Shown here: positions 1-64,000 of the stretch, one piece after another
Numbering within the stretch: the first letter of the stretch is position 1
Layout: each line of letters begins with the position of its first letter
Source: Onthophagus taurus
Taxonomy: Eukaryota > Arthropoda > Insecta > Coleoptera > Scarabaeidae
Direction of reading: 5' to 3'
DNA length: 64,000 nt
NCBI RefSeq assembly: GCF_036711975.1
Contig: NC_091970.1
Location: forward strand, 11,353,501-11,417,500
The notes under the pieces: model-generated
What the model saw: the letters and a program-made list of their open reading frames with translations, nothing else
What the model was told of the DNA's origin: nothing
Databases searched by the model: none
Made by a program: the position numbers and the translations under genes

Positions 1-504
1 AATTGAAATGAACGAAATCTAAGCGAATTTGAGAGATTTCTTGGTCGATTTTTTTAATTTTTAATAAACATAGTGACATGTCGATGTCTAAATCGGGAAA
101 ATGGGGGTTAACGAAATAAGTTATGTTGTTAAAAACATCTTGATCGCAAGTTGCGGTAACTAAAACATTAAAAAAATTAAATTTAAATAATTAAAATTAA
201 TTTATGTTTTACAAACGCAACAAACCCCAAAACCCATCGCGCAAAACCCGTGGGATTTTCCACCTTGAATCCTACACTCATAAGTGTTCATACAAACACC
301 TTTTCGTCGCCCATCAGTTGATAAACATTCTTCTTCAACCGGGATCGGGATAAAATTTAAAACTTTTGAATTCCGAACGATCCCGGTTTTGTTTAAAACG
401 ACTTCGTTTTCATCAGCCCAAATATCGAAATCGGAAATTGGGGCTAAATCGACGATTATCGCGGAATATATTAAGATTGTCACTAAAATCACCAAACTAA
501 ACAT
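1..504 (-). CDS. Secreted CUB-domain-type protein, 5' end (two exons, runs off left edge)
   Basis: Two exons on the minus strand. Exon 1 runs from the ATG at 504 to 213, where GTTT is followed by a GTAAAAC donor. A 53-bp intron (160-212) ends in TTTTAG, and exon 2 covers 159 to 1 and continues outside the window. The phases join exactly and complete a Phe codon after the CCV of exon 1. Residues 1-22 are hydrophobic (MFSLVILVTILIYSAIIV...) and look like a signal peptide. They are followed by a cysteine-rich segment (EECLSTDGRRKGVC, CRIQGG, FCAMGFGVCC) typical of insect extracellular CUB proteins. Exon 2 encodes a CUB-like start (TATCDQDVFNNITYFVNPHF...DLD). The exact family member and its function are not recognised. 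It is divergent from APPBP2, with an array-filled 3.5-kb spacer between them. Confidence 0.8.
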
Positions 505-754
505 GGCTCGATTTGTTTCAACGATTTATGTGTATTTAAATGATTTACGTAACGTTGTGAAATGCAAAATGGAAATGTAAGAAGGAAGAGGTTTTGCGAA
601 GAAGAGAGTGACCCGGATCGAAGAAGTAGCACAATTTTCTCCTTTTATGTACCGTTTTAAACACTACTTAGACGAGGTTGTGTGCTGTATTATGATAAAT
701 GGGAATTTAAAAATTAGAACTAAAAAAAGCGAAGACAAAAAAATTAATTGGGTT
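505..754. other. Upstream region of the CUB-type gene
   Basis: About 250 bp between the CUB gene start and the first satellite copy. It should hold the 5' UTR and promoter of the minus-strand gene. I see no convincing TATA box or initiator, and no coding potential beyond opposite-frame shadows. Confidence 0.4.
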
Positions 755-3415
755 TAAAAAATTTTATTTAAAAAACCGTTGATCTAGGAAACTCGAAATT
801 TCGGACAATTAAACCCCAAATAATCATTTATAACGTCAAAAAGTTTCATTTCTTAATTCATAATCGTTTTGGAGATACAAATTCTTTATGACATTCATTT
901 TCAAAAAACGTCAAATTGAGATAGGCGATTTAAACATTTTATTATAGAAAAACCGTTCAACCTGGAAACTTAAAATTTGGCACAACCCAATCTCAAATAT
1001 TCATCTATAACCTCAAAAAGTTTCATTTCTCAATTCCTAATCATTTTGGAGATACAACTTCTTTATGACATTCATTATCAAAAAACGTCCAATTCAGATC
1101 GGCGATTTCAACATTTTATTATAGAAAAACCGTTCAACTTGGAAACTTAAAATTTGGCACAACCCAACCTCAAATGTTCATCAATAACCTCAAAAAGTTT
1201 CATTTCTCAATTCCTAATCATTTTGAAGATACAAATTCTTTATGACATTCATTTTCAAAAAACGTCAAATTGAGATCGGCGATTTAAACATTTTATTATA
1301 GAAAAACCGTTCAACCTGGAAACTTAAAATTTAGCACAACCCAATCTCAAATGTTCATCAATAACCTCAAAAAGTTTCATTTCTCAATTCCTAATCATTT
1401 TGGAGATACAACTTCTTTATGACATTCATTATCAAAAAACGTCCAATTCAGATCGGCGATTTCAACATTTTATTATAGAAAAACCGTTCAATCTGGAAAC
1501 TTAAAATTTGGCACAACCCAATCTCAAATGTTCATCAATAACCTCAAAAAGTTTCATTTCTCAATTCATAATCATTTTGGAGATACAAATTTTTTATGAC
1601 ATTCATTTTCAAAAAACGTCAAATGAAGATCAGCGATTTTAAAATTTTATTATAGAAAAACCGTTCACCCTGGAAACTTAAAATTTGGCACAATTCAACC
1701 TCAAATGTTCATCAATAACCTCAAAAAGTTTCATTTCTCAATTCCTAATCATTTTGGAGATACAAATTCTTTATGACATTCATTTTCAAAAAACGTCAAA
1801 TTGAGATCGGTGATTTAAACATTTTATTATAGAAAAAGCGTTCAACCTGGAGACTTAAAATTTGGCACAAACCAACCTCAAATATTCATCGATAACCTCA
1901 AAACATTTCATTTCTCAATTCCTAATCATTTTGGAGATACAAATTCTTTATGACATTCATTTTCAAAAAACGTCAAATTGAGATCGGCGATTTAAACATT
2001 TTATTATAGAAAAACCGCTCAACTTGGAAACTTAAAATTTGGTACAACCCAACCTCAAATGTTCATCAATAACCTCAAAAAGTTTCATTTCTCAATTCCT
2101 AATCATTTTGGAGATACAAATGTTTTATGACTTTCATTTTCAAAAAACGTCAAATTGAGATAGTCGATTTAAACATTTTATTATAGAATAACCGTTCAAC
2201 CTGGAAACTTAAAATTTGGCACAATTCAACCTCAAATATTCACCAATAACCTCAAAAAGTTTCATTTCTCAATTCCTAATCATTTTGGAGATACAAATTC
2301 TTTATGACATTCATTTTCAAAAAACGTCAAATTGAGATCGGCGATTTAAACATTTTATTATAGAAAAACCGTTCAACTCAGAAACTTAGAATTTGGCACA
2401 ATCCAACCTCAAATATTCATGAATAACCTCAAAAAGTTTCATTTCTCAATTCCTAATCATTTTGGAGAAACAAATTCTTTAAGACATTTATTATCAAAAA
2501 ACGTCAAATTGAGATCGGTGATTTAAAACATTTTATTATAGAAAAACCGTTCACCCTGGAAACTTAAAATTTGGTACAACCCAACGTCAAATGTTCATCA
2601 ATAATCTTAAAAAGTTTCATTTCTCAATTCCTAATCATTTTGGAGATACAAATTCTTTAAGACATTTATTATCAAAAAACGTCAAATTGAGAACGGCGAT
2701 TTAAACATTTCATTATAGAAAAACCGTTCAACTTGGAAAGTTTAAATTTGGCACAACCCAACCTCAAATATACATCAATAACCTCAAAAAGTTTCATTTC
2801 TCAAATCCTAATCGTTTTGGAGATACAAATTTTCTATGGCATTCATTTTCAAAAAACGACAAATTGAAATTTGAGATTAAAAACTTTGTTATAAAAAAGC
2901 CGTTCAACTTCCAAACTTGAAATTTGGCACAACCCAATCTCAAATGTTCATCAATAACCTCAAAAAGTTTCATTTCTCAATTCCTAATCATTTTGGAGAT
3001 ACAAATTCTTTATGACATTCATTTTTAGAAAACGTCAAATTGAGATCGGCGATTTAAACATTTTATTATAGAAAAACCGTTCAACTTGGAAACTTAAATT
3101 TTGGCACAATTCAACCTCAAATATTCATCAATAACCTCAAAAAGTTTCATTTCTCAATTCCTAATCATTTTGGAGATAAAAATTCTTTATGACATTCATT
3201 TCCAAAAAACGTCAAATTGAGATCGGCGATTTAAACATTTTATTATAGAAAAACCGTTCAACTTGGAAACTTCAAATTTGGCACAACCCAACCTCAAATA
3301 TTCATCTTTAACTTTAATAAGTTTCATTTCTCAATTCCTAATGATTTTATCGAAAAAAGCTTTTTTATGACATTCGTTTTCAAAAAACGTCAAATTGAGA
3401 GAGGCGAGAAAGTAA
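755..3415. repeat. Satellite array 1, 177-bp monomer, about 15 copies
   Basis: Head-to-tail monomers marked by AACCGTTCAACCTGG, TTGGCACAACCCAACCTCAA, AAGTTTCATTTCTCAATTCC and AAAACGTCAAATTGAGATCG. Successive marker positions 951, 1128 and 1305 give exactly 177 bp. Copies differ by scattered substitutions, the outer copies being the most diverged. The array fills most of the spacer between the divergent CUB and APPBP2 genes. No long open frame runs through it. Confidence 0.95.
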
Positions 3416-4016
3416 AAATTACAAAAATAAAATAATGAACAAGAATATAAATAATAATATGTAAAAGAGATTAATCATCATATTTAGAAACAATATTTAT
3501 AAATATAAATAATTAATTAAAATTTAAAAAAGTACACATAGGCAACCAACATTACATAGTGTCAATTTTAGTTGTCGCCCAATAACAAACATTAATTAAA
3601 TTAATTATAATTTAAATCCAATCAAATTAAAAATAACTTTTTACGTCAAAACGTAAAGGTTAAAGGTCTTTAATATCATTGTTATTCCCAAGATTATCAT
3701 GTTTTTAACCTCAAGTACAAAAAAAAATAGGTTAACTCATCACAACAATAGCTGTCACTTTGACGTTTTAACTTGAATTGTACACAATCCAAAAATAACT
3801 TTTTAAAGATTTTCGTTGCGGTCGTCGTCACCTTAATAATCGCGGTTAATCCTCGAGTTCGCATCGAAAATAAATCGTGAGGAAAACGTGAAGTGTTTTA
3901 TCTTTTATGAGATAACATATGCGAACGGTCGGAGGCTGAAAAGATCAGCTGTTTCTTCTCAATGTGGTGTTTACAACGATAATTTTACTTTCGTTTATTA
4001 GTAAGGCGTTTTTAGA
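3416..4016. promoter_or_regulatory. Spacer and presumed 5' region of APPBP2
   Basis: AT-rich unique sequence before the APPBP2 start codon, with a short GC-richer stretch around 3820-3960 that probably contains the transcription start. The ATG at 4017 is immediately preceded by TTTTTAG, so a 5' UTR intron ending there is possible. No core promoter element can be fixed from sequence alone. Confidence 0.35.
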
Positions 4017-4148
4017 ATGGCCCAAGAGGTCCCAACTTTATATACATTGGCTGTACAAGCTGCTGTTAATGATTGCTCAAATTGTAAGTTTTGCAAAAAA
4101 GCTTTTCGAGAGCTTCCTGATAATGCCCTATTTGATTTTTATGAAAGG
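4017..4148 (+). CDS. APPBP2: APPBP2 exon 1
   Basis: Starts MAQEVPTLYTLAVQAAV and ends FDFYER before a GTGAGT donor at 4149. The 44 codons end in phase 0. The upstream frame that begins at 3964 is a different reading frame and is not used. Confidence 0.85.
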
Positions 4149-7100
4149 GTGAGTTTATTTGTTGTTATTTGTTTATAAGGGGGTTAATTTTTTGTTTTTT
4201 TTTAAGATGTTTGTGGAGAAGAGGCTTTGTATTCTTGTCAACGAGTTTAATAATTTGGATATACTCCAACGAATGTTAAGGATGAGACATAAAAGGAGGA
4301 GTTTATTGAAAAATTTTCAAATGTTAATAGATCACTGTCCTGGAATGATCAATAATATTGTTACATGTTACCAAAAATTAGCATCTGGGTTAGCAAAAGA
4401 CTCCCTTTTTGATCGAGTTAAATGTATCCAATTTGGATTGAGGGTGGGGACGTTTTTTAAAGAAGGGGGATGGTTTTTTGGATCTCTTTATGTGTTAAAC
4501 ATCGTCGATGAACTTTGCAAATCAACAGAAAAATCAACTAACATCTCTTTGTTGTTATTAAATTGTTTGTACATGTAAAAATCCCACATTTTCCAATCAA
4601 TTTGTTGATATTATAGTTTGTTTTTTGTAGAAGACTCTATGTTGAAAGTTATTATTCTTTAACAAACACTCAATCTACTTTTGATGAGATCATGGGTATT
4701 TTGGAGGATTTAAAATCGAGTAATAACTTACCAAATTTAGCTGGAATGTATGGAGTTTTTGCAGCTATGTATTTTCAGAAAAGCGAGTATGATCAGGCTT
4801 ATATTTGGTCGAGAAAAGCAGTCCAAAATTTAAATAAAGATGTCCCAAAACGGTAAATATCAAACTTAACCTCAAATAATAAACGTCAAAATTTTAATGT
4901 CAAAAATTTAACCTCAAATAATTAATTAACATCAAAAACTTAACCTCAAAATCCTGTTCTAGAGATTAGTGAATAAATAGTAAATTTAATTTGCCCTGTG
5001 GAAAGATATAGAGTTGTATATAACTTTGAATATAGATTGGTTGAATTTAAAAATGAGTTCATAAGGCGGGATACTGTTACAATATTGAGTCACACAATTA
5101 AGAATATATTATATCTTTATTGAGTATTAACTCTTTGGAGTTCTTTTAAATTGAATACACACATGAGTTGCTTTTATGTACATCTTAACAGCGTTGCCAA
5201 CCTATGCCCACCAAATGTTAGTAGAATCGAAAGGTTTAAATACAAAGTCAGAAAATGTTGTTTGGTAAAAGTTAATAAATGAATCTATATAGGAATGAAT
5301 TATAGATGGGTCAATATCAAGTAAAATATGAAAATTTTATGAATTCGTTGCTCCTTCAAGTTATTAAAGGTAACCCTTAGGAATCGGAGCATGCTATAAG
5401 AGAACTTTTATAACAAAAATTGTAGCAAATTTTATTCTTAACAATATTGCTCTCTTGCACTTTTGCTCTTAGATACGTCAATATCGAGATAGATACAAAA
5501 ATATGAAAATTTGATGAATTTATTGCTTTTTCAAGTTATTAAGAATCGGAGCTTGATATAAGAAAACTTTTATAACAAAAATTGTAGCACATTTTATTGT
5601 TAACAATATTGCTTTCTTACACTTTTACTCTTAGATGCGTCAATATCGAGATAGATACGATAATATGAAAATGTTATGAATTTGTTGCTGCTTCAAGTTA
5701 TTAAAGGTAACACTTGAAAATCGGAGCTTGCTATAAGAAAATTTTTATAACAAAAATTGTTGCAAATTTTATTGTTAACAATATTGCTCTCTTGTACTTT
5801 TGCTCTTATTGTTAGATGCGTCAATATCGAGATAGATACAAAAATATGAAAATTTGATGAATTTATTGCTGTTTCAAGTTATTAAAGGTAACACTTGAGA
5901 ATCGGAGCTTGCTATAAGAAAAATTTTATAACAAAAATTATTGCAAATTTTATTGTTAACAATATTGCTCTCTTGCACTTTTGCTCTTAGATACGTCAAT
6001 ATCGAGATAGATACGAAAATATGAAAATTTTATGAATTTGTTGCACTTTCAAGCTATTAAAGGTAACACTTGAGAATCGGAGCTTGCTATAAGAAAACTT
6101 ATATAACAAAAATTGTAGCAAATTTTATTGTTAACAATATTGCTCTCTTGTACTTTTGCTCTTAGATGCGTCAATATCGAGATAGATACAAAAATATGAA
6201 AATTTGATGAATTTATTTCTTTTTCAACTTATTAAAGGTAATACTTGGGAATCGGAGCATACTATAGGAAATCTTTTATAACAAAAATTGTTGCAAATTT
6301 TATTGTTAACAATATTGTTCTCTTGCACTTTTGCTCTTAGATACATCAATATCGAGATAGATACGAAAATGTGAAAATTTGATAAATCTGTAGCTTTTTT
6401 AAGTTATTAAAGGAAACTCTTTAGAATCGAAGCTTGCTATAAGAAAACTTTTATAACAAAAATTGATGCAAATTTTATTGTTAACAATATTGCTCTCTTG
6501 CACTTTTGCTCTGAGATACGTCAATATCAAGATAGATACGAAAATATGAAAATTTTATGAATTTATTGCTTTTTCAAGTTATTAAAGGTAACACTTGGGA
6601 ATGGGAGCTTGCTATAAAAAAACTTTTATAACAAGAATTGTAGCAAATTTTATTGTTAACAATATTGCTCTCTTGTACTTTTGCTTTTAGATACGTCAAT
6701 ATCGAGATAGATACGAAAATATGAAAATTTTATGAATTTGTTGCGCGTTCATGTTATTAAAGGTAACACTTTAAAATCGGAGCTTGCTACAAGAAAACTT
6801 TTATACCAAAAGTTGTAGCAAATTTTATTCTTAACAATATTGCTCTCTTGCACTTTTGCTCTTAGATGCGTCAATATCGAGATAGATACGAAAATATGAA
6901 AATTTGATGAATTCTTTGCTTTTTCAAGTTATTAAAGGTAACACTTGAGAATCGGAGCTTGCTATAAGAAAAATTTTATAACAAAAATTATTGCAAATTT
7001 TATTATTAACAATATTGCTCTCTTGCACTTTTGCTCTTAGATACGTCAATATCGAGATAGATACGAAAATATGAAAATTTTATGAATTTGTTGCACTTTC

Positions 7101-10100
7101 AAGCTATTAAAGGTAACACTTGAGAATCGGAGCTTGCTATAAGAAAACTTATATAACAAAAATTGTAGCAAATTTTATTGTTAACAATATTGCTCTCTTG
7201 TACTTTTGCTCTTAGATGCGTCAATATCGAGATAGATACGAAAATATGAAAATTTGATGAATTCTTTGCTTTTTCAAGTTATTAAAGGTAACACTTGAGA
7301 ATCGGAACTTGCTATAAGAAAACTTTTATAACAAAAATTGTTACAAATTTTATTGTTAACAATATTGCTCTCTTGTACTTTTACTCTTAGATACGTCAAT
7401 ATCGAGATAGATACGAAAATGTGAAAATTTGATGAATTTATTGCTTTTTCAAGTTATTAAAGGTAACACTTGGGAATCGGAGCTTGCTATAAGAAAACTT
7501 TTATAACAAAAATTGTTACAAATTTTATTATTAAGAATATTGTTCTCTTACACTTTTGCTCTTAGATACGTCAATATCGAGATAGATACGAAAATGTGTA
7601 AATTTGATGAATTTATTGCTTTTTCAAGTTATTAAAGGTAACACTTGGGAATCGGAGCTTGCTATAAGAAAACTTTTATAACAAGAATTGTTGCAAATTT
7701 TATTGTTAACAATATTGCTCTCTTGCACTTTTGCTCTGAGGTGCGTCAATATCTATTTTCGCAATATTTATTAGGTTTACTTATGATGCCTATTGTATGT
7801 ACCAATGATCTGGCAACATTGCTCGAGCGATATTGCCATATCGTTGGTATATACTTTTATGCAATATAAGTAGGCTATTCCCATAAGGTACAATTTTTGT
7901 CGCAATTGTTTTGATTTTAAGTACGATGTGTTTCATAATACTTTGTTAAAATTTTGAAAATCGGTAGATTAAATGGTATATCGGTACATTATCTTCTATA
8001 TCGGTAGAGCTATCGATAAATCGGTAGGGTTGGCAACGCTGCATCTTTATGACCCCTATCAAGTCTCAACCTTTTTGAACGAATTGCCCACTTTATTAGG
8101 TCCGCTTTATTTATCGCCCCCTATACTTATTGAATAAAAATTGAGTATAATTCAAGAATCATCATGTCGCTTAAAAACCGACAATTCTTATTTAATCGAA
8201 AAAATCAAAAAAAAAAGTGCGGAAAATTGTAAAACTTACCAAAAAATCACTTGATTTAACTTATTGGTTCCTGAGTGCTAGACACTGTAGCCTTTAAGAA
8301 CAGTGTTTAACGTTCTGGAAGCAATAGGTATTATTTTAAAAACAGCATCTAATCTTTTCCAAGTAAGTTGTGGTCTGTTTCTGCAATATCTAACATTTTA
8401 GAAGCAGTAGGTAACTTTTTGAAATAGTGTTTCTTCTTTCCAAGCAGTTTTTAGTATTTTTCTAGCAGTATTTAATCTTCTGATAGCAATAATTAGTTTT
8501 TGCCAACAGTATCTAGCTTTCTACAAGCAATTAGTAGTCTTTTCAACAATATTTAGCATTCTGAAAGTAGTTAATAGTCTTTTCGAAACAGTATTTTGTC
8601 TTTCTAAGTAGATGATAGTTTCTCCCAGCAATATTTAGTCTTCTCCAAGCAGGTCTTAATCTTTTCTAGTAGTATATAGCACTCTGAAAGGAGTAAGTAG
8701 TCTTATGGAAGCAGTATCTCGTCTTTCCAATCAATTTGTAGTTGTTTTTAAGCAGTAGGTACGTTTTTTGGAGAGCACATCTCTTCTTTCCAAGTAGTTA
8801 TTAGTCTTTTCCAGCAGTATCTAACATTCTGGAAGCAGTAGGTACCTTTTTGGAAAGCATATCTCTTTTCGAAACAATTATTAAAGTCTTTCAAAGCAAT
8901 CAATAGTCTTGGAAGCAGTATTCCGCCTATCCAAGTTGGTCAAAACCTTTTCCTACAGTGTTTAGCGTCCTGGAAGCAATAGGTATTATTTTGAAAACAG
9001 TATCTAATCTTTTCCAAGTAAGTTGTAGTCTTTTTCTGCAATATCTAGAATTTTAGAAGCAGAAAATAACTTTTTGAAATAGTATTTCTTCTTTCCAAGC
9101 AGTTTTTAGTCTTTTTTTAGCAATATTTAATCTTCTGATAGCAATAATTAGTCTTTTGCCAACAGTATCTAGCTTTCTACAAGCAATTAGTAGTTTTCCA
9201 ACAATATTTAGCATTCTGAAAGTAGTTAATAGTCTTTTCGAAACAGTATTTTGTCTTTCTAAGCAGATAATAGTTTCTCCCAGCAATATTTAGTCTTCTC
9301 CAAACAGGTCCTAATCTTTTCTAGCAGTATATAATTCTCTAAAAGCAGTAAGTAGTCTTATGGAAGTAGTATCTCGTCTTTCCAATCAGTTTGTAGTTGT
9401 TTGTTAGCACCATCTAGTCTTCTACAAGCATATTGTAATCTTTTCCACCAGTATCTAGCATTTTGGAAGCAGTAGGTACGTTTTTTGGAGAGCATATCTC
9501 TTCTTTCCAAGTAGTTATTAGTCTTTTCCAGCAGTATCTAACATTCTGGAAGCAGTAGGTAGCTTTTTGGAAAGCATATCTCTTTTCCAAACAATTATTA
9601 AAGTCTTTCAAAGCAATAAGTAGTCTTGGAAGCAGTATTCCGCCTGTCCAAGTAGGTCAAAACCTTTAAGAACAGTGTTTGACGTTCTGGAAGCAATAGG
9701 TATTATTTTAAAAACAGCATCTAATCTTTTCCAAGTAAGTTGTGGTCTTTTTCTGCAATATCTAGCATTTTAGAAGCAGTAGGTAACTTTTTGAGATAGT
9801 GTTTCTTCTTTCCAAGCAGTTTTTAGTATTTTTCTAGCAGTATTTAATCTTCTGATAGCAATAATTAGTCTTTTGCCAACAGTATCTAGCTTTCTACAAG
9901 TAATTAGTAGTCTTTTCAACAATATTTAGCATTCTGAAAGTAGTTAATAGTCTTTTCGAAACAGTATTTTGTCTTTCCAAGCCGATAATAGTTTCTCCCA
10001 GCAATATTTAGTCTTCCCCAAGAATGTCCTAATCTTTTCTAGTGGTATATACCGCTCTGAAAGCAGTAAGTAGTCTTATGGAAGCAGTATTTCGTGTTTC

Positions 10101-13100
10101 CAATCAGTTTGTAGTTGTTTGTTAGCACTATTTAGTCTTCTATAAGCAGATTTTAATCTTTTCTACCAGTATCTAGCATTTTCGAAGCAGTAGGTACCTT
10201 TTTGGAAAGCATATCTCTTTTCCATACAATTATTAAAGTCTTTCAAAGTAATAAGTAGTCTTGGAAGCAGTATTCCGCCTGTCCAAGTAGGTCAAAACCT
10301 TTAAGAACAGTGTTTAACGTTCTGGAAGCAATAGGTATTATTTTAAAAACAGCATCTAATCTTTTCCAAGTAAGTTGTGGTCTTTTTCTGCAATATCTAG
10401 CATTTTAGAAGCAGTAGATAACTTTTGAAATAGTATTTCCTTTTTCCAAGCAGTTTTTAGTCTTTTTCTAGCAGTATTTAATCTTCTGATAGCAATAATT
10501 AGACTTTTGCCAACAGTATCTAGCTTTCTACAAGCAATTAGTATTTTTTCCCACAATATTTAGCATTCTGAAAGTAGTTAATAGTCTCTTCGAAGCAGTA
10601 TTTTGTTTTTCCAAGCAGATAATAGTTTCTCCTAGCAATATTTAGTCTTTTCCAAACAGGTCCTAACCTTTTCTAGTAGTACAGTCAGTTCCAAAAATCA
10701 TCGTACACCATCGTACACCAACGGTTTTTATATGATTTCTAAAGTAGGATCATAAATAAAAATTTTTTTTCTTTAAATAGTTATAATTTTATTCAATTTA
10801 AACAGATTTATAAGTGAAAAAACTCTGAAACTGAAGAAAATAGCAAAATAAATTAATAATTCTTCAAAATTCTTCCATTGCAACCTCACAAAATTAATTG
10901 TACAGTTTCAAATGTTGCATGAATGATGAAATCTGCGTAGTACTAGTACTTCGTAGGTCCTCCATTCGCTTTTAGTACAACTTTCAATCTTCTCGGCATT
11001 GATTGCACAATGCCTTCAGTATAAGAAATCGGAATTTTTTCTATTCTGCTTGCAATGCAACTTTAACGATTCTTTACTACCAAAGTTGTGTTTTCTAATT
11101 GCTTTTTCTTAATAATTCCACAGGTGTTCTATGGGGCTAATATCTGGTGACTGTGGTGGAGAATGTAGGCACATTATATAAAAGCCATTCGCGTCCTACA
11201 TGTGCTGTATGTTTTCGGTCTTGATCCTGTTGGAAGATCCAACTGTTTCCAAGGCCCAATTTTATAACATTTTGTTTTAAATTGGCCGTTAAAATATTTA
11301 AATATTGCCATTTGTCCATTATATTATCGATAAAAATTAAACTCCCGACTCCAGAAGCAGCCATAGACCCCCACAGCATAACACATCCACCCCATGCTTA
11401 ACTGTTGGTAGAAGATTTTTTAAATCTAGCGCTGTACCGGCTTTCCTCCAGGTTTTACCTCTACCATCACATCCAAAAATGTTGTATTTTGATTCGTCTG
11501 TAAACATCACCCTTTTCCAAAAATTGATATCTTTTTCTTGCATTTTTATAAATTCAATACGTTTCTTTCTATTAACGACGCTAATGTAGGGTTTCTTTCG
11601 CGGTACTCGTCCGGCAGATCGCAAAACTCTTCTCACAGTTTCTGCACATACAGTTTTATTAACTTGATTTTGAAAGTTTGTGCTATTTTTGGGGCTCTTG
11701 TCCGAAGATTACGATAACTTCTTCTTTATGCTTCGTTCATCTGAGGGAGTTAGCAATTTTATACGTGGTGTATTTTCAATATTTCCGGTATCTACAAATT
11801 TATTAATTATGTACTGAATAGTAGAAGCATTTTTGTTAAGTTTTTTTAGCTATTTGACGTATAGAACGACCCTCCTTATGCAATTTTATGACAATGTTTC
11901 TAACTTCTACGCCTATTTCCGTTCTTCGGGGTGGCATGGCATTTGTTTATGTATACGGAGTATAACGATTACTGGTAGGTTAGATAAGGTTTGCCGCACG
12001 GGAAATCACCGATAATTAACAAAGACATGGGTTTTTTGGAAGAATTTTAAAGAATTATTAATTTATTTTATAATATGTATTTTAAATTGAAAGTGTTTTT
12101 TCTTTATAAATGCGTTCAAATAAAATAATTATAACTGTGATAAATAAATTAACTCCTATATACGATTGGTGTACGATGAGTTTTGGGACTGACTGTATTT
12201 AATTCTCTGAAAGCAGTAAGTAGTCTTATGGAAGCAGTATCTCGTCTTTCCAATCAGTTTGTAGTTGTTTGTTAGCACCATTTAGTCTTCTACAAGCAGA
12301 TTGTAATCTTTTCCACCAGTATCTAGCATTTGGGAAACAGTAGGTACCTTTTTTGGAGAGCATATCTCTTCTTTCCAAGTAGTTATTAGTCTTTTCCAGC
12401 AGTATCTAACATTCTGGAAGCAGTAGGTAACTTTTTGGAAAGCATATCTCTTTTTCAAACAATTATTCAAGTCTTTGAAAGAAATAAGTATTCTTGGAAG
12501 CAGTATTCCGCCTGTCCAAATAGGTCAAAACCTTTAAGAACAGTGTTTAACGTTCTGAAAGCAATAGGTATTATTTTAAAAACAGCATCTAATCTTTTCC
12601 AAGTAAGTTGTGGTCTTTTTCTGCAATATCTAGCATTTTAGAAGCAGTAGGTAACTTTTTGATATAGTGTTTCTTCTTTCCAAGCAGTTTTTAGTATTTT
12701 TCTAGCAGTATTTAATCTTCTGATAGCAATAATTAGTCTTTTGCCAACAGTATCTGGCTTTCTACAAGCAATTAGTAGTCTTTCCAACAATATTTTGCAT
12801 TCTGAAAGTAGTTAATAGTCTTTTCGAAACAGTATTTTGTCTTTCCAAGCAGATGATAGTTTCTCCCAGCAATATTTAGTCTTCTCCAAGCAGGTCCTAA
12901 TCTTTTCTAGTAGTATATAGCGCTCTGAAAGTAGTAAGTAGTCTTATGGAAGCAGTATCTCGTCTTTCCAATCAGTTTGTAGTTTTTTTGGTAGCACTAT
13001 CTAGTTTTCTACAAGCAGATTGTAATCTTTTCCAGCAGTATCTAACATTCTGGAAGCAGTAGGTAGCTTTTTGGAAAGCATATCTCTTTTCTAAATAATT

Positions 13101-14915
13101 ATTAAAGTTTTTCAAAGCAATAAGTAGTCTTGGAAGCAGTATTCCGCCTGTCCAAGTAGGTCAAAACCTTTAAGAACAGTGTTTGACGTTCTGGAAGCAA
13201 TAGGTAGTATTTTAAAAACAGCATCTAATCTTTTCCAAGTAAGTTGTGGTCTTTTTCTGTAATATCTAGCATTTTAGAAGCAGTAGATAACTTTTTGAAA
13301 TAGTATTTCCTCTTTCCAAGCAGTTTTTAGTCTTTTGCTAACAGTATCTAGCTTTCTACAAGCAATTAGTAGTCTTTCCAACAATATTTAGCATTCTGAA
13401 AATAGTTAATAGTCTTTTGGAAACAGTATTTTGTTTTTCCAATCAGTTTTTAATTGTTTTGGAAAGCATATCTCATCTTTCCAAGTAGTTATTAGTCTTT
13501 TCCGGCAGTATCTAACATTCTAGAAACAGTAGGTAGCCTTTTGTAAGTTGTGGTCTTTTTCTACAACATCTACCATTTTAGAAGCAGTAGGCAACTTTAG
13601 CAATAATTAGTCTTTTGCCAACACGATGTTTCTTGAATTATATCAAACATAATAAGAATAAAATCCTTTAAATCCATATTCATGCCTTTTCTGGATTCAT
13701 TTGTGAATTTTTATTAATCCAACCCCATCACCACAGGGCAAAGTAATAGCAAAATAGCAACAGATAATGAGTTACTGGAATAATACTGTTAACAAAGAGA
13801 CTGGAGAAGAAGAACTAATGCTCATCAATTAACCTCAAAGTTAATTTTTTTTTTCTATTTTTAGAGTAATAATCGATATTTTACGTTTTGCTTCAAAATC
13901 GTGTATTGTAAAGCGCCAATTACGCCAAGCTGAATTGTTAATAAAACAAGCGATGAGTTTATCGAGTAAAATGTTTGAAATCGATGGTCATCCTCGTCAC
14001 TCCGACGTCCTAATGGACTACGGTTTTTATTTATTAAACTCTGATTGTATAACAGCGAGTGTAACTCATTATCGTAAAGCGTTAAACATTAGAAAAGAAA
14101 TCTTTGAAAAAAACAATATTTTAGTAGCAATAGCTTACGATGATTTATCTTACGCCCAATACGTTTACGAATACAGCTCTGGAAACTTTTACAACCCCCG
14201 AGATAACGTTGAAAGAGCAATTCGAATCATGGAAAAATTATTACCAAACGATCACATCTTGTTGGCTTCAGCCAAAAAGGTGAAAGCGTTAATTTTAGAG
14301 GAGATTGCGTTGGATATGCGACAATCAAACAGTTACGGACATCAAAGGGAATATTTAGCCGAAGCCGAAGAATTACATAAATCGGCGTTAGAAATTTGGC
14401 AAAAATCTTTCGGTGAATACAACGTTCAAACTGCTAAACATTACGGGAATTTAGGCCGATTGTATCAAACGATGATGTTATTTCAAGAAGCCGAAGAAAT
14501 GCATTTAAAAGCGATCGAAATTAAAGAGAAATTATTAGGTCCGGATGATTTCGAGGTCGGTTTAAGCATCGGTCATTTAGCTTCGTTATATAATTATCAC
14601 ATGAAACGATATTCCGATGCGGAAAAATTATATTTACGTTCGATAAATATTAGTTTGAATTTATTTGGGCCAACTTATTCGGGTTTAGAATACGATTATA
14701 GAGGAATTATACACGTTTATACAGAACTAGAAGACTACGATAATATGGCGAAATATTCGGCGTTGATGTTGAGGTGGAGCGAGTATCGAAAGGATGGAGA
14801 AATAATTAGTTATCCCGATGTACCTGATGAACTGGATGATTTGATAAAGGGTTTCTTTAATTTGGAAATTGAACATTCTGAGGAAAAAAACGAAATAAGA
14901 TTAAATCTTAATTAA
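4017..14915 (+). CDS. APPBP2: APPBP2 homologue (TPR-repeat protein), complete, four coding exons
   Basis: Joins 4017-4148, 4207-4574, 4631-4852 and 13865-14915. All donors are GT and acceptors AG, and the phases (0, 2, 2) fit. The product is 590 aa, close to the roughly 585 aa of vertebrate APPBP2. The C-terminal 350 residues are the most conserved: LMDYGFYLLN, AKHYGNLGRLYQ, EAEEMHLKAIEIKEKLLG, LSIGHLASLYNY, YSDAEKLYLRSI and GLEYDYRG all fall in tetratricopeptide repeats. In animals the protein binds the basolateral sorting signal of APP and microtubules, and is a substrate receptor (KLHDC-like module) for Cullin-2 ubiquitin ligase; that role is family knowledge. The N-terminal third is less conserved but colinear. 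Intron 3 is 9.0 kb and consists almost wholly of tandem repeats plus one Tc1 element, while introns 1 and 2 are 58 and 56 bp. Confidence 0.95.
4207..4574 (+). CDS. APPBP2: APPBP2 exon 2
   Basis: Follows a T-rich tract ending TTTAAG. Encodes MFVEKRLCILVNEF through LLLNCLY and ends in phase 2 (AT) before GTAAAAAT. It matches the region of APPBP2 that in vertebrates begins YQQGRLCQLGSEF. Confidence 0.85.
4631..4852 (+). CDS. APPBP2: APPBP2 exon 3
   Basis: Acceptor TTTTTTGTAG at 4621-4630. Encodes RLYVESYYSLTNTQ through AVQNLNKDVPKR, with the TPR-like stretch AGMYGVFAAMYFQKSEYDQA. Ends in phase 2 (CG) before GTAAATAT. No single ATG-initiated frame reveals this exon; it was found from homology and splice signals. 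Confidence 0.88.
5285..7745. repeat. Satellite array 2, about 175-bp monomer, about 14 copies, in APPBP2 intron 3
   Basis: Monomers carry AATCGGAGCTTGCTATAAGA, TTGTTAACAATATTGCTCTC and ACGTCAATATCGAGATAGAT. The marker ATCGGAGC recurs at 5720, 5901, 6076 and 6251, giving 175-181 bp. The copy at 5545 is shortened to 162 bp by loss of the GGTAACACTTG segment. The sequence is unrelated to satellite 1 although the period is nearly the same. Confidence 0.93.
7746..8239. other. Unique spacer within APPBP2 intron 3
   Basis: About 500 bp between two unrelated arrays. It shows short local motifs (ATCGGTAG repeated near 7960-8030) but no gene or recognisable transposon. Confidence 0.4.
10682..12195 (-). 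mobile_element. Tc1-family DNA transposon, 1514 bp, with 29-bp inverted ends and TA duplication
   Basis: Left end 10682-10710 starts CAGTCAGTTCC and ends CATCGTACACCA. Right end 12167-12195 is its near-exact reverse complement. TA flanks both sides (10680-10681 and 12196-12197). Repeat units of the minisatellite continue on each side, so the element jumped into the array. The left end carries a tandem copy of TCGTACACCA. It encodes a decayed transposase on the minus strand. Confidence 0.93.
11070..11945 (-). pseudogene. Tc1 transposase, frameshifted
   Basis: Read on the minus strand from about 11942. The start has MPPRRTEIGVEVRNIVIKLH and GRSIRQIAKKLN (paired-like helix-turn-helix). It continues with VRRVLRSAGRVPRKKPY, WKRVMFTDESKY (first catalytic Asp), a glycine-rich MLWGSMAASGVG block, WIFQQDQDRKHTAH (second Asp, in place of the usual QQDND) and SPDISPIEHLW (catalytic Glu). 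Frame changes occur near 11850, 11380 and 11150 and stops are scattered, so it is inactive. The order of motifs is that of DD34E Tc1 transposases. Confidence 0.85.
13621..13864. other. 3' end of APPBP2 intron 3
   Basis: Unique AT-rich sequence ending in the polypyrimidine tract TTTTTTTTTCTATTTTTAG. No other feature seen. Confidence 0.5.
13865..14915 (+). CDS. APPBP2: APPBP2 terminal exon
   Basis: Acceptor CTATTTTTAG at 13855-13864. The 350 codons begin VIIDILRFASKSCIVKRQLRQAE, about 23 codons before the first internal Met at 13935, and stop at TAA 14913-14915. It contains all the well conserved TPR units. An ATTAAA at 15010 is a possible polyadenylation signal. Confidence 0.93.
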
Positions 14916-15062
14916 TCGATTAGTTTTGCGCTTATACATATTATTGTTTTATTATTTGGCATTTATTTTCATTTGTATTTGTTAATTATCTTTATTATTA
15001 ATAAGGTGTATTAAAAAAATATTTAAAATGTTTGTATTATTTTTAGAACATGCCCCAACAAC
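14916..15062 (+). terminator. APPBP2 3' UTR and probable polyadenylation region
   Basis: T-rich sequence after the stop codon with ATTAAA at 15010-15015 followed by GTTTGTATTATTTTT. This is a plausible poly(A) site; a canonical AATAAA is absent. Confidence 0.45.
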
Positions 15063-15210
15063 TACAGTGTGTTAATTAAATATCGTATCCGATGTCATCA
15101 TTGCAAGTATGCAACCAATGTCACAGTATACGCGATTTCCGTATTACATTGTGATATTGGTTGCATACTTGCAATGATGACGAGGGGTACGATAATTAAT
15201 TAACACAGTA
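15063..15210. mobile_element. MITE copy 1 (CAGTGTGTTAATTA type)
   Basis: Inverted-repeat element that folds on itself. The left arm has CAGTGTGTTAATTA and TCATTGCAAGTATGCAACCA; the right arm has TGGTTGCATACTTGCAATGA and TAATTAACACAG. TA borders both ends. The right terminus has lost a CT relative to the left. Copies 2 and 3 are at 58221-58330 and 63110-63222. It has no coding capacity. Confidence 0.85.
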
Positions 15211-15449
15211 TTCTTTTGCATGTCACTGTACAACCACGTTCTAGCACCCATAGACTCATAGCACAGAATAAGGTGCTCATTGCAACCAAGCAAAAAATAA
15301 AAACAAAACAATCGTTGTTTAGTCTTTGAGCTAAACGGACGCTTTATAATTTTTTGTCCAAAACGACGCACATAGGGGTATTTCAGCATTAAGCCAAAAG
15401 TGAATCTCACAAAATTGGAAAAACCTTCTTAAATCTACTGCCTGTGTCC
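15211..15449. other. Spacer between MITE 1 and the LOA-like 3' end
   Basis: No recognised gene. Part may be 3' UTR of the LOA-like element, whose exact 3' terminus I could not fix because no clear target duplication was found. Confidence 0.3.
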
Positions 15450-15549
15450 TTTCTTGTATGTATGTATGGATTGGGGAGTGCATGCAAAACCGCACGCCAC
15501 ACTTAGGCCCCATTGGGCCCCTTGTGCATCCTCCCATTACACACTCTGG

Positions 15550-16880
15550 TCACATCAACCAGCCTAAGGATTTACCAAAGGCTAGGACAGCTCCTAGAGG
15601 TGCATTCCTGATGTCATCTGTGGTTGGCCATTCCTCCCCGAAGGTCCTCATTCTGAGGTCGGTCAGAGAGGGGCAATCACACAAGATGTGTTTAACCGTC
15701 TCGTCATCCTGTTCACAGGCTCGACAGAGAGGAGAGTCAGCAAGCTTCATGTTTTGAAGGTGCTTATTTACTTTACAGTGTCCCGTGAGGAGACCTGTGG
15801 CAGTGCGAAGGGCACTTTTACCGAGCCCTACGAAGAACTGGGCTGTTGCGGCTGAAGAATATTTTAACAATTCCTTAGCGAGATGACAGCACGGGGTACG
15901 GTCCCACCCGTTTAGAAATTTGTTATGGGTAATGTGCTTTATTAACTCGATATGAGTGGCTAAGGAGGGGGTAATTATCGGCTCGGGTGCACAGGGCGCT
16001 CTACCGGCAGCACGTTTGGCTAGCCTGTCCGCGTGGTTGTTACCCTTGGAGCCGGAATGCCCTTTAATCCACTGAATTCTGACACAATGCAGTCAGCAGC
16101 AAGTTTAATAGTAGTTAGTTTCGCTTGTATGACGGTGGTGCTGGACCCTAAAGGTTCTGAGAGGCGAATCAGGGGATCGTGAGAGAATACCCCCGCGCCT
16201 GCACCATTTCGTCCTTTTGAACCATCAGTGTAGATCTTTAAAGTTCTTTGTACATCTACAACTGTGGGACTGATATGGGTGAGGTACTTCCTTGAGAAAA
16301 CATATTTTGCTGGTCTGTGATCAGTCTTACACTCGAGTAGGGGTGTGTCTAACACTGCTTCTCTCCAGACTGTTGAACTGCTGCCAGCGTCCTCATCCTT
16401 CATAGTTCCTACTGATTGTAGTCGTTTCATGGTTACCAACGCCACTTCCTGGATATGTAGGTTGAGTGGTGGTAAATTTGACGTGATTTCCATGGCCGCT
16501 GTGGGGGTTGATCGCAGCGCACCTGTAACATACAGACACGCGAGTCTCTGTATTCTATTAAGGGCAGTGGTGGCGGTAGACTTAGAAGTTCTAGTCCACC
16601 ATACCACCGCACCGTAAGTTAGCATTGGTCGAACAACGGCGGTGTAGATCCACAGGGCTATCTTGGGAGACAGACCCCAAGTCCTCCCGACAGCCCTCCG
16701 GCACTGGCCGAAGGCGACACAAGCTTTATTAACTCTATTGTCTAGGTGGGATTTCCACGTTAGGTTACTGTCTATTATTAAGCCCAAATACTTGACTTCT
16801 GTAGACAGTTTAAGTGGAATTTTAGCGAGCGTTGGCAGTCTAGGATTGCCAATGTTGCGCTTGCGTGTAAAAAGAACCAT
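15550..16880 (-). pseudogene. LOA-like ORF2: thumb, RNase H and C-terminal finger
   Basis: MVLFTRKRNIGNPRLP and VKYLGLIIDSNLTWKSHLDN are the RT thumb. LKIYTDGSKGRNGAGAGVFS opens an RNase H domain, in which the usual QAE motif reads QAK. About 16060 the frame changes and the middle of RNase H is missing: the next recognisable block is IQWIKGHSGSKGNNHADRLA in another frame. The end carries CRACEQDDETVKHILCDCPS, a CCHC-like finger. Confidence 0.8.
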
Positions 16881-16922
16881 CTCTGTCTTTTTGGGATTGA
16901 CGGAAAGGCATTGTTTATTACA

Positions 16923-17786
16923 TCAGTTCTCAATTAGATTGAGTGCTTCCTGCATCCTGTCGAGGAGTACATTAACGTACTTGCCTCTTATGAGGATTGT
17001 CAGGTCATCTGCGTAGCCAACGGTTTTAAAACAGGCTAGATTTAGGCGTTTCATGAGGCTATCGAGGGTGAGATTCCACAAAAGTGGAGAAAGTACTCCC
17101 CCTTGCGGACAGCCTCTAGTAACAGCCCCTTGAAGAGTGGCCTGGCCAGCTCTTAATTTGACGACCCTATGTCTTAGAGTGCTCTCAATCCAGCCGCACA
17201 GGGCCAGAGGAACGTTATGCTCTAGCAAGGCGTCGTTAATTCCGGAGAAGGTAGTTTTATCAAAAGCTCCTTCCACGTCAATAAAAACCCCGAGGGCGGA
17301 CTCCTTGTGGTCCAGCGCACCACCGACGAAACTGATCACTGAGTGAAGAGCCGTCAGCGTGGACTTTCCCTGGGTGTAAGCATGTTGATTAGAGTCTAGT
17401 GGCCTGCTGCGCAGACAAGAGTCTCTAATGTAACGGTCGCAAAGCCTCTCCAACGTTTTCAATAGAAAGGAGGAGAGGCTAATTGGTCTATAGGACTTCG
17501 GAAGGAAGTAATCTTGCTTACCCGGTTTAGGTATAAAGTTGACCGTGACTTCACGCCAACTTCCCGGTACATAGCGAAATGCCAGACATCCCTGGAAAAT
17601 ACTCTTCAGGTGCGGTAGCAGGTCATCCAGTCCCCATTGTAAGAGAGCCGGTGTAATCCCGTCCGGTCCTGGAGTTTTGAACGGCGAGAACGTATTCACA
17701 GCCCACTGTATTTTCTCCTCGTCGCAGATGACTTTGGCCAAGAGCCATTCATCCGCAGTTGGTACATGATGGTACAGATGGTACAT
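16923..17786 (-). pseudogene. LOA-like ORF2: reverse transcriptase core
   Basis: An open 287-codon segment with SPFKTPGPDGITPALLQ, SYRPISLSSFLLKTLER, GVFIDVEGAFDKTT (first catalytic Asp), RGCPQGGVLSPLLWNL and VGYADDLTILIRG (YADD). The catalytic residues are intact although the element as a whole is broken before and after this block. Confidence 0.85.
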
Positions 17787-17959
17787 TCATCGTTAAAGTT
17801 GTCCGAACCTGAGAAATGAACAGTCATTAAAAGCTGTAAACTGTCTTAAAGGTTGTCGGTATAAGAACCGTCTTCCTTCTTTAGTATACCAATACGTTGA
17901 ACAGGGCTCGAAGCAAGCACCTTTCTTAGGCTTCCATGGTTCTCGCTTTTTCGACGAAT

Positions 17960-19011
17960 GGTTTTTTTTTAATCTGACAGCTTCCTCTTATAGAGGTGCC
18001 AGTCAGAGTCGATCCTGGAGTCCTTAGCTTTGTTGAAGGCAGTCCGCACCTCTTGTTTTAGTGAGGCAAGCTCGGGGCACCACCAGATGGTAGCGCCCCC
18101 AGTTACCGCCTCCCTACGGAGGGGACAAGCCTTTTTATATGCAAGGATCAAGGAATTGTGTAGAGACTTAGAATAGTTCTCTAGCTCGCAGCTGTCCACT
18201 GGTTTTCGTCGACCGAATCTAGTCAATGACCCAGATAGTGTAGACCTGAACTTATCCACGTCCGTCCTTCTAGGATTGCGACTCAGTTTGTTTTCGATCT
18301 TAGAGCTTCCAAGATCAAAAGTTATCCACCTGTGGTCCGACATTGACACAACGTCGGAAACCCTCCAGTTGTGGGTTGATTGCGAGATACTCAAGGAGGC
18401 AAGAGTGATATCAATTACCGACTGACCTTTCGCAGTTACAAAGGTTCAGTGCCTCGGTTTAGTATGTCTAAATTACTGCAATAAATAAAGTCTAAGAGGG
18501 CCTTACCTCTAGTGTTGTCATTCGCACTACCCCAAGCCGTTGAGTGAGCGTTTGAATCGCAGCCGATGACAAGATTCCATTTACCTACCCTAGCGGCTTC
18601 AACCAGTCGCACCAATCCTTCGGATGGTGGCAGGTCCTCAATAGGGAGATAAACGGATGCCAGTAGAATGTCTGTTTCCTTTCGGTTAACAGTAGAACGT
18701 ATCCTAACGGTCGTCGCGTCTGAGTCCGTGAATTGGGGCAATAGATAGCTCCGCACATGTTTAAGTACGTAAATGGCGGTTCGAATCTTTCCTTCCCTGG
18801 GGCAACTGAAAATAGAACCACTTAAACCACTGAGTCCGCAGACCCTGGATTTATTAACCCAGGGTTCTTGGATCAGTGCGATAACGTTACTCATCATATC
18901 GAGGTGACGACAAAGGGTGGCAGTTGCAGCCCTGCTATGATGCAGGTTGCACTGAACCACCGTCAGATCGTCCCTCTCCTCTGGTACATCACCTCTGCGT
19001 TGTTCCATCAT
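17960..19011 (-). pseudogene. LOA-like ORF2: endonuclease domain
   Basis: Begins MMEQRRGDVPEERDDLTVVQ. APE-type endonuclease motifs in order are QCNLHHSRAA, ALIQEPWV, SVYLP, NLVIGCDSNAHS and, after a frameshift near 18430, GQSVIDITLAS and VSMSDHRWITFDL. The conserved E, D, N and SDH residues are still present. The linker toward RT (17787-17960) holds stops. Confidence 0.8.
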
Positions 19012-19012
19012 T

Positions 19013-19285
19013 TGGGCGTCGAGGTGTCGATATCAGCGACCATGTCTGCAGGCGGCGAATCCAAAATGGACTCATCAGCCACCTCAGAGAGGGCTGGAGA
19101 GCCTGGCGTTGAAGGTGCTAAGTTGACGATTGTGACGTCGTCTTCCTTGGCTGACGTTGCCTCAGCGACATCCATTTCCTCCTCCGCTTTGTGGGTCCCA
19201 GTTGTAACTGGGTCTTCAGCTACCGGGTCCTTGAGTCTACTGACTTTGGCCGTGAGCGTGTCCTTTCTAATATTACAACTTTAGA
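19013..19285 (-). pseudogene. LOA-like ORF1 (gag-like), C-terminal remnant
   Basis: The minus strand encodes an acidic, Thr/Ser/Pro-rich tail (DTLTAKVSRLKDPVAEDPV, then DDVTIVNLAPSTPGSPALSE). It ends at a TGA that overlaps the ATGATGG start of ORF2 near 19011. Such a stop-start overlap suits termination-reinitiation. The N-terminal gag and zinc knuckles are absent because the copy is truncated. Confidence 0.55.
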
Positions 19286-19629
19286 GTATTGAGTAGCAGA
19301 TAATCATAAAGTTTGCCGCGGATGAGCAAAATCTCAGTACTTAATTCTTTTCCTACGAAAACATTTTACTAATTTCGGGAGTAGTGGTCACTTCGAGAGT
19401 ACGGATATTGTCCCGCAAATACTTATTTGACCTCGTGAAAACTTATAGCAGGCCAAATTTTAAACAAAAACTAAATTGTTTAAAAGACCAACATTTACCG
19501 CACGAAGAATTCATTGAAGACCAATACAAAAAATTTAACGTAGTTTTGCACATTTCAATTCCGAAGTGAAATCAAGATGGACCAAAACCCATAAAAAGGA
19601 AGACGTTCTTCTCAAAATAATCACCTCTG
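19286..19629. other. Junction zone between the LOA-like 5' break and the Transib relic
   Basis: A short open stretch (19384-19569) encodes a lysine-rich segment with FDLVKTYSRPNFKQKLNCLK. It may be the N-terminal region of the Transib transposase but I could not confirm it. Confidence 0.25.
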
Positions 19630-20710
19630 GTTAGATATTCCCATGGCTACGCAATATCGGCCAGGTTGACCTCGAAAATGTAGGGAGAGTCGAGTCAAAG
19701 GAGTAAAAGAGGGAAAAGAGAGAAGCTTCGTTCCACTTTAGAAGACGGAATTATTGTGCATTGTGCACACGTTGAGTTGAGTAAATCTGGTAAAAGAGAT
19801 GCTTCCAATGTACTAAAGATATTACGTGCACTCCAACACGAGCAACAAAATACAAAAGAGCATATGTCACTTCCAACATGAAAACGATTTGCGTCCTGCA
19901 CCGTTCCAAGCATTGCAAATGTTTATAGATGCTGATTTAACACGAGGACAATATGAAATAATAAAAAGTTCTTCCCGTGTTATAATCTTATACAGCAAGC
20001 AAAAAAAGAGTATCAAAGAACCGTCAGCGCCGAAAGCCAATTGCAACCTTTAGTCGATATTACCGTATCTGAATTCCTTAAAGAAGTCTTATCAACAACA
20101 TTATATGTAAATGGGGATGCGATGGATCGCAGCAATCACAGTTCAAGCAAAAATTTGACGAAGAAGCTGATTCAGATGCAAGTATGTTTCAGAACTGCTT
20201 TGTACCTGTATTAGATTCCGTTTCGTGGAAGAGAATACTGATGTCACAAATGAAATATGTTCAAAATTCCATAAATTCATTAATCGCAACTGAGGTTGAT
20301 ATTGATGGAAAGAAGTTTTTTGTCAAACATCTGCTCATAATGACAATGGTTGACGGAAAAGTCTGCAACGCAGCTACTGGCACAACATCTACAAGTCGTT
20401 GCTATATTTGTGGTGCGATTTCCAAAAACTTCAACCAACTGAATAACAAAAAACAAGTTTCTCCATTCTGCATTTGGCATATAAATTGCTCGTAAAGAAA
20501 TACAGAGAAAGAAATACAGAACAGGAAAAGCAAATGGAAAAAGACAGGAAAATAGAAATACAGGCCAAATTTCGCAAAGAAACTGGTATGATACTAGATA
20601 TACCAAATTTCGGATCCGAAATTCGCTTCAGTGATTACAGGCATCAATTACGAGTTTATTGATAAGTTGAAAATCATACTGGAAACGATTTCAAGCGGAT
20701 TCTTGATATA

Positions 20711-22138
20711 CACTATTGGAAATAATTCACGAGCACACCGTATATAATCTGAACGCGTGAAGATAAATCCATAATATTTGCGGAGCACAAAGGTTTACTG
20801 TAGACGAGTTTATTCAGGGAGTTTCGAGTTGTTCCGTCGCGGCATTGTTGACTGAGCCGCTCTTCCAATTGGAACATTCCGTCGCTATGGAGACCGAAAT
20901 GGATGGAAAATACCGGTCGTTTTTAGTGTGGTGTGAGGGACCACATTGTTATCGTACTCTGTGCGCAATGGATGGGCGATCGCGTTACTTAAGCGAGTTT
21001 GAGCGAGGAATGTTTGTGGGTATGCACATTGAGGGTGTATCGTTCTGTGAAATTGCGCGTCGTCTCGAGCGGTCGTTATCGGCAGTGCAACGGGCATGGT
21101 GAGAATGGTCTGAGGTAGGACATAGGTACCTTCAGCCGCGGTCGGGACGGCCCTGCGCGTCCCCATCACACGAGGATCGCGCTCTTGTGCTGAGTGCTTT
21201 AGCGTCGTGTGTGTTCTCCTCAAGGCAACTTGGAGCTGTTTATCCACTGACACGGGAAGGCGCACTCACTACGCGAACTGTACGGCGGCGTTTGGTAGAT
21301 AGTGGACTGGCGCGCGCGTCGTGCGATACAGCGGATTCCAGTAACACCCGAGCACCGCAGCATACGTCACGAGTGGGTCGACGCTAGGCATTAGTAGGTT
21401 GCTGAGTAGAGGGACATTTTGTTTTCCGACGAATCAAGATTCGAATTGAGCACCGGTGATGCCCGAATTTTAGTTCCTCGGAGCCGTGATGATTGTCTAC
21501 TCGAGCAGTGTGTGCAAGAACGCCCTATCCAGCGACAACGTAGCATTATGGTATGGGGTGCGATTACATATGGTGGACGTACACGTCTGCTGCGTGTATA
21601 GCAGACCATGACGGGTCAACGATACGTAGATGAGGTGCTACGGTCTGTTGTGCTTCCCTACGTTCGGCGGCTCCCAGGTCTGCTATACATGCACGACAAC
21701 GTACGACAGCACATCGGGCGTGTTGTACAGACCTTTGTGGAAGAGCACCGTATACGATGCTTCCATGGCTAGCTGGGTTTCCGCATCTGAATCCGATCGA
21801 ACATGTTTGGGAAATGATTGGTCGGAGACTTCTACGTTATCCGGCTTCCTCTGCTAACGTTGAGGAGCTATGGGGGCGAGTTGAGGTGGCATGGTTGGCC
21901 ATCCCTCTTGCTACAATACAGCGACTTATAGACTCCATGCCACGTCGTGTAGCGATGGTACGCGAAGCTCACGGGGGATACTCTCGCTATTAATGTTTCT
22001 CCTCCCAGCAGAGTTGTGCCGCTCTCCATGTGAAAGTAAGTTACACTACTTTAGTACTACTTCCATACCAAATTTTATTGGGCTAAACACACGCGTTCAG
22101 ATTATACAGGGTGTGCTCGTGAATTATTTCCAACAGTG
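20711..22138 (+). mobile_element. Tc1-like DNA transposon, 1428 bp, with 49-bp inverted ends
   Basis: Left end 20711-20759 (CACTATTGGAAATAATTCAC, ending CTGAACGCGTG) and right end 22090-22138 are inverted repeats with a few mismatches. TA is duplicated at 20709-20710 and 22139-22140. Excising it rejoins Transib coding sequence in frame (ETISSGFLI to YVEKYDKYALIY), so it landed inside that gene. The interior is GC-rich, unlike its surroundings. Confidence 0.93.
20884..21993 (+). pseudogene. Transposase of the 1428-bp Tc1-like element, frameshifted
   Basis: MDGRSRYLSEFERGMFVGMH and GVSFCEIARRLERSLSAVQR form the first helix-turn-helix, and a GRP-type hook (PRSGRPCASP) follows. Then come FSDESRFELSTGDARI (first Asp), RQRSIMVWGAITYGGRT, MHDNVRQHIGRVVQTFVEEH (second Asp) and HLNPIEHVWEMIGRRL (catalytic Glu). 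Stops or frame changes occur near 21102, 21387, 21601 and 21770. This is a DD34E-type transposase of Tc1/Tc3 kind, no longer translatable. Confidence 0.85.
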
Positions 22139-22194
22139 TATGTGGAAAAATACGACAAATACGCACTCATTTATACAGGATGACGTAGTCGGTA

Positions 22195-22745
22195 CTTAGC
22201 AATAAACATTATCTTTAAAGACGCCCCAAAAAAAAAAATCAAGAGGTGTTAAATCAGGTGATCTGGCAGGCCAGGAAATTGACCTCCCCTTCCAATCACG
22301 TGCAGCCATCATTTTGCAGCCACCTATTCTCCATTTCTTTCGTGCTCAAATGTACAAGTAACGTTGGTAAGACGTCATCTAAAAAATTCGGTACTTTTCC
22401 CCATTCAGCATACCATCAATAAAGTATGGACCGATCAATTTATCACCAATTATGCCACACTAAACATTAACCGACCAAGGTTGTTGATGTTCTACTTGAA
22501 AATCACCTGCATAAAGCTGTTGATGCAATGAAATGTGGTGTCGGTGATACCCCAATTTCCTTTTCTTCCGTAGTTATAGTTGCTGGTCGAGTACGTTTTC
22601 TTGATTCCACATTTTCAGTGTTAGTGAAATCATTCACAGCTCTGTACGTTCTCGATACAAAGCTATACTATCAGCAACTTTTCTGCCACTTTCTCCATAA
22701 ATAAAAATCATTTCGACTTTTTCTGCCACACTTAGAGTATCCATG
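22195..22745 (-). pseudogene. Mariner-like (DUF4817-type) transposase fragment, internally deleted
   Basis: The minus strand opens at about 22744 with MDTLSVAEKVEMIFIYGESG (DUF4817-type N-terminus). It later gives WSVNVWCGIIGDKLIGPYFI and SWPARSPDLTPLDFFF, the blocks around the second and third catalytic acidic residues. The section between is shortened and in several frames. It lies directly against the right-hand Transib piece, so it is another insertion or rearrangement there. It belongs to the same transposase type as the gene inside element D. Confidence 0.75.
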
Positions 22746-23567
22746 ATTTAATGACTTAGTTTAAAGATTTTGCCTTAATGTAAAACGATGGAATGAATTC
22801 AGAATTTGTTGCCAAGCAGCTTTTATGCAAATTTAGTTTTACCTGTTGCATTTTAAAACAAATTCAACCAATTAAGCGATATTCTGAAAATGCCGACATA
22901 AGCAGTTCCACAAACTCTTGCTTTTATGCGTTATTCTATTATCAAATTGACAAAGGCGGAGGAATGTCGGAACCTTTTAGACCTCTTTCCAAAGGTATTG
23001 AGCCAGGTCACTCGATGTACCTCTTCTGGATTTTTTTTAAAATTCATAAGTTTTATTTGTTCTTGCTAGATTATAAACGTTTCTTTTTGATTTTTTTCAA
23101 AAGATGTTTTGCCGTTGTATTGGCAAAACCACACAGTAAAATTTTTTAATTTTTTTTTTGAGTTATTTTATTTTCATCCATAGATTCAGATTTTGCAATC
23201 AAAAACATAGGGTGCCACTTAAAAAATTGATCGTAACCTTCAAATGATCTTGAAAATAAGGTCAAGGTCAAGAAATGTTATCGTCATATATATATCGTTT
23301 TATGTAAAATGGACCATCCTATATGTCGAATTGTAATCCAATGTCACCGACAATGTACAAGATATTAATTCACGGAGCAGTCATAGTAAAAAATGCATTA
23401 CTTGATCAGTAGGTCAAATATCTGAGAAAGCAGCAGAAGCGCGCAATAAGTATTTCAGGACATATCGCCAAGACTTTTCAAGAAAATTTTGTCCTGTAAT
23501 AGAGATATATTCAACCGACTTCTCTTGAGCTCAGATCCCTTATTCAGTAGCATGAGGATCAATATTG
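22746..23567. other. AT-rich region with no gene assigned
   Basis: Contains an 118-codon open stretch at 22793-23149 that I do not recognise and consider chance, and CAAGGTCAAG motifs near 23262. Possibly the remainder of a mariner-type element; no paired ends were found. Confidence 0.3.
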
Positions 23568-24297
23568 TTACCACCCCCGAGCGTGAGGTGGTAAGAGGCC
23601 CCCGAGTATATTCTCGGAGAAGGGTATTCTCCTCGGGTCCACTCTTTATAGGAGCCTCGTAACGTGGTTAAGTGTGTCAAAAGACAAGGGGGAAAGGATC
23701 AAGCGGCGGATGTCAATAAAAACAAAATACAAAAGATCAATAAAAACTTTGAATTAATTAATGAGATACTTTAATTTAATTTCTTTTAAACACAAATCAA
23801 ATAAACAAAAAAAAACAGTAAATATTTCTATCTCGTACTCACATAATGGTTTTTGGGTTGATTGACACCTTTTTCGTCTGCTTTCTTCTCTTATTTTTTC
23901 TCTTTTAATTTCTTTTAGTCTTTTTCCACTTTTCACTCCCACACTTTACCCATGCCTCTACTCTAACTCTCGACCACACTCTCTCTAACTTCTTCCGTCT
24001 GCCTGCTCTTTTCGCGAGTCCCTCATCCGTTGTCCCCACTCCCAAAATATTTCTGTACTTCCCCGAATTAAATATAGATATCTTTTCTGACTTGTTACAA
24101 TATGCTTCTATCAACACAACCAAACCTAATGGTTTTTCTAAAAATTTTGGCCGCGTAGAATGCTCTAATACCCGTATGTGCGAAACAAATTGTTTCAGAT
24201 ACGAATTAATCATCTTACACCTGAACCGAGTCCAAAATCCCTGAATGCAAGACTCAATTCCTGTAGTAGTCGTAGTGGTGGCGTAGCGAATATAACT
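23568..24297 (+). mobile_element. Possible solo LTR with primer-site-like sequence (low confidence)
   Basis: The block starts TGTTACCACCCCCGAGCG and ends ATATAACT, giving short inverted ends. It is followed by TGGCGTCCTGAGCACGACAC, which resembles a gypsy primer-binding site and leader. Composition is unlike the surroundings (C/T-rich middle, 23880-24010). No gag or pol and no second LTR are in the window, and I found no clear 4-6 bp target duplication. Confidence 0.33.
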
Positions 24298-26065
24298 GGC
24301 GTCCTGAGCACGACACTGTATTGGGGACCCCACCAGAAAAGATATAATATACAGAATTTATTTCAAAAAAATGTTAATATATACAGGGTGTCTCATGTAA
24401 CTGGTTCGTTAGAACTTTTTTAGGTTCCAGTATTCGTACAGTTTTGAAATTTTGGTAGTATGGGTTGTTCAGCCGGAACTTTCGATTTAAAATATTTTCA
24501 AGATGGCTGCCACTTACGGTCTACCAGAAGTAGACTATAACTTCGTTATTTTAAATGGAATGCTGTAGTTTTAATTGCACTTTTTAATTATACGTAAAAA
24601 AATATATTGACTTTCATAAAAGTTATTGGTACCTAGCGTTTTTCGTTTTCGAGTTATTTTGATTTTAAGGTTTTTCTGGCAAATTTCACCATGCTCTTTA
24701 AAAGCCCATATCTCAGTTAACGTTCATTCAAAAAAGCTCTAAATTGGCACGATTACTCTTCAGATGCTCTCAAATAGATTGTCATATATTGCGTCAGAGT
24801 ATCTTACACAGAGTGGTCAAAAATTGAATTACCGTTTCTCCATATTCAATGGGGAGAAAGTCGAAAATTTTAAATGGAACGCCCCATATTTTATTAGCCT
24901 ACACGAAAGGGAATTTAATTATCTACAATTTATCTATAAACATTCCTATACTTATTTATTGTAGTTTCTCTCATATTCGTAAATTTATCAAAACATGTAG
25001 AAAATGCAGGAAACCGTTTGTATTTTTATTAGAAGGCCATGACAGTTTTGTTTAATTTATTTCTATTATTAGTTGTATTATTAACTACGATAATCTTTTA
25101 GTTTACTAGCTTTTACTCACCAAAAATAACAAACACAAGATCAAATAAATGAAACTATTAAAACAAAAAGTTAATGACAAAAATTAGATTTGAATAAAAA
25201 TATAAATTTGTTATAAAATTGAATTTGGAAATGCAATAAAATACGATAAAATATTTATTTCGTTGTCTTCATCACTAGTGACCGGAAATATGCGATGTCT
25301 TTTGGTCTCGATATATCCAGAACTAATAAATTCTTTATCAATTTTTTGAAATTTTTCCTCGTGATGGGCGTTAGGTTTGTTGGGCATCTCTCATTAAGTA
25401 TTCGACACGTCCTGTCCAAAAGTTTATTACATTCGCCATCAATACAAAATAAATTTCAAATATCGCCGTTGGAATAATTTTACCATGATGTTCAATGACT
25501 TACACCAGTCGTCAAATGTAACTAATGGCAACAATAATACAAATATGGACCTATGGCTTTCTAATAAAAAAATCTGCATTTCGTGCATGTTTTAATAAAT
25601 TTCGCAATATGAGGCAAACTACAATAAATAGGTATGGGAATGTTTATAGGTAATTTGTAGAGAATTAAATTCTCTTCCTGATAGGCTAAAAATATATGGG
25701 GCGTTCCATTTAAAATTTTCGACTTTCTCGCCATTGAATATGGAGAAATAGTAATTCAATTTTTGACCATCCTGTATAAGATACTCCGATACAACAAATG
25801 ACAATCTATTTGACAACATTTGAAGAGTAATCGTGCCAAAGTAGATCTTTTTTGAATGAACTTTGGCTGAGATATGGAGTTTTAAAGAGCATGTTGAAAT
25901 TTACCAAACAAAGTTTAAAACCAAAATAACTTTTATCAAAGTCAACCTATTTTTTTACGTACAATTAAACGGTGTAATAAAAAGTATAGCATTCCATTTA
26001 AAATAACGAACTTATGGTCTATTTCCGGTAGACCGGAAGTGGCGGCCATCTTGAAAATATTTTAA

Positions 26066-26758
26066 ATGATGGATTCACAAAGTGCTTTTAATAGACTCCT
26101 GGCATTGGAGGAAAGTTTTAGAAGGAAGTTTGAAGATTTCAATAAGCGACTTCAGATGGCGAATGAGGAGAAACAGGGACCAACCCCGGATAGTCTCATG
26201 AGGTTGAAATCTACTTTCAGGGAGGTCAATAAACGTTTGGATGGTTTGGAGACTTACTCGCGCCGCAACTGTCTGTTGTTTCATGGGATTCCCGAGCATG
26301 AGAATGAAGATACAATGAGTGTAGTCGAAGATGCAATTAAGAAGTTGAACATCAATAATTTTAAATACAATTCGGCGATGATTGATCGCTGCCATCGATT
26401 GGGTAGAATGAAGAAGGGAAACAGTAAATCAGCTGAATCATCGAATCGTCCTATTATTGTTAAATTTACGACATATAATTATAGAGCCGAAATATGGAGA
26501 AACAAACGAAAATATAAGGGTACGGGGATCTTATTAACAGAATCCCTTACGAAACCACGGCTCGAAGTTTATAAGAATGCAAAGGATTATTTCGGAGCCG
26601 AAAACTGCTGGACCGAGGATTTACGCATCAGGATTCTTCTTCCAAATGGAACAAAGCTAACTGTTATCCATCAAGAAGAACTATTGGAAGCGAAGGAAAA
26701 GCACCAACCACAACCCAAGGAGGTGCCTCGAGTTAGAAGACGAGTGCGTCATATATAA
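26066..26758 (+). CDS. Element B ORF1 (RNA-binding chaperone-type protein)
   Basis: A 230-codon open frame. Residues 5-60 are charged and heptad-like (coiled coil: LLALEESFRRKFEDFNKRLQ). Then come RLDGLETYSRRNCLLFHGIP, DRCHRLGRMKK and RPIIVKFTTYNYRAEIWRNK, typical of Transposase_22/RRM-type ORF1 proteins that bind the element RNA. The tail is basic (RVRRRVRHI). The first ATG (26066) uses two bases of element A; the second ATG (26069) is wholly in B, so the native start may be that one or may have been lost upstream. Confidence 0.8.
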   Translation: MMDSQSAFNRLLALEESFRRKFEDFNKRLQMANEEKQGPTPDSLMRLKSTFREVNKRLDGLETYSRRNCLLFHGIPEHENEDTMSVVEDAIKKLNINNFKYNSAMIDRCHRLGRMKKGNSKSAESSNRPIIVKFTTYNYRAEIWRNKRKYKGTGILLTESLTKPRLEVYKNAKDYFGAENCWTEDLRIRILLPNGTKLTVIHQEELLEAKEKHQPQPKEVPRVRRRVRHI

Positions 26759-26851
26759 GGCCTAGAAGTCGTCACCAATTTCCATGGCTGTTTCCATTCT
26801 ACTTCCTAAGTATTAAGTATTTTGTTTTATTTTTTTTGTTTTATATATATA

Positions 26852-28190
26852 CAGGGTGATTCATAAGTAATGGGCCAAATTGTAAATGTACGTTCAGGAG
26901 ACCAAAATAATAATATTTTCATTAACAATAATGGGTCTTAGTCTGCTCCTTACTGAGATACAGGATGTTAAAGCGAAAAAAATAAAATAGATTTTTGTTA
27001 ATAGATCAGCTACTTTTCTACATAATGACTCATAGTTGACTTATAGTTTTTGTAAGGGTAAACAATAATGTGTGAGAGGATTTGAGTTAACTCGTAGATG
27101 TCGCCACATGCGCCATATGAATTATGAAACGTCAATGAGCTTTTACGTTTAATGAATAGTTTAAAACATTTTATTGTTAAGTAAACTGATTCATTCTTGT
27201 CCTAACATAAATCAAAATGCCGAGACATAATCACTTTTCAAACGAAGAAATGAGAGACATGTTATGCGTTTACGCACAAGAACGTTTTTCTGGGCAAGCA
27301 GCATCCAGAAAATATCGTGAAATGTACCCTTACAGAAGGCAGCCAAACCGGAAGATATTTCAAAATATTTATAATCGATTGGGTGAAACAGGTTCATTTC
27401 GTCCAAAATATCATACAGGACGTCCTAAGATTATCACTCCGCAGCAAGAAGATGAAATTTTGGTAAGAATTGCGCAAAATTCTGAAATAAGCACTCGTCG
27501 ATTGTCTGCAGCAACTGGAATAAGCCAACCATCCGTGACTAGAATTTTACACAAGGAAAATTTATATCCCTATCATTTTATACCTGTGCAAAATTTACTT
27601 CCAACAGATTATCGAATCAGAGTTCAATAAATTGTTTTATTACGTAATTTTTTTATGGTTTCAGTTTAATATTGTTGTCAATTATCAATTACGGTTAGGT
27701 AAATGTCAACATTCCATGCCATGCTTGTGTCTTAACAGATTAATGCTACGTCGACCACCGTCAAATGTAGTGTAGTGAATTAGTAAAATTCAAATATCTC
27801 GAAAATCGTTAATATTTTCAAGATCAAAGAAGTATAGCTTTTTTCTACAGAAATGATGGGGCTATCCAAATTAAACAAGTATGTTGTAAAATAATGAGCG
27901 ATAAAAAATTTGTAGCTGATTTCATCTAATTCATATGGCGACATCTACGAGTTAACTCAAATCCTCTCACACATTATTGTTTACCCTTACAAAAACTATA
28001 AGTCAACTATGAGTCATTATGTAGAAAAGTAGCTGATCTATTAACAAAAATCTATTTTATTTTTTTCGCTTTAACATCCTGTATCTCAGTAAGGAGCAGA
28101 CTAAGACCCATTATTGTTAATGAAAATATTATTATTTTGGTCTCCTGAACGTACATTTACAATTTGGCCCATTACTTATGAATCACCCTG
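26852..28190 (+). mobile_element. Element C: mariner-related element with about 270-bp inverted ends, inside B
   Basis: Starts CAGGGTGATTCATAAGTAAT at 26852 and ends with its reverse complement at 28190. TA duplicated at 26850-26851 and 28191-28192. Arms of about 270 bp are nearly identical; the left carries a few extra bases near 27110. It sits in the spacer between ORF1 and ORF2 of B. The interior encodes only a truncated transposase. Confidence 0.93.
27217..27630 (+). pseudogene. Element C transposase, DNA-binding half only
   Basis: The 137 codons start MPRHNHFSNEEMRDMLCVYA, a DUF4817-type N-terminus. KYHTGRPKIITPQQEDEILV and RRLSAATGISQPSVTRILHK give a second helix-turn-helix. The frame ends soon after, at YHFIPVQNLLPTDYRI, where full-length relatives continue into the DDD/DDE catalytic domain. 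No catalytic motif follows before the right arm, so C has an internal deletion and cannot transpose by itself. Whether the DNA-binding half is still made is unknown. Confidence 0.75.
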
Positions 28191-28460
28191 TATATAAATT
28201 TTTATTTTCTCCTTTGATATTTCGTCTGACATCCATTCTTAAGTTTGTTTTTTTTTATTATGTATTTTTCTCTTTTTTCTCGGTTCAGGCGCGTGTAGGG
28301 AGCATCTGTTGGGGGGCGCTCGGCGCTTGATGTATATACATATATTTGTATTATATACATATATTGTTTTTTTTCTCTTTCTTTTCTTTTTTCTTGGTTT
28401 TTCTCTGTTTTTCTCTTTTTTCTTTCTTCGTTTCTCTTTTTTGCAGGAGTTTCTGCGTAA

Positions 28461-29297
28461 TTGCTGCGGACTGTGCAGATGTTTAGCATCGGTCATCTAA
28501 ATATTAGATCTTTGCTTAAATCTTTTAATGATTTTGAAGGTGTGTTGGCTGACGGTGGCTATCATGTGTTTGCATTGGGCGAGACTTGGCTGTCTGCTGG
28601 AATCGATAATAATGCAATATCTGTGAACGGATATAAGGTGCTTCGAAAGGATAGAGAGACTAGAGCGGGGGGCATTGCGTTGTATATAAGGGAAGGAGTA
28701 ACAGTTACCACAGTCGATGTGAGTGATGCAATAGAGCAGCTGTGGGTCAAGATACGACTGGACGGATTGAGTCTTGCCTTGGCGGTTGTGTACAGACCCC
28801 CGTTAGTCAATTATAATTTGTTCCTCAATGAATTAGAGGACGCGCTTTCGATTATATTGCCTACGGTGGACAGGGTGGTGATTCTTGGGGATTTTAATAT
28901 CGACATGTTGACCGTGACCACCCGTAAGTCCCTAGCGCTACAAGATTTGCTTGATTCTACGGGCTTGTATCAAGTCATTGAGGGACCAACACGAGTAACC
29001 CAATCATCGTCTACTTTGATTGATCTGATACTGGTATCTGACCGCAGCATGGTCAGTGAGGTGGGTGTCGCAGACGGGGGAAGTATGTCAGATCATGATA
29101 TAATATACTGCAATCTAAAATTTAAAACCCCACCACATCCGCCTCTAATTAGAACCTTTCGCTCTTTCAAATATTTTCAATACGATCACTTCGCTGATGA
29201 TCTGTATAGAATACCATTTTTTCACATTTTTGATATTCCCGACGGGGACTCTAAGGTAAATTTTTTCAATAACGCCCTATGTAGTGTTCTAAAGGTA
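28461..29297 (+). pseudogene. Element B ORF2, part 1: apurinic-type endonuclease
   Basis: Open from the ATG at 28461 (an in-frame ATG at 28479 gives MFSIGHLNIRSLL). Endonuclease motifs in order are GHLNIRSLL, ALGETWL, AGGIALYIREG, AVVYRPP, VILGDFNID, STLIDLILV and MSDHDIIYC, with the catalytic E, D, N and H all present. The reading frame is continuous up to the TA at 29296-29297 where element D entered. Confidence 0.87.
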
Positions 29298-29939
29298 CAG
29301 GGTGTCCCAATTTCGATGTCCGCATAGGCTATCTCCGAAACTAAAAGAGATAGAAAAAAAGTAGCTTACATGTCATGATCTCGTTTTTCGAGAAAATGCT
29401 AATGCCGAAAACTGCGAACAGCTATCGTCTTTTGTTTTCGCCCTAGCGGCAAAAATTGAAAATTTTGCGAAAACGGCATTCGCGAATATCTCACTTATTA
29501 TCAAAGATGGAGTATTATAAATAAAACATTATATGGGCAACTTTTTACGAAGAATTCAGTGGCGTAGGTAGAATTTTTTTCCCATCTTTTATTTTCGAGA
29601 TTTTAGACGTAACTTTATTTTTTTAAATGGAAACCATAGTTGGCTATGACCTAAAATAATTTGTAATTTTCTTCTGATAACAAATATATATAGTTTGTGG
29701 GGTATATTTCTTATAATTATTGAATAATTAACAAAAATTCATTTTGTCCTATCTAAAACTAATGTATGTGTTTAAAAGTTAATGTTGCTATGGTGATAAC
29801 CATACATACATACTATGATAGAATATAATGTATCAATTTTTTTTGTTCTTTCTGAAACTATTGTATGTATTTAAAACTTAACTGTTGTTATGGTGATAAC
29901 CATACCATGATGGAAAACATTGTTTCCAATTATTGTCAA

Positions 29940-30717
29940 AGTTTGTAGTAGTATTTAAAAATTCAGTAACGACTCTGGCATTATGTCCTGGTGCTCCGTC
30001 ATATTGAAAATATATCATTAAACTAAAATTAGAACTAAAACTAGAACTAACACTAGACACGGGTTTTGCCGTGCGTCTTTTAATAAAAGGTTTGACGTTT
30101 CGGATGCCATGTTGCAACCTTCTTCAGAAGCTGGTTCGAAGTGAAATGAAAATATATCATTTGAAACATATTTAATGGCAAATTGTCGACCAATGTGCTC
30201 AATGTGCTGCCTTAATATATTGAGATATTTACCATAGTTTAAGTTTTTATGGTAGATACTATATGCCAAAATTCTATTATCTAAAAGAGCACACCATACA
30301 TTGAATCCTAATCTTCTTTGAACACTCAGAGACTTCATCGGTCCAGATGACATTTTGAACAAACAGCAGATTATTTAATTTTTCTAAATATCATCTACAA
30401 AATTCTAATCTTAGATTGACGGCACGTAAATAATGAGTTAGCCCCGCTTTGTATGGTTTATACATATTTTTCTTTCATATTCGGAAGCAGCGGTTTTTGG
30501 GTCAGACGTCTTGTTCAATTTCTCTGCAAGATGTTGATGGATTTATCGCAACTGAAGCCAACACATTGACTTCATCTTCTTGCAGGTCATTTTGGTATGT
30601 TTTGCACGTGCTTTCCGGATACCTTGTGAAATATAATTCCGCGGCTAACGTCGCATTCTTATCTGATAACATATAGCATTCCATCATGTTACATTTTTCA
30701 TAATTTTCGAAGTTCAT
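29940..30717 (-). pseudogene. Element D transposase (DUF4817 mariner type), fragmented
   Basis: Minus strand from 30717: MNFENYEKCNMMECYMLSDK and ELYFTRYPESTCKTYQ (DUF4817-type helix-turn-helix), then DEVNVLASVAINPSTSCREI (second helix-turn-helix). A frame change near 30380 leads to WTDE (first acidic residue). LGFNVWCALLDNRILAYSIY and YFQYDGAPGHNARVVTEFLN (second Asp) follow, split by insert F. The C-terminus runs into the inverted arm and is lost. Confidence 0.75.
30020..30146. mobile_element. Element F: 127-bp insertion with 15-bp target duplication
   Basis: Flanked by the exact 15-bp repeat TGAAAATATATCATT at 30005-30019 and 30147-30161. One end is a TAGAACTAAAACTAG-type simple repeat. 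The other holds, on the minus strand, CTGAAGAAGG, a hairpin GGTTGC/GCATCC with loop AACATG, then GAAAC. It interrupts the element D transposase. It may be a SINE or a terminal fragment of a Penelope-like element; the family is not certain. Confidence 0.75.
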
Positions 30718-31367
30718 TGTAAAGTTTTATTCAGTTTTGTTATACTTTGACACTTAACATGCTGGTGCTTCGTACCAGCACATAATACCAGAGTTATTAT
30801 CGAATTTTTAAATACAAACTTAAGCAATTATTTGATACATTATGTGCCATCATAGTATGTATGGTTATCACCATAGCAACATAATTTTTAAATACATACA
30901 TTACTTTTAGATAGAACAAAATGAATTTTTGTTAATTATTTAATAACTATAAGAAATATACCCGACAAACTATATATATTTGTTATCAGAAGAAAATAAC
31001 AAATTATTTTAGATCATAGCCAACTATGGTTTCCATTTAAAAAAATAAAGTTACATCTAAAATCTCGAAAGTAAAAGATGGGAAAAAAATTCTACCTACG
31101 GCACTGAATTCTTCGTAAAAAGTTGCCCATATAATGTTTTATTTATAATACTCCATCTTTGATAATAAGTGAGATATTCGCGATTATCGTTTTCGCATAA
31201 TTTTCAGTTTTTGCCGATAGGGCGAAAACAAAAGACGATAGCTGTTCGGAGTTTTCGGCATTAGCATTTTCTCGAAAAACGAGATCATGACATGTAAGCT
31301 ACTTTTTTTCTATCTCTTTTAGTTTCGGAGATAGCCTATGCGGACATCGAAATTGGGACACCCTGTA

Positions 31368-32456
31368 CATTGTCCACTGAAAACCTGCAGTTTTGTAAGA
31401 CCTCAGTCCCCATGGATCACTGATACAATCAAGTCTATGCAAAAAATTCGGGACAGGGCATATCGGGAATTTAAAGCAACAAAGCTACCGCAGAAATGGA
31501 CCTTTTATAAAACAATGAGACGAATTGTTACGGAAGCTATCCGTACAGAGCGCAGAGTATATCTTGAACTTCAAATTAAAAGCGCGAATAATAAATGGAC
31601 AGCATTGAGAAAAGCGGGTTTGTTTAATAAGAAGCAAATTTCAGTACCGGGGCACCGTAAAAATCTAAACCAGTTGAATGCGCACTTTGTCGGCGTGGGT
31701 ATATCGGGGTATGATGCTGACCTTTACAATTATTATCTTAATAATACACTATATAGCCAGGTTTTTGAATTTGCTGAAATTGCTGAAGCCAATGTTGAGG
31801 AAACTATTAACGCAATAAACAGTAATGCTATGGGCTATGACAGCTTAAATATAAAAATTATTAAATTGTGTTGCCCCCATATTATACCATATGTTAGGCA
31901 TATTGTAATTCATGTCATAGAGACTAGTTCCTTCCCGGCTTCGTGGAAAATATCGTTGCTAAACCCTCTCCCTAAAATTAATAATCCTCAAAGGCTGTCT
32001 GACTTAAGACTAATAAGCATATTGCCGGTTCTCTCAAAGGTCATGGAGAAGATTTTATTTGAACAACTTAGCAAATATATTGTAAACAACAGCATTCTGC
32101 CGGACCGACAATCTGGTTTTCGCCCTGGTTTCAGTTGCGCGACCGCGCTGGTTGACGTTGTGGATGACATTGTGGGAGCGATGGATAGCGATAAAATTAC
32201 CGTTCTTTGTCTGCTTGATTACTCGAAGGCCTTCGACACTTTGAACCATAAAATCTTGCTGTCCAAACTGCACCATATAGGGTTAAAGTACAAGGCAGTT
32301 AATTTACTGGGGAGTTTTTTGGATAATAGGGTGCAACGTGTGAGTGTGGATGGTCGGGTGTCGGAGGCAATGACGGTATCGACAGGTGTCCCACAGGGAT
32401 CGGTTCTCTCCCCGCTCCTTTTCTCAATATACACTAGCGATTTTCACAAGCATGTA
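31368..32456 (+). pseudogene. Element B ORF2, part 2: RT fingers and palm
   Basis: Continuous frame with SPWITDTIKSMQKIRDRAYR, LSDLRLISILPVLSKVMEKI, LPDRQSGFRPGFSCATALVD, VLCLLDYSKAFDTLNHKIL (catalytic Asp) and VSTGVPQGSVLSPLLFSIYT. It stops at the TA where the Tigger element E entered, ten codons or fewer before the YADD box. Confidence 0.88.
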
Positions 32457-34938
32457 CAGTAGGGCCCCGACATTCACGACTTCAGCATTCGCGGTTTCGT
32501 GTATTCGCGTTTTAAACTTTGCTACCTTTTTCAACATTCGCGTTTCGATTATTCGCGAATATGTACGCACTTTTTTCTTTATTCAAACGGTGCGCCTGCT
32601 GTACAAGCAACCAGCTTCCCATCACGCACATTTGACAATTTGTTTTGTTACGGTTTACGGGGATTCCCTTAATTTCGATCGATTTTAGTGTTTAGGTTAT
32701 GTGTTTATTTCTGTGATATTTACTTGACTCAGGTTAGTATTTCTTTATTTTTTTTTACTCTATAATTTCTTATATCCGATTAATCTTATAAACTTTTAGA
32801 AACTATTATTCTATTCAACATGGCTACAAAACGACCAGCGAACGAAATAAACTTAATTGCCAAACGCGCAAAGTCAGTTATGACATTAGAAAAAAAGATT
32901 CAAGTTCTTGATATGCTGCGAGAAGGGAAAAAAGCTACCGAAGTGGGCCGTATCTTTAGTGTAAATGAATCAACGATAAGATCTATAAAGAAAAAAGAAA
33001 ATGAAATCAGGAATAGCGTAAAAAGTGGCATCTGTTCATCATTAAAAGTAACATCACAAATTCGTGATATGAATATTGAGAAAATGGAGAAGTCTCTTTA
33101 TATTTGGATTGAAGATAACGGCCGCAGAAATATACCATTAGCCAGAGCTAGATTAATGGATAAAGCCAAGGATCTTTATTGTCATTTTTCGGGTGATATA
33201 AATTATATTGAAGATGACTCTAAATTTAAAGCGAGCAGAGGATGGTTCGAAAGATTTAAATCTCGATTTAATCTTCATAACGTTAAGTTATGTGGAGAAT
33301 CAGCTTCAGCTGATCATCAACAAGCTGCAAAATTTCCTGATGAAATAAGAAAATTAATAGAAGAAAAAGGTTATTGCCCTGAACAAATCTTTAATGCGGA
33401 TGAAACCGGACTTTATTGGAAACAGATGCCAACACGAACATACATTTCAAAAAATGAAAAGACTGCTGCTGGATTTAAATCAGCTAAGGATAGAGTCACA
33501 CTTTTATTGTGTGCAAATTCAAGTGGAGACTTTATTACAAAGCCAATGTTGGTATACCGGGCAGCTAATCCACGTGCTTTAAAGAACAAGGACAAAGATG
33601 CTCTTCCTGTGTATTGGCGAGCTAATGCAAAAGCTTGGATGACTTCTCATATATTTGTTGAATGGTATAAAGAGTGTTTCGTTAAAGAAGTGGAACGTTA
33701 TCTAAAATCTAAAAATTTATCATTCCGTGTTTTATTGATATTGGATAACGCAACATCTCATCCAGTTGATGTTCTCAAGTTAGGTCATCCATGTGTGGAA
33801 GTAGTATTTCTTCCTCCAAATACAACATCCTTGTTACAACCTTTAGACCAAGGTGTTATAAAGGCTTTCAAAAGTCATTACATCAGGCACGCGTTTGGAT
33901 TTGTACACGAGAAATTAGAAAACGACAGTTCCCTTTCAATAAAAGACGTGTGGAAACTATACAATATTGAACATGCTATTATTAATATAAAATGTGCTTT
34001 AAATGACATTAAAATATCGACTGTCAGTAATTCATGGAAAAAATTGTTAAAAAAAGACACCGAAAAATCTTCTGAAGTTGATGAGGCAATAGACAAAGCT
34101 GTGCTCTCTGCACGGTTGCTACCAGGAGACGATTTTCAAAAGGTGGTAGCAGCTGATATAGAATCTCTTGTCAATGAAGAAAACGAAGAGTTATCCAATG
34201 CGGATTTAGAAGCACTCCTGATAGAGAGTGAATCAGGATCGGATGAAGATGAGGTTATTTCTCCTTGTAATAAATTATCGTTGAAAGAACTTAATTCTTT
34301 TATACAAGAAGCAAATCATCTTGCTGAAAAGATCGTAGAAATGGATCCCGTAATGGAAGCATAGAAGCATAAAATTTAAAAATGGGTTAAATACTCTTCT
34401 TGCTTCTTACAAAGAGCTTCAAAAGGATATGCAAAATAAAGCTGTACAACCTACCATACATTCATTTTTCAAACCATCGTGTTCTAAATCAGTGCCTGAA
34501 CATGTTGATGAAAGGTTAAGTTAATTTTTATTTGTTTTTTTTTCTTAGTTTATTTCTTTGATATTTATTTTTGAGTTTATTTTTATTTGTCCGAGTTTAT
34601 TTTTTTAACTTTAAATGATTATTTTACTGTACATATTATATTTGAATACAAATATTGTTGCAGAAAATTTAGTCGTTTTATTTTGAAATATTGTGTGTGT
34701 TTTATTTAACATAACTAATTTTATTAATTTTAAAAATCATACTTATTCAAATTTTTAATTTTGTTACTATTTTTAAATAAAACATCTCTCCATTTGATTT
34801 ATTTCGTCTTCGTTTTACTTTTTAAAATGGCACAGAAGCAGTTTCTCTTTTATAAGATCGAGTGCTTCAACATTCGCGGATTCAACATTCGCGACGTATT
34901 TTCAGAACCTAACCCTCGCGAATGTTGAAGCCTTACTG
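32457..34938 (+). mobile_element. Element E: Tigger/pogo DNA transposon, 2482 bp, inside the B reverse transcriptase
   Basis: Left end CAGTAGGGCCCCGACATTCA, right end its imperfect inverse ending GCCTTACTG. TA duplicated at 32455-32456 and 34939-34940. The ends contain repeated ATTCGCG motifs. One long transposase frame is intact. A likely 5' UTR intron (32733-32799: CAG|GTTAGT to TTTTAG|AAA) precedes the start codon. It is the least decayed DNA transposon in the window and, by position, among the most recent arrivals. Confidence 0.95.
32820..34364 (+). CDS. Tigger transposase (pogo family), 514 aa, C-terminal tail cut off
   Basis: The N-terminal psq/CENP-B-type helix-turn-helix spans about residues 20-65 (MTLEKKIQVLDMLREGKKAT, ESTIRSIKKKE). 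A second, HTH_CENPB region follows at about 85-160 (SLYIWIEDNG, ASRGWFERFKSRFNLHNVKL). The DDE domain has IFNADETGLYWK (D194), VLLILDNATSHP (D309) and LPPNTTSLLQPLDQGVIKAF (D343). An acidic segment (ESESGSDEDE) lies near the end. The frame stops just after VEMDPVMEA. Immediately downstream, in the +1 frame, SIKFKNGLNTLLASYKELQK and QPTIHSFFKP continue the usual Tigger C-terminus, so a small insertion near 34355-34364 truncated it. The catalytic core is complete. Confidence 0.92.
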   Translation: MATKRPANEINLIAKRAKSVMTLEKKIQVLDMLREGKKATEVGRIFSVNESTIRSIKKKENEIRNSVKSGICSSLKVTSQIRDMNIEKMEKSLYIWIEDNGRRNIPLARARLMDKAKDLYCHFSGDINYIEDDSKFKASRGWFERFKSRFNLHNVKLCGESASADHQQAAKFPDEIRKLIEEKGYCPEQIFNADETGLYWKQMPTRTYISKNEKTAAGFKSAKDRVTLLLCANSSGDFITKPMLVYRAANPRALKNKDKDALPVYWRANAKAWMTSHIFVEWYKECFVKEVERYLKSKNLSFRVLLILDNATSHPVDVLKLGHPCVEVVFLPPNTTSLLQPLDQGVIKAFKSHYIRHAFGFVHEKLENDSSLSIKDVWKLYNIEHAIINIKCALNDIKISTVSNSWKKLLKKDTEKSSEVDEAIDKAVLSARLLPGDDFQKVVAADIESLVNEENEELSNADLEALLIESESGSDEDEVISPCNKLSLKELNSFIQEANHLAEKIVEMDPVMEA

Positions 34939-34940
34939 TA

Positions 34941-35813
34941 TCTTTTTGCAATATGCACCAATATGCCGATGACACTCAGCTTTATGGGTCTTTTGGCGAG
35001 GGTGAGGTGGAGGAGGCCTGCAGGCGGATAAGTGCTGACCTAGATAATCTTGTGGATGTGTCTCGTCGTCATAATTTATTAATTAACTCAGCAAAAACCG
35101 ACGTTATTGTTTTTGGCCCGAAAAAACTTAGGGAAAGAATTAAACCCAAACTTGACATACGCATAGGAAACCAACAATTAACGTGCAAAGATTCAGTTAA
35201 AAGTTTGGGAATAATTATTGATGAGAATCTAACTTTCAATGAGTATATTAATAAAAAGATCCGGGCGGCATACTGTCAATTAAAATTCATTTATAACGCG
35301 CGTCATTTTCTAACCGGTAGCAGTAAACGTTTACTTTGTGAGAGCCTGGTGTTATCGGGTTTTAACTATGGGGACATGTTGTACTCCTCGTTTCTATCTA
35401 AACGTATAGCTCAAAAAATACAAAAAGTACAAAATTCATGTCTGCGACTAATTTTTGGTATAAGGCGACGAGAGCACATTAGTCACAAGTTGATTGAAAT
35501 AAGCTGATTAAATATGATCAACCGCAGAAAATTACATTGCGCAACAGCTTATTTCAATATTATAACGACAGGCCTTCGCCGGAAGATACGGTACAGGACG
35601 GACGTGCACACCCTCAATATTAGGTTTAAGGGAACTCTCACACCACCCATTCACAAACGTCAATTTTTTAAAAAATGCTATTCTTACCAAATTTCAAAAC
35701 TGGTTAACGAGATTTCTGGATCTGTAGGACTGTGCACGTCCGTTGCATTACTCGAACGTCGATATAGGGCAGCCTTGTTTTCGGCTCAATGCACCTTTCA
35801 GGGTTACCGATGA
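34941..35813 (+). pseudogene. Element B ORF2, part 3: RT YADD box to C-terminus
   Basis: Resumes in frame after E: QYADDTQLYGSF has YADD at 34962-34973. VKSLGIIIDENLTFNEYINK and SGFNYGDMLYSSFLSKRIAQ form the thumb. A TGA at 35505-35507 interrupts the frame; the same frame continues with MINRRKLHCATAYFNIITTG to the stop at 35811-35813. The TGA is probably a Trp codon mutated by one base, and is the only inactivating point mutation seen in ORF2. Confidence 0.85.
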
Positions 35814-36229
35814 TGTTAATACCTCAGCTCTGCCGTATTTGCGCATAAATTTTCTCTTGTTCGTGTTTTCTTTCTCTTTTCATGTTCTTTTCTGTTTTGT
35901 CTATGTTTATGTTTATTATTTTTAAGGGGGTGATTGTGGAAGAACGATAGGAGACTATCGAACATCACCTTTTGTTCATAAATTTAAATTTAGATATATA
36001 AACTTTTTTGTATTTTCAATACTATGTACCTGTATCGATTTTTGTGAACAATAAACTTGTTTATTATTATTATTATTATTAAATCGAAAGTTCCGAATAA
36101 ACAACCCATGCTACCAAAATTTCAAATCTCTACGAATAGTGGAACCTGAAAAAGTTCTAACGAACCAGTTACGTGAGACACCCTGTATAATGTATATTTA
36201 TTTGATGATATCATAATACATTAATACAA

Positions 36230-37340
36230 ATATCTAATATATTAAGCATATATTTTTCATCAAAGTCAATCATTTCAAACTTTTCTCTCCCCATACTTAA
36301 GAAAGCTAGGTCACTTAGGCGATCTTGTCCCAGCATTGATCTGTAAAAATTAATTAAAGTTCACAGCTAGCAATGGATATTGAAATAGTAAGAAGTATTT
36401 GAACCGCGACTCTCAGGTTTGGAAAAACATCTCCGTCAGAGATTATAAAGGTAAGCAGCTCTAATGGAGTTTTAGATTCAATTTCTTTTCTATTGCAGAG
36501 TAATATTTTGTAGTCACATATTACGACGTAGATTTTTGTTCCATTGATTTCAAAATTCATGTTTTTACAACTCTTTTCAAGATCGTTAACATCATTATCC
36601 TGGTTTAATAAACATTCAACGTCCAATAGAAATCCAAATTTGGAATTAAGTTTATTTAATCGTGTAAATCATGTACTTATTTCTTGTTGCAGACGATCAA
36701 GAACGTTTTTCGTAACGCGAGAAATTTCACCTTCTGCGGAAAGGCCACCATCACTAGCCAATTCTCCCAGCATTTTTCGACGTCTAACACGGATTGTTGT
36801 ATCAATATCCCAGTTTTCACAAACAGACTTTTGCTTAGCTGCGGTAACTCCTACTAAATTTAAAGAATGATTATCACAGTTTACAAATAGTGCTTTATTA
36901 TTTTTTTCTATAATTCTTTATTGGACGCCAGATATATGACCTGACATCACTGCAGCATTATCATAACATTGTGATCTATAATTTGTTAATGAATTTAATT
37001 TTTCTAAAATTTTATTTTCAATTGACGATACATCTTTGGCATGTATTTCAATAAATCACAAAAACGATTCTCTGATGGAAACTTTTCTGTTGGTTAAATC
37101 AATATCTATATACCTAAAGACTTGCGACATTTGTTCTCGATGAGCGATATCAGGAATTGAATCAAATAAAAGTATGAAACAGTTTTCGGCGTTTCCATAA
37201 CATTTTTAAGACGATTTGCTAGTAATAGATTAAACTGATCAACAAGTTAAAGTAAAGATAATAGGTTGCGGACATTTGTACCATCATGAAGGGTTAGACT
37301 TGTGATACAGCGACAGTTCTGTTAGTAATGAATGTGATGG
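36230..37340 (-). pseudogene. hAT transposase relic (ZMYM1/DUF4371 type)
   Basis: The minus strand shows, in order, QSQVFRYIDIDLTNRK-like sequence, CYDNAAVMSGHISG, ALFVNCDNHSLNLVG, DIDTTIRVRRRKMLGELA, LLDVECLLNQDN and VFPNLRVAVQILLTISISIA (the hAT C-terminal dimerisation block), and finally QDRLSDLAFLSMGREK. It has stops (for example near 37057) and frame changes. It abuts the right end of element A. The terminal inverted repeats of the hAT element were not identified. Confidence 0.8.
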
Positions 37341-37849
37341 TGACCGGATAGTTGCCGGATATTCGTTCCACCACAATTCATTACACGATTACCTGATGTT
37401 ACTACTGTATTTAGAATGCAAGATTATTACTAAATTTCAAATAAGCAACATCATTAAACTCCAGAATACTTAGAATTATAATGAGTATTTCTGTTGAATT
37501 TTTTGTACTTTCTATTATACATGGATTTGAAACTTCAGATACACTTGAGCCTCCATATTTATTATCTGCAAACTCAGAGAACTCTAACAGGAGTACAATC
37601 TTCTATTAGCTTCTACATTTTGTATTCGCGATTTTTTTGCTAAATATGATTCCATTGCTATTCTTGCTATTCCACGAAAAGTAACACCGTTTTGAATTTT
37701 CGCATTGCCGACCTCACTTTCTTAACTCTATAAAACAGACCTTATAACTTTTCTCTTGCATACCACACCCTACATTCCGACACCCGTTCCTCACATACTT
37801 ACTTTTTCCCATTTTTTTCTTAATCTTCTTAAGTAAGACATCCGAGATA
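37341..37849. other. Unassigned AT-rich sequence
   Basis: No gene recognised. May include the 5' part of the hAT relic in a decayed state. GGATAGTTGCCGGATAT near 37350 recurs inverted near 38247, a weak hint of element ends. Confidence 0.3.
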
Positions 37850-38285
37850 AGTATGACCTGGTTATCGGTGTACGTCTATACCAGGTTCACCCCGGATAGA
37901 ATAGATCAGCGTATTACTTAGCCTATGCTGATGACGTACACTTATGCTGATGATTGCTAGCAGCTAGGACCAAAGGGGATTTGGTGGAGAGCTTGCAGTT
38001 AACGAGGGGAAGACAAAGTATATGCTTATGACAAAAACCAGAAACCCAAACACAGAGAACAAGGAGAGATTATAAATGTTGAAAATAGAGCATATTTCAG
38101 TACTTGCTGAAGTCCCGATTGCTGTCGCGGAGAACCAAATCCAAAATATACCGTATCAGTGTAAGACCAGTGATGATGTACTCAACTCGTGGGATATGGT
38201 CCCATATGTCAGCAAGGCGAATGGAAGATACGTACTAGTGTTGGAACAGATATCCGGCAACTATCCGGCTTTGGCAGGATGTTAA
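37850..38285 (+). pseudogene. RTE/L1-like reverse-transcriptase relic
   Basis: LAYADDV near 37900 followed, after a frame change, by VNEGKTKYMLMTKTRNPN is typical of RTE-type RT (YADD then the EKTKYM motif). The rest is unrecognisable. An open stretch at 38076-38285 is not assigned. Confidence 0.5.
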
Positions 38286-38559
38286 AACCCTATTACTTAG
38301 TACTCCACCATTCACAGGAATTAATATCCCTTTTAGGTGTTGGACAATGCAAATAATAATCAAGTTCAACCCCAATAGGACTTTTTTCAATGAATACAAC
38401 TTTATTTATCATTAACAACCTCATTGTAACAATTCCAATACACTATACAAAATCTCTTGTTGCAGTTTCGTCTAGTTTCCTTCTCTTCGCTTGTAATTCA
38501 TCATCACATTCATTACTAACAGAACTGTCGCTGTTATCACTTTCGATTATTAATTAAAG
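38286..38559 (-). other. Unassigned segment with an acidic minus-strand tail
   Basis: The minus strand reads SDNSDSSVSNECDDELQAKR, then KLDETATRDFV and a stop. This may be the C-terminus of a transposon-encoded or host protein, but no upstream exon was identified. Confidence 0.25.
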
Positions 38560-39300
38560 TATCTTCTTCTTAATGCAAAAAGCCGTTTTGAAAAATCACT
38601 TTCAGTTCTTGAGAAATAAATTTTTGAAATCATCGACAATTTTTTCGAATTTTGTAATTTTTGCTGATTAAGATTTAAAAATTCTTATAAAATCTATTTC
38701 CTGGAATACGAGTATGAAAATTTCCTGAAATGTTAATAAAAGTGTCCTCTTTCCAATGAAGCAACACGTTTTTAAAAATAACGTTTAGTTTTTGAGAAAA
38801 CAATATTTAAAGATTTGATAAAATTTTCGATGTTGCAATTTTCATCGATAACTTTCAAAATTCGCTATAAAATTAATTTCTTGAAGGATCCTTGTGGAAA
38901 TATCACCAATTATTAATTATAGTATCCTCTTTTTAATGCAAAAAGCCGTTTTGAAAAATCACTTTTAGTTCTTGAGAAATAAATTTTTAAAGTAATCGAC
39001 AATTTTTTCGAATTTTACAATTTTCGCCGATTAAGTTTTAAAAATTCATATAAAATCCATTTCTTGGAATACGAGTATGAAAATTTCGCAAAGAGTTAAT
39101 AAAAGTGTCCTCTCTCCAATGAACCAACCCGTTTTAAAAAATAACTTTTAGTTTTTGAGAAAAATTTTGATAAAATTTTCGATGTTGCAATTTTCCTCGA
39201 TAATTTTCAAAATTCGCTATAAAATTAATTTCTTGAAGGATCCTTGTGGAAATATCACCAATTATTAATTAAAGTATCCTCTTTTAATGCAAAAAATTTT
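38560..39300. repeat. Satellite 3, block a (357-bp dimer of two diverged 178-bp halves)
   Basis: Alternating halves: one with GAAATAAATTTTTGAAAT and TGGAATACGAGTATGAAAA, the other with AAAATTTTCGATGTTGCAAT and TTGAAGGATCCTTGTGGAAA. The marker CGCTATAAAATTAATTTC recurs at 38868 and 39225, 357 bp apart. It sits directly downstream of the distal copy of the espin terminal exons. Confidence 0.88.
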
Positions 39301-39315
39301 GGTGTTTATATATTA

Positions 39316-39365
39316 TTTATTTTAAAACAAAAAAATTTAATTTCGTATATTGAATTAGATTTATT
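39316..39365 (-). terminator. Candidate poly(A) signals for the distal terminal-exon copy
   Basis: AATAAA on the minus strand at 39365-39360 and 39321-39316, about 170-220 bp after the stop codon. The same arrangement is found after the proximal copy (46828-46823). Confidence 0.4.
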
Positions 39366-39534
39366 TACATAAAACAACGTACAAAGGATTCATTATTTAA
39401 CTAATACAACGATTTCATACTTTACTTTTAAATTGCAGAATAGAATTCCATAAAACCCAAAAGACATTGAAATTATTTCTAAATAAGCATCTTTAAAAAT
39501 TAATATTGCATCAAGTACTTGTAATGGTAATATT

Positions 39535-40769
39535 TTATTCTAACAAATTTAATTTGCTGTTGGTTTTTCTTAATTGTGCCCTCCATGGAATAATATGCGT
39601 TTCATTCGAATCTTCGTTACAATCATAATCATCTTTATCACTATTATTATTATTATTATTACAAATACCATTATTATTTAAATCTTGTTTATTAATTAAA
39701 TCATTTTTCTCATCTGATGCTGTTTTGAGACACTCTTGCATATCATGAACTTTCTTTTCATCCGTAATTTTTGGAGTGTACAAAGTTTGTCTAAAAAATA
39801 AAAGATTTATTATTAAATTTTTATTAAAAAATGATTTAGTACTTCATTCTAATTTCGGCCTCTTCTTTTTTTGCAATTAATTGCCGTTTCCATTGAGGGA
39901 TCATTTGTAAACGTTTCGCTTCCGAATCACGTTGGATTTGATCTTCGAGTTCTTTTCGGGCTTTCTCCGCCGCTTTTTTGGCCAACATTTGGCGTTTCCA
40001 AGCGGGGATAACATTTCCAATTGGATCTTTATCGGGGATCTAAAAAATAAATTTAAATTTTTTGTATTTAATTAATTTTTAAAAATTACTTTTTCAACGA
40101 AATTATTTGCTGTAAATTGTTTGGTCATTTCGGTATAAATTTCCTTTTCAACTTTTTGGTCAACTTTGGCCTTTTCGATCTTCATCTTTTTAATGCCTGT
40201 GATGTCTTTAGACATTTTTAACTCGGCGATTAAATCGGATTTTTGTGCGATATAATTATCGCTTTGTAAGCATTGCAAGCTCATACTTCTTGTTGGTGCT
40301 GAAAACGTTTTTGACGCCACTAATTTATCCGTTCTTCTTAATTGGACCGAGTTTAAATCTTGGATGCTAATCGCGGATAAAGGTTGTTGTTTCTTATTTT
40401 TTTCTGATTCTTTTTGCACCATTTTATCTTTTTCTTTGGTGAAGAAATCGGGGAGAGGCGGAGGTGGGGGTCCTTGATTTTGCACACTAACTTTTTCTGG
40501 CGCAATTTCGACTTTTTTTTCGGCAATTTCGGTTTCTTCATAATCCAAGGAATTTCGCGACGAATTTCTTTTATTGTCGCTTATGCTGCGTAAATATTCG
40601 GAGGGTTTAATTAAGTTGTTTGAATCTGAACTTCCCGGGAAACTCGGCGGAATAAACGGAAGCACTCTTTGCTTGTTAACCAGATGCGCAACCTGGTCCG
40701 AATGGTCACTATCGTTTAAACTAATGATTTTCAAGTCGGAGCAGGATAAATTTAACCGCTTCGCCGACG
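39535..40769 (-). CDS. Duplicate copy of the three terminal espin/forked exons (distal copy)
   Basis: Exons 40769-40090 (680 nt), 40039-39843 (197 nt) and 39790-39535 (256 nt), with the same acceptors, donors and phases as 48285-47606, 47555-47359 and 47306-47042. The proteins are nearly identical: LKIISLND versus [16 protein letters not shown] versus SARNSLDY, and three fewer Asn in the Asn run. It contains the proline stretch [10 protein letters not shown], the WH2-like [20 protein letters not shown] and [20 protein letters not shown]. Because splice sites and frame survive, it may serve as an alternative 3' end of the gene or be a recent non-functional duplicate. There is no fourth upstream exon beside it: similarity ends near 40787. 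Confidence 0.85.
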
Positions 40770-40794
40770 CTGAAAATTAGAAGGAAATAAAGAG

Positions 40795-42236
40795 TAATCT
40801 AATATGTGTAAATGCTATCTGGGTGTTATCTTGGACAAAGGACTAACTTGGACATCACACATTAGTTGCAAAACCAAAAAAGCAACGATTGTACTGACCC
40901 AGTGCCGAAGGGCTATTGGGAATACTTGGGGATTAAATCCGAAAGTTACAATGTGGATCTACACTTCTGTGATAAAACCCATGGTAGCTCACGGAGCCAT
41001 AGTTTGGTGCTCAGCACTAAAACATGCATATAAAGCTACATTGCTGCATCAATTGCAACGACTGGAATCACAGGCGCTATGAGATCTACAACTACGATTG
41101 CAATGGAGACTATGTTAAACGTGCTGCCCCTAGATATTTTTATCAGGGAGGTGGCCGTGATGGCATTGCTTCGGTTGCGATCAGTAAATGAAAAGCAGGT
41201 TGTTAAAATGGGAATAGTCCGGAGCAAGCTCTGGAGTGAGGCTGTTAGTAGACAACCCCTCCTTAAAGCTCGCACAGACTACATTACACCTACTTTCTTA
41301 GGCAAGCCACACTTTGGCATTGAAATGATACCCCAGAGCAACTCAAGCTCGGGCAAAACGCTGACCATCTACACTGATGCATCAAAGAAGGCTGGAGGTT
41401 CCGGAGCGGGAATCTTCTCGCACGATCTCCAGCTGCACCTTTCCACTTCGTTAGGATCGTATTGCACGTCTGCTCAAGCCGAATTAATTGCTATAAACAT
41501 AGCAGCCGATGCGATTATCGACTCCAAAAAAGTCGGCAGAAACGTTGTAATCTGTACTGATAGCAGAAAGGCTATGCTGACGGTTGGCAGGCATCATACT
41601 GCATCATCGTTGGTGAAGTCCTGTCGGCAATCAATCGAAGGAACATGATCATGCGGACAGATTGGCGAAACGGGCGGCTAACAAGTCACCGATTTCCCCT
41701 GAACCGTTTGTACCACTAGCTGTTAATACAGCATCAAAACTGATAAACTCCATCTCCCACCGAGCTTTTTGCGATAGATGGGATGGGACAGCAGTAGGTG
41801 CCTTTGCTAAGAAAACTCTGCTCTACCCTGACCGGAAGACATCTACTCAGTTTCTGGGAAAATCGAAAAGTGACTTGAGGCTTCTCACCCACTTCCTGAC
41901 CGGACACTGCAGGTTACGTAAGCACATGTTTTACATGAAGCTGGCGAATACACCCCTCTGTAGAGGGTGTGAAATGGAAGACGAGACGGTAAGTCATATT
42001 GTTTGTGACTGTCCAAACCTCGTGTACTTAAGGGAATCTATTTTCGGAGTACCATGGCTCCAAATTTCGGATATAAGGAACATACCTTTCTGTTCTATAT
42101 TAACGTTCATGAAAAGATTGGGCTGGTTTTCTGACCCTTGAATGAACAGTAAATTGTGGAGACGTACAAAGGGTCCGCTGGGGCCTAAGTGCTGTGAGTA
42201 TCTCACCCCCACGTGAAACTACATACACATACATGT
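40795..42236 (+). pseudogene. LOA-like non-LTR element, 5'-truncated (RT thumb, RNase H, C-terminal finger)
   Basis: Same family as 15450-19285. CYLGVILDKGLTWTSHIS opens within the RT thumb. After a frameshift near 41075, LTIYTDASKKAGGSGAGIFS, AQAELIAINIAADAI and VVICTDSRKAML give RNase H with QAE and TDS intact. After a deletion near 41650, DHADRLAKRAANKS follows, then PLCRGCEMEDETVSHIVCDC. The 3' end has CTACATACACATACATG near 42236. Truncation at the 5' end lies exactly where similarity between the two espin exon copies stops. Confidence 0.82.
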
Positions 42237-42241
42237 GTAAA

Positions 42242-42565
42242 TGCTTGATTTTTATGGAGAAGAAGATTTGCTGATTCAGAAATGTATGAATTCAAACTAG
42301 GAATAGCTGAAGTGCTAACAAAATCAAAAACAATTCCAAAAAAGCGCGGCTCACCAAGCAATTATTTACAGCCTAAACTGAATCTAAAAAAGAAAAAGTA
42401 CCCGTTCTCAGAAATTCCTTCCCAAGACTTACGAACGACAATCTTAATCACCGACCAAAATGGATTTCTGATAAACAGCCGCCAACGGAGTAAATATCCG
42501 AAATATCGAGGAAAATCTTTTGTAATGTGCACAAAATGTAATGTTCACCTTTGTTTGAATAAAGA
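42242..42565 (+). pseudogene. piggyBac-type transposase C-terminal fragment
   Basis: MYEFKLGIAEVLTK, RGSPSNYLQPKLN, IPSQDLRTTILI and the cysteine-rich FVMCTKCNVHLCLNKD correspond to the end of piggyBac transposases, with their C-terminal Cys-rich domain. The catalytic part is absent. The frame runs on past the similarity because the next fragment is read in antisense. Confidence 0.65.
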
Positions 42566-43220
42566 TTTTTCAGGTTTTTCAGTCGCGTTCCAAGGCTTTT
42601 TTGTACATGCCGGTGCATTCTTTTTTGGTGGCAGTAAAATTACCGTATTGTTTGGCATCTGCAATACTTTTATGAGTCTTTTTGAGTTATGCGCATATCG
42701 AACTCCATGCATAGCCTCAGAGCACGAAATATTTCAATGACATATTATATATGACATGATATAATTGCAATTGCAGTCAGGTTGGTGTAATGCATGCCAT
42801 TGTTCGTATTCGGCAGTATCTTTTTTTTCTCTCAATGTTCACACTCTTTAGAATATTTTGATTTAGCACAAATATCAAGCAATTTTCCTGTGAACCAACC
42901 AATTATGCTAACGAAACCGAAAAGAGAAGAAAAGCCACATTTTCGCTACTAGCTTTCTCCCATCTATATTACCTTTGCTTTTGGAAATGCTTTTTTCTTC
43001 TTCGACTGCCTTCCGAGTATTTTTAATTTTCACAGCTTTTGTGGCTGAAGCAATAATTTTTACAATTGCGTCATATCCTTTGTGAAAGACAGTTTTTGAA
43101 AAATTCATAAAGGCACAAAATTTTTGAATTTCCAAATGTCCAGTACCAATAAATCGCATTGGCAATATAAGACGTCTGTTTACGTCATAAGCGACTATTA
43201 AAGTGTTTTCACAACTTGCT
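42566..43220 (-). pseudogene. Mutator-like transposase-domain fragment (PF20700 type)
   Basis: Minus strand: TLIVAYDVNRRLILPMRFIG, TGHLEIQKFCAFMNFSKTVF and GYDAIVKIIASATKAVKI match the NRR-xxx-AMR-xxG-FCxxMN pattern of the insect Mutator-like domain. Farther on, near 42600, KKECTGMYKKALERD resembles the ECVGHVQKRxGTRL block of the same family. The frame is broken between them. Confidence 0.6.
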
Positions 43221-43514
43221 ACTCTCTGCTACTCTTGGCAATATTTGGCACAACACCCTAAATACATCAGATGCTGTTTTCATTTTCTTCGGTAAAGTTG
43301 AGACAGTCTCAGAATTATTTTCCTAACCTATTGCAGTTAGGTGGCTTTCTGTTAAATTCTTGCTAATTGGATGGAAGTGACATGGATGTTATAATAATTC
43401 CTTTTCTATGCGAAGAAGAAAAAAAAGGAGCCAGAGCAAGTAAGGAAAAAGCGAAGAATATATTTGCACAACATATCTAATTCACGTTATGAAGAAGGGT
43501 AATATCACACACTT
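43221..43514. other. Unassigned spacer
   Basis: Short low-complexity and unique sequence between Mutator-like and Harbinger fragments. Nothing recognised. Confidence 0.3.
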
Positions 43515-44500
43515 TTGCCACCGCTTAAAATGACTCCTAAAGGGTTTAATACATATTTTAGAATGTTTGAACATAAATTCGACGAGTTATTGCATATCCT
43601 ATATAGAAAAACAAGACACACAATTTCTAAAAACAACAGGGGTAGAAGAAAAACTTATGGTTACTATATGGTAAGCATTTATTTCATTAAAGATTTAATT
43701 AAGTTCTATAGCATTAGTAACATCTTCTAGGGGAAATTAAAGCCCATCCAAAGCTACAATATTGATGATGTCAAGTTCCTTATTAGATTTTCGTGTTCTA
43801 AATCAGACACTATTCAATAAATTTTGTTTTTGGTCTTGAATTGTAGTTATGGAGGCAAGGCTATAACGGAGTCAGTCATAGCTCTGCAAAAAGAATGGAT
43901 AGGATGTGTACTTTTCATTGTTGTCTGAGTCGACTGCAAATAATTTTGTAGAACTCTGGTCACTGATATTTGTTGTGTTTGTTTCTTTTTCCTTGCAATC
44001 AGTAATATTTTTAGACATCAATGATGTGCCGATGAAGAAGATAACTCAGAAGAATCCATCATTACATCAGCCTGAAGATATGGAAGCACGTAGAAATTAC
44101 CTCGCCACCAAAAAGTGAAACGCTATATTTTAATTATAAGAAGTTTATTTCTATAGTGCTTTATATTATGCTAACTTTATATATGTAAATGTTGGCGATC
44201 TTGAAAAGAATAGCGATGCAGGGATCTTTTCACGGTCAGATTTAGCAGCAAGACTGCAAACAAATACTTTGAATATACCAACGCCAAAAGAATTAGCACG
44301 AATGGGAATTCGACTATCTCACTTGATTGTTGGCGACGAAGCTTTTCAATTAAAAACATATTTGATGAGACCTTATCCTGGCACACTATTAAATTATCAA
44401 TCTAAAAAAGTATATTGTTACAGGCATAGCAGAGCAAAAAGAGTTGCAAAAAACATATTCGGCATATTGTGCCAAAAATTTAGAATTTATTCGCTATAAA
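43515..44500 (+). pseudogene. PIF/Harbinger transposase relic
   Basis: GFNTYFRMFEHKFDELLHIL near the start is the usual FxxYFRMxxxxFxxLL motif. At 44190-44470, VGDLEKNSDAGIFSRSDLAA, LSHLIVGDEAFQLKTYLM (catalytic Asp/Glu block), RPYPG and YRHSRAKRVAKNIFGILCQK give the Harbinger nuclease C-terminus. The middle is lost or frameshifted. Satellite 3 resumes right after it. Confidence 0.78.
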
Positions 44501-45156
44501 ATTAATTTCTTAATCCAACCTAACTACCCTCTTTTTAATCCAACCAGCCGTTTTGAAAAATCGCTTTTAGTTTTTTCGATAATTTTTTCGAATTTTGCAA
44601 TTTTCGCCTATTTAGTTTTAAAAATTCGTATAAAATCCATTTCCTGGAATACGAATATGAAAATTTCCTGTAATGTTAATAAAAGTGTCCTCTTTCCAAT
44701 GAAGCAACACGTTTTCAAAAATAACGTTTAGTTTTTGAGAAAACAATATTTAAAGATTTGATAAAATTTTCGATGTTTCAATTTTCATCGATAATTTTCA
44801 AAATTCGCCATAAAATTAATTTCTTGAAGGATCCTAGTGGAAATATCACCAATTATTAATTAAAGTATCTTCTTTTTAATGCAAAAAGCCGTTTTGAAAA
44901 ATCACTTTTAGTTCTTGAGAAATAAATTTTTGAAATAATCGACAATTTTTTCGAATTTTGCAATTTTCGCCGATTAAGTTTTAAAAATTCGTATAAAATC
45001 GATTTTTTGGAATATAAGTATGAAAATTTCCCAAAATGTTAATAAAAGTGCGTTCCAATGAACCAACACGTTTTGAAAAACAACTTTTAGTTTTTGAGAA
45101 AACAATATTTGAAGTTTTGATAAAATTTTCGAGGTTGCAATTTTCATCGATAATAA
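44490..45156. repeat. Satellite 3, block b
   Basis: Same 178/357-bp units as 38560-39300, beginning directly after the Harbinger relic. Broken at 45156 by a CR1-like insertion and resuming at 46182. Confidence 0.85.
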
Positions 45157-46181
45157 TAATAATAATAAACTGCCTTTATTTCCAGAGTAAAGAGAACAAA
45201 CAATAATAATAGTAACTATAGTTACTATAATGCAAAATAAAGATAATCAAAAAAGAAAAAAAAAACAATATTTAAAAAGAAAAATAACTTAAATACAAAA
45301 CAGGTGGAAATCCTAAGGCGAAGTTCAGAATGCGACCATAATATGGCTCGCTTCTGCTCTTCCACTTAACCTTAAAAATAATTGCACTTTTATTCAATCG
45401 TAGTACATGCCTACTCCTAAAAACTAAAACTATTAATTGATTCTGCATTATAATCTTCATTTCACTTATAATCTATCTTATATATGAGCTAATAAAATAA
45501 AAAATAATATAATGAAATAAAACAAAAACAAATTATTCCACTCGCATTAAAATTAGATTGATCCACTACAAAGCAAACAAGAAGTCACTGTCGCTCAAAT
45601 AAATGCCTAAACAATAACGTTCTGAAAGCACCCTCCCTTTTGGCCCTAATGGTGACGGGGATAGAATTATACAGCTTATAGGCACAGTAGCTAAACGCAC
45701 GACAAAACAGAGCTGTACTATGAGCAGGCGGATTAACAACATTTTTATTTCTAATATTTATACTGTGTAGATCCCCTCTAAACTGAATCTTTTTACTCAA
45801 ATAATTAGGCGAGCCAGTTGTGACAACCTTGTGATACAGCACTGAAGCCTGTAGAGTATAACGATTGTGAATATTCAGCCAAGTTAACTCTTTAAGCTTA
45901 TGAGAGATTCTTCATGCTTTAGCTTCAATGGTTCAGAAATTAAGCCATTGACCTGTACACATTGGCATCTGTCTATTAAATACGTCTTAATTAACCTTAT
46001 AAATTCCTCCCCGCCTCCAATATAGTGAAGCATCGACAGCACAATATCATGGTCAACAACATCGAACGCTTTACTAAAATCTAACAACACTAAAGCGGTG
46101 CACTCTTTACCGTCTTTGGCCTTTAATATATCGTCGGTGACATTTAAAAGTGCAGTTGTGCAACTACGTCCAGGCACATAA
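45157..46181 (-). mobile_element. CR1-like non-LTR fragment inserted in satellite 3
   Basis: The satellite motif TCGATAACTTTCAAAATTCG is split: GATAA is left of the insert and ATAACTTTCAAAATT right of it. The minus-strand 3' tail is (TTA)n at 45157-45168, as in element B. It encodes PGRSCTTALLNVTDDILKAK, ALVLLDFSKAFDVVDHDIVL (RT palm) and, after an internal deletion near 45845-45884, LYHKVVTTGSPNYLSKKIQF to the C-terminus at 45585. The copy is 5'-truncated and internally deleted. Confidence 0.83.
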
Positions 46182-46800
46182 CTTTCAAAATTCGCTATAA
46201 AATTAATTTCTTGAAGGATCCTTGTGAATATATCACCAATTATTAATTAAAGTATTCTCTTTTTAATGCAACAAGCCGTTTTGAAAAATAACTTTTAGTT
46301 TTTGAGAAAACAATATTTGATGTTTTGATAAAATTTTCGATGTTGCAATTTTCTTTAATAATTTTTAAAATTGGCTATAAAATTAATTTCTCGAAGGATC
46401 CTTGTGGAAATATCATCAATTATTAATTAAAGTGTCCTCATTTTAATGCAACAACCCGTTTTCAAAGATCGCTTTTAGTTTTTGAGAAATAAATTTTTGA
46501 AATGATCGACAATTTTTTCGAATTTTGCAATTTTTACCGATTAAGTTTTAAAAATTCTTATAAAATCCATTTCTTGGAATACGAGTATGAAAATTTCCCA
46601 AAGTGTTAATAAAAGTGTCGTCTTTCCAATGAACCAACACGTTTTAAAAAATAACTTTTAGTTTTTGAGAAAAATTTTGATAAAATTTTCGATGTTGCAA
46701 TTTTCCTCGATAATTTTCGAAATTCGCTATAAAATTAATTTCTTGAAGGATCCTTGTGGAAATATCACCAATTATTAATTAAAGTATCCTCTTTTAATGC
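46182..46800. repeat. Satellite 3, block c
   Basis: Continuation of satellite 3 downstream of the proximal espin terminal exon, ending with the same TTTAATGCAAAAAA boundary as block a at 39300. The shared boundary shows that satellite and exons were duplicated together. Confidence 0.87.
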
Positions 46801-47041
46801 AAAAAACTTTGTTGTTTATATATTTATTTTAAAACAAAAAAATTTAATTTCGTTTATTGAATTAGATTTATTTACATAAAACAACGTACAAAGGATTCAT
46901 TATTTAACTAATACAACGATTTCATACTTTACTTTTAAAGTGGAGAATAGAATTCCATAAAACCCAAAAGACATTGAAATTATTTCTAAATAAGCATCTT
47001 TAAAAATTAATATTGCATCAAGTACTTATAATGGTAATATT

Positions 47042-47306
47042 TTATTCTAACAAATTTAATTTGCTGTTGGTTTTTCTTAATTGTGCCCTCCATGGAATAA
47101 TATGCGTTTCATTCGAATCTTCGTTACAATCATAATCATCTTTATCACTATTATTATTATTATTATTATTATTATTACAAATACCATTATTATTTAAATC
47201 TTGTTTATTAATTAAATCATTTTTCTCATCTGAAGTTGTTTTAAGACACTCTTGCATATCATGAACTTTCTTTTCATCCGTAATTTTTGGAGTGTACAAA
47301 GTTTGT
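47042..47306 (-). CDS. forked: Espin/forked C-terminal exon (proximal copy)
   Basis: [20 protein letters not shown] through an Asn run of nine and [20 protein letters not shown] to NSKLNLLE and stop. [16 protein letters not shown] is the conserved end of the family. The distal copy has three fewer Asn. Confidence 0.9.
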
Positions 47307-50300
47307 CTAAAAAATAAAAGATTTATCATTAAATTTTTATTAAAAAATGATTTAGTACTTCATTCTAATTTCGGCCTCTTCTTTTTTTGCAATTAATTGC
47401 CGTTTCCATTGAGGGATCATTTGTAAACGTTTCGCTTCCGAATCACGTTGGATTTGATCTTCGAGTTCTTTTCGGGCTTTCTCCGCCGCTTTTTTGGCCA
47501 ACATTTGGCGTTTCCAAGCGGGGATAACATTTCCAATTGGATCTTTATCGGGGATCTAAAAAATAAATTTAAATTTTTTGTATTTAATTAATTTTTAAAA
47601 ATTACTTTTTCAACGAAATTATTTGCTGTAAATTGTTTGGTCATTTCGGTATAAATTTCCTTTTCAACTTTTTGGTCAACTTTGGCCTTTTCGATCTTCA
47701 TCTTTTTAATGCCTGTGATGTCTTTAGACATTTTTAACTCGGCGATTAAATCGGATTTTTGAGCGATATAATTATCGCTTTGCAAGCATTGCAGGCTCAT
47801 ACTTCTCGTTGGTGCTGAAAACGTTTTTGACGCCACTAATTTATCAGTTCTTCTTAATTGGACCGAGTTTAAATCTTGGATGCTAATCGCGGATAAAGGT
47901 TGTTGTTTCTTATTTTTTTCTGATTCTTTTTGCACCATTTTATCTTTTTCTTTGGTGAAGAAATCGGGGAGAGGCGGAGGTGGGGGTCCTTGATTTTGCA
48001 CACTAACTTTTTCTGGCGCAATTTCGACTTTTTTTTCGGCAATTTCGGTTTCTTCGTAATCCAAGGAATTTCGCGCCGAATTTCTTTTATTGTCGCTTAT
48101 GCTGCGTAAATATTCGGAGGGTTTAATTAAATTGTTTGAATCTGAGCTTCCCGGGAAACTCGGTGGTATAAAAGGAAGCACTCTTTGCTTGTTAACCAGA
48201 TGCGCAACTTGGTCTGAATGGTCACTATCGTTTAAACTAATGATGGTCAAGTCGGAGCAGGATGAATTTAACCGCTTCGCCGACGCTGAAAATTAGAGGG
48301 AAATAAATTGCAATTATTTTGTGAAGGTTTTATTCACATGTGTGTCACTATTAATTAGGTCAAAATGTTTAATTGACTTACTTAAGGAGTTCATGCTTTT
48401 ACACATTCCTTTAACAATTTCGGATGGTTTTAGAGTGGGCTCCTCAACCACTTCAACCACCTCAGCCCCTCTAGGCTCATCCATTTCCTCTTTGCGCTCA
48501 GGAAACGGTGGAGGAGGAGGAACGCAAGGTGTTTCAGGTGGTCCTGAAACGGTTCTTTTCAGGTTCTTATTTCCTTTAATGATCAACGAATGATGATCTT
48601 CTTCCGAATAAGTTTCTTTTTTACCTTGTGCTTTTTCCAGTTTTTGCGGTTTCGGGAGGAATTCGTTAAACTTCTTCGAATCTTTCAATCCACTCGATGT
48701 TGAAACATTTACCGTTGGTGTTAATTTAACAACTACGTTACAACCAGAGTTTGAGCTACTCGCAGAAGCCGATCTGCTATGAGATCCGGAATCTCGAGAT
48801 CTCGATCGAATTTGGCTCAAATTATTATTTCCATTATTAATAATCGTGTCTCGTTTCTTCGATTCCTCCCTAACTAAATAAATATCTTCGTAATCGTGTT
48901 CATGATCCCCAGTTGATCTTTCGGATAAATCGGACGAAGATAAATTTTCATCGGATCCAGCTCCAGAACTACTCGAATGAACTTCTACCTTCACTATAAA
49001 CACAAAAACAATAAATTTTAGTCAGTCTTGTTTCGATTCTTCGCGTTAACTGTTTGTATCTTTAAAACCGCTTTAACTTTAGCCGAGCACACAATCGGAA
49101 GTGAAATTCGAAACGAACAGAAACGCGACAGATGGTCTTCTCGGTCAAGAAAGATTTCCAATCGAATTGGAACGTCTTATACTTCGATACAGTACTAATT
49201 ACTTCTTTACCTGTTAACGCTGAAAATCCCGGCGATCCGTTATTCTGCTTCGAATTCAAATTAGTTTCGAATAAATCTTTAACCCTGTTATAAATAACAT
49301 CCCCCGGATTATGCAAATAAAACGATTCCCCTTGGCTGCTACTTCCGGTGCTACAATCCGATCCAGGACGTCTATTATGAGTATTCATCGGGTTAATATA
49401 TAACCCATCTTGAGGGGCATGAGGAGCCTCTAAACTTCTAGCCGATAACGGAGGGTGTAAATAAAACGGTTCTTGTCCACCGCTATTATTATTATTATTA
49501 ATATTATTATTATTCGATGAATTTTGAGAGTTCGCAGAGTTAATCGAGCTGTGTTTGCAACTGGAACAATCGCTACTTATGCTTCCCTTTGATAAAAAAA
49601 GAAAATAAAAATGTATTAATCGATTTGGTCTTAATAATAATAATGATAACAACAAAAAGGTTGAACCATCAGGCTTTTTATTAATGTTTACATAATCCAA
49701 TATGGTATGATAACGTTTTGGTGTTAATTAAAACGGGTTAATAACCTCAGAATTAATTGATGTTACAAACTGTTTAATTAACGTTAAAAAAGGTTTAAAA
49801 AAATAAAATGAGTTATGATGTTAGTGTTAATTAAAAATGGGTTTTAACTTAAAGTTATTTAAACAATTAACTCTTTCACTTTAAATTTTTTGTAGATACA
49901 AAGATTATTAATTGAATTAACAACAAAATTACGCTATGTAATAAACCTGTCAGAATATCTTGATGGATTCTTCTGCTATTAGAGTAGATAATGCTTGTGG
50001 CAATCTAAATACTACTTGGAGAAATCTATGGCTGCTAATAGAAGACTAGATAATGCTTGTGGCAATCTAGATTTTGCTTGGGGACATCTATAACTGCTAA
50101 TAGAAGAGTAGATAATGCTTAGAGACAACTATAACTTTTATTACAATACTAAATACAACTTGGGGAAATCTATGGCTATTAATAGAAGACTAGATAATGC
50201 TTGTGACAATCTAGATATTGATTGGAAACAACTATAACTGCTATTAAAAGATTAAATAATGCTTGTGGAAATCTAGATTTTGCTTGGGGACATCTATAAC

Positions 50301-53300
50301 CGCTAATAAAAGACTAGATACTGCATGGAGACAACTATAATTGCTTCTAGATGCCAGATAATGCTTGGAGACAACTATAACTGCTACTAGAAGACCAGAT
50401 AATTTTGGGGACGACTATAACTTTTATTGAAAGACTAGATACTACTTAGGGAAATCTATAACTGCTAATAGAAGAGTAGATAATGCTTAGAAATAACTAG
50501 AACTGTTATTAGAAGCCTAATTACTACTTGGGGAAATCTATAACTGCTAATAGAAGAGTAGATAATACTTAGAAATAACTATAACTGTTATCAGAAGATT
50601 AGATACTACTTCGGGAAATCTATAACTGCTATTAAAAGACTAGATAATGCTTGTGGGAATCTAGATTTTGCTTGGTGACATCTATAACTGCTAATAAAAG
50701 GCCAAATACTGCATGGAGACAACTATAACTGCTTGTAAAAGCCAGATAATGCTTGGAGACAACTACAACTGCTATTAGAAAACCAGATAATGCTTGGAGG
50801 CAACTATAACTATTATTAGAAGACTAGATACTACTTGGGGGAAATCTATAACTGCTAATGGAAGACTAGCTAATGCTTGTAACAACCTAGCTAGTGATTG
50901 GAAACAACTATAACTGGTATTAAAAGACTAGATAATGCTTATGGGACTCTAGATTTCGCTTGGGGACATCTATAACTGCTAATAAAAGGCTAGATACTGC
51001 ATTGAGACAACTATAATTGATTGTAGAAGCCAGATAATGCTTGTAGACAACTATAACTGCTATTAGAAGACCAGATAATGCTTGAAGACAACTATAACTT
51101 TCATTGGAAGACTAGATACTACTTAGGAAAATCTATAACGGCTAATAGAAGAATAGATAATGCTTGTGGCAATCTACATATTACTTGGGGACATCTATAA
51201 CTGCTAATAGAAGAGTAGATAATGCTTATGACTATCTAGATACTGATTGGAAACAACTATAACTGCTATTAAAAGACTAGATAACGCTTGTGGCAATCTA
51301 TTTTTTGCTTGGGGACATCTATAAGTGCTAATAAAGGGCTAAATACTGCATGGAAATAACTATAACTACTTGTAGAAGCCAAATAATGCTTGGAGACAAT
51401 TATAACTGCTATTAGAAGACCAGGTAATGCTTGTGGCAATTTAGATACTACTTGGGGACATCTATAAATGCTAATAGAACAGTAGATAATGCTTGAAGAC
51501 AACTATAACTGTTATTAGAAGACTAAATACTACTTGGGGAAATCTATAACTGCTATTAAAAGACTAGATAATGCTTGTGGGAATCTAGATTTTGCTTGGT
51601 GACATCTATAACTGCTAATAAAAGGCCAAATACTGCATGGAGACAACTATAACTGCTATTAGAAAACCAGATAATGCTTGGAGGCAACTATAACTATTAT
51701 TAGAAGACTAGATACTACTTGGGGGAAATCTATAACTGCTAATGGAAGACTAGCTAATGCTTGTAACAACCTAGCTAGTGATTGGAAACAACTATAACTG
51801 GTATTAAAAGACTAGATAATGCTTATGGGACTCTAGATTTCGCTTGGTGACATCTATAACTGCTAATAAAAGGCCAAATACTGCATGGAGACAACTACAA
51901 CTGCTATTAGAAAACCAGATAATGCTTGGAGGCAACTATAACTATTATTAGAAGACTAGATACTACTTGGGGGAAATCTATAACTGCTAATGGAAGACTA
52001 GCTAATGCTTGTAACAACCTAGCTAGTGATTGGAAACAACTATAACTGGTATTAAAAGACTAGATAATGCTTATGGGACTCTAGATTTCGCTTGGGGACA
52101 TCTATAACTGCTAATAAAAGGCTAGATACTGCATTGAGACAACTATAATTGATTGTAGAAGCCAGATAATGCTTGTAGACAACTATAACTGCTATTAGAA
52201 GACCAGATAATGCTTGAAGACAACTATAACTTTCATTGGAAGACTAGATACTACTTAGGAAAATCTATAACGGCTAATAGAAGAATAGATAATGCTTGTG
52301 GCAATCTACATATTACTTGGGGACATCTATAACTGCTAATAGAAGAGTAGATAATGCTTATGACTATCTAGATACTGATTGGAAACAACTATAACTGCTA
52401 TTAAAAGACTAGATAACGCTTGTGGCAATCTATTTTTTGCTTGTGGACATCTATAAGTGCTAATAAAGGGCTAAATACTGCATGGAAATAACTATAACTA
52501 CTTGTAGAAGCCAAATAATGCTTGGAGACAATTATAACTGCTATTAGAAGACCAGGTAATGCTTGTGGCAATTTAGATACTACTTGGGGATATCTATAAA
52601 TGCTAATAGAACAGTAGATAATGCTTGAAGACAACTATAACTGTTATTAGAAGACTAAATACTACTTGGGGAAATCTATAACTGCTATTAAAAGACTAGA
52701 TAATGCTTGTGGGAATCTAGATTTTGCTTGGTGACATCTATAACTGCTAATAAAAGGCCAAATACTGCATGGAGACAACTATAACTGCTTGTGGAAGCCA
52801 GATAATGCTTGGAGACAACTATAACTGCTATTAGAAGACCAGATAATACTTGGAGGCAACTATAACTGTTATTAGAAGACTAGATACTACTTGGGGGAAA
52901 TCTATAACTGCTAATGGAAGACTAGCTAATGCTTGTAACAACCTAGATAGTGATTGGAAACAACTATAACTGGTATTAAAAGACTAGATAATGCTTATGG
53001 GACTCTAGATTTTGCTTGGGGACATCTATAAATGCTAATAAAAGGCTAGATACTGCATGGAGACAACTATAATTGCTTGTAAAAGCCAGATAATGCTTGC
53101 AGACAACTATAACTGCTATTAGAAGACCAGATAATGCTTGAAGACAACTATAACTTTTATTGGAAGACTAGATACTACTTAGGAAAATCTATAACTACTA
53201 ATAGAAGAGTAGTAATGCTTGAAGATAACTATAACTGTTATTAGAAGACTAGCTAATGCTTGTAACAATCTAAATAGTGATTGGAAACAACTATAACTGG

Positions 53301-56300
53301 TATTAAAAGACTAGATAATGCTTATGGGACTCTAGATTTTGCTTGGAAACATCTATAAATGCTAATAAAAGACTAGATACTGCATGGAGACAACTATAAT
53401 TGCTTGTAGAAGCCAGATAATGCTTGCAGACAACTATAACTGCTATTAGAAGACCAGATAATGCTTGAAGACAACTATAACTTTTATTGGAAAACTAGAT
53501 ACTACTTAGGAAAATCTATAACTGCTAATAGAAGAGTAGTAATGCTTGGAGATAATTATAACTGTTATTAGAAGACTAGCTAATGCTTGTAACAATCTAG
53601 ATAGTGATTGGAAACAACTATAACTGGTATTAAAAGACTAGATAATGCTTATGAGACTCTAGATTTTGCTTGGGGATATCTATAACTGCTAATAAAAGGC
53701 TACATACTGCATGGAGACAACCATAATTGCTTGTAGAAGCCAGATAATGCTTGAAGACAACCATAACTTTTATTGGAAGACTAGATACTACTTAGGAAAA
53801 TCTATAACTGCTAATAGAAGAGTAGATAATATTTGGAGATAACTATAACTGTTATTAGAAGACTAGCTAATGCTTGTAACAATTTAGATAGTGATTGGAA
53901 ACAACTATAACTGGTATTAAAAGACTAGATAATGCTTATGGAACTCTAGATTTTGCTTAGGGACATGTATAACTGCTAACAAAAGGCTAGATACTGCATG
54001 GAGACAACTATAATTGCTTGTAGAAGCCAGATAATGCTTGCAGACAACTATAACTGCTATTAGAAGACCAGATAATGCTTGAAGACAACTATAACTTTTA
54101 TTGGAAGACTAGATACTACTTAGGAAAATCTATAACTACTAATAGAAGAGTAGTAATGCTTGGAGATAACTATAACTGTTATTAGAAGACTAGATACTAC
54201 TTGGGGACATTTATAACTGCTAATAGAAGAGTAGATAATGCTTGTGACTATCTAGATACTGATTGGAAACAACTATAACTGCTATTAAAAGTCTAGATAA
54301 TGCTTGTGGCAATCTATTTCTTGCTTGGGGACATCTATAAGTGCTAATAGAGGGCTAAATACTGCATGGAGACAACTATAACTACTTGTAGAAGCCAGAT
54401 AATGCTTGGAGACAACTATAACTGCTATTAGAAGACCAGGTAATACTTGTGGCAATTTAGATACCGCTTGGGATACTGCATCTATAATTACTATTCGAAA
54501 ACTAGATACTGGTTGTAGAAGTCCAGATACTGCTTAGAGCTAAAAATTTATTGATAAATATTGAACACAAACATTAACAAACAACAATATACATACAGTG
54601 CATTCACGATGAAAAGAATAAATTCGATAAAATTTGTTCTTTGGCAGAAAAGCGCGAACTGGACAATTTTACTACTGAATTTACTTGCACCAATAACAAA
54701 AAGAATGTAATACAATCCAATGATATTAATGCTGAGTAGCAAAACAACAAAGTCATAGACCCTCTTAAATACGTGTTCAAAAGTTGATCACCCGTACACA
54801 AACAATAACGAAGTAATGGCCGATCGTGCTGTATTCGTGAAAACGGTAAAATTTTTTGGCCCTGCTTTTTTTCTTACTATCTTTTGAGGTGAGTTATTTT
54901 GGATGTTCTTATAGAGTAAACTTTTAGGAAGACCGACGATCGACGAGTAAAATGTTTTAAAAGCTGTTAAGAAAGTGCTAAAACGACAATCTAGTCTGAG
55001 ACATGCTGTTGAATATTATTTATCCAAATCGATGCTACACAAGAGTGTTCAGATGTTAAAAGCAAACTTAGATGATCAGGTAGTTGACATTAGAGGAAGC
55101 AGATTTGGGAGAATCTGATACAGAACTTTGTTTAAAGACCGTTAAGTTAGTAGATAAAGGAAAAAATCAATTAAAGAAAAAAGTGTTCACTAAGCAAGAA
55201 CTACTGATAGTAGATTACTTGCTGAAAGCTTCGAATCTGCATTATGGTTTCACTTACAAGAAAACGCAAGAACTTGGTTATGAGTATGCAAAGTTAATGA
55301 AACTGCCCTATTCTAAGCTGTGGGATGAAAACAAAATGGCAGGAATTGATTGGGTGAAGAGAATGATGAGGGACCACAAACAATTCGTAAGAAAACCAGA
55401 AAATACAATCCATGCCCGCAACATGTCATTCAACCAGGCCAATGTAAAAGTGTTTTTTGATAATCTGTTTTTATTTACCCAAGGGTTAACATGAAGGACG
55501 GATTCTTGGATAGACCAGAATCGATAAGAATTGCAAATAAAACATGCTGGATGACCAAAGAATCGTTCATTGAGGTGCTAATGCATATTCAAAAACACAC
55601 ACATAGCTCAATTTACAATCGCGTTCTTTATCTTTTTAACGACATTAGTGTTGAAGCCATTAGGTACGCCTTAGTATAATTTCCTCCACACAGCACACAC
55701 AAATTACAACCACTGTTTATGGTCCCTTTAAAAGTTACCAGAAGGTCGCCCTAGCTGACTGGTTGCGGACGCACCCTGGTAGAAGTGTCACGATTGCTGA
55801 TATGGCAGGCATAACGAAGGAGCTATATCTTGCTTCTTTTACACCCAAAAATATCGTTTCTGGTTTCTTAACTACTGACATTTGGCTCATCAATCGATTA
55901 AGGTTCAATGATGTTGATTTTGTGCCATCCTCTGGTTAATTCCAAAGAAAATGACGTGCCTCAGAGGGCTGAAGAAAGAATTCCAGAAAAAGAAGAGCAC
56001 GTAGCAAAAATAAGTCAAGAAGGCTATTTTAATTGGAACAACTTCCATAGGCTTAACCCCAGAAGATTGTTTTCCCCTGCCTAAAGCTGCTGAAAGAAAT
56101 AAAAGTAAAACAAGAAAAAGATTGCGCATGAAGTCATTGTTGAAGATGACGAGACTTCCGAATCTAAAATCGATATGATTCTCGAACCACTCCGTCACTA
56201 TCGATTAGAGTAAGTTATAAGCTTTGAATGTTGCTACTAGTCCTTGATCCATTGGCTGAGTCATTGTAGTTGTATTTTTAGGCAGGTATTCAATTTTCAC

Positions 56301-59300
56301 ATTTTCAGGCAGGTCCGATATATTGGTGGGATGTTATCCAAAAGAAGCAGAATTTTTTAACTCAAATTGTTCTTCGAAAGGTATTCTTTCACTCCAAGAC
56401 AAATGTGGTTATTGAACCAATCTTGATAAAAGCTTTTTGACATCCAAACTTTTTTGTTGGATCTTACCTGTTAAGACTAGTAGCAACATTCAAAGCTTAT
56501 TACTTGCAGAAAACATTTCAAAAACTTGTTAATGAAACCGATAGGAAATTAATGAGTTTTTGGGGCACTTTAATATGCTGTAGAGTGTAGACAATATTGG
56601 CAAATTATGGGATGAGCAGAAATCCTTCCAGAAATTAGACAAAACATATTAAGTTTAGCAAAAGAAGTTGGTTTTGAAGACTTGGAAAAAGACGATGTGT
56701 TGAATTTGGTGGATGCTGCTTGCCAGCCACTTTCGAATAATGAGTTAATTGAACTTGCAGAGAACGAAATGCTTCAGACGAAAGAAGAAATAATTGGCAT
56801 TACAATAACACTATGCCATCCAACAAAAAAGTTATCCATTTCTCGTGGTATTACCGCAGTTGTAAACTGCTACCAGAAGTTGATGCAAAAAAAAAATGAT
56901 GGATTCTTTTCACACAAATGCAGGTCATAGCCAACGGTAGCGTCCATAATCAACAAAATTCCACTAAACTTTTTATCACGGTCAAGTATGAATGGTAGGT
57001 AGCAAGATAACTTAGAATTAACAGTTAGAAATTAGAGCAGACACTGATTGTTCTACGTGTTTGGTGAATACCATAATTTAACTAATACTCATTTACGGAG
57101 CATAAAATACATTCTACACATAAAACACATTTCAGATTAATTCTAAAACAACGCCGTGAAGAACCGTGTAATAACATTGCGGTATGTAGACACCAGATTT
57201 GTGAAATTATCCCCCACACTATAAACAACCAATAGGAACATCTTGTAAAAGAATTTAACTCTTGACCCAATATTAATTTATTTTATTTTAAAGATCGATT
57301 TGGTTGAGAATGATGAACTATTACGTCTTATTTCTTCATTAAAACAAATTCGTCAGGCGTGGATGGCTTAGATGTTAATCGTTATAAAGTTGTGCTCCTC
57401 ATAGTCATTAATTTTATGGATATTAATAAAATGTTAAGACTTCACTTGCAATAAAAGGTTAACATGTTTTGTTGATGAAATCATTATAGCAATGAATTAG
57501 AGGCCATATTATAGCTTTTTAAGTGTAAATATACAGGGTGATTCAAAAAACCGCTGACAGGCTGAAAAAACCGCATTAATAGTCTTAATATATAGCGAGA
57601 TATAGCAGATCAAAGTTTCTTTAAAATTAAACATTATCTGCTATAAAAAGCACTTTTTTAAAATCAAGTAAATCCTCTTTTTAAAAACTTGTGAAGAATT
57701 TCTTGATGATTTTTTCAAAGATTTTCGAAAAATGTTGGTCAGTTCCAAGATTTTTAGGAATTTATTCGGTATCTATTTGTAAAATAGGCCTACTCTTTAG
57801 AATTTTCAGGATTTGAGGTATTTTCATAGTTTTTAAAGATGCCTAAAAGTTTTTATCATTTATTGGAGATCAATTTTTCGGAGTATATCCAAGATATTCT
57901 AGAAAGTTCCTAGTACACATCCAAGTAATTCCTAAGAATTTGATGAATTTTCGCGTAGGTTTGAGATTTTTCAAAGACGAATATACTTTTTTAAATTTAT
58001 TAGGGATAGATCTAGATTGACATGGATTTTTTTAATATGTCCAAAAATATGTAAAAGATTTGTAGAGGATTTACACCAATTTTCAAGGATTCCATAGCAT
58101 TTTTAAAAGTTTCTGGGATTTACTTGAAATGATTTTCAAAAAATGGTTCATAATTCCTAGATTTTCAGGAATTTATTAGATATCCATTTGAACAATTAAG
58201 AATTTTTCAACGATTGCTAATACAGTGTATTTTATAATACGCGATTTGCGCATTGCAATACCAATACTGTGATATTGGTTGCATACTTGCAATGATGACG
58301 TCGAGTACGATAATTAATTAACACACTGTATTAGTAATCGTTTGAAAATTCTTGAAAGTAGTTAAAAATGCTTTAAATGAATCTCAAATAAACCCTTGAT
58401 GTCGTTAAACATTCTTTGCAAATCCATAAAACTTCTTGTGAAAATCGTTAAGAAATTCTTGAGACTCTCGGATTCTCAAAAATCTAGGAGGGATTTTCAA
58501 TGTTTCTAAAGGTTGCCTAACAGTTTTTGTAATATATTGAATTTACAACGACTATCGAAAACTTTAAAAACAGAAGATTCTGAATTTCCAAGTATTATTT
58601 CCATAAAAAGGTAAGGAAGTTAGTTGTATAAAAAGGAAATAAGAAATAACCCGAAAGAATATAAGTACTTTGGCAGTACAACATCACAAGATAGAAGGAT
58701 AGATTTAGACATAAACGCAAGAATAAGGACAACAAACAACGTATATCCTACTCTAAACAGAATAATTTTCCAAAGACTTAGAAACTTTCATTTCTACTAA
58801 AACATTCATTCTTAGACATTTTTTGATTTAATCACCCATAACTTTTTCAATTCAACCTTAATAATAATTTAGCTTTATTTATTAGAAACTACACCCTTTT
58901 TATTGCAACTTGCCCAAATTTCATGATTCCAACCCGATTTTCCAAAGACTTAGAAACTTTCATTTCTACTAAAACCTTCATCCTGAGACATTTTTTGATT
59001 TAATCACCCACAACTTTTTTAATCGAACTTTAATAATAATTTAGCTTTATTTATTAGAATCTACACTCTTTTTATTGCAACTTGTCCAAATTTCAAGATT
59101 CCAACGCGATTTTCCAAAGACTTAGAAACATTCATTTCTCCTAAAACATTCATTTTTGGACATTTTTTGATTTAATCACCCACAACTTTTTTAATCCAAC
59201 GTTAATAATAATTTAGCTTTATTTATTAGAATCTACACTCTTTTTATTGCAACTTGTGGAAATTTCATAATTCCAACCCGATTTTCCAAAGACTTAGAAA

Positions 59301-62300
59301 CTTTCATTTCTACTAAAACCTTCATCCTTAGACCTTTTTTGATTTAATCACCCACAACTTTTTTAATCGAACTTTAATAATAATTTAGCTTTATTTATTA
59401 GAATCTACACTCTTTTTATTGCAACTTGTCCAAATTTCAAGATTCCAACGCGATTTTCCAAAGACTTAGAAACATTCATTTCTCCTAAAACATTCATTTT
59501 TGGACATTTTTTGATTTAATCACCCACAACTTTTTTAATCCAACGTTAATAATAATTTAGCTTTATTTATTAGAATCTACACTCTTTTTATTGCAACTTG
59601 TCCAAATTTCAAGATTCCAACGCGATTTTCCAAAGACTTAGAAACATTCATTTCTCCTAAAACATTCATTTTTGGACATTTTTTGATTTAATCACCCACA
59701 ACTTTTTTAATCCAACGTTAATAATAATTTAGCTTTATTTATTAGAATCTACACTCTTTTTATTGCAACTTGTGGAAATTTCATGATTCCAACCCGATTT
59801 TCCAAAGACTTAGAAACATTCATTTCTCTTAAAACATTCATTTTTGGAAATTTTTTGATTTAATCACCCACAACTTTTTTAATCCAACTTTAATAATAAT
59901 TTAGCTTTATTTATTAGAATCTACACCCTTTTTATTACAACTTGCCCAAATTTCATGATTCCAACCCAATTTTCCAAAGACTTAGAAACTTTCATTTCTA
60001 CTAAAACATTCATTCTTAGACATTTTTTGATTTAATCACCCACAACCTTTTTAATCCAACTTTAATAATAATTTAGCTTTATTTATTAGAATCGACACTC
60101 TTTTTATTGCAACTTGTCCAAATTTCATGATTCGAACCCAATTTTCCAAAGACTTAGAAACTTTCATTTCTACTAAAACATTCATCCTTAGACATTTTTT
60201 GATTTAATCACCCACAACTTTTTTAATCCAACTTTAATAATAATTTAGCTTTATTTATTAGAATCGACACCCTTTTTACTGCAACTTGCCCAAATTTCAT
60301 GATTCCAACTCGATTTTCCAAAGACTTAGAAACTTTCATTTCTACTAAAACATTCATCCTTAGACATTTTTTGATTTAATCACTTACAACTTTTTTAATC
60401 CAAATTTAATAATAATTTAGAATTATTTATTAGAAACAACACCCTTTTTATTGCAACTTGTCCAAATTTCATGATTCCAACCCGATTTTCCAAAGACTTA
60501 GAAACTTTCATTTCTCTTAAAACATTCATTTTTGGACATTTTTGGATTTAATCACCCACAACTTTTTTAATCCAACTTTAATAGTAAATTAGGTTTATTT
60601 ATTAGAATCGACACTCTTTTTATTGCAACTTGTCCAAATCTCATGATTCCAACCCGATTTTCCAAAGACTTAGAACCTTTCATTTCTACTAAAACCTTCA
60701 TCCTTAGACATTTTTTGATTTAATCACCCACAACTTTTTTAATCCAACTTTAATAATAATTTAGCTTTATTTATTAGAATCTACACTCTTTTTATTGCAA
60801 CTTGTCCAAATTTCATGATTCCAACCCGATTTTCCAAAGACTTAGAAACTTTCATTTCTCTTAAAACATTCATTTTTGGACATTTTTGGATTTAGTCACC
60901 CACAACTTTTTTAATCCAACTTTAATAGTAAATTAGGTTTATTTATTAGAATCGACACTCTTTTTATTGCAACTTGTCCAAATCTCATGATTCCAACCCG
61001 ATTTTCCAAAGACTTAGAACCTTTCATTTCTACTAAAACCTTCATCCTTAGACATTTTTTGATTTAATCACCCACAACTTTTTTAATCCAACTTTAATAA
61101 TAATTTAGCTTTATTTATTAGAAACTACACCCTTTCTATTGCAACTTGCCCAAATTTCATGATTCCAACCCGATTTTCCAAAGATTTAGAAACTTTCATT
61201 TCTACTAAAACATTCATTCTTAGACATTTTTTGATTTAATCACCCACAACTTTTTTAATCCAACGTTAATAATAATTTAGCTTTATTTATTAGAATCTAC
61301 ACTCTTTTTATTGCAACTTGTGGAAATTTCATGATTCCAACCCGATTTTCCAAAGACTTAGAAACATTCATTTCTCTTAAAACATTCATTTTTGGAAATT
61401 TTTTGATTTAATCACCCACAACTTTTTTAATCCAACTTTAATAATAATTTAGCTTTATTTATTAGAATCTACACCCTTTTTATTACAACTTGCCCAAATT
61501 TCATGATTCCAACCCAATTTTCCAAAGACTTAGAAACTTTCATTTCTACTAAAACATTCATTCTTAGACATTTTTTGATTTAATCACCCACAACCTTTTT
61601 AATCCAACTTTAATAATAATTTAGCTTTATTTATTAGAATCGACACTCTTTTTATTGCAACTTGTCCAAATTTCATGATTCGAACCCAATTTTCCAAAGA
61701 CTTAGAAACTTTCATTTCTACTAAAACATTCATCCTTAGACATTTTTTGATTTAATCACCCACAACTTTTTTAATCCAACTTTAATAATAATTTAGCTTT
61801 ATTTATTAGAATCGACACCCTTTTTACTGCAACTTGCCCAAATTTCATGATTCCAACTCGATTTTCCAAAGACTTAGAAACTTTCATTTCTACTAAAACA
61901 TTCATCCTTAGACATTTTTTGATTTAATCACTTACAACTTTTTTAATCCAAATTTAATAATAATTTAGAATTATTTATTAGAAACAACACCCTTTTTATT
62001 GCAACTTGTCCAAATTTCATGATTCCAACCCGATTTTCCAAAGACTTAGAAACTTTCATTTCTCTTAAAACATTCATTTTTGGACATTTTTGGATTTAAT
62101 CACCCACAACTTTTTTAATCCAACTTTAATAGTAAATTAGGTTTATTTATTAGAATCGACACTCTTTTTATTGCAACTTGTCCAAATCTCATGATTCCAA
62201 CCCGATTTTCCAAAGACTTAGAACCTTTCATTTCTACTAAAACCTTCATCCTTAGACATTTTTTGATTTAATCACCCACAACTTTTTTAATCCAACTTTA

Positions 62301-64000
62301 ATAATAATTTAGCTTTATTTATTAGAATCTACACTCTTTTTATTGCAACTTGTCCAAATTTCATGATTCCAACCCGATTTTCCAAAGACTTAGAAACTTT
62401 CATTTCTCTTAAAACATTCATTTTTGGACATTTTTGGATTTAGTCACCCACAACTTTTTTAATCCAACTTTAATAGTAAATTAGGTTTATTTATTAGAAT
62501 CGACACTCTTTTTATTGCAACTTGTCCAAATCTCATGATTCCAACCCGATTTTCCAAAGACTTAGAACCTTTCATTTCTACTAAAACCTTCATCCTTAGA
62601 CATTTTTTGATTTAATCACCCACAACTTTTTTAATCCAACTTTAATAATAATTTAGCTTTATTTATTAGAAACTACACCCTTTCTATTGCAACTTGCCCA
62701 AATTTCATGATTCCAACCCGATTTTCCAAAGATTTAGAAACTTTCATTTCTACTAAAACATTCATTCTTAGACATTTTTTGATTTAATCACCCACAACTT
62801 TTTTAATCCAACTTTAATAATAATTTAGCTTTATTTATTAGAATCGACACTCTTTTTATTGCAACTTGTCCAAATTCCATGATTCCAACTCGATTTTCCA
62901 AAGACTTAGATAATAAATAACAAGTAACTTACTCTAAACAGAATAATTTTTGGGAAGAAGAAGATAGATGAAAAGATAAGATTGAAGTGAATCAGACACG
63001 TAAGAATTTCGTAACAATTTTTAAAAGAACTTTCATGAAATTTCAAGGAATGTTTAAAGACTCCACGGATTTATTTGAGATGCATTTGAAGTATTAAGAC
63101 ATTTTTGACTACAATGTGTTAATTAATTATCGCACCTCATTGCAAGTATGCAACCAATATCACAATGTAATACGGAAATCGGGTATACTGTGATATTGGT
63201 TGCATACTTGCAATAATGACGAAGTTTTGAAGAAATTCTTTCGGAATTTCCATGATTCTTCACAATCATTAAGACAGTTTATGATATAATTTGATATTAT
63301 TTATACAATATTCAAGTAATATTATTAGATGGTAATAATTTAAGTTGAGATATTAACTTACCCTTTTAAAATTTTCACTCTTTCTCGTACACGAACAAGA
63401 TCCGTGTTTTTTCTCGGTTCCTTCTTTATAATCCGGTGTTGCTCCGTGTTGAACCAACACGGTAAGACACTAAACAAAAAAATAAATCGAATTTTTTTTG
63501 TTATTTTCGTCACCGGATGTACAGCTTAACAACGTTATTATTGTACCTCGACCTGTTGATTTTCCGCAGCGTCATTAATCGGACTTTTTCCATATTTGTC
63601 CAAGGACAATCTCGCGCCGTGTTTTAATAGCCAACGGACCGTTTCCAGGTGACCTCTTGAGGCAGCGAAGTGCAAAGGGGTCGCTCCATCACCGTCCCTT
63701 AAATTCGGATCAACACCTTGATCTTGAATCTAACAAAAAAAAAGAAATTTTACTCAAAGTAATAAACGATTTATGGTCGAATTTATGATTGGAAAAAATT
63801 ATGAGTTATTGGTTATTGTTCGCGTTTTGACTTTCACTTCTTGGTTTTAATCACTTGGTTTCAAAAAGATTTACGATTTCGTAATAACCGCTTTGTATCC
63901 GGACATTAAACGAGAGAAAGATCGATTGTAATCTCACCATCCATTTAACACAATTTAAACAGCCCATTTGGCTCGCTGCGTGAATTGGTGCCATTCCATC
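47042..64000 (-). CDS. forked: Espin/forked actin-bundling protein, 3' eight exons (5' end outside window)
   Basis: Exons (minus): 64000-63938, 63729-63547, 63469-63362, 49586-49211, 48993-48382, 48285-47606, 47555-47359, 47306-47042. All introns are GT-AG and all phases agree. The visible product begins in ankyrin repeats ([57 protein letters not shown]). It continues with a Ser/Asn-rich linker, two proline-rich segments ([20 protein letters not shown]), a WH2-like motif ([20 protein letters not shown]) and a basic helical tail ([20 protein letters not shown]). Espins and Drosophila forked cross-link actin filaments in stereocilia, microvilli and bristles (family knowledge). The intron between the ankyrin and linker exons is 13.8 kb of repeats. 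The three last exons are duplicated downstream. Confidence 0.92.
47359..47555 (-). CDS. forked: Espin/forked basic-helix exon (proximal copy)
   Basis: [20 protein letters not shown], then [20 protein letters not shown] and [20 protein letters not shown]. The repeated IPxWKRQ motif is conserved in espin/forked C-termini. Phase 2 at its end. Too fragmented by stops in other frames to show as a long ATG frame. Confidence 0.9.
47606..48285 (-). CDS. forked: Espin/forked WH2 exon (proximal copy)
   Basis: Begins with [20 protein letters not shown] after CAATTTTCAG-type acceptor sequence. Carries [36 protein letters not shown], and the WH2-like [20 protein letters not shown] near the end. Ends VEK before GTAATTTT. 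Confidence 0.9.
48382..48993 (-). CDS. forked: Espin/forked proline-rich exon
   Basis: 204 codons from [20 protein letters not shown] through the Ser/Arg-rich [20 protein letters not shown] and [19 protein letters not shown] to MNSL. The donor is TTAA/GTAAGT at 48381. The poly-Pro stretch is a candidate profilin or SH3 ligand. This exon is not present in the distal duplicate. Confidence 0.87.
49211..49586 (-). CDS. forked: Espin/forked Ser/Asn-rich linker exon
   Basis: Starts [14 protein letters not shown] after a TTTTTTTATCAAAG acceptor in phase 0. Contains an Asn run coded by AAT repeats, [20 protein letters not shown] and [14 protein letters not shown], and ends phase 1 at TTAACAG/GTAAAG. 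The start chosen by the open frame upstream (49700) is intronic. Confidence 0.87.
49587..49954 (-). other. Intron sequence next to minisatellite 2
   Basis: AT-rich unique intron sequence; no gene seen. Confidence 0.5.
49955..54540. repeat. Complex minisatellite 2 in the espin intron, about 21/42-bp units, 1.13-kb higher-order repeats
   Basis: Units such as GACAACTATAACTGCTATTA and GACTAGATAATGCTTGTGGC alternate through 4.6 kb. A segment of more than 1 kb around 51269-51502 recurs, with few differences, 1132 bp downstream (52401-52634), and other blocks recur within it. The short open frames are repeat artefacts. Confidence 0.92.
54541..55083. other. Unassigned sequence before the pogo relic
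   Basis: Not repetitive at short range. It may hold the 5' part of the pogo-like element (54840-55080), but no ends were recognised. Confidence 0.3.
55084..55930 (+). pseudogene. pogo-like transposase relic (CENP-B HTH plus DDE)
   Basis: Residues [60 protein letters not shown] and [20 protein letters not shown] are the usual second DNA-binding domain of pogo-type transposases. [20 protein letters not shown] and [17 protein letters not shown] follow in the next frame. [20 protein letters not shown] and later [20 protein letters not shown] complete the DDE part in broken frames. The first catalytic Asp region is missing, suggesting a deletion at about 55495. Confidence 0.72.
55931..56214. other. 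Spacer between the two pogo/Tigger relics
   Basis: May include the C-terminal acidic tail of the first relic (charged codons near 55950-56200), but frame changes prevent assignment. Confidence 0.3.
56215..56930. pseudogene. Second Tigger relic with an internally inverted segment
   Basis: Minus strand 56474-56215 gives [18 protein letters not shown] and [20 protein letters not shown] ending at LVATFKAY. Plus strand 56474-56930 begins with the same LVATFKAY and continues the protein: [34 protein letters not shown] sequence and [10 protein letters not shown]. The two halves are therefore head to head and share a 25-bp inverted repeat (GACTAGTAGCAACATTCAAA and following). It is a dead copy, distinct from element E. 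Confidence 0.68.
56931..57533. other. Unassigned AT-rich intron sequence
   Basis: No gene, element end or tandem structure recognised. Confidence 0.4.
57534..58640. repeat. Diverged fold-back region with a CAGGGTG end and MITE copy 2 at its centre
   Basis: CAGGGTGATTCAAAAAACCG at 57537 is a mariner-type terminus with no partner found. Sequence near 57720-57790 recurs near 58130-58200 (AGGAATTTATT...TATC...ATTTG). The flanks of the MITE at 58221 (AAGAATTTTTCAACGATTGC) are repeated in inverse order after it, making an imperfect palindrome. Confidence 0.5.
58221..58330. mobile_element. MITE copy 2
   Basis: TACAGTGT at the left and ACACTGTA at the right, with the right arm TTGGTTGCATACTTGCAATG as in copy 1. 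The left arm interior is replaced by a shorter unrelated stretch, so pairing is imperfect. Confidence 0.8.
58645..58769 (+). pseudogene. RTE-like reverse-transcriptase fragment, left part
   Basis: [20 protein letters not shown] followed by [20 protein letters not shown] corresponds to the RT C-terminal YLGS...DGRxxxDIxxRIxxA motif of RTE/L1-like elements. The frame reaches the start of the 172-bp satellite and appears to continue after it at 62931 ([17 protein letters not shown]). Confidence 0.6.
58770..62930. repeat. Satellite 4, 172-bp monomer, about 24 copies, with nine-monomer higher-order repeat
   Basis: Monomer markers GATTTTCCAAAGACTTAGAA, CACCCACAACTTTTTTAATC and TTTAGCTTTATTTATTAGAA recur every 172 bp (58936, 59108, 59280, 59452). 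Distinctive variants, such as TTTTTACTGCAACTTGCCC and AATCACTTACAACTT, reappear about 1.55 kb later (60270 and 61830; 60380 and 61935), giving a nine-monomer unit present twice. Confidence 0.94.
62931..63109 (+). pseudogene. RTE-like fragment, right part, and adjoining sequence
   Basis: After the array, the 20 bases of 58750-58769 occur again at 62931-62950, and reading on gives [13 protein letters not shown], plausible RTE sequence. The rest (62990-63109) is diverged sequence related to the flank of MITE copy 2. Confidence 0.5.
63110..63222. mobile_element. MITE copy 3, right end missing
   Basis: TACAATGTGTTAATTAATTA at the left, then TTGCAAGTATGCAACCAATA and its inverse TTGGTTGCATACTTGCAATA. 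The terminal TAATTAACACACTG of the right arm is absent. Confidence 0.8.
63223..63361 (-). other. Intron adjoining the last ankyrin exon
   Basis: Unique AT-rich sequence ending in the GTAAGTTAATATC donor on the minus strand. Confidence 0.5.
63362..63469 (-). CDS. forked: Espin/forked end-of-ankyrin exon
   Basis: 36 codons: [20 protein letters not shown] followed by a Cys/Lys/Ser-rich stretch ([15 protein letters not shown]). Ends AAAAGG before GTAAGT. Acceptor TTTGTTTAG. Confidence 0.88.
63547..63729 (-). CDS. forked: Espin/forked ankyrin exon
   Basis: 61 codons in phase 0 on both sides: [20 protein letters not shown], then [20 protein letters not shown] and [35 protein letters not shown] is a hallmark of the espin family. 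Confidence 0.93.
63938..64000 (-). CDS. forked: Espin/forked ankyrin exon (partial at window edge)
   Basis: Encodes [20 protein letters not shown] and one Met before the GTGAGATT donor. The canonical ankyrin helix pattern is clear. It continues to the right of the window. Confidence 0.88.

Follow-up and report, generated by a model that had tools for sequence, protein, structure and literature searches.

Which of the transposable elements stacked in one stretch of the Onthophagus taurus genome arrived first, and does the depth of their nesting record the number of insertions that took place there? That transposons nest, and that their nesting can serve for dating, is well established. In the TinT approach, as outlined in PMC3014933, the relative order of element activity is derived from insertions of one element into another; the same logic is followed here, at one locus rather than in a genome-wide frequency matrix. 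Analysis of a window of 64,000 nucleotides, together with searches of the O. taurus genome (290.8 Mb, 33 contigs), confirmed a nested transposon stack at 24384-36185. A nest of this kind is ordinary and requires no new mechanism. It serves as a clean example, the nest's junctions being testable by comparison with empty copies elsewhere in that genome. Literature searches covered nesting, the elements of O. taurus and the transfer of mariner elements; among the matches listed, none was noticed that deals with this locus.

The initial annotation had described six elements, A to F, with their ends and target duplications. All of these are present in the sequence, and the ends are clean (Table 1). 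Where B, C, D, E and F join their hosts, other copies of the respective host elements continue without interruption, a result beyond chance. A is flanked by TA at 24382-24383 and 36186-36187. The inverted arms of A are 86-92% complementary, those of C 97% and those of D 96%. The target duplication of B is TAAAT or TTAAAT (5-6 bp), its length being ambiguous against the TTA tail, and one additional G is found at the 5' junction (26068).

Table 1 Elements of the nest and their positions in the window
Element	Description	Position	Strand	Target duplication	Remarks
Z	Putative older diverged repeat around A	left-flank matches from 24278, right-flank matches to 37173			from flank searches
A	Fold-back element with long inverted arms	24384..36185	.	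TA	split by B
B	5'-truncated LINE, ORF1 then ORF2, TTA-rich tail	26069..36079	+		split by C, D and E
C	Tc1/mariner-like, DUF4817 helix-turn-helix, internally deleted	26852..28190	+	TA
D	CAGGGTG-ended, long inverted arms, decayed frame	29298..31365	-	TA	carries F
F	Short repeat within D	30020..30146	-	15 bp, 30005-30019 and 30147-30161
E	Tigger (pogo-like)	32457..34938	+	TA	open transposase frame 32820-34361

B lies in the right arm of A. In all seven other A copies compared (loci fetched for comparison with the window copies are given L-numbers below) the arms adjoin, providing the empty site of B. The domains found in B are only two, both in ORF2: Exo_endo_phos (49 bits) and RVT_1 (84 bits), the endonuclease and reverse transcriptase of a LINE; the CR1-like label of the initial annotation is a candidate placement within that class. 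B further shares with non-LTR retrotransposons a 5' truncation, a simple-repeat tail and a short duplication. The window copy is truncated at the start of ORF1 and lacks the upstream sequence common to L017, L022 and L024. Its ORF2 has an in-frame stop at 35505-35507.

Once the inserts are set aside B had been expected to form one continuous element, and it does: with the window sequence taken as it is and the B pieces left unjoined, these pieces adjoin at all three insert sites in L017, L022, L023 and L024. The empty-site survey comprised 14 of the 16 B loci fetched, L031 and L032 (relatives at 66-70%) being left out; of the two B copies at L019, one is the L020 copy itself. Among the loci covering each site, the C site is empty in 5 of 5, the D site in 8 of 8 and the E site in 13 of 13, with L024 also missing about 26 bp beside the E site. 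In L017 and L022 the sites of D and of E each have a single TA. C lies in a run of TA units, of which the window has 8, the empty copy in L022 has 7 and the empty copy in L017 has 8. The TA duplication of C thus rests on comparison with L022, since the unit count in L017 equals that of the window.

The TA duplication, the inverted ends and a transposase helix-turn-helix (DUF4817, 29.4 bits, cut-off 22.6) identify C as Tc1/mariner-like. The window copy lacks the middle and right coding part, including the DDE/D region, and longer relatives (L041, L043-L045) are present in the genome. The deletion break shares the four bases CAAT, and the resulting junction occurs once genome-wide when up to 3 mismatches are allowed. 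In L043, one of the longer copies, the transposase frame is broken in three and DDE_3 reaches 13 bits against a cut-off of 28.6. At least 39 other C copies match the first 784 bp, or almost the whole of that part, at about 100% identity (best 40 of 204 candidates scored), and the C family (26852-28190 and L041-L047) looks very young. Nine similar proteins with DUF4817 were found, for instance in Anoplophora glabripennis (61-63% identical) and Exocentrus adspersus (66%). C has DUF4817 in common with these Tc1/mariner-like proteins of beetles, whereas the window copy differs by its deletion. A search for literature on DUF4817 transposases found none.

E combines a TA duplication and terminal inverted repeats with an open frame of 514 residues, in which DDE_1 (153.4 bits), HTH_Tnp_Tc5 (43.6 bits) and CENP-B_N (27.3 bits) all exceed the Pfam cut-offs, a set of features in common with Tigger/pogo elements. 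At least five other near-identical full-length copies are present (best 40 of 66 candidates scored). The transposase matches one O. taurus protein at 100%. Among the 120 proteins listed of 1633, the closest other named species is Eptatretus burgeri (55% over 67% of the query), and Hemicordylus capensis is 52% identical over the whole query. A recent horizontal arrival of E was considered and finds no support, as no other named species among those 120 exceeds 55% identity. D, a candidate Tc1/mariner-like element, has a TA duplication and inverted arms, and its decayed minus-strand frame, in the window and in L036, gave no Pfam match.

F had been placed after D in the sequence of events. This is correct for the D lineage and incorrect for the locus, since L033, L034 and L037, three of the eight other D copies fetched, hold F at the identical base of D. 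It follows that D already carried F when it inserted into B, and the best reading is that the D lineage acquired F in one event at another place, with F reaching the locus as a passenger of D. The perfect 15-bp duplication that borders F in D would also be expected from a local insertion, after D had landed in B, and such an insertion would agree with the five D copies that are without F and have the 15-bp repeat once only. Such an event is nevertheless very improbable in view of the composite that D and F form elsewhere. When F plus its D flanks was used as the query, the whole query was matched at 4 places including the window, and the remaining matches covered F plus at most part of one D flank (best 40 of 1470 candidates scored). 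In a search of the whole genome, the D|F junction pattern (up to 3 mismatches) likewise gave 4 places, and both reversed controls gave 0. Over 151 sites, the window F is identical to those of L033 and L034, and these three share a length difference against L037, the F of which is longer by 4 bp. On a tree of D built without F, the window, L033 and L034 are grouped with a support of 0.991, and among the close copies these three have 8 sites in common; L037 joins this group with a weak support of 0.181.

By eye, the motif CTGAAGA...GAAAC on the minus strand of F resembles a hammerhead core. Rfam gave no match anywhere in the window at the gathering score; on 29950-30220 at E <= 1 it gave only RF00376 (21.6 bits, cut-off 42), taken as a chance match, so that no Rfam hammerhead was found at either setting. 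Penelope-like elements with hammerhead ribozymes have been described (PMC11167929); these serve as a lead only, F being without a coding part and without an Rfam ribozyme match.

At the other end of the stack, A is probably, on modest evidence, not the bottom layer. Both flanks of A match diverged places in the genome (12 of 12 left-flank and 14 of 14 right-flank candidates were scored), suggesting that A sits inside a repeat, Z, that is older and diverged. One empty site is seen in L057, where left and right flank are joined without A. Against an insertion of A into Z stands the fact that this empty site comes from a single copy, with a right-hand match of only about 59 bp. Also against it, 47 bp separate the two flanks in L053, and a convincing left flank was not seen in L054 and L055. 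The initial annotation had counted four nested levels. A count of four can be kept, with the layers being Z, on the modest evidence just given, then A, B and C/D/E. L056 and L058 carry a different, CAGG-ended insert at the TA-rich spot of Z where the window has A.

What Z is can be suggested with moderate confidence: perhaps a hAT element. A minus-strand frame of Z (36354-36668) resembles a hAT C-terminus, the Dimer_Tnp_hAT score of 17.4 bits (E = 0.0038) being below the Pfam cut-off of 21.4. An opposite terminus of hAT type and an 8-bp duplication were looked for in Z and not found. The terminal motif of L057 is matched at 24276 with 2 mismatches, and the window has 4 such matches against 1.12 expected, which is not better than chance.

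Both the empty sites and a drop in private substitutions after A support the proposed order (A, then B, then C/D/E), which stands because the sites are closed in other copies. Substitutions were counted as private when found only in the window copy, the others compared being 7 loci for A, 13 for B, 7 for C, 8 for D and 5 for E. They amount to 46 of 1789 sites in A (2.57%, 95% interval 1.88-3.43), 12 of 4091 in B (0.29%, 0.15-0.51), 4 of 1344 in C (0.30%, 0.08-0.76), 5 of 1919 in D (0.26%, 0.08-0.61) and 3 of 2479 in E (0.12%, 0.02-0.35). A differs from B at p ~ 2e-14; the value for A is an upper bound, since the comparison took in only 7 other copies, whereas the first look at the family gave 1691 candidates. 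Between B and the pooled C, D and E no difference is resolved (12/5742, p = 0.41), so that the place of B before them comes from the nesting. With counts of 4, 5 and 3, too few for the purpose, an attempt to date C, D and E relative to one another was abandoned. A thus looks far older than the rest, and B, C, D and E look to fall within a comparatively short recent span. The notion of six usable steps in a relative clock has to be given up, as does that of F as the latest local event; substitutions resolve one step only, A versus the rest.

Two further nests were met by the chance of fetching. In L025 a B copy lies between A-like pieces (73-87%), and in L042 a C copy lies inside a D-family element. 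Together they agree with an order of A-like elements, then B and D, then C.

An ordinary stack formed by successive independent insertions, with D bringing F along, is in our judgement very likely the history of the locus. The boundaries, the target duplications, the empty sites of B, C, D, E and F and the composite of D and F in several places are seen directly; the mechanisms are inferred from the known behaviour of the element classes, and so, on its own evidence, is the nature of Z. A would have inserted into the older repeat Z at a TA, B would have entered the right arm of A by target-primed reverse transcription, and C, D and E would have moved into TA sites of B by cut-and-paste, F having entered the D lineage earlier elsewhere and travelled with D. 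Two points weigh against this order, namely that substitutions alone are without power to put B before C/D/E, the value for C being as high as that for B, and that the TA units at the C site in L017 equal the window count. The D+F composite shows that passengers occur in this genome, and C, D or E might by the same route have been within the source copy of B already. This is hardly to be expected, given that none of the covering B loci (5, 8 and 13) carries C, D or E and that L022, the closest sibling of the window B (0.64% differences over 4036 sites), is also without them. Slighter still is the chance that the nest is in part an artefact of assembly. The nest was read from assembled sequence, but for C, D, E and F each break coincides with the end of an element and has the duplication to be expected there, and that at B falls at the end of a truncated LINE with a duplication, features that misjoins are not expected to yield.

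Under successive insertion with F as a passenger, the composite of D and F marks a difference from dating of the TinT kind, in that the inner of two insertions may be older than the arrival of its host at the locus. What is dated by a target duplication within a nested element is an event in the lineage of that element and not at the locus; consequently, the depth of nesting in a single sequence can suggest more local events than took place.

The remainder of the window is also rich in repeats. Directly left of the stack is an LTR-like repeat (23561-24102), which elsewhere occurs as same-strand pairs about 10 kb apart; no partner was listed for it in a self-comparison of the window. To the right, a direct duplication of about 2 kb (38733-40791 and 46243-48307) is 95.9% identical, and an RNase H domain at 41034-41645 probably comes from another decayed LINE. 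Three tandem arrays (757-3407, 5323-7753 and 58765-62910) have units of 177, 175 and 172 bp, respectively. Two long arrays (8291-13548 and 49973-54537) consist of short units, about 20 and 41 bp long, which by eye are alike and lie on opposite strands.
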